The notes under the pieces are model-generated. The model searched no databases. It had not been told where the DNA came from and saw only the letters and a program-made list of their open reading frames with translations. From positions 7,874,001 through 7,938,000 of the forward strand of contig JAZBRS010000011.1 in assembly GCA_037176725.1 (NCBI GenBank): a stretch of DNA of 64,000 nt, in the 5' to 3' direction. The number at the start of each line of letters is the position of its first letter. Within the stretch, counting starts at the first letter, position 1. Positions 1 to 64,000 of this stretch are shown here, piece by piece. The translations under genes were made by a program, and so were the position numbers. Origin of the DNA: Posidonia oceanica. Taxonomy: Eukaryota; Streptophyta; Magnoliopsida; Alismatales; Posidoniaceae.

Positions 1-848
1 GCTGATATCCAAAACTATCACTTGCAATTACGTTATACGGCTAATATTCAGTAACTATCCCTTGCAATTGCACTTTCCAGTTGATAGGACCGTAAATTAT
101 CGCTTCCGGTTGATAGGCCCGTAAACTATCGCTCCCGGTTGATAGGCCCGTAAACTATCGCTTCCGGTTGATAGGATCGTAAACTATCACTTGCAATTGC
201 ATTATACGACTGATAACCAGTAACTATCCCTCATGATTGCGCTTTCCGGTTGATAGGACCGTAAACTATCGCTCCCGGTTGATAGGTCCGTAAACTATCG
301 CTTCTGGTTGATAGGTCCGTAAACTATCGCTCCCGGTTGATAGGCCCGTAAACTATCACTCCCGGTTGATAGGTCCATAAATTATCGCTTCTAGTTGATA
401 GGACCGTAAACTATCGCTGTGCCAATCATGTTATACAGCTGATATCAAGTAACTATCACTTGCAAATGCCCTTTCTAGTTGATGGGACCGTAAACTATCG
501 CTCCCGGTTGATAGGCTCGTAAACTATCACTCCCGGTTGATAGGCTCGTAAACTATCGCTTCCGGTTGATAGGACCGTAAACTATCATTCTCTGGCATTT
601 GCGTTATATGGCTGATAACCAGTAACTATCACTCATGGATTGTGCTTCTGGTTGATAGGACCGTAAACTATCGCTCTCGGTTGATAGGCCCGTAAACTAT
701 CGCTTCCGGTTGATAGGTCCGTAAACTATCGCTCCCGGTTGATAGGTCCGTAAACTATCTCTTCCAGTTGATAGGTCCGTAAACTATCGCTTCCGGTTGA
801 TAGGTCCGTAAACTATTGCTTCCGGTTGATAGGACCGTAAACTATCCG
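1..848. repeat. Hierarchical minisatellite, about 29-bp units
   Basis: Tandem units of about 28-31 bp are built on GGTTGATAGGNCCGTAAAC followed by TATCGCTCC. Divergent linker blocks containing TTATA and CAGTAACTATC occur near 1-90, 185-250, 410-485 and 588-655, so the array has a higher-order period of about 180-230 bp. Each unit holds the short inverted pair GATAG/CTATC. The unit resembles the GATAACCCAAACTATCCGGC motif near 13835-13910 in the post-PMD region of element D, so it was probably amplified from such a sequence. It abuts the reverse transcriptase reading frame directly and extends off the left edge. Confidence 0.9.
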
Positions 849-868
849 GCCGATAAGCCCGACACCAA

Positions 869-3385
869 TGTGTATTCGGGGTATCATCCGGCAAGCTGCA
901 GGGCTACATTGTCAGCCAGAGGGGGATTGAAGTGGACCTGAGCAAGGCCAAAGCCATCGTGGACATGCCACTCCCCAAGACATAGAAGGAAGTCAGACGC
1001 CTGCTAGGGCGTTTGCAATATATCAGTCGGTTCATTGCGCAGCTCACACCTATCTGCGAACCGATCTTCAAGCTCCTGAAGAAGAATGCACAGATCAATT
1101 GGAGCGAGGAGTGCCAAGCTGCATTTGACAAGATCAAGCAGCTCCTAATCAAGCCTCTTGTCCTGGTCTCTCCCGTACCAGGGAGACCCCTGATTCTCTA
1201 TCTTTCTACCACCCAGTATTCCATGGGTGCCATCTTGGGCCAACATGATGAAATGGGTAGAAAGGAGCGTGCCATCTATTACCTGAGCAAGAAATTCACT
1301 AATTGCGAAGCCAGGTATAGCGTCATAGAGAAGACCTGCTTTTCTCTTATCTAGGCCACGCAGAAGCTAAGGCATTACAAGATGGTGCACCCGATCCAGC
1401 TCCAATGCCGACATGACCCCATCAAGTTCCTTTTTCAGAAGCCGACTATGTTAGGCTGATGTGTCAAGTGGCAGGTGTTATTGTCTCAGTATGACAAGAC
1501 CTTCGTCACACAGAAATCAATGAAGGGGCAAGCCATGGCGGATCATCTGGCCAACTTCCCCTTACCTGAATATCAGCCTCTACAGACACAGTTCCCTGAT
1601 GAGAACATTTTATTCACCATGGAGGATTCAGAGTAAAAGGATCTTGAAGACGAACTACAGTGGCATTTGTACTTCGATGGCACGGTCAATAGAAGAGGCA
1701 AAGGCATCGATGCTGTCCTAGCAACGCCGTAGTGAGTGCTAATCCCCTTCGCAAGGAAGATGATATTCCCTTGCACCAACAATGAGGCAGAGTATGAAGC
1801 CTGCCTTCAAGGACTGCAAGTCGCACTTGAGCATGATGTGCACAAGCTGCATGTACACAGAGATGCGATGTTGATCATCTCCCAGGTCAATGGTGATTGG
1901 AAGACCAAGGACCCTAAGCTGGTACCAAACCATGAATGCCTGTTGAAGCTGATAGATGAATTAGAAAGCATCCACTTCACCTACATGAATAGAGCCAGGA
2001 ACGCCTACGCAGATGCTCTGGCAACCTTGGCATCTTGGCTCTCTATACCCGAGCATCGTGCAGTGGACGTATCAGTCACTCATGTGGAACAGCCCGCACA
2101 CAGCATGACTATCAAGGAAGCGGATCCAGCAGAGGAACTCCCAAGGTACCACGACATCAAGGTCTTCCTGGAATCTGGCAACCCCCCACTAGGCACCTTA
2201 GCAGCAGACAAAAAGACTTTGGCGCATCTGGCGTCAAAGTATGTGATAAGGGCAGGACATCTGTATAGAAGATCTTACAACTAGATGCTCCTACGCTGCA
2301 TAGACAAGAAGGAGGCCGACACACTGATGCTCCAAGTCCAAGCAGGGACCTACGGCCCCCACATAAACGATGTGTTGTTGACCAAGAAGATTATGCTCTA
2401 AGGCTACTTCTGGTCAACCATGGAGGCAGACTGCTGCCAATTTGTGCGCAAGTGCCATAGCTACCAAATCCATGGGAACTTCATACACACTCCCCTATAG
2501 GAATTACATAGCATGTCTTCGCCATGGCCTTTCTCCACCTGGGGGATCGATGTCATTGGTGCCATACATCCAACGGCCTTCAACGGTCATCGCTACATTC
2601 TGGTAGCGATCGACTACTTTACCAAGTGGGTGGAAGCAACCTCCTATAAGACAGTCACTGCCGTGGCTACAGAAAAGTTCATCAGAAACAATATCATACC
2701 CCAGTATGGGGTCCCGCACACGCTCATCTCTGATAATGGCACAAACTTCATAGCCTAGAGGATCGAAGACTACCTGTAGAGCTTCAATATCAAGCATCAC
2801 CGATTCTCGCCTTATCGGCCACAGATGAACGGCGCAGTAGAGTCCGCCAACAAGAACCTTGTGAAGACCTTGAAGAAAATGGCGGAGACTGACAAGGACT
2901 GGCATGACAAGCTTCCGTACGCACTCTAGGCGTACAGGACATCGGTCCAGACCGCGACAGGAGCAACCCCGTACTCGCTGGTGTACGGCATGGTGGCAGT
3001 GCTGCCTGTCGAAGTAAAGATTCCCTCACAACGGATCCTGCGAGAAGCTGAGCAGGAAGAAGTAGAATGGGTCAAAGACTGCTGCATCCAGCTGAACCTG
3101 ATTGATGAGCATAGGCTGCAGGCCATACATCATGCTCAGTGCTACCAGAAGCGCTCAGCTAGAGCATACCTGAAGAAGGTTAGACCTAGAAGCTTCAATC
3201 TAGGGGATATGGTCCTCTAAGCTATCCATCTCCCCAACAGTCGAGGAAAATTCCGGCCCAACTGGCGTAGCCCCTTCTTAATCAAGCGGGTCTTCTCCAG
3301 TGGTGTAGCAGTCCTTGTGGACATGGACCAGGTTGAACAGTCAGAGCCGGTCAATGCATGCTACCTCAAGAAGTACTACCAGTAG
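869..3385 (+). pseudogene. pol: Gypsy pol remnant of element D: RT end, two RNase H domains, integrase
   Basis: One reading frame runs through with no frameshift but about 13 in-frame stops. It holds the end of RT (CVFGVSSGKLQGYIVSQRG) and the tethered RNase H (LGRLQYISRF; YYLSKKF). A second RNase H (about 1660-2080) keeps its acidic residues in YFDG, NEAEYEAC and HVHRDAM. A zinc-binding region follows near 2330-2470, and then the integrase core with its Asp, Asp and Glu residues in WGIDVIG, ISDNGTNF and MNGAVES; the last two are separated by 35 residues. The basic C-terminal part (YLKKVRPRSFNLGDMVL) ends near 3385. Duplicate RNase H domains are known for the Tat lineage. Most stops are TAG. 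The final TAG aligns with a Trp codon in element A, so the true end is uncertain. It is non-functional. Confidence 0.93.
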
Positions 3386-3886
3386 CCCGCCGCTACCTTG
3401 CAGAGTCCCCTCTCCCACTTCTTGCATTTACTTTCTTATGCATTTCTTTTTTAGTCATGTTTATTTATCTGAAAGACCCAAAAAAAAAAAAGAGAGAGAG
3501 AGATGTAAATGTATTATGTGCATTACTATCATAAGCCTGATGACGAAAATCAGAGATGCTTGCCTACTCTGGATGGAGTAACCTCTACCTCACTACTTAG
3601 ATGTCCTAACCAGTGAGGGAGCCACTATCCAATAAGGACAGACGAAATATCTAAACCCCTCTAGGACTTACACCTCCAGAGGAAGAAAAAATCCTAGGGT
3701 GTGAGAGAGTGTAAGCAAAACATACATGTCTTAGCCTGGGCACAATAGAAAAGAAAATAGAAGGCTGAGGCAGAAGTCGACCCTAGAGATAGAGGTGTGC
3801 AGCATAACCCTGTCTCCTCCAATTACCTTGGAGATGAATCAGAATCTACACTTGGGAGTCTGCAAGCCCTACAAGGCTTGGCCCCC
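3386..3886 (+). other. Element D spacer, first copy of a duplicated block
   Basis: This is non-coding sequence between integrase and the PMD ORF. It has a short polyadenine/GA tract near 3479-3502. From about 3765 a block beginning GAAGTCGACCCTAGAG matches a second copy at about 9810-10010 and the matching spacer of element A (about 49620-49810 on the minus strand). The solo LTR interrupts this first copy. Confidence 0.7.
3882..3886. repeat. Target-site duplication CCCCC, left copy
   Basis: CCCCC immediately precedes the TGTTGACACC LTR start. An identical CCCCC follows the LTR end at 9676-9680. Five base pairs is the usual Gypsy duplication length. Confidence 0.9.
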
Positions 3887-5339
3887 TGTTGACACCCCAT
3901 TTTGACAGGCCTGATCAATTGGAATCTCCTGGTAGCTTCTGGATTCAAATCTAGGTCCAAACCTACACATTCCATTTCATCCTTCTCTCCAAAACAAGCC
4001 CAAACTTAACCTAAAATTACACCTCTTTCCCAAGCCCAAAACTACCCAAAAATCATAGAAAAACTCACCATCCCCAACTTAGCAAACCTACCCAAAAACC
4101 CTCAAAAATTTCAAACCAAAACCACTCCCAAAAACCCTAGAAAACCTAGGTAAAACTACCCTTTTCCTACACCTCAAAACCCTTGCAAAACTTTACCAAA
4201 ACTAAACCCAAACCGTAGCTCAAACACTAGAGACTCTAGGCCATACATTTCCCAAATTTCACTTTTTTTCAAAACCTCTAACCCCTTCATTTACCCAAAT
4301 TATCCTTTTCTCTCTCCTCGGATTATTCTTTTCTCTCTCCTCTCTCTCTCTCCTGATTATCCTCCTTCTTTTCACCCCCTTCTCTCCCTTCTTCTTGCTT
4401 GGCTATGGGCCCCCCTTGTGCATCTATCTCTTCTGAATCTTATTTGTATTTTTACCTTATTTTTAGTATTTTCTTTGACTTTCAAAAAAATTATTTTGTT
4501 ACAACTCTTCCTTTTCGTCTCTACTTCTTCATTTCCCCCTTTTCTTCTTCCTTTTTCTTTTCTTTTCCTCTCTTCTACTTAATCCCTAAAAATCCTTAAA
4601 AACCTTTAAAATCCTAAAAACAAAAGGAAAACAAACCAAAACCCTAAAATAAATAATTAAAACAATTAAACAAACAATTAAAAACCAAAACCTAACTAAA
4701 TCTAGCTAAAATGAAAACTAAGAGTGCAACTTAAAAAATGCAAAACTAATAAAAATAAAATGCTATAAAATCAAGAAAAAACCAAAATATAATCAAAACA
4801 AGCAAAAGTAAAAAGCCTACTAAAAAAAAATCAAAAATAAGTCCTAAAGGGAAAAGAAAACAATTAAAAAATGCTAAGGCAAGTAATTAAGAGAAAAACC
4901 TAACTTAACAATCCTAAAAGGAAACAACTTGAAAACTTAATTAAAAAAAATTAATAATAATAATAAACAATCAAAATGTAAGAACACCTAATTAAAAACT
5001 TAACAAGAAGACCTAACCTAAAAAATATTAAAAGAAATTAACAAACAAAATCAAATCTAAAAGGAAACTTAAACAAAACCCTAAAAGATTAAAATCAAAA
5101 GCCAAAACTCACTCTAATTAATCTAAAAACAAACTTTAAAAAATCCTAATTAACATCCCAAATACTTAACAAGAAAGACATAATTAAAAAACAATTTAAA
5201 AAAATTAACAAACATTTTAACAAAATCAAAAACAATTTAAAGAAAAGAAAACCCTAAAAAACCCTAATCAAAACTAAAACTCTTTAATTCTAATTAACTA
5301 ATCAAAAACAATCACTAAAAAACCCAACTTAAAATCCTA

Positions 5340-5660
5340 ACTCAAACACAACTATTCCAAGAACCTTTCCTATTTTTATTTTATTTTTCTTTATTTTTAT
5401 TTCCTTCTTCTTTCCCTTCTTCTTTTCCCTTTCTTTCCTTCTTTCTTTTCTATTTCTTTTTTTCCTCTCTTCTGGTCCGGCCCAGTTGCAGGCCCAGCTC
5501 CTCCCCTCCTTCCTTCTTCCTTTCTTTTTTTTTCTTTTTTTCTTTCGCACAAAGCCTGGCCCGTTAGCCAGCCTCCTCTTCTTCCTTCCTTCTCCTTCTT
5601 TTTCTTCTCCCACAGTTCTTCTTCCTCTCCTGCTAGTCTCCCTCCTTCTCTTCAAAATTC
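5340..5660 (+). other. Long pyrimidine tract in solo LTR
   Basis: The tract is almost pure C/T. Equivalent tracts sit at the same place in D's LTR (about 15000-15430) and, as purines, in A's LTR (about 44500-44960). The ORFs crossing it are low-complexity artefacts. Confidence 0.8.
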
Positions 5661-6632
5661 AATTCTCTCTTCCCTCTCGATCCCATCAGCCTCCAGCTCA
5701 CTCCTCCTCTCTCAGCTCTCAGCAGGATCCCCAGGGAGCATTCAATGCATGTTGCCTCCGGCCGTCCTCGTTGCTACCAGCTGCTGCTCCTGCCGGTGGA
5801 TTTTCAAAATCCAGTGCACCCTTCACTCCTTCAACACCTGTTCAAGCTTCCCCTCCACTCCTTCTTCTCTGCCTTTTCGTCGTCCAAGAGAGAGCAAGCA
5901 ATCCAGAGAGCAGAAGCCACCCAGAACTCCCTCCTTCTTCCACTGAAATCGAGCCCTCTTCCTCTTCTTCCCTTTCATCCACACCAGAGCATCCAATAGC
6001 CTTAAAACTTCTCCCAATTCACCCCCCAATCTCGGCCAAACTTCCACCATCACAGCCTCCCGTTCCACGACCAAATCCACCCCGAAATCACCCCGAACCA
6101 CTCTGAAACCACTCATAGAACCCAACACATCCCCTTCCAAAATTCCGAGCGCATCAGACCACTAAATCCCTCCAAACTCCACCCTGGAACTCATCAGAAT
6201 CCCATCTCCCCAAAGCACCAGAGCCTTAGCCATTTCCTCCCCCACAGTCGGAGCCATCCACAACAAACACCTCTGCCCATTCTCTGCCAGAAATCAACCC
6301 AATCCCAAACTTCCCCTCCAGGCCTCCACCAGCCCTCCTTTGAATCCAGAAACACTCACCAAGCAACTAGAAGCTCGCCGGTACCCTCCAATTGATCCAG
6401 AGAGCAGCAGACACCTCCCCCCACCTCCGGCAGCCTCTACTGAACCCACTGAAGGCGAATCTTCCTCCAGGCTGCAAAACTCCGTTCTAGACATCCAAGA
6501 AGCACCGGAGCACATCACTGAGTGGATCCCAGCACGCCCGAGCCGTCGACAGCATCTGCAACAGCCGGACGAACTCTGCCGTCGATCACTGAAGCAGCTG
6601 ACGTCGAGGGGACTCCGCAGCCGCGGAATCAG
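5660..6632 (+). promoter_or_regulatory. GC-rich putative promoter/first-exon zone of solo LTR
   Basis: GC-rich sequence ends in ATCAG|GTACTG (donor GT at 6633-6634) and is followed by T-rich, AT-rich sequence. D (donor GT 16123), A (43900 on minus) and E (27705 on minus) also have a GC-rich block ending in a donor-like site. This suggests a first exon and an intron inside the LTR. Transcription start is inferred; no clear TATA box was assigned. Confidence 0.45.
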
Positions 6633-7019
6633 GTACTGCACTCTCCCATTAGCTTAGTTTCCCTCCTCTCTTGCTTTTCCACCCTTTAGACTTGGGTTCC
6701 AGCCCCTCCTGCCCGGAGTCAATGCCGCCACTTCATCTTCTTCTCCAGCGAGCTCCGGCTCTGTCTCGCCGCTCCGGTTAGCAGAAAGCAGCTCCGATCG
6801 TCGCCTGAGGACTGCACGAACCCTAGGATCACGCCGGTGCCTTCAGAACGTCCTCCCATCGCGCCGATCATCCGGTCGACCTCTGGAAGTCCAGCAGCCC
6901 TCTGTCGAGCTCCAGAGCAGGTCGCCCGCCAGTCAGCGCCTCACCAACACCCCTCTTCCTCCCTCGACTGCCGCTGGTAGCAACTGCTACAGTGGCCGTC
7001 GTTCTGTGTTTTTACTGTA

Positions 7020-8010
7020 GTGTTATTTTTCTTTACCATGCTATTTTACCATTAAATTGCATTTTCAGCTCTTGTTTTTATTTTATTACATTCTGGTCCT
7101 GCCCTCGTTTATAACTCATTTAATTCTGAATTTAAATCTTATTAAATTGCATGAAAAACTTAAAAAACTGCCTAATTGCATGTTGGTCCTTCTGCTGTGT
7201 TTTCTATTTAAGTTCATTTTAGTTCAGGCCCTCTAGTTTTTCATTATTGCATGCTAGTCCTTTAATTAATAATCTGATTTAATGCTTTATTTTTACCTTA
7301 GTAAATTGCATTTTTAAACCCTGTCTTTTTCATCATTTGCATTTTAGTCCTCTGTTCTGTTAACTTTGCATTTATTTTGCATCTTTTCTTACTGCATTGC
7401 ATTATTTCCCCCATACATTTTAATTTTGCATATAGGTCCTCCATATCATGCACAGCATTTGTTAAATCACATTTTTGCTTATAAAATTGCATTTTAGACC
7501 CAGCATATTTCAAACTTACACATAGGTCCTCTACACGTTTATAAAACTCATTTAAATGTATATTTTTGCTTATAAAATTACATTTTAGACCCTGCATCTT
7601 TAAAAATTGCACATAGGTCCTCTGTTTGCATTCTCAGACCATTTAAGACCACTGTTTTGCTTACAAAATTGCATTTCAACCCCTGCATGTTTCAAAATTG
7701 CATGTTAATCCTCCACATGATTTCAAAACTTATCATAATGCATGTTTACCTTATAAATTTGTATTTTAAACCCTACATTTTGCAAAATTGCACTCAGACC
7801 CTCCACTTTTCAAAAACCATGCATAAAAGCCCCCTAACTTTTCAAAATCTTTGCATTTAGACCCCGACTTTTTCAAAAATTGCACATAAGTTCCCAAGTT
7901 TTCTGAAAAATCATCCTTAGGTCTATTCTTGCATTTTTGCATGCATTGCACTCATGCATCCTTGCATTTGGCATTCCTGCACACACTTAAGCATTCTTAG
8001 CTCTCATTTA
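7020..8010 (+). repeat. Quasi-periodic TTGCATTTTAG tract
   Basis: Degenerate repeats of roughly 50-90 bp are built on TTGCAT, TTTAGGTCC/AGACC and TTTAAAAC. Similar tracts are at 16900-18370 (D LTR), 42200-43430 (A LTR, minus) and 62760-63900 (C LTR, minus). Confidence 0.75.
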
Positions 8011-8689
8011 CATGGGAGGACCTGTTTTGCACACCCCTAGGACCCCCTGTACACCTAGATCCATTCTTCTCCCCTATTCTGGTCCCTCTGCCTTGAAGCT
8101 GGGATATCTTCAAGTCTGGCCGTTGGATCTTCTCAACCAAGCTAACTGGACGACCCCGGTGGAGTGCTCTTCAGCATGGACCAAGCAGTTCTCAAATCAG
8201 TCTTCAGATTTCCAAGGTAAGTCCTCCTGAGCCCCTGCACAGCATTCTTTTGCACACCATTTGCATTCCATGCATTGTTTTTGTTTTCTGATTTCTCGAG
8301 CATGTAGAATAGGACCTCCTCTTCTCATCTATCAACTCTGTCTCTTCTTTTCGCGTACTCTCAGTGCCTTGTGTTGCGTTTCCCCTAGATTCACCACTAA
8401 TTGCGACTTTCTTCCCCCTTTTCCACGATCTGATCGCATCGCGAGCTTTTGGCAGCGTGCGAGACACATCGTAGGACATTTTGGTGGGATACAGTCACAA
8501 AACAGTGGTAATCCCTCCACTTGCTTCTCTTCCCCTTTTTAGGTCTTCACAACTACTTTGCGCGGTCCTTAAACAGTGTCTGTTCTCACACACGCACTGT
8601 TTGCTTCCCCCTTGCTTCTCTTACTCTTCCTCCTTGCATCTGCATCTGCTTGGCTTTGTCGACGTTCTATTTCGCCTGCCTGCTTTGCT

Positions 8690-8960
8690 TTTGGCACCGT
8701 TTTGCGTGCCCGCTTCGCTTTTGGCACCATTTTGCGTGTCTGCTTCGTCTTTGGCACTGTTTTACGTGCCTGCTCTATCTTTGGCACCATTTTGCGTGCC
8801 TGCTTTGTCTTTGGCACCGTTTTGCATGCCCGCTCTGTCTTTGGCACCGTTTTGCATGCCGTTCTTGTTTCTTGCACCGTTTCGCGTGCCGCTTTGTTTT
8901 CTGCACCGTTTTACGTGTTGGCTTTTTTCTTGCACTGTTTCGCGTGCCGTTCCTATTTCT
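8690..8960 (+). repeat. About 30-bp tandem repeats with GGCAC/GTGCC arms
   Basis: About nine units carry TTTGGCACCGTTTTGCGTGCC-like sequence, in which GGCAC and GTGCC can pair. The same array is in C's LTR on the opposite strand (about 61910-62045). It is not evident in D's or A's LTR, so it marks this subfamily. Confidence 0.8.
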
Positions 8961-9057
8961 CGCATCGTTTTGCGTGTCTTATGCCGTTTTCTCTTGCATG
9001 TCCCCTGCACTGCTTGGTTTTACTGCCGTTTTCTTTTTCACTTGCATTTGCATATAG

Positions 9058-9096
9058 GACAGTGATGCTTACTGCCTGGAGTTCTCACGAACCAGG
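9058..9096 (+). promoter_or_regulatory. Conserved double hairpin of the LTR
   Basis: Two adjoining inverted repeats are present: CAGT/ACTG around GATGCTT, then CCTG.GTTC/GAAC.CAGG with loop TCAC. The block recurs almost unchanged at 18911-18950 (D), 25794-25833 (E, minus), 41607-41642 (A, minus) and 61780-61815 (C, minus), while flanking DNA has diverged. I saw no match in B's LTR. A role in leader RNA structure is inferred. Confidence 0.75.
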
Positions 9097-9283
9097 TTTC
9101 GACCGGTTCGGAACACAGACAACGTTGCTGAGCACTTAGACTGCACGTTTACTTCCTTGCATTGCATCCCACCACTTAGAGCACACTTTTGAGCATTCAT
9201 TCAGGCATTCATTGGCATTTAGGCATTCAAACCTGCATTTTCCTGTGTATGCGAGCGTAAGCCTAGAAAGACCAATTCTCGGG

Positions 9284-9316
9284 CGTGTCGGGGGTGCCTA
9301 ACACCTTTCCCGCACG
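9284..9316 (+). promoter_or_regulatory. Conserved U5 stem-loop
   Basis: CGTG-CGGGG-GTG pairs with CAC-CCCCG-CACG around loop CCTAA (one C is T in this copy). The block is found in every LTR here: 19209-19241, 25565-25597, 28723-28756, 38025-38057, 41397-41432, 56324-56356 and 61557-61592. Some copies have compensating changes. Confidence 0.75.
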
Positions 9317-9499
9317 TAACAGGAGTCCTTGCCCAATCTTTTGGCCCGTAATAACCATATTACCCTCATCCTAGGCATGAGTCATATCATTTGCATTCAT
9401 TTGCATCTGTTTTCTTTTTGCATTGCATCTTTTGCTTGGTTTTGCATGTTAACTCACGCATTTCCTCCGATTTTCCTTGTCTCCCGATAATAGACACGG

Positions 9500-9510
9500 T
9501 GGCGACTCTG
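9500..9510 (+). other. Primer-binding-site-like fossil inside the LTR
   Basis: TGGCGACTCTG matches the start of the true primer-binding sites at 56896 and 25294, but here it lies about 175 bp inside the LTR end. Equivalent internal copies occur in all other LTRs of the window. Confidence 0.7.
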
Positions 9511-9675
9511 AATTGTCTTGTCTTCTTCTTTTCTTATCTTTTCTCCTCTGTTTTAAGTGTTTTCGAGTTGAGCCCTCCTCCTCGGACATAGCCGCTTATA
9601 GTAAGCCTGATTTCAATCGGTGCACATGAGCTTCTGGCAGTGTGCATGGACAATCTGAACACCAAGATTACTACA

Positions 9676-9680
9676 CCCCC
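9676..9680. repeat. Target-site duplication CCCCC, right copy
   Basis: Matches CCCCC at 3882-3886 on the other side of the solo LTR. Confidence 0.9.
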
Positions 9681-10849
9681 CGTCTCAAAACCAGGAGCCC
9701 ATTACCTTTAGGTTAGGGACAGCGGAAGCCTGCAAGCCAAAAAAAAAAATTAAAGAACAAGAAAGAAATAAGAAATGAAAAGAAAAAGCAACAAAAAAAA
9801 GGGGGGAGGAAAGACAAAAGTCAACCCCAGAAAAGAGGCAAGCAGCGTGATCCCGCCCCCTTCTGCCTATCTTAGAGAGGAACTAAAGTTTGTGCCTGGG
9901 AAATACACAAGTCCCACGGGGCCTTGCCACCCTTTCCTGGCAAGCAGCTCCCCAGCTCCAAACCAAGTGTGCCCACTACCTCCAAGCTAGGGATAAGGGA
10001 AACCTGCACACCTATGTGGGAGCTAAAGAAAAAAAAAATGATGATGATGAAAAGAGTAGGTGTAGGTCCTTAAGAGTTTCGGATGGAGCCTATCCTTACT
10101 ACACCACCACCCAAGCACCACCAATACCCATTCCGGAGTGCCACCAACAGTTAGGAATCCGAATAGAGTCTGGTGAATCAGAGACTGCTCCTTTCCTTTG
10201 CAGCAGGCATCAAGCACTTCATATGCTGAGGGCAATAGAAATTTAGTATAGATCATGCATGCATCTATCCACTCTCAAATCACTTCTTTTGCCCCTTTCC
10301 TCCCACTCTGCAAGGCTCAGCTCGGCGTTGGGACAGTACTTTTGCCAAGGCAGGTTGACCACCTCCAAGCCTCAGAACGGTCCATCACTGTCAGTGCAGC
10401 AGCCCAAAGAGTGCACTAGTAATCAGAGATAGGGCAGCCACTCCAGATGTAGTAGGACAACTTTGGCACCCCGTGGGGCCCCTCATGGGCCGTCGGGTCT
10501 GCGTAGTCAGGCACCGCCCCTAATCTCTTTGCGACTTCACTCCGGGCGAGCGAAGTCCCTTTCTACTTGTTTCCTTGCTCCGTGCAGGACAAGGACAAGC
10601 GTACCTCCTTTGTGACTTCGTTCCAGACGGATGAAGCCCCCTTCCCTTGTCTCCTCGCTCTACATGGACGAGGATAAGAGTGCCTTTTGTGCGAGTTCGC
10701 CCTGTGCAGGCAAAGCCCCCCTTGCATAGCCAAATGTGCTTAGATTTTATGATTTGACTGTTAGCTGTGACCTATGAACTGCTTTATCAGCTTTATATGC
10801 ACATCTGCTTCTCTGGCAGCTAGTATTATATGCCTGTACATGTTCTAGA
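9681..10849 (+). other. Element D spacer upstream of the PMD ORF
   Basis: The rest of the first spacer block (to about 9740) is followed by an A-rich stretch and a second, complete copy of the block (about 9810-10010). 10310-10360 matches 49195-49265 of A in reverse. At 10520-10725 three successive GACTTC../GAAGTC-like and CTTGT../ACAAG-like inverted pairs form a short hairpin cluster that resembles the big array of element A. No credible gene is present. Confidence 0.65.
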
Positions 10850-12110
10850 TTGATGAATAGCTTTGACTATAGGTACTCGAAGAGTCTACACCAGCCGCTC
10901 GCTTTCTCTCCTGCAATGGGTTTCCCTACCTTGGTGACTCCGACACATTGCTCCGGGACTCTCCGAGAGTGGATTGCCATGCTCACTGAGGCTGACCGTG
11001 AGAAGCTGAGCCTGTGGGGCATCCCACCCATGCTTTTGAAGGCTGCCGATGTTGAAGTAAGCCGACATCTTCTGTGCGCTGCTACAAGGTTCTGGAAGCC
11101 AGTGCACCATGTCTTTCGCTTCGGCAGGACGGAATTAACGCCAACGCTGGAGGAAGTATGCCGGATCTGTGGCATCTCCACGCTCATGGGGCCAGCTGTA
11201 CTCACAAGGCGTATTGGCTATATCGCCGTCTTGAAAGAGCTAACTGGGCTCTTCGTATAAAGCTACGAGAAGAGACTGGTCTACATCGACGGGCCTATAC
11301 GCGTGCTCCATCTGAACTACTTTGAGGAAGTCTCCAAAAAGCGCACCGCACTGGGGGATGAACTATGGCTTCGTGGCTTCGTCACCCGCTTCCTGGGCAA
11401 GCTAAACTTCAGCCATGGCCGGATGACGGTCGCTATTGAAGTTGCGGAGATCGCCCTCGCTGTGGTGACCCACCAAATCGACTTGACACTTGTCGTCGTA
11501 GCTGAGACCTATCGCGGGCTGGACCGCATTTCACACCGCTGCTGCCATTTTCATGGCTGCAGGGCTCTAGTACAGGTGTGGCTGGCCGGACATCTGGAGA
11601 TAGACATCCTGCACCTGCAGAAGCAGGCATTTGAGACATACTACAGCAGCAGCCACGCCAAGACCATCAAGATTGTCTACAAGGAGTATGAAAGGCTAGA
11701 AAGGCTGACAGATGATACAGTGACCTGGCGTATCATCCCATCTGCAGTAGAGCCATTCATTGTTTTCTTCAGCACCTGCGACATGCGACTAGTTGTCCTA
11801 CTGGGGTTCACCGAAGGCATGGAGTATCACCCCATCGCGACAGTTTGGTTTCCAGCAAGGGGCTTTTGTCGACAGCACAGCACCAAAGCTACTCCAGCCC
11901 TATCCATTCAGCACAGTCGCTGCCTCAACAGAGCTAGCCGACCTCATGCGCCATGGGGTGAAATCAACCGACATTGCAGCTATGAAGGGCTTAGGATGTA
12001 CTCCTGAGTATCTGACTGAAATGCAAGGGCTCTGGCCCATTAATGAGATCCCACCTGGTGCACCTTTGTTTCCCGACACCAGGAGGTCGAAGAAGGCCCG
12101 GACCAGCTAG
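10850..12110 (+). pseudogene. Plant mobile domain (PMD) ORF of element D
   Basis: The likely conserved start is the Met of MGFPTLV at 10916; the frame is open from 10850. It aligns along its whole length with the minus-strand ORF of element A at 47814-49016. PMD-type features are LTPTLEEVCRICGI (the usual L-x-D/E-V-x-x-x-x-G-L region), HGCRALVQVWL and IPSAVEPFIVFF. One TAA (11258-11260) and one frameshift near 11835 break it, after which the frame continues to PPGAPLFPDTRR. PMD proteins are known from plant MAIN-like genes and from transposable elements. The retroelement function is not established. The position between integrase and the polypurine tract matches element A exactly. Confidence 0.8.
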
Positions 12111-12479
12111 GGCATTTGTACATCTGCATATCCCTTTTTTGAGTCTTGATGTATTTTGTTCCGCCCAACTGTGGGCATGTAATCAAGACCAGAATTAATG
12201 CAAGGATGTTTTGAACTGCTTGCTTATGTGTTTGGCTTGCTTTCCATAACATGATGCATGCATGGTCTTACAATCATATCTTCAGCGTACTGCTTCAGCC
12301 CCTCAAAGCCATGAGGAGGGCACTATCAGATTCTGACAGTTTGCAAGTGCAGAAGCAACTGCCAACACTCTCAGCGTTAGGGAAGGCTACCAGGCAAACC
12401 CTGCACTACCCCAAGGTGCCAGAATCTCTACATGCCAACACCACCAACTCGAGCAAAGCCACCAAGCACCCCCGATCGG
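12111..12479 (+). other. Non-coding gap downstream of the PMD ORF
   Basis: I saw no gene or clear repeat here. The ORFs are short and not conserved in A. Confidence 0.5.
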
Positions 12480-13920
12480 ATCTCTGCCGGGCTGGTAGCC
12501 CTAACTACCCGTTTGACAAGCGCGTTAGCATTGTCTATGTTCGTCATTTTTTCGATTCCAAGGACGCTTCAGCTGTCCCCTAGTATCATCCCTAATACCA
12601 GGGGCATCTTTTTTGTTGCCCTATGGTATCACTCTCTTCCTAGCGTTTTGTGCGTCTGCTTGCCTTTTTGCAAGCCCTTTGCATGACTTTTTGAAGTCAT
12701 GTCTGCCTTCCTTGTTTTCTTGCCTTTTTGCAAGCCCTTTGCATGACTTTTTGAATTCATGTCTGCTTTCCTTGTTTGCTTGCCTTTTTGCAAGCCCTTT
12801 GCATGACTTTTCGAAGTCATGTTCGCTTCCCTTGTTTGCTTGCCTTTTTGCAAGCTCTTTGCATGACTTTTCGAAGTCATGTCTGCTTTCATTGTTTGCT
12901 TGCCTTTTTGCAAGCCCTTTGCATGACTTTTCGAAGTCATGTCAGCTTTCCTTGTTTGCTTGCCTTTTCGCAAGCCCTTTGCATGACTTTTCAAAGTCAT
13001 GTCTGCTTTCCTTGTTTGCTTGCCTTTTCGCAAGCCCTTTGCATGACTTTTCGAAGTCATGTCTGCTTTCCTTGTTTGCTTGCCTTTTCGCAAGCCCTTT
13101 GCATGACTTTTCGAAGTCATGTCTGCTTTCCTTGTTTGCTTGCCTTTTTGCAAGCCCTTTGCATGCCTTTTCGAAGTCATGTCTGTTTCTTCCTTTCGCT
13201 TGCCGTTTTGCGAGCCCTTTGCATGCCCTTTCGAGGTCATGTCTGCTTGCTTCAAGTCCCTTTGCATGCCCTTTCGAGATCATGTCTGCTTGCTTCAAGC
13301 CCCTTTTGCATGCCCTTTCGAGGTCATGTCTGCTTGCTTCAAGCCCCTATGCAAGCCCTTTCGAGGTCATGTCTGCTTGCTTCAAGCCCCTTTGCATGTC
13401 CTTTCGAAGTCATGTCTGCTTGCTTCAAGCCTCTTTGCATGCCCTTTCGAGGTCATGTCTGCTTGCTGTTTCGCAAGCCCTTTGCATGCCCTTTCGAGGT
13501 CATGTCTGCTTGTTTTCTTGATGTTTCAAGGACGAGCCCTTTGCATGCCTTTTCGAAGTCATGTCTGCTTCCTCTTTTTGCTTGCCTTTTTGCGAGCTCC
13601 TTCGCGTGCCTTTCCGAAGTCACATCTGTTTGCTTCCCCCTTTCTGGGCTGGCAGCCCGAACTACTCGGATGACACCCGTCATAGCTATCCAACCCTTCT
13701 TTCAGTGCCACAGGCGCTTCGGCTGTCCCCTGGTATCATTCCTGATACCAGGGGCATCTTTTGCCACCCTCGGTATCTTCTCTGGGCTAGCAGTCCAAAC
13801 AACTCAGTTGACACTTGTCACCCTATCTGGCGTTCTTTCCTTGGGCCGATAACCCAAACTATCCAGCAAAGAATCTGTCAACTCCTTGGGTCGATAACCC
13901 AAACTATCCGGCAATGAGTC
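12480..13920 (+). repeat. Hairpin-array region of element D
   Basis: Palindromic motifs flank a 60-bp tandem array. Left side: GGGCTGGTAGCCC (about 12490). Right side: GGGCTGGCAGCCC (about 13648), ATGAC/GTCAT (about 13669), CCTGGTATC/GATACCAGG (13729-13752, nine perfect pairs), GGGCCGATAACCC and GGGTCGATAACCC. The same motifs, inverted, occur in A (45750-45800, 47300-47440) and E (19590-20370). Confidence 0.85.
12641..13640 (+). repeat. 60-bp tandem repeat with two hairpins per unit
   Basis: About nine regular 60-bp units (12661-13200) are followed by shorter variant units. Each unit has GCTTGC/GCAAGC around CTTTTT and CATGACTT/AAGTCATG around a TTCG tetraloop. In later units the second stem becomes CATG.CCT/AGG.CATG, so a T-A pair is replaced by a C-G pair while TTCG stays. 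Long ORFs on both strands arise only because 60 is divisible by three. Confidence 0.93.
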
Positions 13921-14302
13921 CGTCAACTCATAATTCATTGCATCAGCATTGCGTGTTAGGTAGCAGTACCAGCATCACATGCTAGATAGCAGCGTCGGCA
14001 TCACATACACACAATCATCGCATGTTTTCCCCAGCAAGGTCGCATCTTGCATCATATCGACATGCATCGCCCGCATCTCCCCTGAGGAATTCAACACGGC
14101 AAACATTAGCGCTGGTTTATTTTAGCATCAGCATTGCATTGCATCTGCATTCGCATCTGCATTTTGCATTAGCATTTCGGCATTGGGTCATGATTTTTGG
14201 TGCATCCACCGAATAAGTGGCTCACGCCAATAGTGCCTGGCTCTCGCCGGTCAGGTGGGGTGTCTTGTCAACCCTGAGTAGTGACCTCTGTCCCCTTGAC
14301 CT
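13921..14302 (+). other. Element D 3' untranslated region
   Basis: GCATT-rich sequence is followed by a block near 14218-14302 (GGCTCACGCC, GGGGTGTCTTGTCAACCC) that matches element A at 45222-45310 in reverse. It precedes the polypurine tract. Confidence 0.65.
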
Positions 14303-14320
14303 CGCTCAGGGAGTGGCATC
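14303..14320 (+). other. Polypurine tract of element D
   Basis: CGCTCAGGGAGTGGCATC lies directly before the LTR start. It matches CGCTCAAGGAGGGGCATT of element A, and would prime plus-strand synthesis. Confidence 0.75.
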
Positions 14321-17300
14321 TGTTGACACCCCACTTTTGACCCCTGTTTTGTGGCTCTCTCTCTCTCTCTCTCTCTCTGGTGGAATGACTTAGAAAACCC
14401 CCACACAAAAAAAACCAGAAAATTAAAAACTTAGAAAACTAGAAACCAAAACCCTAGAAGAAACCAAGGTCAAACACCCTAAACCCTAGAACAAAACCCT
14501 AGGTCAAACCCCTCACAAAACCCTAGGTAACACTCATAGAAACCCTAGGAATCTCCCATCAAAACCCTAGGTTAAACCCTAGGTCAAACCCTAGAAGAAA
14601 CCTAGGTCAAACACTCACAAAACCCTAGGTTAAACCCTAGGTCAAACCCTAGAAAACCTAGGTAAAAACCCAAACCCAAAACCCTAGAGAAGCACTAGGT
14701 CACACCCATCTAAACCCTAGAAGAAACCTAGGTCAAATAGTCACAAAACCCTAGGTTAAACCCTAGGTCAAACCCTAGAAAACCTAGGTAAAAACCCAAA
14801 CCCAAAACCCTAGAGAAGCACTAGGTCACACCCATCTAAACCCTAGAAGAAACCTAGGTCAAACACTCACAAAACCCTAGGTCAAACCCTAGAAAACCTA
14901 GGTAAAAACCCAAACCCAAAACCCTAGAAAAGCACTAGGTCACACCCATCTAAACCCTAGAAAAGTACTAGGTCACAAAACCAAAGCCAAGCCCAAGCCC
15001 CCTTTCCTTCTCCCTATTCCATCTTCCTTTCTTTCTTTCTTTCTTTCTTTCTTCCTTTCTTTCCTTTCCTTTCCTTTCCTTTCTTCTTCTCCTCTTTCTT
15101 TTCTTTCTCTTCCTTTTAAACCAATTCAGCCCAACCCACTTCACTCATCCCCCTTCCTCTCCTTTTCTTTTCTTTTCCTTTTTTCATTCCATTTTTTCAG
15201 GCCCGGCCTACTCCCCTTATTTCATTTTTTCCTTTTTTTCAGCCACAGGCCCAGCCCACCTTCTCTTCTTTTTTCCTTTCTTTTTTCTTTTCTTCCACCC
15301 TTCCACCAGCCTGGCCCACTTCCCTTATTTCTTTTTTTTCCCTTTTTTTCAGCCACAGCCCTCGGGCCCGACCCTTCTCCCTTCCTTCTCTTTTCTTTTC
15401 TCTTTTCAACAGCCAACCCACAACACTCTTCCTCATCTTTCCCTCCTCTTTTGAATCCCGACTGCCCAACACTCAACCCCTCTGCACTCACCACCCCTCA
15501 CAACAACTCACAATAGCCCACACTCCACCCTCTGCACCACTTACTACCCGAAGGTTGCCGCATGCCACTGTCTGGTGGTGGCCGTCTCACAGAACAGCCT
15601 TTTGCCGACCTGCCCACACACTGCCACCACCTGCCAGCCACCTTTAGCCCTACTGTGCAAACCATCCCCACTCGAGTGTCCGGCCCCAAACAAAACCAAT
15701 CTTCCTCATCCCTTCAGCAGGGGGAAGAAGGAGAATTCACGAACCACAGCATAGAACCCATTTTGCTCCCACACAGCACAATAGCTTCCCATTTCCTTCT
15801 CCGAGTACCCACAACCATCTCAGACCCCCTCGCTACCCACCTTCACCTCCCTCAGCTCACCACGAAGCACCGAAGAGAGCCCTGAGCACCGAGAGAGCCA
15901 CACTACAAGAAGGAGAGGAAAAAATACCAGAGGGACCCAATTTCCAAACTAGCGTTCTGTGCGAGCAAACCTGCTTCTGAGCAGCTCCACACCTCCGCCA
16001 GATCACTAGCGACTGCCTCCGATCGCCGCACGCCGCCGTTGTCCTCCGTAACGCCGCTGCGACCTCTTGCCGGACTGTCGAACCCACCCAAGGTCAGTAG
16101 CACGCTCCGGCTATCGTCACAGGTAACAGAAGTAATTTTCAAGTTCCTTGCATGCCTATCTCGCTTTCTAGTTAGTTAGAAGTAGATTTAGAGCCCTGTA
16201 GCCCGTTATCGCCTCTGCCGCTACAGTCATCTTCCCCGACGAGCTCTGACAGCCGCCGCCGCGCGCCTAGTGCTCCGGACCTCTGCCGTTCCTCTAGACC
16301 CCCCCTCGAGCTTCGCCAGAGCACCAGAGACCTGCTCCAGCCCCTCGCGACCGTCGTCGGGGCTTCCTGCACCCGCTCCGCCTCTGTGATCACCGGACTT
16401 CTGCACCGACATCGACAGAGCGCCCCTGGCCAGCTCTGGCCTCCAGACCTTCCCTCGAGCCTCGCCGGACCTCCAGGAGCTTGACCCGACGCCGCCCGGG
16501 CTCCGCAGCTGCCTCCAGCTCCTGCTCCGCCCGCCGCTTCCCCTATAGCAGCCGCCGACGTCGATAGCGCGCCTCAGCCTCCGCCGCTCCTCCTAATCTG
16601 CTCCCCGAGCATCGCGAGACCACCAGGAACGTGGCCCAGCTCCGCCCTTGCACCGCCGATGCCTCCTACGCCCGCACCATCTCCAGCAACCTCTGCAACT
16701 GGCCACTGACGTCGACAGGTCACTTCGACCACCGTCATGTGCCGCTGAGACCGCCGGAGCCACCGGACGCACTGCCTCCAGCTTCTAGGAGTCTCAGGCC
16801 GACCAGCCGCTGCCGCACGTCGCCGCGACAGCCCCTTCTTCCCCTGCGAAGGTGCTGCAATGTCGGGCAACACTGTAGCACTGTAGTTGGGTATGGTTTT
16901 GATTTAAATTTTAGTTGATGCATTGAATTAAATTACTGCAAGTTATTTTTATTACTTTTGGGTCCAGCTGTGGTTTAAGAATCATTTAATTTTCGATTTA
17001 AATCATACTGCTTTACATTTTGGTCCATCATTTTAGTTTAATTGCACATCAGTTCTTCACGCATTCATTTAAATCATTTAAGTATTGTTTTAAATCATGC
17101 ATTCCAAATAAGTCTAGAGCTTTACTTTATTTACTTTACAGTCTTGTGCTGGTTTATAAATCATTTAATTGCACATTTAAACTATATTGCATTGAAGTAA
17201 AGTACTACAGGTTTTTATATTTACTTTCCAATTCAGTTTCAATTACATCATTTCATTTAATCTGCTTTTTTACCTTATTACATTGCATTTTAATCCTGTA

Positions 17301-19570
17301 GTTTGCTGTTATTGCATCTAAGTCCTCAGATCATTCAGCATTCATTTAAATCATGTTTTAAACTATATAGCATTGCTGTTTAGTCCAGAATCTTGTTTTA
17401 ATTGCAAATCAGTCCTCAAAGCATTCATCCATTCATTTAAATTTGGTTTTTTACATTATTGCATTGCATAAAAAATCAAAAATATGTTCTAATTGCATTT
17501 AGGTCCAGTTACATGTCATTTGTGATTTAAATGGGATTTTTTAACCTTATTGCATTGTAATAAAGCCCTCTGGGTTTTAATATTTGCATTTAGGTCCAAT
17601 CTGGTTTCAGCTGTGATGTAAATATGGATTTTAAACCTTATTACATTGCAATAATGTCCAACAAGTTCCAATTATTGCATTTAGGTCCACTTTTCTTACA
17701 ACTGCCATTTAAAATGCAAGTTTAAACCTTATTACATTGTAATAATGCCCTGTGGTTTTACATTATTGCATTTAGGTCCAGTTTGCTTCCAATTGTGATT
17801 TAAATGTAATTTTAAACTTTATTACATTGCAAAAAGTCCTGCAACTTGTGTCTATTGCATTTAAGTCCTTTGCACATGCATGCATCATTTAAATTGCATT
17901 TTAAACCACATTGCATTGTTTTAAAAGCCCAATAGTTTTTACAAATTGCATGTCAGTCCATATTTTCCAACTTTTGCATGTTTGCATGTTTCCTTTGCAC
18001 TGCACTTAGGTCCTACATGTTTTCAAAACTGCATTTTGGTCCTTTCTTGCATTATTGCATGCATATCTTGTCAATAATGTTGCATTTTGCCATTGCTTGC
18101 CTTGCACTGCTGCATTAACATCTTTGCATGCATTTACCCTACATTGCACACACATAGGGACATTTTACACTTAGGCTCCTGCATTATATTCTAATTGCAC
18201 TTAGGCCCCTGCATTTCCTTTAATTGCATTTAAGCCCCTACATTTCCTTTAATTGCATGTAGGCCCCTACATTTTCCTCCAATTACACTTAGGCCCCTGC
18301 ATTTATTCTAATTTCACTTAGGCCCCTACAGTTCTTTGTAATTGCACCTAGGTCCTTGCATTTGCATCCTTACATGCATTGCACTCCCATGTCATTACAT
18401 ATTGTTTCCTTGCATACTTTTGAGCATCATCAGCCTCATTGCATGTAGGACACCCTGCATTGCACACACATAGGGGTAATTTGCACTTAGGCCCCCACTT
18501 AGACCACTTTTTCTGGCCCTTGAGCCATCTGACTGGAAACCTGAATAACTTTTGATCGGACTGTTGGATCCTCACGATCTAACTATCCAGGTCTTCTTGG
18601 TTAAATGATCTTTCATTCTAACCAAAGTTATCTCAGATCAAGCCTCAGTTCTTCAAGATAAGTCCATCTGAATCACTGCATATCCCTTATTGCCTGTCAC
18701 TTGCACTGCATGCATTGTTTTCACGTCCTGTTTTCTCGTGCATGTAGATTAGGGTTTTCTGCCCCTGTTTTCTTCCCCTTTGCTCGCTTTACACTTGCAT
18801 TGCGTGGTTTAACTTGGCTTTTCTGCCCTTGTCTCCTTTTCCCCTTTGCATGTCGAACTTGCATTGCGTGGTTTTACCGGTGTTTTGTTTTATCACCTGC
18901 ATTTGCATTAGGGCAGTGATGCTTACTGTCTGGAGTTCTCACGAACCAGGGTTCGTTCGGTTCGGAACACTGACAGCGCTACTGAGCACATAGGTTGCAC
19001 GTTTACTTTCCTCATGCATTACATCACTCAGAGCATACATTTGGGCAAGTAATCACAACATACATGGCATTTAGGCATTCAGGCACACCTTTTAGCAATC
19101 ATAGCAGGGCATTAGCATTCCTCGTCCCTTGGACGTGCAGTTAAAGGCAATCACTTGTCGAATTCCTGCAAATGCGAGCATTTAGCCAAGAAAGACCGAT
19201 TCCTTGGGCGTGTCGGGGGTGCCTACCACCTTCCCCGCACGTAACAGGAGTCCTTACCCTTTCTCTGGCCCGCAGTGACCACTTTGCCCTTGTCCTTGGC
19301 ACGAGTCATATATTTCGCATAGCATTGCATTCATTTGCTTGTTTTCTATGCTTTTCCTTGGTTTTCCTCGTCTTCCCGATAATAGACTAGGTGGCGACTC
19401 CCTTTTGACTTATCTTTATTTTATTCGCATTTTTCTGATGTTTTTGAGTCAAGTTTCTCCTTGGATTCACTACTGACCGCGGCTTCCCACCCTCTCTCAC
19501 GGCCCGATCGCATTGCGAGTTATGGCAGCGTTGTGAGGCCCACCGTGGGCCCAAGAGGTGGATGGTCACA
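14321..19570 (+). mobile_element. 3' LTR of element D, 5.25 kb
   Basis: The LTR starts TGTTGACACCCC and ends GATGGTCACA. Order: CT microsatellite (14353-14379), telo-box-like tandem block (14400-14980), pyrimidine tract (15000-15430), GC-rich zone (15540-16870) with CACAG|GTAACAG at 16123, GCATTTAGGTCC tract (16900-18370), an AAGATAAGTCC site (18655-18665) where the solo LTR has AAGGTAAGTCC, conserved double hairpin (18911-18950), U5 stem-loop (19209-19241) and primer-binding-site fossil (19392). Element E sequence follows. Confidence 0.9.
14586..14951 (+). repeat. Telo-box-like tandem repeat, units about 126 bp
   Basis: Three units start with AAACCCTAGAA at 14586, 14712 and 14838 (spacings 126, 126 and 114 bp). 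Each carries several AAACCCTAG and CCTAGGT motifs. AAACCCTA is the plant telomere/telo-box motif, but units are irregular and CCTAGG-linked, so this is not a telomere. Confidence 0.85.
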
Positions 19571-19589
19571 GCAGCAAAAAGAGATGCCC

Positions 19590-20370
19590 CTGGTATCGAA
19601 CGCGGTGAAAGGCTAGCGAGTCCGTCAGGTAAGAGAAGTGATCACAAGTCGGATAACTTGTAACCACAAATGTAATGGGAATACCATACTCGAAGGTGTG
19701 GCAGAGGTCCGTAGACGCTCCAGTAACAGTTAGGGATGTCAGCCCGATTGCAGACGGAAATGTGATACCAGTGGGTAGCCAAAATAAAGATGCCCATGGT
19801 ATCGATGGAGAAACCAGGGGACAGCCGAAGCGCCCTTGGCATCAGAATGCAAAGTGGAGACAAAACTAACAAGTTTGCCAGCCGAGTAGTTAGGGGTATC
19901 AACCCAGATGCAGTGAGATGGATGTAAGGGCTCACCGTGCGAGGTGCAATGCCGGTGGGGAATGCAATGGGATAATGCAAGGGGAAATGTAGGGTGACAT
20001 TTTAACGGGTGTCAACCGAGCAGTTAGGGCTGCCAGCCCGGTGATAAGTTAACAGACTTATCGCCGGATAGTTAGGGCTATCAGTCCGAATAAGACATTT
20101 TGACCGGCGTCAACTGGGTAGTTAGGGCTGCCAGCTCGGTGAGGAGTTAACGGACTCATCACCGGATAGTTAGGGCTATCAACCCAATATAGACATTTTG
20201 ACGGGCGTCAACCGAGTAGTTAGGGCTGCCAGCCTGGTGCATAGGAATGCAAGATGATGTCGAGGAGAAAACAGGGTGACATTTTAACAGGTGTCAACCG
20301 AGAAGTTAGGGCTGCCAGCCCGGTGCATAGGAATGCACGATGATGCCGAGGAGAAAATAGGGACCCATCG
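19590..20370 (-). repeat. Palindromic motif array of element E
   Basis: Repeated TTAGGGCTGCCAGCCCGGTG-like hairpins (GGGCT/AGCCC) alternate with GACATTTTAAC..GTGTCAACC and with CACCGGATAGTTAGGGCTATC. The same pair of motifs flanks the big arrays of A and D. Confidence 0.8.
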
Positions 20371-21734
20371 TGGTGGGTGTGCAATGGTCTCAGTGCGGGC
20401 ATGCTTCGTGGCGTCACAAGGTGACAAATGAGGGATATGCCGGTCATCATGGACCTACCCAACACGGTGGGCGGCAAAATTTGAAAAGCGTAGAGCCTCT
20501 AAGCGAGGTCAGGCAAAAGTGCTCGTCCTTGACTCCGATTTTCGAAAACAGGGAGAAAGGAAGGTAGATTATTATGCAATTATGTTTTTGTGGCTTAGGA
20601 TTCAAAACAGCTGTTACCAAGAGGGTGCTTCTGCACTTTCCGACTCAGGGGATTCGATCCTCGAGCAACGCCATGCTGAGTTGTGGTCGGTGGCTCTCAT
20701 TCTCACTCTTAGTTCGGGATGATGCCTCAGCTTTGCAGAGTATAGCCTTTGGCTGCATGTTGGTAGCAGGAGCGTTGGGTGTAGCTTCATAGCCTCCGTC
20801 TTAAATCCTCAGGGATCGACTACCACTATTGACGCTCTCAGATAGATTTTTATTTTTCCCCTCATGAGTGACTGGAGTTGCATCTAGCCTACTAGGGAGG
20901 TAGTTGTTGTCTGCACAAGGGATTGGAGCATGCTGCTGCGCTCGGAGGGTGGGGCCAGGTCCTCTAGATAAGGTTTCCCGTGTAGTTAACAATGTAGTGT
21001 TTGTAGTTGAGAGTTGAGGGGGCTTCGATGTTTGTCCGAGTCACTCCTCTCATGGGCGCCTTCTTTCTTCGACTTCTGTCTTCATTTTTCTTTAATGCGC
21101 AGCATGCATATCATGTTATCATATTTTTCTTACATGATCTCTATTATTTTGGATATGCATGTCTTTGCCCTCTTGGAGTAGCGGTCCCTAGTGAGGTGTT
21201 GAGAGTTTGGCTAATCGGCGTACACCTTCAGCCTCTGCAATGTGTACAACCAGCCTCTGTCTATGCTCTACTCTGCTTCGGTCCTCTCCATGTCTGGTGG
21301 ACTCTCTTGATAAGGTGGATCACACTTCTGGGAGTTTTGAACTCAACGAGATGCTCTATTTTGCTCTCAGTCTCACTATGTGGCCATATGCAAAGAGATG
21401 GCGCTGCTCGGGTGAGTTCTGCCTAAGATTGTTGATGCTTGACATCCTCTCGGCACTGCTTGTTGGTCCAAAGCCAGGTTTGTGGGTTATGCAAATGTTT
21501 ATGTGTTTTGTAGATTTTACACATGTTTTTGGCTTTGTGGAATTTGTAATTTTTATGGTTTTTGCTTTTTCAGAAAAACATAAAGGAGGAAACCAGCAGA
21601 AGGGAAAGCATGTTTTTGTAGTTTTTGTTTTTTGATTTTTTTTTTTGTGTTTTTTGTTTTCCAGGATGTAGGAAATGATATGCACATGCAGAGGTGATAT
21701 GAAGTGATATGTGCAAGAAGTGGCAGATATGTGC
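20371..21734. other. Unassigned interior of element E
   Basis: I recognise no gene. The segment separates two parts of the palindromic array and might be a secondary insertion, but no termini were found. A T-rich tract followed by CAG lies at 21632-21664. Confidence 0.4.
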
Positions 21735-22020
21735 AAGATGATAGATTGACGGATCTATCGCCGGGCAGTTGGGGCAGCGAGCCTGGTGTGTGGACGGGAT
21801 GTACATGCAAGAGGGGATATGTGCATGATGAAGTGACAAGTATGTGCAAGATGGTAGATTGACGAACCTACCGCCAGGCAATTAGGGCTGCCAGCCCGAT
21901 GATGCAAAAAGGGGGTAGACGACGTGACGGGCGTCAACCGGGCAGGTAGGGCTGCCAGCCCGGTGTGACATTTTAACCGATGTCAACCGAGCAGTTAGGA
22001 CTGCCAGCCTGGTGTGTGCA
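21735..22020 (-). repeat. Second part of element E palindromic array
   Basis: GGGCTGCCAGCCCG hairpins and GACAT/ATGTC-type pairs recur here, with GATAGATTGACGGATCTATCG (GATAG/CTATC). Confidence 0.7.
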
Positions 22021-22153
22021 AAAGGGAAATGCAAGCTTTTTAGGTTTTTCAAGTGTATTATATTTTTTATTGGTTTTCTGACAAACGAGAAAACGCAAAA
22101 ACAAAACGACAAAAAACGAAAAGACAAAACAAGAAATAAAAGAGAAGGTAAGA

Positions 22154-22165
22154 GGGACTTACCTG
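22154..22165 (-). promoter_or_regulatory. Candidate splice donor after gag-like exon
   Basis: On the minus strand the sequence reads GACAG|GTAAGTCCC at the end of the gag-like frame, a canonical plant donor. Splicing is inferred. Confidence 0.45.
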
Positions 22166-23491
22166 TCAGCAACCTCGGGAGGGAGGTGCTAGGCCTGCTC
22201 CTACACCGCTGGCGCTACCCAGGCGTCTCTAGCTGCATGCTCCCCTACCTTGGCATGGCCATTCTGACTGACCTAAGAAAACAGGAGGCTCAAGATATGG
22301 GACAACAAAGGGGGCTAGAGCGAATTCGATGAGGCCAGAGGGATCCATCGGGGGAGAATTAAAGTCAAGGGCACTGTGATTGACTCCTGAGGACCCGGCA
22401 CCCTCGAAGCTCGCAAATCTAAGCGAGGGATGGTCGAGTAGACCAAAGTATGCCGGTGCTGGCGGAGGTGTTGGGTCTGCCTCCTGCACGCTGACGCGAA
22501 GAATCCCTCGGTTAATGAGGCACTGGACGGCGTCCCGTAAGGTGTGGCAGTGACCAGTCGAGTGCCTCGGGGCTTGGTGGAAACTACAGAATAGATGAGC
22601 TCAATACCACGCCGGGAGTGGATTCGGTAGTGGACGAATCTCGGGCAGTGTCAAGAGATGAACAACCTTGGGGAAAAAGGAACTGAGTGACTCGCCCAAG
22701 GGAGTGAAGTTAGAAAGCCAGCATTGGGCATGCTTCCCTTTGGGCTACGACTCCTAAGGTGTAGGGAGTGCAGGCAGTGTAAGGCGACTAGGGGGCACGA
22801 CCAGAAATGGTGCCGAAGGTGCAGGGGTAGAGGGCGCAAGAGCGGATAACTGGCACTGCATGGCCTGAGCTAGGGCCTGCATTTCCTAAGCCAGCCGGGA
22901 GATGGACCGGACCTGCTGAGCTAGGGCTGCCAGGGCAGGGGAGTCAAGGGCTGCAGGGAACACAAAGGACTCCAAGGTGGGTGAAGACGGGCCAGGTAGG
23001 GCCAACAAAGGTGGCAAGGCAGGGGAACCTAAGGAGGTAAGCGTAGATGCCTCAACACGAGGACCCAAGGCTGGACGCGAAGGGGACGAAGGTACATCCG
23101 ACAGTGGACGCGACACCACAGCGAGGGAGAGAGGCGATACCCCGGCGTGGGATACCACAGACGATCCCCGAGGCAGGGGAGCAGACCGGCCAGGCAGAAG
23201 GGTAACAACTGTGGGCTTAGAAGGCACAATTGAAGGACAAAGAAGCTAGCCCACAAAGAGGGGAGGCACCGGACTGCTCGGTCCACCGGTGCCAGGTGAA
23301 AGCAGGGACGGATCCTGCGCCTCAGCATAAGGTGCCACAAGCAGAGGGAAGGCAAGGGTAGCTGGACCAGGGAGCGCTCCTGGAGGAGGTTCCTGGAGAA
23401 ACGGGCGGATGCCGACCAGGAGACGAAGGGAGGACTGATCATCAACCCTGGCATCCGCGGGAGGTGACGAGCCAAAGGATGGATCCCCCAT
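22163..23491 (-). pseudogene. gag: Degenerate gag-like frame of element E
   Basis: It starts at the Met of MGDPSFGSSPPAD (ATG at 23491, minus). The frame continues through TAG stops at 23246-23248 and 22886-22888. It is rich in Pro, Ser, Ala and Leu and lacks a visible zinc knuckle or capsid core. Assignment to gag rests on its place just after the leader, as for B's gag. Rejected alternative: a host proline-rich protein, because it lies between a primer-binding site and element arrays. Confidence 0.5.
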
Positions 23492-25270
23492 GGTAATGGA
23501 GAAGATCCAGAAAAGCAAGATAGGGAGTAGGACAGTCAGAAACTGTATGCAAGGATAGGGAGCAGGTACAACACGAAGACGCGCAATTGGGCATGGCTCG
23601 AGACCTGGGAAAACAAACAAAACAGTTAGGTAGCTGCAAAGTTGTTTAGTTGTGGCATGAATGGCATACATGCAAATGAATGTCGTAAAATGCGCTCTCT
23701 CACCATGCATGTCCTGAGTAGGTGGCCTACTCGGAGTCACTCATGAGTATGGCATTTATTGAGTCCAGGTCAGAAAGTAAGGTCACCATTCTAAATCCTG
23801 ACCAAAGCTCAGGCAGTGAACGGGTGGTGCTTTTGGAGCCTCGACCTGGCCAAAAGCACAGGTTGTACCCTTGACTAACACCAACACGACCCCTGACAAG
23901 GGGGGGCAAAATGACCAACTCACTCTGCACCAAAGTGGTGGAACGAGAGGCCGAAACTATCCTTCGCAGACTGTAGGTAGACTCAGAGGAGAGAATGCAT
24001 GCTTTCTAGTATGACCAAACATGCAATATGCTTTAGGGCTTTTTACTTGCGTATTATTAACCAAGGGGGAAAATTGCAAGTTTAGCTCTAATTGTACTTA
24101 AATGTTAAATGTTGGCTTTATTGTTGTTTTTAAATTAAGCCAGAGGGGAGCAAACAGGTTTCTAATATCCTAACATGGCAAAAGCATGAAGGGGAAAGAA
24201 ACAAGAAGTCATGGCATGCAGACAATCGTACAACAAGGCAAAACCAACACAACAAGTGAAAGTTAAAAGCCCGAAGTAAAATGCGAATGCCAAAAAGGTG
24301 GCATGCATGCACTCATGCGAATGATATGCTTTCTAGCATGCTCTCTCTCACCGATCTAGTGTGTCCTAGTAGGTTATCTACTTTGGACTCCCACAAGTGT
24401 ATGGGTCACCGACTCGGTCAGAAAGTAAGGCTCCCGTCTAGACCCTAGCCAGAGCTCAGGTATAACAGGTGGCGCGTTAGTGGCCTTGACCCTGCCGAAG
24501 CATGGGCTGTACCCTCTAGTAGCACCGACACGACCCCTGACAAGGGGGGATAGACCGATCAACTCGCCCTGTACCAAAGTAGCTGAACGAGAGCCCGGGA
24601 CTGTCCTTCTCAGACTGATAGGTGGACTCAGATGAGAAGATGCATGCCCTATATGATGATTCATGCAAAATAATTAAAGTTTTTTATCTTGCATGTTTTA
24701 TTAACCCAAAGGGGGTGAATGTGTGTTGGCGTCTCTAGTTGCTCCTAGATTTGACTTTTACTTGCTATTTTTATTTCCTAAGGGGAGAGAACAACCAGTC
24801 TCTAGTTGTCCTTAGGCCTAATGCAAAAAGGGGAAGAAAAACACCCAAACATGGCAAGCAAACAACATACAATCACTGCAAAAGGCATGGGCATGGTATG
24901 TGCATGTGTATGTGGACATGACAGTGAAAAGAAAAACACTTGTCACATCAAAAGGCAGATACGCATGGAATGTGCATATATATGTGGACATGACAGTGAA
25001 AAGAAAAACACTTGTCACATCAAAAGGCAGACACGCATGGCATGTGCTTGTGGGGTGGCATAGCAACTGTGTAGAACAAAGCATTTACCACTCAAAAAGC
25101 ATGCATAATGTGACAAGCAAGTATTTAAACATGTATAATGCGTAAATAAAGCAAGTAAAGGCAATGTAAGCAATAAGGCAGGCAAATAGGCATAAAGCAA
25201 GTAGTAAAGCAAGGCAAGGCAAGCACAAGTGAAAAACCATGCAAGCGAAAAGCCAAAATGAAAGCCAGAG
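23492..25270 (-). other. Duplicated leader of element E
   Basis: A block of about 270-315 bp occurs twice (about 23735-24000 and 24345-24660) and once in element B (about 57415-57740). It begins near GAGTCC, contains CCCCT/AGGGG with loop TGTC, and ends near ACCTACTAGGACACACTAG. B's copy lies between primer-binding site and gag, which defines it as leader. A 69-bp direct repeat (about 24902-25040) has TGACAGTG/CACTTGTCA arms. Confidence 0.75.
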
Positions 25271-25294
25271 TCTGAATCCCCAGCGGAGTCGCCA
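25271..25294 (-). other. Primer-binding site of element E
   Basis: On the minus strand it reads TGGCGACTCCGCTGGGGATT, three bases after the LTR end. It is complementary to a tRNA 3' end, perhaps tRNA-Arg as reported for Ogre; the exact tRNA is not verified. Confidence 0.85.
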
Positions 25295-26202
25295 GCCTGT
25301 GAATGCCTGATCCTGTAGATCCAGGCCAGAGGAGGGTCCGAGCAGCAGGAGAGGAACTTCACGGATAGCGACGCAAAGAAGGAAAGCAAACATAAGACAA
25401 AACAGAGTCGCCACCTAGTCTATTCAATCGGGAGACGGGAAAAACAGAGGAAAGCATAGAAAACATGCAGATGAATGCAATGCTATGCAAAATGATTGAC
25501 TCGTGCCAAGGACGAGGGCAAAACGGTCATTGCAGGTCCAAAGAAAGGGTAAGGACTCCTATTACATGCAGGGAAGGTGTTAGACACCCCCAACACGCCC
25601 GAGGAATCGGTCTTTCTTGGCTAATTGCTTGCATTTGCAGGAATTTCGACAATGAATGCCTTTAACTGTATGCCCAGGGACGAGGAATGCTATGCCATGC
25701 TTTAATGCCTAGATGCCTGAATGCCATGCATGGGAAATTAAACGTGCAGCCTATGTGCTCAGCAGCGCTGCTTGTGTTCTGGACTGGGCCAACCCTGGTT
25801 CGTGAGAACTCCAGGCAGTAAGCATCACTGCCCTAATGCAAATGCAGGCGACAAAACAAAACGTCGATAAAACCACACAATGCAAGTACAACATGCAAAG
25901 GAGAAAGGAAACAAAGGCGGAAAAGCCAAATAAAACCACATGATGGGAGCGTCAAACAGGCAAAGGGGAAAGAAGACGGAATCGATAAATCGAGTAAAAA
26001 CCACACGATGCAAGCGTATGCAAAGGGGAAAGAAAACCGACACAGAAAACCACAGGAAAGCAGGTGATGTAAGGCGCAAAATCGGAAACAGGGGTCCGGC
26101 AGCATGCATAGGTGTCAAAGCATGTGTCGGAGGCAATAAAATGTGGAAAACGACGGCCAAAACAAAATAGGCACTTAAAAACTGGATTCAGCCAACTGTA
26201 AG

Positions 26203-27443
26203 TGTTGGACGCAGCAATTACCTGCATCCAAAGTTGGACGCAGGACCAGAGGGTGTCCAATGCTTAAAGAAGGAGAACAGTAGAAACATGCAATCTGGAA
26301 AACCATACATTCTAGATGTATGAATGCGATGCAAATGCAATGAAGCAGTATAGGACATGAAGATCATGCTAGGCAGTCAAGGCAACCAATCAGAAATGAT
26401 TTAAGAGCAAGATACAAGCATAGAACATGATTTAAACATTGCAAGATGTTGGATGCCAGAAAGTAGGGCGTCCAACATTGGACGCAAGAGGGCTCTGCGT
26501 CCAACACAAGGCAAACAGCAGCTCAACAAAATAGCATGCAAACGATAGAGGAAACACCATGGCATACATTTAAATTACTATAAACAAGTGTAGGCTAAGC
26601 ATGCATACATGGATCATACAAAAAAATCCAAGAAGGAAAGCATCTGCAAAGCATGCACAGAGGAAACACAACCAGTGTGTTGGACGCAAGCACCACCTGC
26701 GTCCTATGTAGGACGCCAGCAGTAACTGCGTCCAACACAAGGGAAGGCACAGACATGAAAGAACCTGCATAAAACCTCTGATGAAAAGGCCAAGCAAACT
26801 TGGGAACAGTTGCCAAAGGGGCTAGATACAACCATACATGCATGGATCAAATGAACTCAAAGGATAATAACGCCATGCAAGCATCATGGCAAGAGCAATT
26901 AAGCAGAAATGTAGGATGCAGAGTACATCTGCGTCCAACATAGGACGTAGAGTGTACCTGCATCCAACACATAAAAGATGCAAAACAATCTGCAAGGAGG
27001 AACTGAGCTCAAAACCCACTCAAATATGCATGCAAGCTACTGAAAGCGGGCTAAACCAAGGCATGCAACCATAGATCAAACATGTATCAAAAATAAATAC
27101 AACATTCAAGTATTAAAATACATGTAAGCTAACAGAGGCATAGGACGCTGGATACACCAGTGTCCAACGTAGGACGCGATGCAGTCCAGCATCCAACACT
27201 GAAGAACAGCAAAGGTAACCAGAGGCAAAAACATGGATCTGAGCTAGGATCGAAGCATGATACAGGCATGATAGCAACTGGAAGTATGGAAGAAAGTATG
27301 CAACATTAATCCATAGATAAAAGCATCCAGATCATGGCAATATAGAAGCAAAAATAAAACAAAATAAATAAAACACCTGTAGGGTGTTGGACGCTACCTC
27401 AGGGCATGTCCAACATTGGACGCACTAGCATGTGCGTCCAACA
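26203..27443. repeat. Six nested-palindrome modules at about 230-245 bp spacing
   Basis: Modules are at 26203-26262, 26447-26506, 26678-26737, 26910-26969, 27139-27198 and 27385-27443. Each is 59-60 bp: outer arms TGTTGGACGC/GCGTCCAACA enclose inner arms of the same type. Inter-module DNA is only weakly similar, so the palindromes are the conserved part of an old tandem repeat. Confidence 0.9.
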
Positions 27444-28279
27444 GGTTAGGAAGTTTCCTGGCCAAGGACAGTGGCCAAATCAGCCAAAAATCCCAAAGTG
27501 ACTTACTAGGAAGCAAGAGTGGGTGACGACGAGCAAGTCCATATGCTTGGCGGCAGAAATGGGTGAGTGGAATGCTCCACCCACCTCCTCCTCCTTACGG
27601 CCGGTGGCCGAGGCTATTCCGGCCAACCAAGGGGATATGTGTGTGTGTGCACTACCCTATCATGCTACTACATGCACGAGCTAGCTAGGGGTGAAGAAAA
27701 CTTACCTGGTCATGGCTTTCAGGGTTGTATTTGCACTTCGCCGGCAATGAGGAAGAAGACGGTAGGGTAACTCCGGCGAGCTCTTCTGGGCATAAGGGAG
27801 GCTCAGGAGAGGTGGCTCAAGACTAGGGAGTGATCGAGGGAGATCGCACAAGGTCTCAGAACTCTCAATTTTCCAGGAGGTCGGGTGTGTAGTGCTGCTG
27901 AACTCTCTGAAGTGTTGGGTTCTGGAGGTGTTTTGTTGGGTTGTCTGTGAAGGTTGCAGAGGTGGCAGAGGTCGTGGCAGGCTTTGGCAGGGTCGTGGTG
28001 AGTGGGGAAGCCATGCGGGGTGTCAAGCGAGTTAGTGGGATGCCAAGAGGTGGACGGAAAAGTCTTGGTGCGGCAAAGCGTAGGCGACTGGCTTAGTGAG
28101 GGTGTGGTGAGCGGGAGACGCACCAGTGGGGGAGTGGACACCGTGGCAGGCCGAGTTACTGGCCTTGGTGCATAGTGGGGGTGAGTAAGTGGTCGAGGAG
28201 ACTGGTAATAAGTGTAGGTGGACGGAGGAGAGGACAGGCGATGAGCCAGAGGCTACAGTTGCCGGTGCAACTCTCGACT

Positions 28280-28339
28280 CGTTGGACGCTGGCATAGAGC
28301 GTATCCAACGTTGGACGCTGCCAATGCCAGCGTCCAACG
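28280..28339. repeat. Seventh nested-palindrome module
   Basis: Outer arms CGTTGGACGCTGGCA and TGCCAGCGTCCAACG pair perfectly over 15 bp. The centre holds TCCAACGTTGGA, a perfect 12-bp palindrome. It lies about 0.9 kb from the sixth module, in the same LTR. Confidence 0.9.
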
Positions 28340-28517
28340 AGCCTAGGAGGCCAAAGGCTTGTTTTTTGGTTTTTGGCCTTGGTTAAGTGTGGGTAGGGGT
28401 TTGGTGATGTTTTAGGATGGGTTTAGGTGGGTTTTAGGGAGAGAGCCATCTCAATGTCCGAGCGAGCTTGTAGGTGTATCCACCGTCTTCCAGGCTGTCA
28501 AAAATGGGGTGTCTACA

Positions 28518-29036
28518 GCAGCAGACTGAGCACTGTTTTGCATTGGTTTTATCATGATCCTCATTTTCTTGCATCTAGATCTGTATTTCCATCATGTTTC
28601 ACACACATTTGCATGGCATTTAGCATCAAGCATCCTTCTCTAGGCATACATTAATTAGCATTCTCATTACCTACATTAGCCACACATGCGAGTGATCAAG
28701 CCTAGAAAGACCGACTTGTCAGGTGTATGGGGGTGCCTAACACCTTCTCCATGCATAATAGGAGTTTGGGATGCAATGACCAATGTGTTTCATCCATTGG
28801 CACGGATCATTTTATTTTCAACATTGCATACATACCATGTTTTGCATTCGGTTTTCCTTGTCTTTCGATTTTAATTGACTAGGTGGCAACTGCGTTGTCT
28901 TATCTTTTTGTTTCTTAGCATTCGGTGTTTTTCAAGTCGAGTCCTCCTTAGATGCACCACTCTGTCGTGACTTTATTGGTTCATACATGTGGCTTACGGT
29001 CGCGTGCACGGTTCCCCTGTTGCCGGCATGGTCACA
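28518..29036 (+). mobile_element. LTR 3' fragment F interrupted by element E
   Basis: It carries the U5 stem-loop in a divergent form (28723-28756), a primer-binding-site fossil (TGGCAACTGCG at 28884) and the end GGCATGGTCACA. No primer-binding site follows, so it is a 3' or solo LTR remnant. Its 5' part would lie left of element E. Confidence 0.75.
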
Positions 29037-29847
29037 CCATCTTTATTAGACAACAAAGCTGAGGCCAAGGCTTGTTATCCACCACCTAAATTTTGTTCCT
29101 TGCAGGTTGTTTCTTTCCTTGTTTCATTATATTCTCTGGACTAGGGGCAAGGGGCACCCTAGATAGAATGACAGTTTTGTTGAGGTTTGGCAAGAAGTTA
29201 CTGAGATGTGTTGGACGCAATATTTCATACGTCTTACATTAAACACTGAGAATTATAGTGTCTAACAATGCAGTTTGAGTAAAAAAACTCATGTGTAAGA
29301 CACTAAGAATATTGCATCTTACGTTGGACGTGTCCAAATCTGCGTCCAACACTTATCAACAACTTAAGTTGCTGAACTTCACTGTGGGGACCCCAAATCC
29401 CTAAACAAAAGTCAAAATCGACTTCTACCAATTCCAGAGGCTTCTAAAAGTTGAAATTCACGTGTGGGCACTGGTTTCATATTTCTTTGACCTCTGAGCA
29501 TTCCAGAATCACTTGTTGTGGCTTTTATCAAGTTCATAACTCATTAAGGCGACGACAACCCTGTAAATTGGTTTTAAAGTGTGCAGGTGAAATTGGCCTT
29601 CACATGTTATTACACGTGAATAAGCTTCTTTCAAGTTAATTTGAATTAAAGGCCATTATTTGATGTTTGTTCTCTAGTCATTGGTTATTTTAGTCCATTT
29701 TAAACTCTGGGAAAGGTAAGAAAAAGGAAGTATTTGATATGTTTGGTAAGTGTGTAGGGAATTTTCATCATTTATAAATACAATTGTTTTACCAAAATCA
29801 TCAGGGCATACCCCTGAGGTACAAGTGTAGAAACGAAAAAAGACTAG
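29037..29847. other. Non-coding flank with two degenerate nested palindromes
   Basis: No gene was seen. Two 58-59 bp modules (29209-29267 and 29294-29351) begin TGTTGGACGC or TGTAAGACAC and end GTGTCTAACA or GCGTCCAACA. They are the same class as those in E's LTR but more decayed. Confidence 0.7.
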
Positions 29848-31770
29848 CTACGTACCACTCTCTCCTTCACCCTCGGGTGCTGAAGGAGGAGCTACTGGAG
29901 GCTGAGTTGGCTGATGCACTGAACCACCTGAAGAAGCCTGGGATGTAGCTCGAGACCCCTCAACTGGTGGGTGACAACTGCCAGAACGATGTCTCGACAC
30001 AGACATCGGAGGAAGAGGAACTGGACGACCGGAGGCAACACTACCACGGCAGGCCTCTAGCCTGTAGTGCTTCACCTCACCCTCAAGCTGAGCTATGATG
30101 ACGTGACCCATTGTTAGCTCCTGCAAGCAAGGACAAAGAAGAAACATCAATCCATAACATAATCAGGAACAAGAAACAAAAGAAAAGAGGGACAAGTTAT
30201 ACCACCTAAGCTGCTGCCAACTATCACCACAGCTTAGCGACCTCAATGGATGAATCAACCACTGGCAAGGCCTACCTCTGCTCCATCAGCAACCCTCTCC
30301 TCCAAAGCCCAAAGGCGCTCCTCAGCAAGTCGGTGTGCCTCCTACTGTTATTGGCCTCGAGAAGACAACTCCCCCTCAAGGTGTAAAGCGTCCTCTGATG
30401 CACCCATCGCAGCCTGCTATAGTCCCTGAATCCGCTCATTCTGAAGAACAAGCGACTCCTCTAGTTGTGAGACCTGATCGCTGGCTCGATGGGACATCTC
30501 CCACTGAAGAGCATCAATTTGCAAAAGCTAGTGTTACAATCAAAATTGAATAAGAGATATAAAAGAAAACACACTATTATATTTACCGTGCCCTTAAGAC
30601 GGGAGATCTCCTTTGCATGATCTGGTGGCAAAGTAGAACTAGTCGAAGGCTACAAAAGAAAAGATACACTACAAGTCAACAATTATGCTATAAAAGTAAA
30701 TGCAAACCTGAGAAGTAGAGGCCCACAAATGCTCAACCTCCTCAGTAAACTCGACTATACGCCTCACTCGGTCTTGCTCACGTTGGCTGTATTCATCCAT
30801 AGTCCTTAGCTTCAAGGGGCAAGTTCAAATATGTTAGCCATCAAGAAATACAGATGTCACAATTTGAAACATAATGTTAAATACTTGCCACAATCTCCAT
30901 TTGTATCTGATGGGAGCGGACATACTCCTGCAACTCACCCATCGTCATCACTGCCACATTAGGAGCGGTGTCACCTATGGGAAAGTTCGATTGCCCTAGA
31001 AAGTGGGAGCAATGGAAGATCATAAGTTCGCTGAATTAAGCATCCATCCACCCAGCCCAAGCCAGCTCATCATCAACTGTAGCATCAGTAGGAGTCGAGG
31101 AACTGCCCTGAACCCAATCCAACAACTATGGGCTGTATGTCTCGACCCAATGGTAGGGATTCCTACCTCCTCCTTGTGTCTCGCGCCAGACTTGGAATGT
31201 GTGAGCTTGGGGCTGAATCTAACGATGCCCCAACTAGCAGAGTGCCCAACTGATTTGCAAGAAGTGCAATGGTTCCAGCAATGAATCCAGATGTCCCGGT
31301 CAAAGACAACCAGGTCGCGAGCTATCTAGGGAACATCCTTGTGCTCATCTTCGACATATGATCGCCAGATCACCTGAAAAGCTGAAAATGAATCAATAAA
31401 CCTGGAGCTCAATAAATATCGGAGGAGCCATGCATATGGAAAAGATACTACCTGAGTAGGGACCAGCATCTCAAAGAAGAGACGCCCGACATAGCCATGG
31501 CCAATAATCGCCTCAGGTGCACGATCAGCCTGACTCCAGTATAGTCCCCACGGGAAAGGCATCCCAGTCTCGGGAACCGAAGGTGGGATGAGCCTCAAAA
31601 AGGTGAAATGATCCCATACCCACATTTGCAAGCAGAACAAGAACAAATCATCAATCAAGTACAAAGAGAAACATATACTAAAGCTTAATGAAGAATAGAA
31701 AAAGCCTATACGGGATCTCTTATTCTTAAGGCACAGCAAACCAGGAAGACGGTTCATCTGCGGTTGCTTA

Positions 31771-34700
31771 GCACTGGTGGATGGGAACTAGACCATGGAA
31801 AGCACCATGAACCAAAACACCTCCTGACCCTCCATGCTGATCCTCTGCTGGAACATTCGAGGTTTAAATAATGTCGGGAAACTCCGTGCTATCAGAGATT
31901 ACACCCGCCGAAATAATTGTGATGTTATATGTCTACTGGAACATAAGCTCAAGAAGGATCTTGACTGTTTCCTTAATAGGCACTAGAACCATTTTGATGC
32001 TACTGATAATCTCTCCTTAGACCCTTCAGGGAGAATCCTTGTTCTGTGGAACAAGAACACGGTGAAGCTCATTAAAATTGCTGAAACCAGCCAATTCATC
32101 TAGTTCGAAGGATCTTCTCCCTCCACCCAGTCCAATTTCATTCTCTCTATTGTGTATGGAGCTAATGATGTTGGATCTCGACGGCAACTTTGGGTGGACC
32201 TACTCAAATCTCAGCCAACACTCTGTGGATTCTCACTAGGGACTTCAATTGTATTTGCAGCTACTCAGAGAAAAGGGGATCGACACTTCGGAATGCTTCA
32301 GCAATGACAGATTTCAATTCTTTCATTGAAGATGCTTCTCTAGTAGAAATGCCTACTATGGGATCAGAATATACTTGGTGCAACATGAACCAATCCTATC
32401 CTATTCAATTTTGACTAGATCGCACTCTTATCTCATCGAGCTGCCTGTCTCTATTTCCAAACTGCGCTGCCCATGTCGCTCCCAGGCTCTTGAGTGATCA
32501 TAACCCAATCCTCATTACTCTATCAACAGATAAAGGTCACGCCAACCACCTTTTCAAATTCTACAATCATTGCGCTTCTCACCCAAGTTTCCTCCCCATG
32601 GTTGCTAAATATTGGCGCTACCAAGTCCCTGGTAACCCTACGTATCGCTTCACAAGAAAGTAGCAAACTTTAGAGCTCATATAATTCCCTGGGCCAAGCA
32701 AGTCTTTGGTAATGCATCTGATAGAATTGAGAAATGCACACTCTCCCTTACTACTATCCACGATTCACTGAACTTTGATCCCACTAGTTTGGCCCTTCTT
32801 CAGGCTGAGGTGAACTACCGGTGCCAGCTCCTTGACCATCATTGGCAGGAGGAGCCGACTACGAAGCAACAATCTTGCATTCGCTGGCTTAGGGAAGGGG
32901 ATGCCAACACTAGTTTCTTTCATGCCTCCATTAAAGCTAGGAGAGCTAGAAAAACCATTCGAAATCTAGATGACAATGGTGACATCATAAATGACAACTC
33001 TAGAATTGTGTAGCTGTTTATGAGCCTCTTTAGACAACTCTTCAACCAGCATCACAACACTAGCAGCATCCCTCCAGATCTTATCCAGACATCCATTACT
33101 ACTAAGGACAACCAGGTGCTCTATGCACTTGTGTCCAGGGAAGAGCTATTTTCTGTCATCAAATGTCTAAGCCCAAATCGTGCTCCGGGTGTTGATGGTT
33201 TCAACGGAGCTTTTTATCGTGTTGCCCGGCCAATCATTGCCGATGACTTGCTCGTAGCTGTGAATAATTTTCTTAAAGCTAGCAAGCTACTAGTGCAAGT
33301 CAACCACACACTTATTTACCTTGTTCCGAAGAAGGCAATCCCTGCTACGGTTGATGATTATCCTCTAATCGCCCCTTGCAATGTTGTTTATCGCATTCTC
33401 TCCAAACTTTTGGCTAATAGGCTTAAGCTTCTCTTGCCAAAGCTTATTGACCTCAATAAGACTACCTTCATTCAGAGGTGAAGAATCACGAATTCTATTC
33501 TGCTAGCTCATGAACTATGCCATAATCTTCGCTCCTACTAGGGTTGGGCTTGAATGTGTATTAAATTGGACTTGAGCAAAGCTTTTGACTCCCTACATAG
33601 ACAGTTCATTTGCAATGCTCTCCTCAGCTTTGGTTTTGATAGTAAGTGGATTACTTGGCTGAAAGAATCAATGAACCCATCCTTTTCACTTCTCATCAAC
33701 GGTGAGCACATGCTATCTTTCTCTTCTTCCAATGGTGTTCGTCAAGGTGATCCGTTATCGCCATATATCTTTGTTCTTGCGATGCAAGTTCTGTTTGCTC
33801 TATTTAAGATAGCTGAGAGAACCAATGAACTTGATCCACTCTCCTGTTGTGCTATTTCTGTCTCTCACATTATATTCGCAGACGACCTGATGATCTTTTT
33901 GCGTGTAGATAAAAGAAATGCCCAAAGACTCAAATTACTTCTCGATGAATTTACCAACCTCTCAAGCTTGAACATCAATTTTCACAAGAGTGCTATATAT
34001 TTTGGTGGCTCTACGCAACACTGGCAATGGTCTCCTCTCACCTTGGTCTGAATGATGGTGAACTCCCTGTCAAGTACCTTGGGCTCCCTCTGATTTCAAA
34101 GAGACTCTCTGCAAGTGCCTGCACCCTGCTTATTCAAGCTATTGCACAGAGGCTTCAATCTTGGAAGGCCAAACTCCTCTCCTATGTTGGGCGGGTGGAA
34201 TTGATCAAATCGGTCCTGTCTGTGATGCATCTTTACTAGACTTCAGTCTTTATGCTCCCTGACAGTGTCCTTAAGGATATTGATAATAAGATGCTTTGTT
34301 TCCTCTGGTTTGGTCATGGTCCTAGAAATTGTGTCTTCATCTCCTGGAAAGATGTTTGTCAGCCAAAGGCAGAAGGGGGTCTGGGTATCAAGCACCTAAT
34401 TGATAGTAATTTTGTAGGTATCCTTCATCTTCTTTGGGAGGTTGAGACTAACAAGAATGCCCTTTGGGTGAAATGTGTTCAATGTAAATACAATCGTGGT
34501 GGTTCCATTTGGTGTGCTCGACCTCCCCAACACGCCTCCTGGGCTTGGTGGAGCATTTTTCGTGTTCGCCATCTCGCAGGTGGACTCTTGAACTACAATC
34601 TGGGCAACGGGAATCACACACTCTTCTTCCTGACCCCTGGCTCAACCACCAACCTCTACTCTTGTGTGCAGGAGACCGTCTTAGGCAAGACCTTGCCTGT

Positions 34701-35590
34701 GATCTCTCCTATCGTGTTAGCCATTTTATCAGTGAATGGCGATGGGTTCTTCCGCCTGCCACCACCCTGGAGATGCATGAGCTTTGTCCTGAAATTCTTG
34801 CCACCCTCCTCAAGGATGGCCATGAGACCATAACTTGGGCACCGAGCGACACTGGCTTCACACTTCATTCAGCCTAGAATGCCATTTGCTATCATGGGCC
34901 GGAGCTCTCTTGGGCAAAATTCATCTGGTGCAAAGGGGTGGTACCTCGACAGGCGGTCTGTGCCTGGAGAGCACTTCGTTGAGGTCTTCCTACCCATGAC
35001 ATTCTCCAGTGTAGAGGATTTGTCCAGGTGTCATGGTGCCCCCTCTACCGTCGTGATGTTGAAACTCTAGATCACCTCCTTTGGAACTGTGACCTCTCTA
35101 TGCAGGTGTCGTTTGTGACTTTATCTCGCTTCAATGTGCATGATCTCTATGGCACGTCCCCTCATGGTGTCATCGATGAACTCCTTCGATGGTTCCAGCA
35201 ACAGCACATACCTCTCACGACGCAATGTTGATTCGCTTATGTCTTCACTGGTGTGATCTCTAGCCTCTGGACAGAGAGGAATAGGCGGCTCTTTGATGAC
35301 ACATATACCCCCAAGTCTGTTGCTGCTATTTTCAATAACATCTCCATTCTTGGCGGGGTGTCTTGGACTATTTGACTAGGGTTTTGACATTATGTTTGGT
35401 TTTGGTTTTGCTGTAGCGTCTTTAGCTCTACCGATTATAGCATTTTTGCTATTGGGCCTGAGTTTTTTGGTCTAGCTGTGTGCCTTTCGATCCTTGGAGG
35501 TGGGCTCTATGAGGACCAAAAACTTCTCTTTTGTACAATTTTTCTCCTTTTAATTTATTTTGAGGGCTTCCCACCTATACACCTGAAAAA
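31771..35590 (+). mobile_element. L1-type LINE inserted in the PMD gene
   Basis: It encodes endonuclease, reverse transcriptase and a zf-RVT-like C-terminus, and ends in a short A run near 35585. It is opposite in strand to the gene, whose coding sequence resumes on either side. Exact ends and the target duplication are not clear; GGTT-containing flanks are similar but diverged. Confidence 0.85.
31834..35232 (+). pseudogene. LINE ORF2: endonuclease and reverse transcriptase
   Basis: The endonuclease begins MLILCWNIRGLNN, with LLEHKL, DFNCI (Gly before Asp-Phe-Asn replaced by Arg) and LDRTLIS. The RT shows LSPNRAPGVDGFNGAFYR, KLDLSKAFDSLHRQF, GVRQGDPLSPYIFVLAMQ and the catalytic FADD in IIFADDLMIF. 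A C-terminal zf-RVT-type region holds ETLDHLLWNC. At least ten in-frame stops and frameshifts (near 32190 and 34030, others likely) break it. FADD and zf-RVT are usual for plant L1-like elements. Confidence 0.9.
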
Positions 35591-36870
35591 ATGGTAGGTT
35601 CTTGCCTAACTGATGAAAGCTGCCAACTGAGAACCTGAAGAGGACCAAATACAGGTGTGATAGGCTAGCTGCTCTGCATGTGTATTCCCCAACTCAGTCC
35701 AAGTCAGCAAGCAAAGGCAAAAATGCAGCTAAGAGCTGCCACGAAGCATGGTTGAAGAGCACGTGCCCGAACTAAACAAGTAAGAAAGCACGAAGCTGCT
35801 GATCAGCATCCTCTCCTGGCTTTGTCACCATATCCCAAGAGTCCTCTACCTGGTGGACCACCGAGGAAGTAACAAAGAGGCGTGGCCCGAACATGGCCAC
35901 TCTACTCCCCACCAACTCCCTCATCATGGTAGTATAATCGGAATGAACAAAGTCAGTCACAAGCCGTCCGATCACTCGTAATCCCATCAAGTGCACCATG
36001 TCCTCCAAGGAAAGGACTAGCTCTGCAACTCTTGTAACAACCGAGCTCGTATGGTGATGATAGCACTCCACCACAAACTCCAGGAGGACCATCTCTATCT
36101 TGAAATAAGGAATGGACCAAAAATGCCCAAACCCCATCTGCTAAAGGCGCTCATGCTGAAACGGTGCCAACATATCGTAACACCAGACAACCTGGTTCCA
36201 ATGACAGCGACTCACTACCAGCACTCTAGCTTGGATAGCACACAAGGCACATCTCATTAGTAAATCATAGCAAGGAGGGAGTAAAACTGAACTATACAGT
36301 TAGAAAAGAGATTACCTGTCCCCTAGCCGCAAGTGTGGCTATTGCAAAGTCAGCATGGGATGCTTCTCTATGTGGTCCCAAAGCCTGAACCACATCGTGG
36401 GGAATATGGGCCCGTGCAAAGTCCAGAGGAGCACCGACGTCTCCCTCTGCCTCCTGTTGGACGAAATCCAAAATGTTTTGGTACCACGAGTCATCCTCGG
36501 CTATTGGTACAGCTGGCTCCACAGCAGGCCTTGAAGTAAGGCCGACGTCAGCACCGTCAGACTCAGTGTCCTCAGAATCCTCGCCAAGAGTGGCTGACGA
36601 GCCGGAACTCTCTTAGCCTCTCGCTGACTCAAACGTCTCAGCCTCCAAAACAAGAGCGAGAGTAGAAACTACAGCAGTCGTCTTCGTGCCCGTAACAATC
36701 GACACATTGGTCGCCTCAACCTCCGCCTTCACCATGGGAATCTCCATTGCCACTACCTCCTCTGCTGTTGGGGCCAGAGTTGGTTCCTGGATACTAGAAG
36801 ACAAGGGTCGATCACCCACCCATGCAAGCTTCTTTGGCCTCATATACATGTTCCCATAACGAGGCATCAA

Positions 36871-37689
36871 CTGTAGAAAGAACCCACAAGCATCAGTTGC
36901 TTGCTTGGAGGAAAACTAAGGAAGAATCCAAGCAAAGAATGGATTAGAAAAGGGGAATGCATACTAGTGTCGTCAAGGGACACTGCCGCTGGTCAGTCAC
37001 TGAACTACTGCTTCTAGTGTCGCTGCAACTGTGCCCTAGCTGCCGATTTTGTGCTCACTACTTCTCACGAAATAAGCACAAGAAAAGCTCACCGGAGGAG
37101 CATAGGAAGATGCTGCGACTACCACTATCAAGGTCGCTGCCGTTGGAGAAGAAGAAGGGAAGAGTTGAGCGGGAAAAATGAGAAGGAAGGAAGGCGAACG
37201 GAGTTAAAAAAGGCCTGACATGTAAGATGCTACAATAAACAGCGTCTTACGTTAGATGCTACAAAAAGCAGCATTTAACAACAAGAGTATCCTGCAATCA
37301 TTAAATGCAACTGATCTTGCATCATTTGTTAGACGCATAACCTTATGTATCGAACACTTCTAATACAACAGCAAGAGAGGAATGCCAACATTCAGTAGTG
37401 AGTCATTAAACGCGAATACTGATATTCATGCATTTTAAACCATGATTAAAAATAGCCAACATAGTTAACAGAGAAGAGGTCAACCCCCTTTGCCTGACAC
37501 TTGGGAATATCATGGACCTCTTGCTCACTAACTTACGTGTCATAGGACAATGGTCCCTATAGAGAGTGTAGGCTACACTCAATGAAGGGGCACCTAACTA
37601 TGACGAACTGCATCCATTCATGTGTCGGCCTGTTCTAGATAGTGAGACAAATTCCCGAGCCATCCCAATATATAAATGAAAGTAGGCAA
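36871..37689. other. Upstream flank of the PMD gene with a nested palindrome
   Basis: No coding region was found. A 60-bp module lies at 37221-37280 (TGTAAGATGC ... GCGTCTTACGTTAGATGC ... GCATTTAACA), and a half-module starts near 37329 (TGTTAGACGC). Modules of this class therefore flank the PMD gene on both sides. I could not find terminal inverted repeats. Confidence 0.6.
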
Positions 37690-40214
37690 TGACGGAGGAA
37701 CCTCACTATTTAGGGTGTGATCGTTTCCGCAAACCGCGACGTCGGATGACCGACACGGGCAAGAAAGCGAGGTCATGGCCAATGGTGGATTCCGAGGAAG
37801 GGACACTTAACTTGAAAACACCGGAAAAAAGGCGACGAATGCAAGGAAAAGCAAAAATAAAGACAAGGGAGTCACCACCTAATCTATAAAAAAATTGAAA
37901 GACTAGGAAAACCGTTATGTGGAAACACACGAACAAGCTTATGTAGTTAAGAAACATGCAAATCCGATCCAAATGTATGACACAAGGTCAATGCGGTCCT
38001 GAGAAAGGGTAAGGACTCCTGTTACGTGCAGGGAAGGTGTTAGGCACCCCTGACATGCCTGAGGAAGTCAGTCTTTCTTGGCGAATCCGCTCTTGTGTGG
38101 CAAATGTTGGCGTATAACACCAATTTATGTTCGCCCAAGGGCGGTATGCAACATGCAATTATAAACCATGCAAAGCTTAGCAAAACCACATTTAAAATAC
38201 TATTTAAAATTAAAATACCATTATGCGATGATAAACGAAACAGGGAAACAAAACCAAAGCAAGGCGAGTCAAAACAAAGCGGCAAACAAGGGCTCAGCAC
38301 ACTGTTTGGAACCTGGCCTGAGTCGCCGATCATCACGGCGACAATGCACGTCGCCGCTGTGCGCAGTGACGATGCAAGTCACCCCTCTGACTGGCGGCCA
38401 AGGCTGCTGCAAGCAAGCCAAACAGTGAGCTTCGCCGGCCGACCAAGCCATGCAAATGGCCATAAAACGTACAAGCAAGCATTCACACAGACAAACGGCA
38501 TATCAAGGAATACATTCATGCAAATAACATGCAAAACAAGCCTCTAGGTCACGTGATACACTGGCGCAAAGTCCGGCCCGAGGACTATTAAAAACACAGT
38601 CGAGTTGCTGTTGCAACTGGCGACACGACTGGCAGTCCGTTGGCCGGAATTTGGTGCCAAATCGCACACCGCTGGCGATGCCTAAAATCAAACCGATGAT
38701 CGAGGAAGCTCGACGACGTTCCCAGGAACACATGCATGCAATTAGAATTAAAAACGACACTCTAGATCGCTCCACCCACCTAATGGGTTTCCTCGCCAGC
38801 GGCCGAGGACTCCGGCGGCCATGGAGGAGGCCGGGGTGCTTCGAAGCTTACACACGGCTCACAGGAAGCTAGGTGGAGTTGAGGCCAAGCTAAGGAAATA
38901 AACATAACCAAAAATGAATGGCCGGCGACACATGCTGTCCGGCCACGAGGGAGGCCGAGAGCACACTGGGATGTGTCTTGGACGTCGACGAGTAGTGGGG
39001 AAGGAAGGTGGTAGTGTGGTGTAGCTAATGGGATAAAAAAAACTAGGGGTCCGAGCTTCCACGGAGGCTCCCTCATCGTACCGAAGTTCACGGGCATCGC
39101 CGGCCATGTTGACGTTGGCGAGCTCGAGAACTTCCTTGGAGCACGGAGGAGGTTCGGGGAAGGTCCGGTCATGCAAGGTGGGTGTATGCGAGCTCGGGGA
39201 CAGTCCACGCCGCGTGCTCAAGGGCTGGACGACCTCACACAGGCGAACGTCGCTGGAGTTGAGGAAGAAGAAGATGAAAACGGCGAAATAAGATGCTAAA
39301 AATGCAGGAAAATACATAGAAATGATCCACTCTCTACGAGGAATAAAACCAAATGGAAAGGAGAGAGGTTACATGAGCGGAGGCGACTGTCTTCTCTGAC
39401 GCTGGCGAGACCAAGCAGCGGCGAACTCGGAAAGCAGCGAGCGGGAGGGACTCTCGGAGGCACAGGACACTCAGGGAAGGTTCGCTCTCGCACAAGGGAA
39501 GGTTTCTGATCGCTCTGGAGGTCGGTGGCTTGCGAATTGTGTGAGGTGTCTTGGAAACGGTGATGGGTAACCGGTTTTGTTCGGCCAAGCTGTGTTAAGT
39601 GGCAAAGGACGTCGTCAAGCAGATGGGACAACGAGTAAGTGTTGCAGGGTGGCAGAGGACGCGAAAGTCCTCCAGAGGGAACAGGGAGTTAGTGGCAGTA
39701 AGTGGCGGAGAAGACGGCGAGTAAGTGTCGGATATCAGTGGAGAGGGTGACGGCAGGGCGCGCGTGGGAGTTCGAACAGGTCTCGAGTCGCCGCTCCACA
39801 TGGCGACAATGCACATCACCTCTAAGATAGGCGACAGCACTAGTCGCCACTGGGAAAGGAGACAGCATTGAACAGGGCCTGCTGTAGTGAAATCTAGGCC
39901 CGTTCCCTAGGGTTTTGGCTGCTAATGGGCTTAGGTTAGGTTTAAGGTTAGGGTTGGTTTTGGGGTTGATTTGTTGGTTTTGAAATGGGTTTGGTTTTGG
40001 ATTTGGAATAGGATTAGGATTGGGATTAGGTTTGGGATTAGGATTTGGGATTGGGTTTGGGATTAAGGTTTAGGTTTAGGTTTGGGTTTGGGATTAAGGT
40101 TTAGGTTTGGGTTTGGGATTAAGGTTTGAGGTTTTGGGATCTGCCATGCCACGATCCGAGTAAGCCTTCAGAGAGATCCACCAGCGACCAGTTGCCAAAA
40201 CGCGGTGTCTACAT
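37690..40214 (-). mobile_element. LTR G, minus strand, about 2.5 kb
   Basis: On the minus strand it starts TGTAGACACCGCGTTTTGGC (40214). It has a telo-box-like G/T-rich zone (39890-40140), the U5 stem-loop (38025-38057) and a primer-binding-site fossil (37869-37877). The 3' end is uncertain. No polypurine tract lies to its right and no primer-binding site to its left, so it is probably a solo or truncated LTR. The segment has several GC-rich short ORFs without homology that I can recognise. Confidence 0.7.
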
Positions 40215-41058
40215 AGAGTCATGCATTGCATGTCAAAACCATCTCCCTTGCATTCCTGCTACCATGCATCCATACAAAAACACATCATAATGCATCATGA
40301 ACGGTCAATGGAGCCGGTTATCCCCAATCTCTCCAACCTTCCTTAGACTTCCCCACCTTAGTGTTGGTTGTCTTGAGCTAGTAGTCTTTTATCTTCTGAC
40401 CCCCTTTCGGCAATCCCTAAGGCCAAGTCTTTTATCTTTTGACCCCCTTAGGCAATCCCTGAGGTCGAGTCTTTCCTTGGTGGCAGTAGTTAGTCTCATA
40501 TCCAGCGGTTTATCTTTTGACCACCTTAGGCAATCCCTGAGGCCGAGTCTCTTACCTTGGTGGCAGTAGTTAGTCTCATATCCAGTGGTTTACCCTTTTG
40601 ACCCCCTTAGGCAATCCCTGAGGCCGAGTCTCTTTCCCTAGTGGCAGCATTTAGTCTCATATCTAGGTTCTGGGTGTTGGATGCCTTATCCATCTCGATG
40701 TCTAAGTGTTGGATGTTTTATCCAGCTCATTTCTCGAGTGCTGGATGTATTATCCAACTAGATGTCTGAGTGTTGGATGTTTGATCTAGCTCAATTTTTG
40801 AGTGTTGGATGTCTTATCCAGCTCAATCCCTCTTCTCCCCCCTACAAGCTTGGTGGCGGTATTTAGTCTCATATCCTAGTGTTGGTCTCCCATTTTCTGA
40901 GTGTTGGATGCTTTATCCTGCTCGATGTCTGAGTGTTGGATGTTTTATCTAGCTCATTTCCCAAGTGTTCGATGTTTGATTCAACTCAATCTCCGAGTGT
41001 TAGACGTTTTATCCAGCTCGATCCCTTTATTTCTCATCCAACCTAGCGGTAGCCCAGT
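40215..41058. repeat. Element H remnant: two tandem hairpin arrays
   Basis: 40390-40670: about 3-4 units of roughly 95 bp with CCTTAGG/CCTGAGG around CAATC and GTGGCAGTAGTTAGTCTCAT. 40676-41030: units of about 33 bp with TGTTGGATGTTTTATCCAGC, in which TGGAT/ATCCA can pair around a 5-nt loop. The design resembles the arrays between PMD and polypurine tract in D and A. Element A is inserted at its right edge (CCAGT, 41054-41058, candidate target duplication). Confidence 0.75.
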
Positions 41059-44000
41059 TGTAGTAATCTAAAATTCAGATCATCCATGCACGATGCCAAA
41101 ACTCGCGTGCACGATCAGAAATAGGTTCACTATATGCGGCTGAATCCGAGGAAGGAAACTCTACTCGGAAACGCTGGCAAAAGAGGAAAAAAGAAAAGAT
41201 AAGACAAATCAGAGTCGCCACCATGTCTATTAAGTCGGGAGACAAAGAAAACTAGGGAAATGCATGAAAGACATGCAAAACCAGATGCAAAAAGATGCAA
41301 AGGGATGTAATGCTATGCTATGCTATGCTATGACTCGTGCCTAGGATGAGGGCATAATGGTCATTGTGAGCCAAGAGAAAGGGCAAGGACTCCTATTATG
41401 CATGGGGAAGGTGTTAGGTACCCCCGATACGTCCGAGAATCGGTCTTTCTTAGGCTATCTCGCTCACATATGCAAGAAGATGCATGCCTTGAATGCCTAA
41501 ATGCATGCTCTAATGTATGCTCTAAGTGCTGAGATGCGTGCAGGGAATTAAACGTACAATCTATGTGCTTAGCAGTGCTGCTAGTGTTCCGAACGGGCAA
41601 GTCCTGGTTCGTGAGAACTCCTAGGCAGTAAGCATCATTGCCCTAATGCAAATGCAAGCGATAAAACAAAATAGCATTGAAAACCATGCAATGCGAAGCG
41701 AAATGCAAAGGAAAGCGAAAGCAGGGGCGGAAAATAGTGCAATGCAAGCGATATGCAAAGGAAAACAAAAGCAAGGGTGGAAAACAGTGCAATGCAAGCG
41801 TGCGATAAACAAAAGAAGCAAAGCAGAGGCAACAAAGCCTAATCTACATGCACGAGAAAACAAATTACGAAAACCATGCATGCAATGCAGATGATAAGGC
41901 AATGAGTGCTATGCAGTGATTCAGATGGGCTTATCCTGAGGATCTGAGGCTTGATTTGAAATAACTTTGGTTAGAATGAAAGATCATTCAACCAGGAAGA
42001 CCAGGTTAGTCAGATTGTGAAGATCCAACGGTCCGATCGAAAGTTATTCAAGGATCAAGTTAGATGGCTCAAGGGCCAGAAAAAGTGGACTAAGTAGGGG
42101 TCTAAGTGCAAAAGGCCCCTATGTGTGTGCAATGCAGGGTGTCCTATATGCAATGAAGCTAAGGATGCTCAAAAGTATGCAAGGGTGCAATATGCAATGG
42201 CATGAGGATGCAATGCAGGCAAGAATGCGAATGTAGGGACCTATGTGCAATTAAAATAAATGCAGGGGCCTATGTGCAAAAACATGGCAAAATGCAATGC
42301 AACAAGATAAATGCATGCAAAGAAGGTAATGCAGCAATGCAACATGCAAGGGATGGTGGAATGCAATATTAATTAAACGGTGCATGCAATAATGTAAGAA
42401 AAGGACCTACATGCAGTTTTGAAAACATGGGGGACCTAAGTGCAATGCAAAACAGGCAAGCAGACAACAGTTGGTTTTAGGACTAACATGCAATTAGACC
42501 TAACTGTTGAATTTAAAATGCAAAGCAGGATGCAAGCATGAAGAAACTAGGCATAAGGACCTAGATGCAATTTTGAAAACATGCAGGGTTTAAATGCAAA
42601 GCTAAACAGGCATGCAAATAGGCAACAGTTTAAAAACATGGATTGAAATGCAATTTGTAAAACTGTTGGGCATTTAAAGCAATGCAATATGATTAAAATT
42701 GCAAATTAAATGATGCATGCATGCAAAATGGACTTAAATGCAATAAACACAAGTTACAGGACTTTATTGCAATGTAATAAAGTTTAGAATTGCATTTAAA
42801 TGGCAGTTGGATGCAAACTGGACCTAAATGCAATAATGAAAACTTGTTGGGCTTTATTACAATGTAATAAGGTTTGAAATTGCCTTTTAAATCACAGTTT
42901 AAAAGTAAATAGGACTTAAATGCAATAATTGGAACTTGCAGGACTTTATTGCAAAGTAATAAAGTTTAAAATTCATATTTAAATCACAGTTGAAATTGAA
43001 CTGGACCTAAATGCAAAAATTAAAACCCAGAGCGCTTTATTACAATGCAATAAAGTTAAAAATCACATTTAAACCACAGATGACATGTGACTGGACCTAA
43101 ATGCAATTATTAAAATATACAGATATTTAATGCAATGCAATATAGTTACAAATGCAGATTAAATGCTTTTCAATTGAAAAAGGAGCTAAATGCAAACATA
43201 AAGAAACATGAGGGCCTAAATGCAATGCAGCAAAGAGTTTTAAATAACTTGAGCTAAAACTGGACTGCAACTCAAATATAATAACATGCAATACATTACT
43301 TCAATGCAATATAGTTTAAATGCAGCATTAAATGATTTATAAACCAGAACTGGACTGCAAAGTAAATAAGATAAACTTAAGGACTTTATTGCAATGCATG
43401 TAACAAAATTAAATCAAAACATTTAAACTTAAGTGCTACAGTAGCTACAGTGGCCCCCGAGCCCCAACCGACTACGCTGGGGAAGGAAGCTACTGCGGTG
43501 GCGGTCCGGCGAGCGGGCAGCGGTGCTGGGGCGTCCGGGAGCTAGAGACGGTGCGGCGGAGGCTCCAGTGGCACGGGCGGGGTGCGAAGGTGCCAAAGTT
43601 GGTCTGTCGACGTCGGCGGCTTTCTGCAGAGGAGGTCGGAGACTATGCGGGGGCTGGAGGTTGCTGCAGCGCTCGGAAGGCACGGGGCTGAGTTGCTGGA
43701 GGTGCGGTGGTGCCCAGGGAGCGATCAAAAAGCTCGGAGAGGTCTGGAGCACAGCGGCACGCGGCGGAGCTGCAGAGCGTCGCCGGAGAAGAAGAACTGT
43801 AGTGGCAAAGATCGGATTGCGCACTGAAGCTCTAAAACTATTTCTAACTAGCTAGGAAGCTGAAGAAGCATGCAAGGAAGTTAGGGAGGAGGTTCGTTAC
43901 CTGTGTGGAGGCTGAGGAAGGCTGCCGACCTCGGTTGGGTGTGGCTGTGCAGGTAGAGGTCGGGGCGGTGCTGCGGCGAGCGAAGGGCTCATGGCACGAT

Positions 44001-45206
44001 CGGAGGGAGTTGCTAGTGGCCTGGGGAGTCTGAGGCCAATCAAAAGTGGATTTGCTGCTTAGAATCTGGAGAACGGATTTTGGGTGCTCATGGAGAATTC
44101 TGGTGGAATTGGTGCTGCTGTGGCTCTCTCAGGCGTCTCTCACGCTCACTGTGCTCGTGGGAGGCTAGGGGAGATGATGGTGAAGTGCTGCACTGCATGA
44201 GTGGCTGGGGAGGGGGAATTGCAATGGAGTTGGGTTATGCGGGCTGAAGGGAAGAAGTTGGGTTTCTGGGCTCGGTTGCAGCTGCTGCTGTGCTGGTTTG
44301 TGCAAGTGAGTGAGTTGCTATGAAGTGAGGCTGGGCAGGGGGTGTTAGCACTGAGGTGGTTGAGCAAGTGGAGGAGGAGTTAGGCATGCTGTCTGGTGGA
44401 AGTCGGAGGCGGTGGTGAGAGGCTATGGGAGCGCGAATTGCGGGTAGGATGCGAGTGGGAAGTAAGTGAGGTTGGGAGGTTGAGTAAGTGGTGGTGGGGT
44501 TCAGAGAAAAAGAAGGAAGAAGAAGGGAGAAGAAGGCAGTAGAAGGAAATGGAAGGAGAGGAAGGCGGGTGAAGAAGAAAAGAAGAAAAAAACGGGCGAT
44601 GGGCTGAGCCCGAGAAGGAAAGAAATAAAAAAAGGAAAGAAAAAAAGGAGGGAGTTGCTGGGCCAGGCCCGAGAGAAAAAAATAAAAAAGAAAAGGAAAG
44701 AAATGAAGGAAGGAGGAAGGGAAGGGAGAAAGAAAGAAAAGAAGGAAAAGAAAAGAAAAAGGAGGTGATAGGCCGACTGTAGGCTGGGCTTAGAAAATGG
44801 GTGGAAAAGGAGAAAAAAGAAGGGGAGAAAGAGAGTGGGCTGGGCTTAGGAAAACGAGAGGAAAAAAAGAAAGAAAGAAGAAAAGAAAGAAGGAGAAGAA
44901 AAAAAAGGAAGAAAAAGAAGGGAAAGAAAGAAGAAAAGAAAGAAGGAGAAGGGCTTGGGCTTGTGCATGGTTTATGCGCTAACCTAGGGTTAAACCTAGG
45001 GTTTAGGTGTGTGCTAACCTAGGGTTTGACCTAGGGTTTAGCTGTGTGCTAACCTAGGGTTTGACCTAGGGTTTTAAGTGAATGCAAACCTAGGTTTTTC
45101 TAGGGTTTAGTGTGGTTTTGGGTTTGGAAATGGGTGTTGTTTTGGATTTGGTTTGAGGGTTTCAGAGAGAACCACTAATTGAGCATATCAAAATGGGGTG
45201 TCTACA
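41059..45206 (-). mobile_element. 3' LTR of element A, 4.1 kb
   Basis: On the minus strand it starts TGTAGACACCCCATTTTGAT and ends TAGATTACTACA. From its start: telo-box-like CCTAGGTTT motifs (44970-45110), purine tract on + (44500-44960), GC-rich zone with CACAG|GTAACG donor (43900), GCATTTAGGTCC tract (42200-43430), double hairpin (41607-41642), U5 stem-loop (41397-41432) and primer-binding-site fossil (41212-41220). Confidence 0.9.
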
Positions 45207-45219
45207 AATGCCCCTCCTT
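45207..45219 (-). other. Polypurine tract of element A
   Basis: On the minus strand it reads AAGGAGGGGCATT, directly before TGTAGACACC. Confidence 0.8.
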
Positions 45220-45713
45220 GAGCGAGGTCAAGCGAATCGAGACCGTGGCTCAGGGTTGACAAGACACCCCACCTGACGCCGGAGAGAGCCAGATGTTGCT
45301 GTTGGCGTGAGTCACTTGTTCGGTGGATATACCAAAAATCATGACTCATTGCTAAAATGCGAATGCGAATGCAGATGCGAATGCTGAAGCAATGTTGATA
45401 TTTAAAGTGAACCTGTGCTAATGTTTGCCACGGCGAACTCCACTAGGGAGACGCGGGCGATGCATGAATGTGATACCGATGCTAATGCTGATGTTGAACC
45501 AATATGTACTAGTGCATGTGCAGATGCTGTGCATGAGGAGATGCTGTGCTGATGCATGTGAGTGCTAGTGATGCGAATGCAGCTATCTAACATGGGATGC
45601 TGGTGTAGTGCAATGTGATGCATGCTGATGCGATGCGATGCAAGAGAAAGTAGAAAGTGCTATGATGCAACGCGAGAAGTTGGCTGCTAGTCCAAACTTG
45701 CGCAAAAGTGGCT
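45220..45713 (-). other. Element A 3' untranslated region
   Basis: It holds the block GGGGTGTCTTGTCAACCC shared with D and a stretch of GATGC/ATGCT-rich simple sequence. No gene is seen. Confidence 0.65.
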
Positions 45714-47440
45714 CCAAACAAGACTAACGTGTTTGCCGTCCACGACGCCAGACATTTTAGCGGATGTCATTCGAGCAGTTAGGGCTGCCAGCCCGAAAGG
45801 GGAGCAGATGCAGCTTGTCCTCGCCCGAGGAAGCAAGCGAGCAGCCAGAGCCACACAAAAGGGGCAGGATTCCAAGAACGTGCGAGGGAAGAGAGGCATC
45901 ACTTCCGGCGAACTGGAAGGCGAGCAAGAAAGCAAGAAAAGGGGAGGGCAAGCGGGGCTTCATCTGCCCAGAGTGAAGCTACGCAAGGGTAGATCCTCAC
46001 ACGAGGATACAAGGAAGGACTTCATGCACACGAAGCCTAGGAAGAGCTTGTCCTCAGACGAGGAAGCAAGCAGGCCTGACCTCGCACGAGGAAATAGGCA
46101 GGGGACTTCATCCGCACGAAGCGAAGTCGCCAGAGGGGGCTTGTTCTTGCACGAGGAAGCAAGCACAATCTCCGTCCGGACGGAGCCAAAAAAGGCTTGT
46201 CCTCACACGAGGAAGCAAGCGGGGGATTCTGTGCAGACGAAATCCAGGGGGCTCGTCCTCGCATGAGGAAACAAGCAGGGCCTGATCCTCGCACGAGGAA
46301 ACAAGCAGGGGACTTCGTCCGCATGGAGCAAAGTTGCCAAAGGGGGCTTGTCCTCGCACAAGGAAACAAGCAGGGCTGATCCTCACACGAGGAAACAGAC
46401 AGGGGACTTTGTCCACACGGAGCGAAGTCGCCGAAGGGGGCTTGTCCCCGGCCGGGGAAACAAGCAGGCCTGATCTTCGCACGAGGAAACAAGGGAGACT
46501 TCGTCCGCAGGGAGCGAAGTCGCAGGGGACCTGTCCTCGCACGAGGAAGCAAGTAGGCTTGTCCTCACCCGAGGAAGCAAGCAGACGGGACTCCGTCCGC
46601 ACGGAGCAGAGTCGTGCAAAAAGAAAAAAAGGCTTGTCCTCGCCCGAGGAAGCAAGCAAGCTTGTCCTCACCCAAGGAAGCAAGCAGACAGGACTCCGTC
46701 TACACGAGGAGGAGTCGTGCAAAAAGAAAAAAAAGCTTGTCCTCGCCCGAGGAAGCAAGCAAACGAGACTCCATCCACACAGAGTGGAGTCGTACAAAAA
46801 GAAAAAAAGGCTTGTCCTTGCCCAAGGAAGCAAGCAGGCTTGTCCTCGCCCGAGGAAGCAAGCGAAGGGGACTTCATCCACACGAAGCAGAGTCGTAGGG
46901 GGCTTGTCCTTGCATGAGGAAGCAAGCAGGGGACTTCGTCCGCACAGAGCGAAGCCGCAGGGGGGCTTGTCCTCACACAAGGAAGCAAGCGGGGCACACA
47001 TAGGCTTGTCCTCGGCCGAGGAACAAGCGGGCCTGATCCTCGCACGAGGAAACAGGCAAGAACTCCATCCACATGAAGCTGTTCTTGGGCTTGTCCTCAC
47101 ATGAGGAAACAAGCGGGGCTGATCCTCGCATGAGGAAACAAGCAGGGGCTCCATCCGCACAGAGCCGAGCAAAGGCTTGTCCTCGTACGAGGAAGCAAGC
47201 GGGCCTGACCTCGCACGAGGAAACAGGCAGAGGACTTCGTCCGCACGGAGCGAAGTCGTGCAAAGAGAAAAGAAAGGGGAAGGGGAGCGATACCATAGGG
47301 TAGCAAAAAAGATGCCCCTGGTATCAGGAATGATAACAGTGGATAGTCGAAACGTCCCTGGCATCGAAAAAGCGAAGAATGCAGACAAAATTGACGTGTT
47401 TGCCAAACGAGTAGTTAGGGGTACCAACCTAGAGGATGAT
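45714..47440 (-). repeat. Covarying hairpin array of element A
   Basis: About 26 hairpins of type CTTG-TCCTCG..CGAGGA-GCAAG alternate irregularly with about ten of type GACTTCG..CGAAGTC. Many units keep pairing through double changes: CCCCG/CGGGG (46441-46464), CCTTG/CAAGG (46811-46834), GACTCC/GGAGTC (46692-46716), GACTCCA/TGGAGTC (46767-46791). The array is bordered by GACAT/ATGTC and GGGCTGCCAGCCC (about 45750-45800) and by a CCTGGTATC motif (about 47316). Apparent ORFs on both strands are repeat artefacts. Confidence 0.93.
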
Positions 47441-47813
47441 CCAAGCGAAAATGCTGGGGCGTTGCTTGCTTGATTTGACGGCATGGGTCTGCAGAGGTTC
47501 TGGCATGCATGTTGATTGCAGGGGGGCTTTGCCGTAGCTCCCTTGTGCTGAGAGTCCTAGTTGCTGCTACTAACTCTCTGAAATGCTTGATGCGTCTCCT
47601 GCAGCATCCTGGTAGGAACAAATATGCATAAGGCGGGGCATGCACCACAATCAGGTGACGTGAAACATCTTTGCATTGATTGAATCTCTGGTTACACGCC
47701 TATGCTTGGCCAAAACAAGAGATACAGCATGATTCAAAAAAACTGAACAAGCAAGCAACCGCACGGATGCTCTAGCTGATTCGGGCCTTCTTTGATTTCC
47801 TGGAGTTAGGGAA
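47441..47813 (-). other. Non-coding gap between PMD ORF and array
   Basis: No gene or clear repeat was seen. Confidence 0.5.
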
Positions 47814-49016
47814 CTAAGGGGCGCCAGGTGGGATCTCGCTGATGGGCCAGAGTCCCTGCACCTCAGTGACATACTCAGGAGTGCATCCTGAGCCTTCTGC
47901 TGCTGCAATGTCCATCGACTGTACTCCATGCTGCATCAAGTCAGCTAGTTTTATTGTGGCAGTAGCTAAACTGAGAGGATAGGCCTGCAGGAGCCTGGGC
48001 GTGGTGCTATCAACAAAGGCGCATTGCCGCAAGCCAAACTGCCACATGACCCAGATAAGGTGGTATTCCACACCCCCAGTGAATCCTGACAACACCACGA
48101 GTCGCATGTTGCGGGTGCTAAAGAAGACAGTGAATGGCTCAGCTGCGGATGGGATGATACACCAAGTTACTGCATCATCTGTCAGCTCGGACAACTTCTT
48201 GTACTCTTCTGGGACGCTCTTGATGGTCCTTGCATGGCTGTTGCTATAGTATGCTTTGATGGCATGCCTCTGAGGGTGCAGAATATCCATCTCTAGGGGT
48301 GTAGCTAGCTAGATCTGCACGAGTGCATTGCAGCTATGGAAGTGGCGGCAGCGGTGTGCGCGGTAAGTCACTACGAGGACGATTGGTGCCAGGTCAATCT
48401 GCCGAGTCACCACAGCAAGTGCAATCTCGGCAATCTCGATTGCAACCATCATCCGGCCATGTGTGAAAATCAACTCGCCTAGGAAGCAGGTGACAAATCC
48501 CCAGAGCCACAGCTCGTCTCCGAGTTCAACATGCTTTCCCAGAGTCTCATCAAAGTATGCTAGGCGGAGCAGGGGCATGAGCCCACTGGTGCAGATTAGT
48601 CTTTGGTGGCAGCCTTCTGTAGAGAGCCCAGACAGTTGGCGCAGGACTACATTGTGCCTGTCGCGCCTTACAAAAACAGTTGGCCCCATGATCTTGGAGA
48701 AGCCGCAAATCCGACGTACCTCCTCCGGCGTAGGCGTCAGCTCTATCCTGCCAAAGAAAAAGACGTGATATGCCGATTTCCAAAACCTTGCCACGGCGCA
48801 CAAGAGATGCTGACTCACTTCAACGTCGGCTGCCCTCAGAAGCTTGGATGGAATGCCCCATGTGCGCAGCTTCTCATGGTTAGCTTCAGTGAGCTTGCCA
48901 ATCCACTCTCGCAGGGTCCCGGAGCAATGCATCAGGGTAACCAAGGTGGGGAAACCCATTGCGCAAGAGGGAGAATGCAGGAAGCTGGTGCAAAATCCTC
49001 GAGTACCTATAACCAA
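47814..49016 (-). pseudogene. PMD ORF of element A, one TAG from intact
   Basis: A single frame of about 400 codons is interrupted only by one TAG near 48309, after NALVQI. The start may be the ATG at 49016 or the conserved Met of MGFPTLVT at about 48959. Residues match D's ORF throughout: CSGTLREWI, VARFWKSAYHV, LTPTPEEVRRICGF, GDELWLWGFVT, IPSAAEPFTVFFSTRNMRL, PISEIPPGAP. PMD assignment is by resemblance to plant MAIN-like/transposon PMD proteins. The length and full collinearity with D show that the ORF belongs to the retroelement. Its function is unknown. Confidence 0.82.
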
Positions 49017-50247
49017 GGTTGCAGTTTATCAGATCAGATACAAGCATGTAACCACTAGCTGATAAAGAAGTAGATTTCGAAGCTAACAAAGCAGTTTAGC
49101 ATGTTCAACAGCTAGCATTCAAAACGCAGGGGCTAAGCATATTTAAACAAAGGTGATTCTGCCTGCATAGGAGAATGGCTGGTCGGAGCTCTAGACCAGC
49201 ACAGCTCGGAGGAGATCGATGCATGCTTGACAAAAGTACTGTCTCAGTGCCGAGCCTTGCAGAGCGGGATGAGAAAAAGGGAATGATAGGTGTTATATAT
49301 GTATGCATGGTTTATGATTGATATGTGGTGGATATATGCATGAATTATGATTGATGTGCTGTAGATATATGCATGATTTTTGATATGCTGTGGCCCTCAG
49401 CACACGGAGTGCTTAGCGCCTACTGCAAAGGAAGAGAGTGGTCCCTGGTTCACTGGACTCTACTCAAACTCCTAACTTGTTGGTGGCACTCTAGAAAGGG
49501 TGTTGCGGTGCTTGGGTAGTGGTGTGGTGAGGACAGGCTCCATGCCAAACTCTCAATGACCTACACCTACTCTTTTCATTTTTGCTTTTTTTTTTTGCTT
49601 TATTCCCTCATAGGCGTGCAGGTTTCCCTTATCCCTAACTTGGAGGTAATGGACACCTGGTTTGAAGCTGGGGAGCTGCTTGCTAGACAAGGGTGGCTAG
49701 ATCCTATGGGATTTGTAGATTTGCCAGGCACGAACTTTGACTCCTCTCCAAGGTAAGTTGGAGGGACGAGGTTACGCTGCACGCCTCTATCTCTAGGGCC
49801 CACTTTTGTCTTCGCCTTCTATTTGCTTGCTTTTTTCTTTTACGCCCATGCTTAGACATATATTCTTTTATAGCTCACGCTCTTGCTCACACCCTAGCAT
49901 TTTATCTCCCTTGGGAGGTGCAGGTCCTAGGGGGTTTGGTTATTTCACCTGTTCTCACTGAGTGGTGGCTCCCTCACTAGCTAGGACATCTAAGTAGTGT
50001 CAAGTGAGGCAGGGTAGACTCCTTCCAGAGTAGGCAAGCACTTCCGATTTCATCATCGAGCCGAATGCAATGCATGATTTTTTTGCTTTTTTGAATGAGG
50101 TATGCTTGAAAAGAGGGAAATGTGTGGAGATGTGCAATGGATGAAAATGCAGAAGTAGGATAAGAAGAGATGCATGAGGATGTGTAGAGGGTGGAAATGC
50201 AAAGGGGGCAGGACAAGGATCAAGAGATCTGCAAGGCGAGGGTCGAA
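49017..50247 (-). other. Element A spacer between pol and PMD ORF
   Basis: Non-coding. 49620-49810 on the minus strand is one copy of the block duplicated in D (GAGATAGAGGCGTGCAGCGT). 49195-49265 matches D near 10310-10360. No hairpin cluster like D's 10520-10725 is present. Confidence 0.65.
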
Positions 50248-53200
50248 CCACTGATAGTACTTCTTGAGGTAGCACGTGTTGACTAGCTCTGACTGCCCAA
50301 CCTGGTCCATGTCCTCAAGAATTGCTGCGCCGCCAGAAAATGCCTACTTGACCACAAAGGGGCCGCGCCAGTTGGGTCAGAATTTGCCTCGACCATCTGG
50401 CAGGTGAATGGCTCGCAGAACGAGATCTCCTAGCTGGAAGCTTCTAGGCTTCACTTTCTTCAGATATGCTCTAGCCATCCTCTTCTGGTAGTAGCGAGCG
50501 TTGTGCATTGCTTGCAATCTGCACTCATCAATCAGGTTGAGCTGGACGCAGTGGTCTTCAACCCACTCTGCTTCCTCCAGTTCAGCTTCCTTTAGGATCT
50601 GCAGTGAGGGCATCTCTACTTCGACGGGTAGCACTGCCTCCATGCCGTATGCCAGCGAATACGGGGTGGCTCCTGTCGAGGTCCACATTGATGTCCTATA
50701 CGCCCAAAGTGCGTACGGAAGCTTGTCATGCCAGTCCTTATGTGTTTCTGCCATCTTTTTCAATATTTTCACAATGTTTTTGTTGGCAGACTCCACTGCT
50801 CCATTCATCTGCGGCCGATAGGGCGAGGATCTATGATGCTTGATCTGGAGGTTTTGCAGATACCCCTCGATCCTCTTTGCAATGAAGTTTGTGCCGTTGT
50901 CAGAGATGATTGCATACGGGACCACATACCGAGCGACGATGTTGTTTTTGATAAACTTCTCTATCACCGCAGCTGTGACTGTCTTGTAGGAGGTTGCCTC
51001 CACCCACTTAGTGAAGTATTCTATCGCTACCAGGATGAAGCGATGACCATTCGAAGCAGCAGGGTGTATGGTGCCGATGACATCAATCCCCTAGGTGGAG
51101 AAGGGCCATGGCGAGGACATGCTGTGCAGCTGCTGCGGGGGAGCGTGCATAAGATTACCATAGATCTGGTAGTTGTGGCATCTACGCACAAACTAGCAGC
51201 AGTCTGTCTCCATGGTTGACCAGAAGTAGCCCTAGAGCATGATCTTCTTGGCCAGCAGCATGCCGTTCATATGCCGGCCGCAAGTACCTGCATGAACTTG
51301 GAGCATTAACACGTCAACCTCTGGCTTGCTTAGGCAGCGTAGGAGCATCTGATTGTATGATCTTCTGTATAACTGCCCTGCTCCTAACACATACTTTGAC
51401 GCCAGACGTGCCAAAGTTCTTTTATCTGCTGCTGAGGTGCCAAGCGGGTGGCTGCCAGACTCCAGGAAGGTCTTGATATCATGGTACCAAGGCTAGTCTT
51501 CTACTAGATCTGCCTCCTCTATGCTCATGCAATACGCAGGCTACTCCATGCGGGTATCTGATACATCCACTGCATAGTCTTCAGGTACGCTGAGCCAGGA
51601 CGCCAAGGTTGCTAGCGCATCTGCATATACGTTCCTTGCCCTGTTCATGTACGAGAAGCGGATGCTTGCAAATTCTTCTATCAGCTTTAGCAGATGTTCG
51701 TGATATGGCACAAGCTTTGGATCCTTTGTTCTCCAATCGCCATTCACTTGGGAGATCACTAGCATGGCATCGCCGTGCACATGCAGCTTCTGCGCTTCAT
51801 GCTCAAGCGCGACCTTCAATCCCAATATGCAAGCCTCATACTCTACTTCATTATTAGTGCATTTGAAGGTCAGCTTCCTTGCAAAGGGGATCATCTATCC
51901 CTACGGTGTTGTCAACACTACGCCTATGCCTCGACCCTTTTTGTTGACAGCGCCATCAAAGTACAGCTGCCACTGCTCTTGGTCTTCAGGGTCCTCCTTG
52001 CTAGAGTCCTCCATTGCAAAAAGGATGTCCTCATCCGGGAGCTGCGTCCGGAGAGGCTGGTATTCAGGCAAGGGAAAGTCAGCAAGGTGATCTGCCATGG
52101 CTTGGCCCTTCATGGCTTGCTGTGTGACGAAGGTGATGTCGTACTGAGACAACAACACCTGCCACTTAACGCATCTGCCCACCATGGCTGGCTTCTGGAA
52201 GAGGAACTTGATGGAGTCATGCCGACATAGAAGCCAAACTGGGTACGCCATCATGTAGTGCCTCAGCTTCTGTGCTGCCCAAAAGAGAGATAAGCAGGTC
52301 TTCTCTATTGCATTATACCTGGCTTTGCAATCATTGAATTTCTTGCTCAGGTAATAAATGGCATGCTCCTTTCTACCAGATTCGTCATGCTGGCCCAAAA
52401 CGGCGCCCATGGAATGCTACGTGGTAGAAAGGTAGAGAAGCAGAGGTCTCCCTAGCATGAGAGGAACCAAAACAGGAGGCTTGATCAGAAGCTGCTTGAT
52501 TTTGTCAAAGGCAGCTTGGCACTCCTCGCTCCAGTTGATTTGTGCATGCTTCTTCAGGAGCTTGAAAATCGGTTCACAGATAGGCGTGAGCTGTGTGATG
52601 AACCGACTAATATATTGCAGGCGTCCGAGCAGGCCTCGGACTTCTTTTTCGGTCCTAGGGGGTGGCATGTCCATGATGGCTTTTGCCTTCATCAGGTCCA
52701 CTTCAATCCCCCTTGGCTAATGATGTAGCCCAGGAGCTTACCAGAAGATACCCCGAATACGCATTTGCTGGGGTTGAGGCGCAGCTTGTACTTCCTCAAG
52801 CGGTCAAAGAGCTTCCTTAGATAGGCAAGGTGATCCTCAGGCTCTTTGGACTTGGCAATCATGTCATCCACATAAACCTCAACTTCCTGGTGCATGAGGT
52901 CATGGAATAATGTAATCATTGCCCTTTGATAGGTTACGCCAGCATTCTTTAGCCCAAACGGCATGACTTGGTAGCAGAAGACTCCCCAAAGGACGATAAA
53001 GGAGGTTTACTCCATGTCTTCTTCTGCCATTCTAATTTGGTTATAGCCGGAGAAGCCGTCCATAAAAGAGAGCATTTTGTGCCTTGCAATGTTGTCAACT
53101 AGGACGTCAATGTGTGGTAGTGGGAAATCGTCCTTAGGACTCGCCTTGTTCATGTCCCGATAGTCGATGCACATGCGAACTCGGCCATCCTTCTTGGGCA

Positions 53201-53867
53201 CTGGCATGATGTTTGCAAGCCATTCAGGGTAAAGGACGATCTTCAGAAAACTGACATTGTGCTACTTCATGATCTCTTCCTTGATCATGAGCAGCCACTG
53301 CGGTCGCCATCTTCTTAGCTTTTGCTTTACTGACTTTGTGTCTGGATTTAAGGGCAGGTTGTGCACGACTATTTCGACGTTGAGGCCGACCATATCTTCA
53401 TAGCTCCAGGCGAAGACATTTGCATACTCTTTCAAAAATGCAATGAATTCTGCTCTAGCCTAGGGCGACAGATGGGCGCTGATACGGACCTCTCTGGCTT
53501 CTTCTACTATGCCGATGCGGACAACCTCTGTCTCCTCTTCGACATGGAGGTTGGGGCCTTCTGGATCGTCATCGTGGGGCTGGAACTCAGGCGATGGTTC
53601 ATCATTCTCATCTTCGCCTGTATCATCCTCCTCACTATATGCAATGAGTTCCGAGAGGATCTCCTTCTCAAAGGTGGGGTCTAAGATATCAAAGGAGTGC
53701 AAATTTTCCGCTGCTTGGCCCTAGTGACGCTTTAGGATGGTCACGCTCACCTGAGTGTTTTTGTATCCTCGTCTTGGCAATCTCCTCTGCCTGCTCTACT
53801 ACTGCTGACTCTGCTGCTGCTATCTGTACTATTCCTGCTGACTGTGCTGATGCTGACTGTGCGGTTG
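50248..53867 (-). pseudogene. pol: Gypsy pol of element A: RT, dual RNase H, integrase
   Basis: The frame runs from an acidic linker (EEDDTGEDENDEPSPEF) to integrase. RT shows RAEFIAFLKEYANVFAWSYEDM, KKDGRVRMCIDYRDMNKASPKDDFPLPHID as family motifs, FMDGFSGYNQIRM and the catalytic YVDD in VEVYVDDMIAKS. Two RNase H domains follow (YFDGAVN, NEVEYEAC, HVHGDAM), then HAGTCGRHMNG and a zinc site in which CHNYQ has Tyr where Cys is expected. The integrase core has GIDVIG, ISDNGTNFIAKR and MNGAVES. One 1-nt deletion near 52705 and about 13 stops, 11 of them TAG, inactivate it. The 5' part is cut by element B. Confidence 0.93.
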
Positions 53868-54099
53868 CTTGCTGTAGACACCCCAAATCTGGAAGTCGGG
53901 CGACGGTTGTTTGCTCCTAGAAGCGTACGGACGAGGCGGCTCCAACTTTTTCTTGAAACCCCAAGCCTAGACCCAAACCAGCCCAGACCAGCCAAAACCC
54001 CACCAATCATATCCCAATGCGTCCACTACCACAAAAACCCCAAAACCCTAGCCTTGGATAGTCCTCGAACCAGAGAAGCAAGATCAGAAAGGTGAGGCA

Positions 54100-54390
54100 G
54101 CTACTAACGGAATCACTCCCATGCAGAGCTCCCGCGTGCCGCTCCCGTGTGTTTTCCCGCATCAGTAGCAGCACTAACGGGATCACTCTCGCGTCGAGCT
54201 CCCGCATGGCACTCCCGCGTGTTTTCTTGCATCAGTGGCAGAAACTGGCACTCTGACACTCGCGTATAGCTCCCGGGTCGAGCTCCCACATGTTGTCCTA
54301 TGTCGGTAGCGAAAACTGATAGACTGACAGCCACGCCCAACTCCCGTGTCGAGCTCCCGCGTTTTGTCCTACGTCAGTAGCAAAAATCAG
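54100..54390 (+). repeat. About 75-80-bp tandem repeat in B's LTR
   Basis: Roughly four units share GAGCTCCCGCGTG-type sequence and CATCAGTAGCA. Short inverted pairs such as AGCTC/GAGCT around CCGGGTC occur within units. Confidence 0.75.
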
Positions 54391-55344
54391 GCGGACCAAT
54401 CACCTTGGCCCACCTCCTCCTCGCTCGCCATTGGCTCCCGCCAATCTGGGCTCGTGCCTCCGGACACCTGGACCATCCAACCGCACGTCCCAACCAACTC
54501 CATCCATCGATCTTCAGCAACCATCCCGGCCATTCGTTTTGAATCTCGATCTGTGCTAACGGCCAGCATCGACTTCTGCAGCCTATAAAGCACCGACCAG
54601 AGCCAACCCAGCGTCCGGTTAGCACTCCCTAGCTTCCCTGAGAGCACCACCTACACCCAGAGCGTCCCCCCGAGCTTCCTAGCGCTTCCCGACCTCTGAA
54701 ATCCCTCGATTCCAGCATACTGGAATTGAGGACTTATCTCCAGTGAACTCCCTCGTCGTCGAGACACCCACCGGAACTCCAGCATCTCCAGAGCGACCCC
54801 CTGAGCCCGTGAGGAAGAGCACCACCTTCCCGAGCAACTTCCTGAGCTCCACAGCCTCCGTTCGCCCACCTGTCAGCAACAGCGACGTCGCCGGAGAAGA
54901 CAGCATCCACGGCACGTTTCAAGCAAGCATCCGGTCTTCTGATAGCGTAGAATAGTTCCCATGTGTAGTGCATTCATTCCCTAAGAGTTTTCCACTTCAA
55001 TTATTGCCTGCATTGCTGTTTCCTCTTCTCCTCCGCCGCCTCTCGCGCAAGGCAGACGGTTCGCGCCCGGCCTCGCGCCGACGCGCCCATAGCCGCCTCA
55101 CCTCGCTGCGTAGAGCCTCTGGCTGGTCCCCCCACGTCCGCCTCTAACCTCCTCAGTGTGCCTCAGGCTGATAGCGCCCTCCAAGCCGCCTCTATGGCCG
55201 GCGGAGAAGCGTGGTCGCTGGCACTATACTGCTGAGGTGGGGGCGGCGATTCGGGCGGTGCCACCTCGCATCCGCACCTCGTGTGGATAGCTGGGTGTGC
55301 CACCTCGCCTCCCCCATTGTTTCCATCGCATTCCATTGAGCATC

Positions 55345-55870
55345 GGGCCCGGAATCGAGCGATGAAGGTCCTCTGTCTAGCAAACCGATCTCGCGCCGAG
55401 GTCCCGCGTGGACCTCCCGCGTGTTAGATCGTGACACTAGGCCGAGCTTCCAGCCCCCCTTCCGACCCTTGTTAGCATCTGTTTCCTTCATATTTTTACA
55501 TAATATTGTTGTCTAGCATCTTCTCTTCAGTACCCATCTGCTTTCTTTAAGTTCCATTGTCTGTGGGTCCCGAAATCTGGCGATGAAGGTTCTCTGTCTG
55601 AACCGACTGGTCCCGCGTCGAGGTCCCGCGTGGACCTCCCGCGTGTTTGACTGAGATATCAGGTAGAGTTCCCAGCCATCATTCCGACCTTCGTGTATGC
55701 CTATTTCTTAGATATTATTGCATAATATTGTTCCGAGATACTTCCTCCCCATTATCCAACCAGTCTCATACCGAATTGGATTGAGGAGGGCCTCCCATTT
55801 GGCTATGACTTACCACTGGAAGTGCGAACTGTCCCCACGTGGAAGTCTCGCGTGAGACCCCCGCGTATTT
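55345..55870 (+). repeat. About 225-bp repeat with covarying CCGCGT hairpin
   Basis: Three related blocks contain ATCTGGCGATGAAGGT and TCTCTGTCT (first two) and a hairpin. At about 55390-55410 and 55620-55640 it is GAGGTCC/GGACCTC around CGCGT. At about 55844-55858 it is GTCTC/GAGAC around GCGT. Confidence 0.75.
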
Positions 55871-56493
55871 AACAGTGGCTTCTACAGATGTGGTTAGAGC
55901 CCTTTTTCTCTCGTTTTGGTTATCCCTCATGCACGTTTACATTCAAGTACCCTTATTTACTTCTCTGTTTCCTTTTGAGTATTGTTTACTTAAGTCTTAC
56001 TTGCTTTACTTATGCTCTTTATCATGTATATTACCTTCCCGCTTTATATTGTTGATCTCCTGATTGCTTACAGCATGTGTGATGTTTAATTACATTCTAT
56101 CTTCTCGTACTTACTTCCCTCATGCATGTTTGCTTCTTAGCCTTATGTAGCTACTTGCCTTGGTCTTCTCTTAATCTTTGAGCTTGTTTACTTGAGTTTA
56201 TTTCCTTTCGCCTTCTCAAAATATCATGGCATGTTTTCTTTAGCTAGAACATATTAATTGGCCTTCAGCCAACATTGGGCCACACTATGAGCGGAATGAC
56301 GTTAGAAAAGGCCGCTCCTCGGGCGTGTCGAGGGTGCCTAACACCTTCCCCGCGCATACTAGGAGTCCTTACCCATCTCTAGACCGCAATGACTCAGTGT
56401 CGCATCCGTTTTGCATGGATCCACTTTGTTTTCTTTCGCTTTCTTTGTTTACTCCGGTTTTTGTTGTCTTCCAGCTTTTCCCAATTAGACTAG

Positions 56494-56895
56494 GTGGCGA
56501 CTCCCCTATTTTTGTTGTTTATCTTATTCGTCGATTTCGATGTTTATTGGTAATTTTACACTCTTTATCAGGTCGAATCTCCCTCGAACATGCCAGTTAT
56601 TGAGACCCGCTTTCTCTTCGACCGGGCGTCTGCGAGCTTTGGCAGCGGCTCCCGTATCGTATGCAAGAGACCGTCGCATAAGAATGACCACTCCGTCAAG
56701 GAAGTTAGACTTGATCCCTTTCCTTTTCCTTTTATTCTTTTATCGTCACTTATCATTTTATTGGTGTTTTCTTCCTTAAGTCAAACTTTCCTCGGATACA
56801 CCATTAGCTGTGGCCCTCATTCCCTATGGCCGGGCGTCTGCGAGCTTTGGCAGCAGCCCTCGAGTCGTACGTCGAAAGAGATGGTCACAGTAAAG
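56494..56895 (+). repeat. About 200-bp duplicated unit at LTR end, each headed by a primer-binding-site-like motif
   Basis: TGGCGACTCCC at 56494 and a decayed ACCACTCCGTCAAGGAAG at about 56688 precede matching blocks that contain GGGCGTCTGCGAGCTTTGGC (about 56624 and 56823). The true primer-binding site at 56896 starts a third period. Spacings are about 195-207 bp. Confidence 0.8.
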
Positions 56896-56916
56896 TGGCG
56901 ACTCCGTTGGGGATAC
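56896..56916 (+). other. Primer-binding site of element B
   Basis: TGGCGACTCCGTTGGGGATA lies six bases after the LTR end. It matches E's site with one change in the first 17 bases. Confidence 0.88.
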
Positions 56917-58010
56917 TAGACTCCGACTTTTTGTTTTCCGCCTTCCGCTTATCTTGTGGTCTTTCCTTGCTTGCACCTTTGTTCTAGCCCTTTGTTATTC
57001 TATTTAGCGTTTATTTGCAATGTCGTGATTGATTGTTCGTTCTCTTTCCACACCTACATATCATTATCACCGCACGCACATGCCTTAGTGTACATGCCTT
57101 CTTTTGGTTTGATGATTGTTTTATTTCACAAATCATGTACACAACACGATCACATGCCATGCTCATGCCTTTTGATGTGTTGTATGATTTAGCATTGCCA
57201 TGACTGAATGTTTGTTTCCTCTTTCTTGCATTTATCCTAAGGTAAAGTAGAGATGTGATTGCCTACTTCCTCAGTCTAACTTAAAACATGCCAGTAAAAG
57301 TGACATTTAGGCTTACTAGAACTTCTACATCAACTTCTACCCCCCTTTTTTTTGCGGTTAATAAAACAAGCAAGCTAAAAAACTTAATGCATACTCGCAT
57401 GTTTGATCATATAGGGCATGCATTCTTCTCCTCCCTGAGTCCGCCTATTTAGTCTGAGAAGGACAGGTCGCGTCCCCCATTCTGTCGCTTTGGCAATAGC
57501 ACGGGTGGATTGGCCTTGTGCCCCCTTGTCTGGGGTCATGTCGGTGTTACTAGGGGGTACAAGCCTTGCTTTTGGCAGGTTGACGGCTCCCCAATGCACC
57601 ACTCGTCACCGCTTGGCTTCGGCCAGGATTTAGACGGGAGCCTTGCTTTTCTGACCGAGTCGGAGACCTATACACCCTGTGTGGATCTAGAGTAGATAAC
57701 CTACTAGGACACACTAGATTGGTGAGAGAGAGCATGTTAGAAAGCATTTGCATGCATATCATACATATCACGACTAACAGCATTTGCATTCATTTGTCAG
57801 GTCCTAACCTCTTTTTGCTTTGTCCCTCAGATCTGTGAGCGAGTTCCCTTGTCGGAGCTCGAGTCTGTTTCTTTGCTCACGCCCCTGTTGTGACACCCTC
57901 TTCGTGACCCTCCTTTCTCAAGATATCTGTCGAGTTCAATGATAGCTCATCCTAGGTGTCGTCCTTCTTTTCCCTGTCGCAGTCCGGTTCTCACTCGCTC
58001 TTGGACCGCC
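56917..58010 (+). other. Leader of element B
   Basis: Non-coding. The block at about 57415-57740 matches the duplicated leader blocks of E, including CCCC/GGGG around TTGTCT and ACCTACTAGGACACACTAG. This conservation suggests a packaging or dimerisation role, which is inferred. Confidence 0.7.
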
Positions 58011-61000
58011 ATGGCCCAGCGTGTTAGTGAGCCCATGTTCTCTGTTGCCTAGAAAGGGTCCCAGGTTCCGACCCCTCCTTCTGTGGCTCTGGTCTCCACT
58101 GTTGCCCCTTGCACCTTTCACTTTCAAGCGCAGGGGAACCCTGGAATTTTCGGACATCATCTAGCTACCATACCTCCGGGGACTGTCACTGAATCTGTCA
58201 CGATGACTATCTCTCGTGCCCCGAAAATGCTATATATTGTCCCGAGTGTTGCGCTTGATTCCCCCACTGTGACAACTCCTCCTGATGTAGGATTCCACCC
58301 TGTTGGACAGTCTGTGCCTCCACTTGTTGCCCCCGTTCCCCCGCAGGCACTGCAATTCAATATTCCCAATGACGGGACACCTGAAGCATAGTACCAGCAC
58401 CTGTTAGGGCTTGTCCAGCATCTACAGGACATGGCTTTGTCTCTTCACCCCCTCGTGGCTCCTAAGGTCCCATTTGTCCCTCCCTTCTAGTTTCAAGCAT
58501 TCCCCATTGCACCACCGCCTCGACCATCGCCACAGCTACTCGTTGCTCCGACGGTAGGGGCGGCATCGCTGCCTCCTGTGCACCCACTCCTCACTACACA
58601 GTATTTCACTCTCCCCTCTGGTGGTCATCCTTCCGAGATGACAGGAACACAGCACCCAGTTGGTCTGCAGTCCGGCACTGTGCCATTGCAGCAGCTGTTG
58701 CTTCCGTATACTCCAACACCCACAGCACAGCATTCTGCTTATCTTCCCCCATTGCATCCTCAGACTCAGGTTCCTGCATACACCCCACAGCACCACACAC
58801 CCTTGCACGGGTATGTCGGCCATCACGTCGCCTCACCAGCCGATGAGATGGTGGATTCGGAGGAGCACTTAGGTGCGACCCAAACAGCATACGCTAACCC
58901 TGCCCCAACTGCATCTTCTTTGCCAGCAACGACCTTGGATGCCCTCCTTAACAGGATGGGTGATCTGGAGGGAGCACTCCATCAAGTGCAGGGCGAGGAA
59001 TGCCAGTCCTTCGAGTACCGGGACCTCTGTTACTTCCCAGAGGCTGTACTCCCAGCGAATTTCCGTGTCCTGGACTTTGACAAGTACAACGGGAAGGGCT
59101 GCCCTATCTCTCATCTGCGGGCTTATTGCGGGGACCTCACACAGCTTCAAGGTGATGAGAGGTTTCTTATCTGCCTGTTCTAAAAGAGTCTTCCTGGTCC
59201 GGTTATCAAGTGGTTCACGTCACTTGATATGGCCTCCATTAGGACCTGGAGCACCCTCACTCTGGCGTTCGTGGAATAGTACTCTATTAATCTCGACCAA
59301 GTCCCAAAGCAGGAGGATTTGGTCTCCACTGTGCAGAAACCCCATGAGCCGTTCGGGGAGTACGTCGGTCGATGGCGCGCACTAGCCTCGTAGGTTCGAG
59401 ATAGGCCCTCTGACGAGGAGTCTATCGAGATCCTCATCCGGGGCTCACTGCCATCGATTGGGGGTATGCTCAGTCTTCAATCTGTCACCACATTTGCATC
59501 ACTGATTCGGTCAGGCTCCTGCATAGAGAGTGCAATCCGCAGCGGCCACTACCCCACAATCTCCACACTTGCCGGACAGGACATCGTCCCCAACCGCAAC
59601 AACAACAACAACAACTACAACAGCAACAACAACTACAACAGCAACAACAGTGGCAACAACAACAGCGGCAACAACCATGCCAGAAGGAGGGATCAGCCCA
59701 AGCCCTCCATTGCCTACGTTGATTCTCCTGTGGCGTAGTTCAACCTGGCGGGTCACGCTGCCCCAAATCAAATAGTTTATGCACCTGCACCATCACATAC
59801 TCCACAGATTGCACACACCGCCCAGCCGGTCTATCCAGCCACACCAGCCCGGCGAGGACAACGCCCTCCGCAGAAATGGTTTTGCGGCAACACGTGCCAA
59901 TTCACAAAGCTTGTGGAACCACTGAGCACCGTCCTGCCTAAGGTGGCGTCACTCCTTAGGTTCCCTGAGGTTCGCCCACTGCCAAATCCACTTCCACCGT
60001 GGTACAAGGCAGGCCTCTTTTGCAATTACCATCGAGTTGAGGGCCACTCGACGGATAACTACTTCACTTTGTGGGGAGCCATCCAGGACCTGATTGACCA
60101 AAGGGTCATCTCCATAAACACTCAGGAGGCGGCATCCACTTCTGCCCCTCCACTTGCATCCACCCCTGCATCATCTCTAGCTCATCCCAGCATCTTGCAT
60201 CGGCCCCTGCCTGAGCATTCTGGCTCAGGAGGCGCCGGGATCTCAGGAGTCCACACTCTCTTCCCTTCTGGGCCCACTACTTCTGCAGTGGACCCATCTT
60301 CTCTAATGCATTGTGTTTCAAATCCTTTTCCTTTGGCTCTATACAACTCTGCTCTTGCTGGCTCTGAATCGGCAATCCATATGATACAGCTGAACGCCTA
60401 GCCGGGGCCTTCCGCCGCTCGGCCACCATGCAACACCTTGCTGAGCCACCTATCTGCCTGCTGGCCTTGCCACAACCAGAACCTCTTCAACCCTCCTCCC
60501 AGTTTACTACACCAACAGGACCCACCTATCTACTGCCAACCCCCTTGGAGCTTGCGGCCCGCATACCCGTGGTCATTACTCTGACCCGGGATACCCATAG
60601 AGTCCCGTATGACTACGCCACAGAAATGTGCGCTGAAGTCACACGTTCGGGAAGGGTGTATAGGCCTCCGGCCCCGGTAGCCCAGCCTACCACTCCAGAA
60701 GCCACAACCACTCCATCCACAAAGCAAACCGCCAAACCATCCTAGGACCCCATTCAGCCCTCTACCTCCACCCAAAAAGGCCAACCCAGTGTCGACATTA
60801 CCACCCAGCTTAAGAGGGTAAAGGCCGACATCTCCATTTGGGATCTAATCCACTCTTCTGCGGAGCACCGAGAGGCCTTCCTCCGTGTGTTCTAGGCAGC
60901 CCATGTATCCCAAACCATCAAACCTGCAACCCTTGAAAGCATGGTGGGCATGATTGCGAAACCCCACGTCATCTCTTTCTCGAGTGACGAGCTCCCCCCA

Positions 61001-61193
61001 GTAGGGGCATGCCACAACAAGCCCCTCTTCGTCACAGTGCAGTACAACGATCTCCACATCCCTCTGACCTTGGTTGATAATGGCACAGGCCTTAATGTCT
61101 GCCCCTTGCGCACTGCAAGTAAACTCGGATTCAAAGTCGAGGATATCACAGCAGTCACTAAAGGGATGACATCGTTTGACAACACGCACCACG
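58011..61193 (+). pseudogene. gag-pro: Gag-protease of element B
   Basis: It starts MAQRVSEPMF (ATG 58011); a Pro-rich N-terminal part follows. The capsid-like region is FEYRDLCYFPEAVLPANFRVLDFDKYNGKG-type sequence near 59007-59100, with KWFTSLDMASIRTW and YVGRWRALAS. An Asn-rich tract (59596-59690) is followed by a zinc knuckle CNYHRVEGHSTDNY in which the last Cys is Tyr. After a frameshift near 60390 come the linker and protease (FSSDELPPVGACHNKPL, LTLVDNGTGLNVCPLRTA, Asp of VDNG as the catalytic candidate). About ten stops, nine of them TAG, interrupt it. Element C cuts the protease after TSFDNTHHV. Confidence 0.9.
59596..59690 (+). repeat. AAC trinucleotide repeat encoding poly-Asn in gag
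   Basis: (AAC)n with AGC/TAC interruptions gives runs of Asn with Ser and Tyr just before the RRRDQPKP basic stretch. It is in frame with gag. Confidence 0.9.
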
Positions 61194-64000
61194 TGTAGTA
61201 ATCCCAGTGTTCAGATCGTCCATGTACACTGCCAAAAGCTCGGGTGCACCAATCAAAAGCAGGCTCACTATAAGCGGCTATGTCCGAGGAGGAAGGCTCA
61301 ACTCGAAAACACTTAAAACAGAGGAGAAAAGATAAGAAAAAAAGATAAGACAATTCAGAGTCGCCACCGTGTCTATTATCGGGAGACAAAGAAAATCGGG
61401 GTAATGCGTGAGTTAACATGCAAAACCGAGCAAAGGATGCAATGCAAAGCAATGCAAAGGAAAACAAATGCAAATGAATGCAAATGATATGACTCATGCC
61501 TAGGATAAGGGCAATATGGTCATTACGGGCCAAAAGACTAGGCAAGGACTCCTGTTACGTGCAGGGAAGGTGTTAGGCACCCCCGACTCGCCCGAGAATC
61601 GGTCTTTCTAGGCTTATGCTCGCATACGTAGGGAAATGCAAATTTGAATGCCTAAGTGCCAATGAATGTCTAAATGGATGCTCAAAGGTGTGCTCTAAGT
61701 GATGGGATGCAACGCAAGGAAGTAAACGTGCAGTCTAAGCACTCAGCAACGCTGTCTGTGTTCCAAACCGGGCGAAACCTGGTTCGTGAGAACTCCAGGC
61801 AGTAAGCATCATTGCCCTATATGTAAATGCAGGCAGAAAAACAAAGCGGCGGTAAAACCAAGCAATGCAGGCGGCATGCAAGAGAAAACAGCATAAAACA
61901 CGCAAAACGATACGAGAAACGGAAGTGGCACGTGAAACGGTGCCAAAGGCGAAGCGGGCACGCGAAACGGTGCCAAAAACAGAGCGGGCACACAAAACGA
62001 TGCCAGGAGCAAAGTGGGCACGCAAAACGGTGCCAAAACAAGTGAGATAAAACACCAGTAAAGCCATGCAGATGCTGGTGCAAAGAGAAAGAGCAGGAGA
62101 AGCAAAGCGGAGGCAAACAGCGCAAGTGTGACAACGAACGTTGTTTAAGGACCACACAATGTAAGTGTGAAGACCTACAAAGGGGAAGGGAAGCAAGTGG
62201 GAGGATTACCACTATTCTGTGACCATTTCCCACCAAAGTGTCCCACGATGTGTCTCACACGCTGCCAGAAGCTCGTGATGTGATTGGATCATGGAAAAGG
62301 GGGAAGAAAGTCGCAATTAGTGATGAATCCAGGGGAAAAACTCAACCTAAAACACTGAGAGTACGCGAAAAGGGGAGACAGAGTTGATAGACAAGGAGAG
62401 AAGGTGCTAATCTACATGCTCGAGAAAGCAGAAAGCAAAAACAATGCATGCAATGCAATTGATGTGTAAATGTATGCTGTGCAGGGGTTCAGGAGGACTT
62501 ACCTTGGAGATCTGAAGCCTGATCTGAGAAATGCTTGGTCTACATTGAAGTGCGCTCCACCGGGGTTGTCCAGGTAGCTTGGTTGAGAAGATCCGGCTGC
62601 CCGATCAGAAGATATGCTGCCTTCAAGGCAGAGGGACCAGAACAGGGGAGAAGAATGGATCTAAGTGTAAAGGAGGTCCTAGGGGTGTGCAAAACAAGTC
62701 CTCCCATGTGAATGGGAGCTAGGAATGCTTAAGTGTGTGCAAAAATGTCAAATGCAAAGATGCATGGGTGCAATGCATGCAAAAATGCAAGAAAAGGACC
62801 TAAGAATGACTTTTCAGAAAACTTAGGGGCCTATATGCAATTTTTGAAAAAGTTGAGGACCTAAATGCAAGGATTTTGAAAAGCTAGGGCTTATATGCAA
62901 GGTTTTTGAAAACTTGGGGGTCTGAGTGCAATTTTACAAAATGCAGGGTTTAAAATGCAATTTAATAAGGTAAACATGCATTTAAATAAGTTTTGAAATC
63001 ATGTGGAGGACTAATGTACAATTTGAAAACATGTAGGGGTTGAAATGCAATTTTATAAGGTAAAACTATGATTTTGAATGGTCTGTGAATTAATTAGTGG
63101 ACCTATGTGCAATTTCTAAATATGCAAGGGCTAAAATGCAATTTTATAAGCAAAAGTATGCATTTAAATGAGTTTTATAAACATGTAGAGGACCTATGTG
63201 TAATTTTAAAACATGCAGGGTCTAAAATGTAATTTTATAAGGAAAAATGTTAAAAAACAGATGCTGTGCATGCAAATGGGGGACTTATGTGCAAAAATCA
63301 GAAAGCATGGGAAAAAATGCAATGTAGTAAGAAAAGATTGAAAATAAAATGATTTATCAACAGATCAGAGGACTAAAAAGCAAATAAAGAAAAATGCAGG
63401 ATTAAAATGCAATTTACTAAGGTAAAATCAGAGTATTAAATGAGATTATCAACTAAAGGACTAACATGCAAAAATAAAAAACTACAGGACTAAAAAATAA
63501 AGAAGAAAATCTATGTTTGAACTACTGTAGGACTAATAAGTAAATAAAATAAATAGCAGGACTAGAAAATAAATGTGCAGAAACTTAAATGAACTGTAAA
63601 TGGACTGGAATGTAAATAAAATAAATGACTGGGCTGGAAATAAAGAAAATAAATAAATAAATAAACTGTAACTGCAGAGGACTGAAATGAAAATAAAAAT
63701 ACATGCTGGGCTAGAAATAAATTAAAGCTTAAAGGAAAACACAGCAGGAGAACTAACTAGCAATTAATCAGATTTTTAGGGTTTTCATGCAATTTCATAT
63801 GATTTAAATTCAAACTTAAATGATTTTTAAACGATGGCAGGACTGGAAAGTAATAACATAAAAACAGGAGGCAAAAATGCAATATTTGGCAAAAATATCA
63901 TGGTTGGCAAAAATAAGTGCACAGTAAAATCACAGCAACCATGGTCACTGTAGCAGTTGCTACTAGTGACCATGAACGGAGGAGGAGGCCGGCTGGAGCT
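61194..64000 (-). mobile_element. LTR of element C, incomplete
   Basis: On the minus strand its end is GGGATTACTACA (61194). It carries a primer-binding-site fossil (61358-61366), U5 stem-loop (61557-61592), double hairpin (61780-61815), 30-bp repeats (about 61910-62045), CCAAG|GTAAGTCC site (62512) and the GCATTTTAG tract (62760-63900), and runs off the window in the GC-rich zone. It is the closest relative of the solo LTR. CCACG (61189-61193) is the candidate target duplication. Confidence 0.9.
61910..62045 (-). repeat. About 30-bp tandem repeats in C's LTR
   Basis: Four or more units of GGGCACGCGAAACGGTGCCA type, the reverse complement of the array in the solo LTR. GGCAC/GTGCC arms are kept. 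Confidence 0.8.

Follow-up and report, generated by a model that had tools for sequence, protein, structure and literature searches.

Tandem arrays lying between pol, or an extra open reading frame (ORF), and the 3' LTR are known in Ogre, other Tat and Retand elements (PMC7004042, PMC6317226, PMC11963269), and they are common in this part of large plant retrotransposons. In the sections of these papers drawn on here, the monomers of the 3'-region arrays are family-specific and their function is given as unknown (PMC7004042, PMC6317226, PMC11963269); arrays in large plant retrotransposons are described as of unknown origin as well as function (PMC11963269), and 3'-region arrays can seed satellite DNA (PMC7004042). 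In Tat and Ogre elements they appear as the tandem repeats of a hypervariable 3' untranslated region (3'UTR; Macas 2009 as cited in PMC7004042; PMC6317226). The preliminary description of the locus treated below held that no described retrotransposon region is built in the same way, which is too strong given these arrays. What does appear to be undescribed in the open-licence literature is the construction of a 3'UTR array from covarying hairpins: judged by titles and abstracts, searches there brought up no LTR element whose 3'UTR array is said to consist of hairpins, the terms "hairpin", "palindrom" and "secondary structure" are absent from the main text of PMC7004042, and in the text covered of PMC6317226 and PMC11963269 "hairpin" and "secondary structure" are likewise absent, with "palindrom" occurring in the latter just in a cited title.

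The window analysed here is a stretch of 64,000 nucleotides (64 kb) of Posidonia oceanica DNA, and the whole analysis concerns two elements within it, A and B, both with interrupted ORFs. Element A is a Tat/Ogre-like Ty3/gypsy element on the minus strand, as its domain order indicates: Pfam matches run from PF17917 (RNase H next to the reverse transcriptase, 51901-52410, 77.5 bits) through PF13456 (a second RNase H-like domain, RVT_3, 51544-51894, 73.2 bits), which in both elements we take to be the archaeal-type RNase H, to PF00665 (integrase core, 50380-51090, 42.2 bits against a cut-off of 32.6). Element B shows the same order on the plus strand, PF17919/PF17917 and then PF13456, in a scan extending up to the second RNase H. 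Each carries a PMD/DUF7745-type extra ORF, and the PMD-like domain is in keeping with a plant host. That of element A (47814-49016, minus strand) is split into two ORFs by an in-frame stop, at which the first ends (48309); positions 48309-49016 match PF10536 at 23.2 bits (cut-off 34.9, E = 4.7e-5) and PF24924 at 22.8 bits (cut-off 26), and no Pfam family matched 47814-48290. The interrupted ORFs of element B (10778-12007, plus strand) match PF24924 at 22.1 bits (cut-off 26) and PF10536 at 19.2 bits (cut-off 34.9, E = 7.8e-4), so that the PF10536 match is under the curated cut-off in both elements. Read by eye, the polypurine tract of element A lies at 45207-45219 and its 3' LTR extends from 45206 down to about 41055, both on the minus strand. 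A further LTR at 61193-64000 may not be the partner of this 3' LTR, since the two are about 75% identical in their best stretch. By blastn, elements A and B are 78% identical across 2540 bases of pol and 68% identical over 1972 aligned positions of the stretch from PMD to the 3'UTR. Inside element B, between pol and PMD, positions 6952-9676 (plus strand) are 78-87% identical to the LTR at 61193-63988 and are perhaps a nested solo LTR.

As far as the published descriptions drawn on here extend, the Tat/Ogre elements share with this locus long LTRs, the site between coding region and 3' LTR, and tandem units that vary by family (PMC7004042, PMC6317226), and probably also the PMD extra ORF, which 57% of Ogre elements carry (PMC6317226). 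Both elements of the window have a tandem array past the last ORF and ahead of the polypurine tract or 3' LTR, and the array differs between A and B, as in a hypervariable 3'UTR. However, the present arrays are built of hairpins that alternate in type and covary between their arms, unlike the Tat/Ogre repeats as described (PMC7004042, PMC6317226). About half of the Retand elements have tandem arrays at the same place, but nearly all Retand clusters carry an antisense TRP28 ORF, at least in the part of that study used here (PMC11963269), whereas the extra ORF of the present elements is sense and PMD-like. Numerous short hairpin-forming repeats are also reported as the short palindromic repeats of Volvox organelles; those are dispersed in intergenic DNA and introns (PMC2670323), whereas here they are modules of a retrotransposon.

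The array of element A, in element sense, follows the PMD-type ORF and precedes the polypurine tract, where the preliminary description had placed about 35 hairpins of two classes. The position and the two classes hold; the count rises to 42 units, 27 of class 1 and 15 of class 2, spanning 45813-47257 on the minus strand. These were found with a sequence-only nhmmer profile in a scan of 45600-47300 that yielded no units in 45714-45812 or 47258-47300. The classes follow one another mostly in the order 1-1-2, sometimes 1-2, with TRF periods of 62 to 103 and also 178, and the second class-1 slot is often filled by a variant, type 1b (7 units). On the sense (minus) strand the consensus is GCTTG-CT-TCCTC-GTGC-GAGGA-CAAGC for class 1 (for example 46046-46070) and GACTTCG-C-TCC-GTGC-GGA-CGAAGTC for class 2 (for example 47232-47257), each with ten pairs, a 4-base loop and a bulge in the 5' arm, of two bases in class 1 and one in class 2, which divides the stems into 5+5 or 7+3 bp. 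Both bulge bases are retained in 26 of the 27 class-1 units and the bulged C in all 15 class-2 units. The mean majority letter is 0.92 in stems against 0.59 in flanks for class 1 and 0.79 against 0.56 for class 2, and class-2 loops are conserved like class-2 stems (0.82 and 0.79). All ten pairs are standard in 17/27 class-1 and 6/15 class-2 units. In folds of type 1b read by eye, four of the seven units (46282, 46375, 46470 and 47118) fail to complete their outer stem when the plus strand is folded; on the minus strand 46282 is complete by way of G-U, and 46074, 46375, 46470 and 47118 are incomplete or slipped. The two classes may plausibly have a common origin through paired insertions and deletions, a lead that comes from the alignment score of their consensus sequences: among 2000 letter shuffles none reached it, and among 2000 random hairpins designed alike, 9 did. 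Rfam gave no match at the gathering score in the whole 64 kb window. In IMG/VR the DNA pattern of the hairpin unit had 0 matches, and the patterns of the PMD-type protein and of the RNase H segment had 8 and 3, among which no relative was confirmed.

The four altered stem pairs quoted in the preliminary description are all found where it located them. Among the units of this kind are a class-1 unit with T-A changed to C-G on both arms (46440-46464), a class-2 unit with two pairs altered on both arms, one of them CpG-exposed (46767-46791), and a divergent class-2 unit with three pairs so altered, two of them CpG-exposed (45950-45984). Of its quoted compensations, CCTTG/CAAGG and the last pair of GACTCCA/TGGAGTC are CpG-exposed. 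Its broader claim, that pairing is kept beyond what the decay of tandem repeats would leave, is borne out by shuffles, by the exchange of half-units and by a null model on trees, also with the CpG-exposed pairs left out. In class 1, 94.0% of 266 cells of the stem alignment are paired, and in class 2, 87.3% of 150; once one arm is slid by 1-3 columns, no more than 54% of class-1 and 51% of class-2 cells pair. Whether scored by percentage paired, by both-side cells or by covariation, none of 500 column shuffles came up to the observed value in either class. The number of pairs changed on both sides was equalled in 4/500 shuffles for class 1 and 56/500 for class 2, and the number of further pair types in 39/500 and 46/500. 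A unit's own halves fold together better than halves taken from different units, on both strands: permutations equalled the observed value in 0/20000 (plus) and 2/20000 (minus) cases for class 1 and in 0/20000 and 24/20000 for class 2. Perfect stems of at least 6 bp number 7 in array A against 2.98 in shuffled sequence (maximum 7) and 16 in the array of element B against 1.84 (maximum 5), a count that singles out array B but fails to do so for array A, because the stems of the latter are split 5+5 or 7+3 by the bulge.

Common descent of the units was represented by a purpose-made null of the R-scape kind, in which the number of changes in each column is held and the changes are placed on random branches of a unit tree; it was run on the sense strand, its trees rest on 36-37 columns, and the cells that it counts are non-independent events. 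An earlier plus-strand version was also run for class 1 without the seven type-1b units (20 units). Six both-side changed cells in class 1 are complementary and none is not; in class 2 the figures are 12 and 2. Pooled, pairing is restored in 18 of 20 such cells, where the null expects on average 6.8 restoring and 14.4 non-restoring; 18 complementary cells were reached in 37/2000 simulations, and number and proportion together in 0/2000. Taken alone, class 1 is weak by cell count (208/2000) and stronger by pairs affected (14/2000), and class 2 gives 60/2000 and 96/2000; its five T-A to C-G cells may represent just two or three events. The proportion complementary is far from the tree-null value despite the weak class-1 cell count. 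Two independent CpG deaminations could mimic a compensatory change from C-G to T-A, and 4 of the 18 complementary cells are at CpG-exposed pairs (class-1 pair 17-22; class-2 pairs 13-25 and 17-22). With such pairs removed, 14 of 16 cells are complementary (null 4.1 complementary, 8.8 not), and number and proportion were jointly reached in 1/2000 simulations. Wobble pairs stand beside both end states at several pairs, among them class-2 pair 13-25 (7 G-C, 5 G-U, 2 A-U) and class-2 pair 8-30 (9 A-U, 2 G-U, 2 G-C); A-C half-steps occur at covarying class-1 pairs as well, with two C-A at 8-29 and two at 17-22. These results support the view that pairing has been kept past what tandem-repeat decay or common descent yields.

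The sequence gives no clear preference for folding of one strand over the other. Sense-strand stem cells hold 31 G-U against 13 A-C, but this excess disappears because non-stem columns share the same mutational direction (stem events 33:22, non-stem background 46:32, Fisher p = 1.0). The plus strand folds about as well as the minus strand, both in the half-unit test and in a comparison of 300-base windows with shuffles (425 windows in all). Mean z on the two strands is -3.6 and -3.4 over array A (9 windows) and -5.5 and -5.4 over array B (6 windows); all 425 windows average -0.8, and those of the two arrays are among the best-folding. Other well-folding windows lie, for example, at 14401-15000 and 26701-27600.

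Element B carries two hairpin arrays, one at the homologous place and one, absent from the preliminary description, that precedes its PMD-type ORF. In the first of them (12658-13626, plus strand), GCTTGC..GCAAGC hairpins alternate with CATGACTT-TTCG-AAGTCATG hairpins, in sequence mostly unlike array A; blastn left the two arrays unjoined at settings that align pol of both elements. The outer stems GCTTG/CAAGC and GACTT/AAGTC of the A classes are recognisable there, with the tips replaced and the 5'-arm bulge absent. With like place and mostly unlike sequence, the pairing has therefore been better kept than the sequence. Among 18 class-2-like units, 7 both-side cells are complementary and none is not (null 0.4 and 1.1; 30/2000 simulations as high by cell count), although six of the seven share one pair and probably one event, for about two events overall. 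Pair 7-18 of this hairpin is mismatched in 10/18 units. Of the first eight class-2-like units, seven fold at -10.0 kcal/mol, and the other ten units at -2.9 to -7.3; that near-identical, recently amplified units fold best agrees both with decay as units grow older and with selection acting on units.

The upstream array (10527-10723, plus strand) is of A type, with the order 2-1-2-1-2, and was detected by covariance models built from array A, R1 for class 1 and R2 for class 2. Over the window, R2 gave three class-2 matches (E 0.00065-0.0012) and R1 two weak class-1 matches (E 0.037 and 0.51), which with filters off in a 4.8 kb stretch have E 0.0027 and 0.039. The class-2 units form 8, 9 and 7 of the ten pairs, and the last shows two both-side complementary changes relative to A; the units are identified by model score because 1088 of 127928 window positions reach at least 8 class-2 pairs. 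The array folds with z of -2.2 and -2.0 on the two strands (4/200 and 5/200 shuffles as good), and in every one of the five units the antisense RNA gives a better fold than the sense RNA, so that a role of sense RNA is not favoured at this site. At the matching place in element A (49330-49100) there was no model match, and folding was no better than in shuffles (z -0.24). Separately, a CCCCTGGTATC-AGGAAT-GATACCAGGGG hairpin block flanks the main array of element B, altered at 12570-12630 and perfect at 13740-13790, and occurs once, with mismatches, beside array A (47285-47360).

What we see directly is that two related elements carry modular short stem-loops at corresponding places and that the arms of these stem-loops change in concert. 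Our preferred reading, to which we give a probability of roughly 40%, is that in the genomic RNA of Tat/Ogre-like elements with a PMD gene the arrays form a structural domain of the 3' untranslated part that acts in cis. The transcript would fold as a row of compact hairpins that jointly bind a partner at many points, most probably Gag or a host export adaptor, and would in this way mark genomic RNA that is unspliced, both for its export and for its packaging. Because the sites would be numerous, weak and alike, the loss of single units and fast sequence change could be borne as long as most units fold. The location, past the last ORF and ahead of the polypurine tract in element sense, is in keeping with a signal in the 3'UTR. 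The roles put forward in the preliminary description, in genome packaging, in small-RNA production or in protein binding, perhaps by the PMD protein, would be candidates. We favour this reading because pairing exceeds shuffles, arm exchange and the tree null, non-CpG pairs included; because stems are better conserved than flanks, the bulge persists and wobble steps are seen; because hairpins of two classes alternate at the homologous place of element B as well, with both-side changes of their own; and because windows of both arrays are among the best-folding. It is weakened by the about equal folding of the plus strand and the loss of the G-U excess to background, by the A-C half-steps and the stem-like conservation of class-2 loops, by the missing bulge and the frequent mismatch at pair 7-18 in the main array of element B, and by the antisense preference of the upstream units. 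A little more tentatively, the "hypervariable" 3'UTR of such elements may as a whole be a modular, fast-evolving RNA-structure domain, in which a row of alternating hairpin types is inherited and not a sequence, and which would serve the genomic RNA from either side of the PMD gene, as both sides are occupied in element B.

In the sections of PMC12786077 considered here, the mouse RTE (of IAP) and MTE (of musD) are likewise cis-acting structured RNAs of LTR elements; those are complex structures with a demonstrated export function, whereas the arrays described here consist of many simple hairpins known from sequence alone. The same source reports functional introns in Ogre elements and notes that direct studies of RNA export in plant LTR elements are lacking (PMC12786077). 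If the proposed reading is true, the array becomes a candidate for a cis signal that directs the RNA of plant LTR elements to export or packaging, and if pairing is the constraint, sequence comparison of such arrays examines the wrong property and their function becomes testable.

Two rivals to an RNA domain are serious. One is template switching from arm to arm, either while the RNA is reverse-transcribed or when the DNA replicates, which copies one arm onto the other and could restore pairing with no selection on structure. The mechanism is credited with generating and preserving RNA hairpins and with compensatory changes (PMC8794818); it should also invert loops and erase asymmetric bulges. 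Perfect zero-loop palindromes of 14-16 bases in four units (46170, 46440, 47004 and 47175) are in keeping with it. In array A, however, an inverted loop is seen in 0/42 units, and the bulge, which lies asymmetrically next to the stem, is kept in 41/42. Nor does any of the 18 complementary changes adjoin another in the same unit (multi-base tracts were judged by eye), and the wobble half-steps common in other units also speak against copying. Template switching as the sole cause of pairing is therefore disfavoured, and we regard upkeep by this route as somewhat unlikely. The other rival places selection on the units: hairpins would hold up reverse transcriptase and favour strand transfer from one genome to another packaged with it, well-folding units would be duplicated, and array growth itself would keep pairing with no service to the element. 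This agrees with the amplified blocks that differ between arrays A and B, with the best folding of the recently amplified class-2-like units of element B, which age alone could explain, and with the presence of A-type hairpins at a second site in that element; the amplification of blocks in array A together with poorly paired units counts against it. Unit-level selection through strand transfer is compatible with all observations, and we hold it to be unlikely, a little more so than template-switch upkeep.

The remaining alternatives carry less weight. Ordinary hypervariable 3'UTR repeats might descend from a founder that was palindromic by chance, their compensation arising from CpG decay on both arms and common descent. 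The four CpG-exposed cells and the non-significance of class 1 alone by cell count point that way, but the non-CpG pairs (14 complementary against 2 not, in 1/2000 simulations) and the like trend on other sequence in element B (30/2000 by cell count) leave this reading already disfavoured, and we think it improbable. A role at the level of DNA, as cruciforms or as symmetric sites in double-stranded DNA to which a protein dimer binds, for instance one of the PMD protein, would suit the similar folding of the two strands and the lack of strand bias once the background is corrected; symmetric binding sites should, however, keep their sequence, whereas the units diverge while symmetry stays, and unit spacing is without clear helical phase (coherence 0.24 at 10.5 bp, a value with no null run). 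We consider such a role very improbable. That array A encodes a repeat protein is barely credible, although a 458-codon sense ORF (46108-47484, minus strand) spans most of it: with unit starts hand-set to the first model position, as also for the phase measure, the starts of class-1 units are spread over the three frames (12, 8 and 7), class-2 units start 5, 3 and 7 times at remainders 0, 1 and 2, and 8 of 41 unit spacings are multiples of 3. A coding array was rejected on the ground that this ORF reads the units in different frames, and the ORF is most likely an artefact of stop-poor repeated sequence.

Further repeats occur elsewhere in the window. About 27 copies of a 29-bp repeat with GATAG..CTATC arms lie at 75-846, directly before pol of element B. 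A third related stretch at 19990-20370 contains 86-98 bp repeats with hairpins recognised by eye (TTGAC-GGGC-GTCAA, GGGCT-GCC-AGCCC and CGGTGATAAGT..ACTTATCGCCG), in which one pair is altered on both sides between two copies and another is broken. Two pairs of tandem repeats at 26678-26969 have TAGGACGCA..TGCGTCCTA-like arms, and the stretch at 26.7-27.6 kb includes several better-folding windows. Repeats of the AAACCCTAGG type are found near LTR starts at 14449-14975 in element B and 44978-45114 in element A, and the windows over both fold well.
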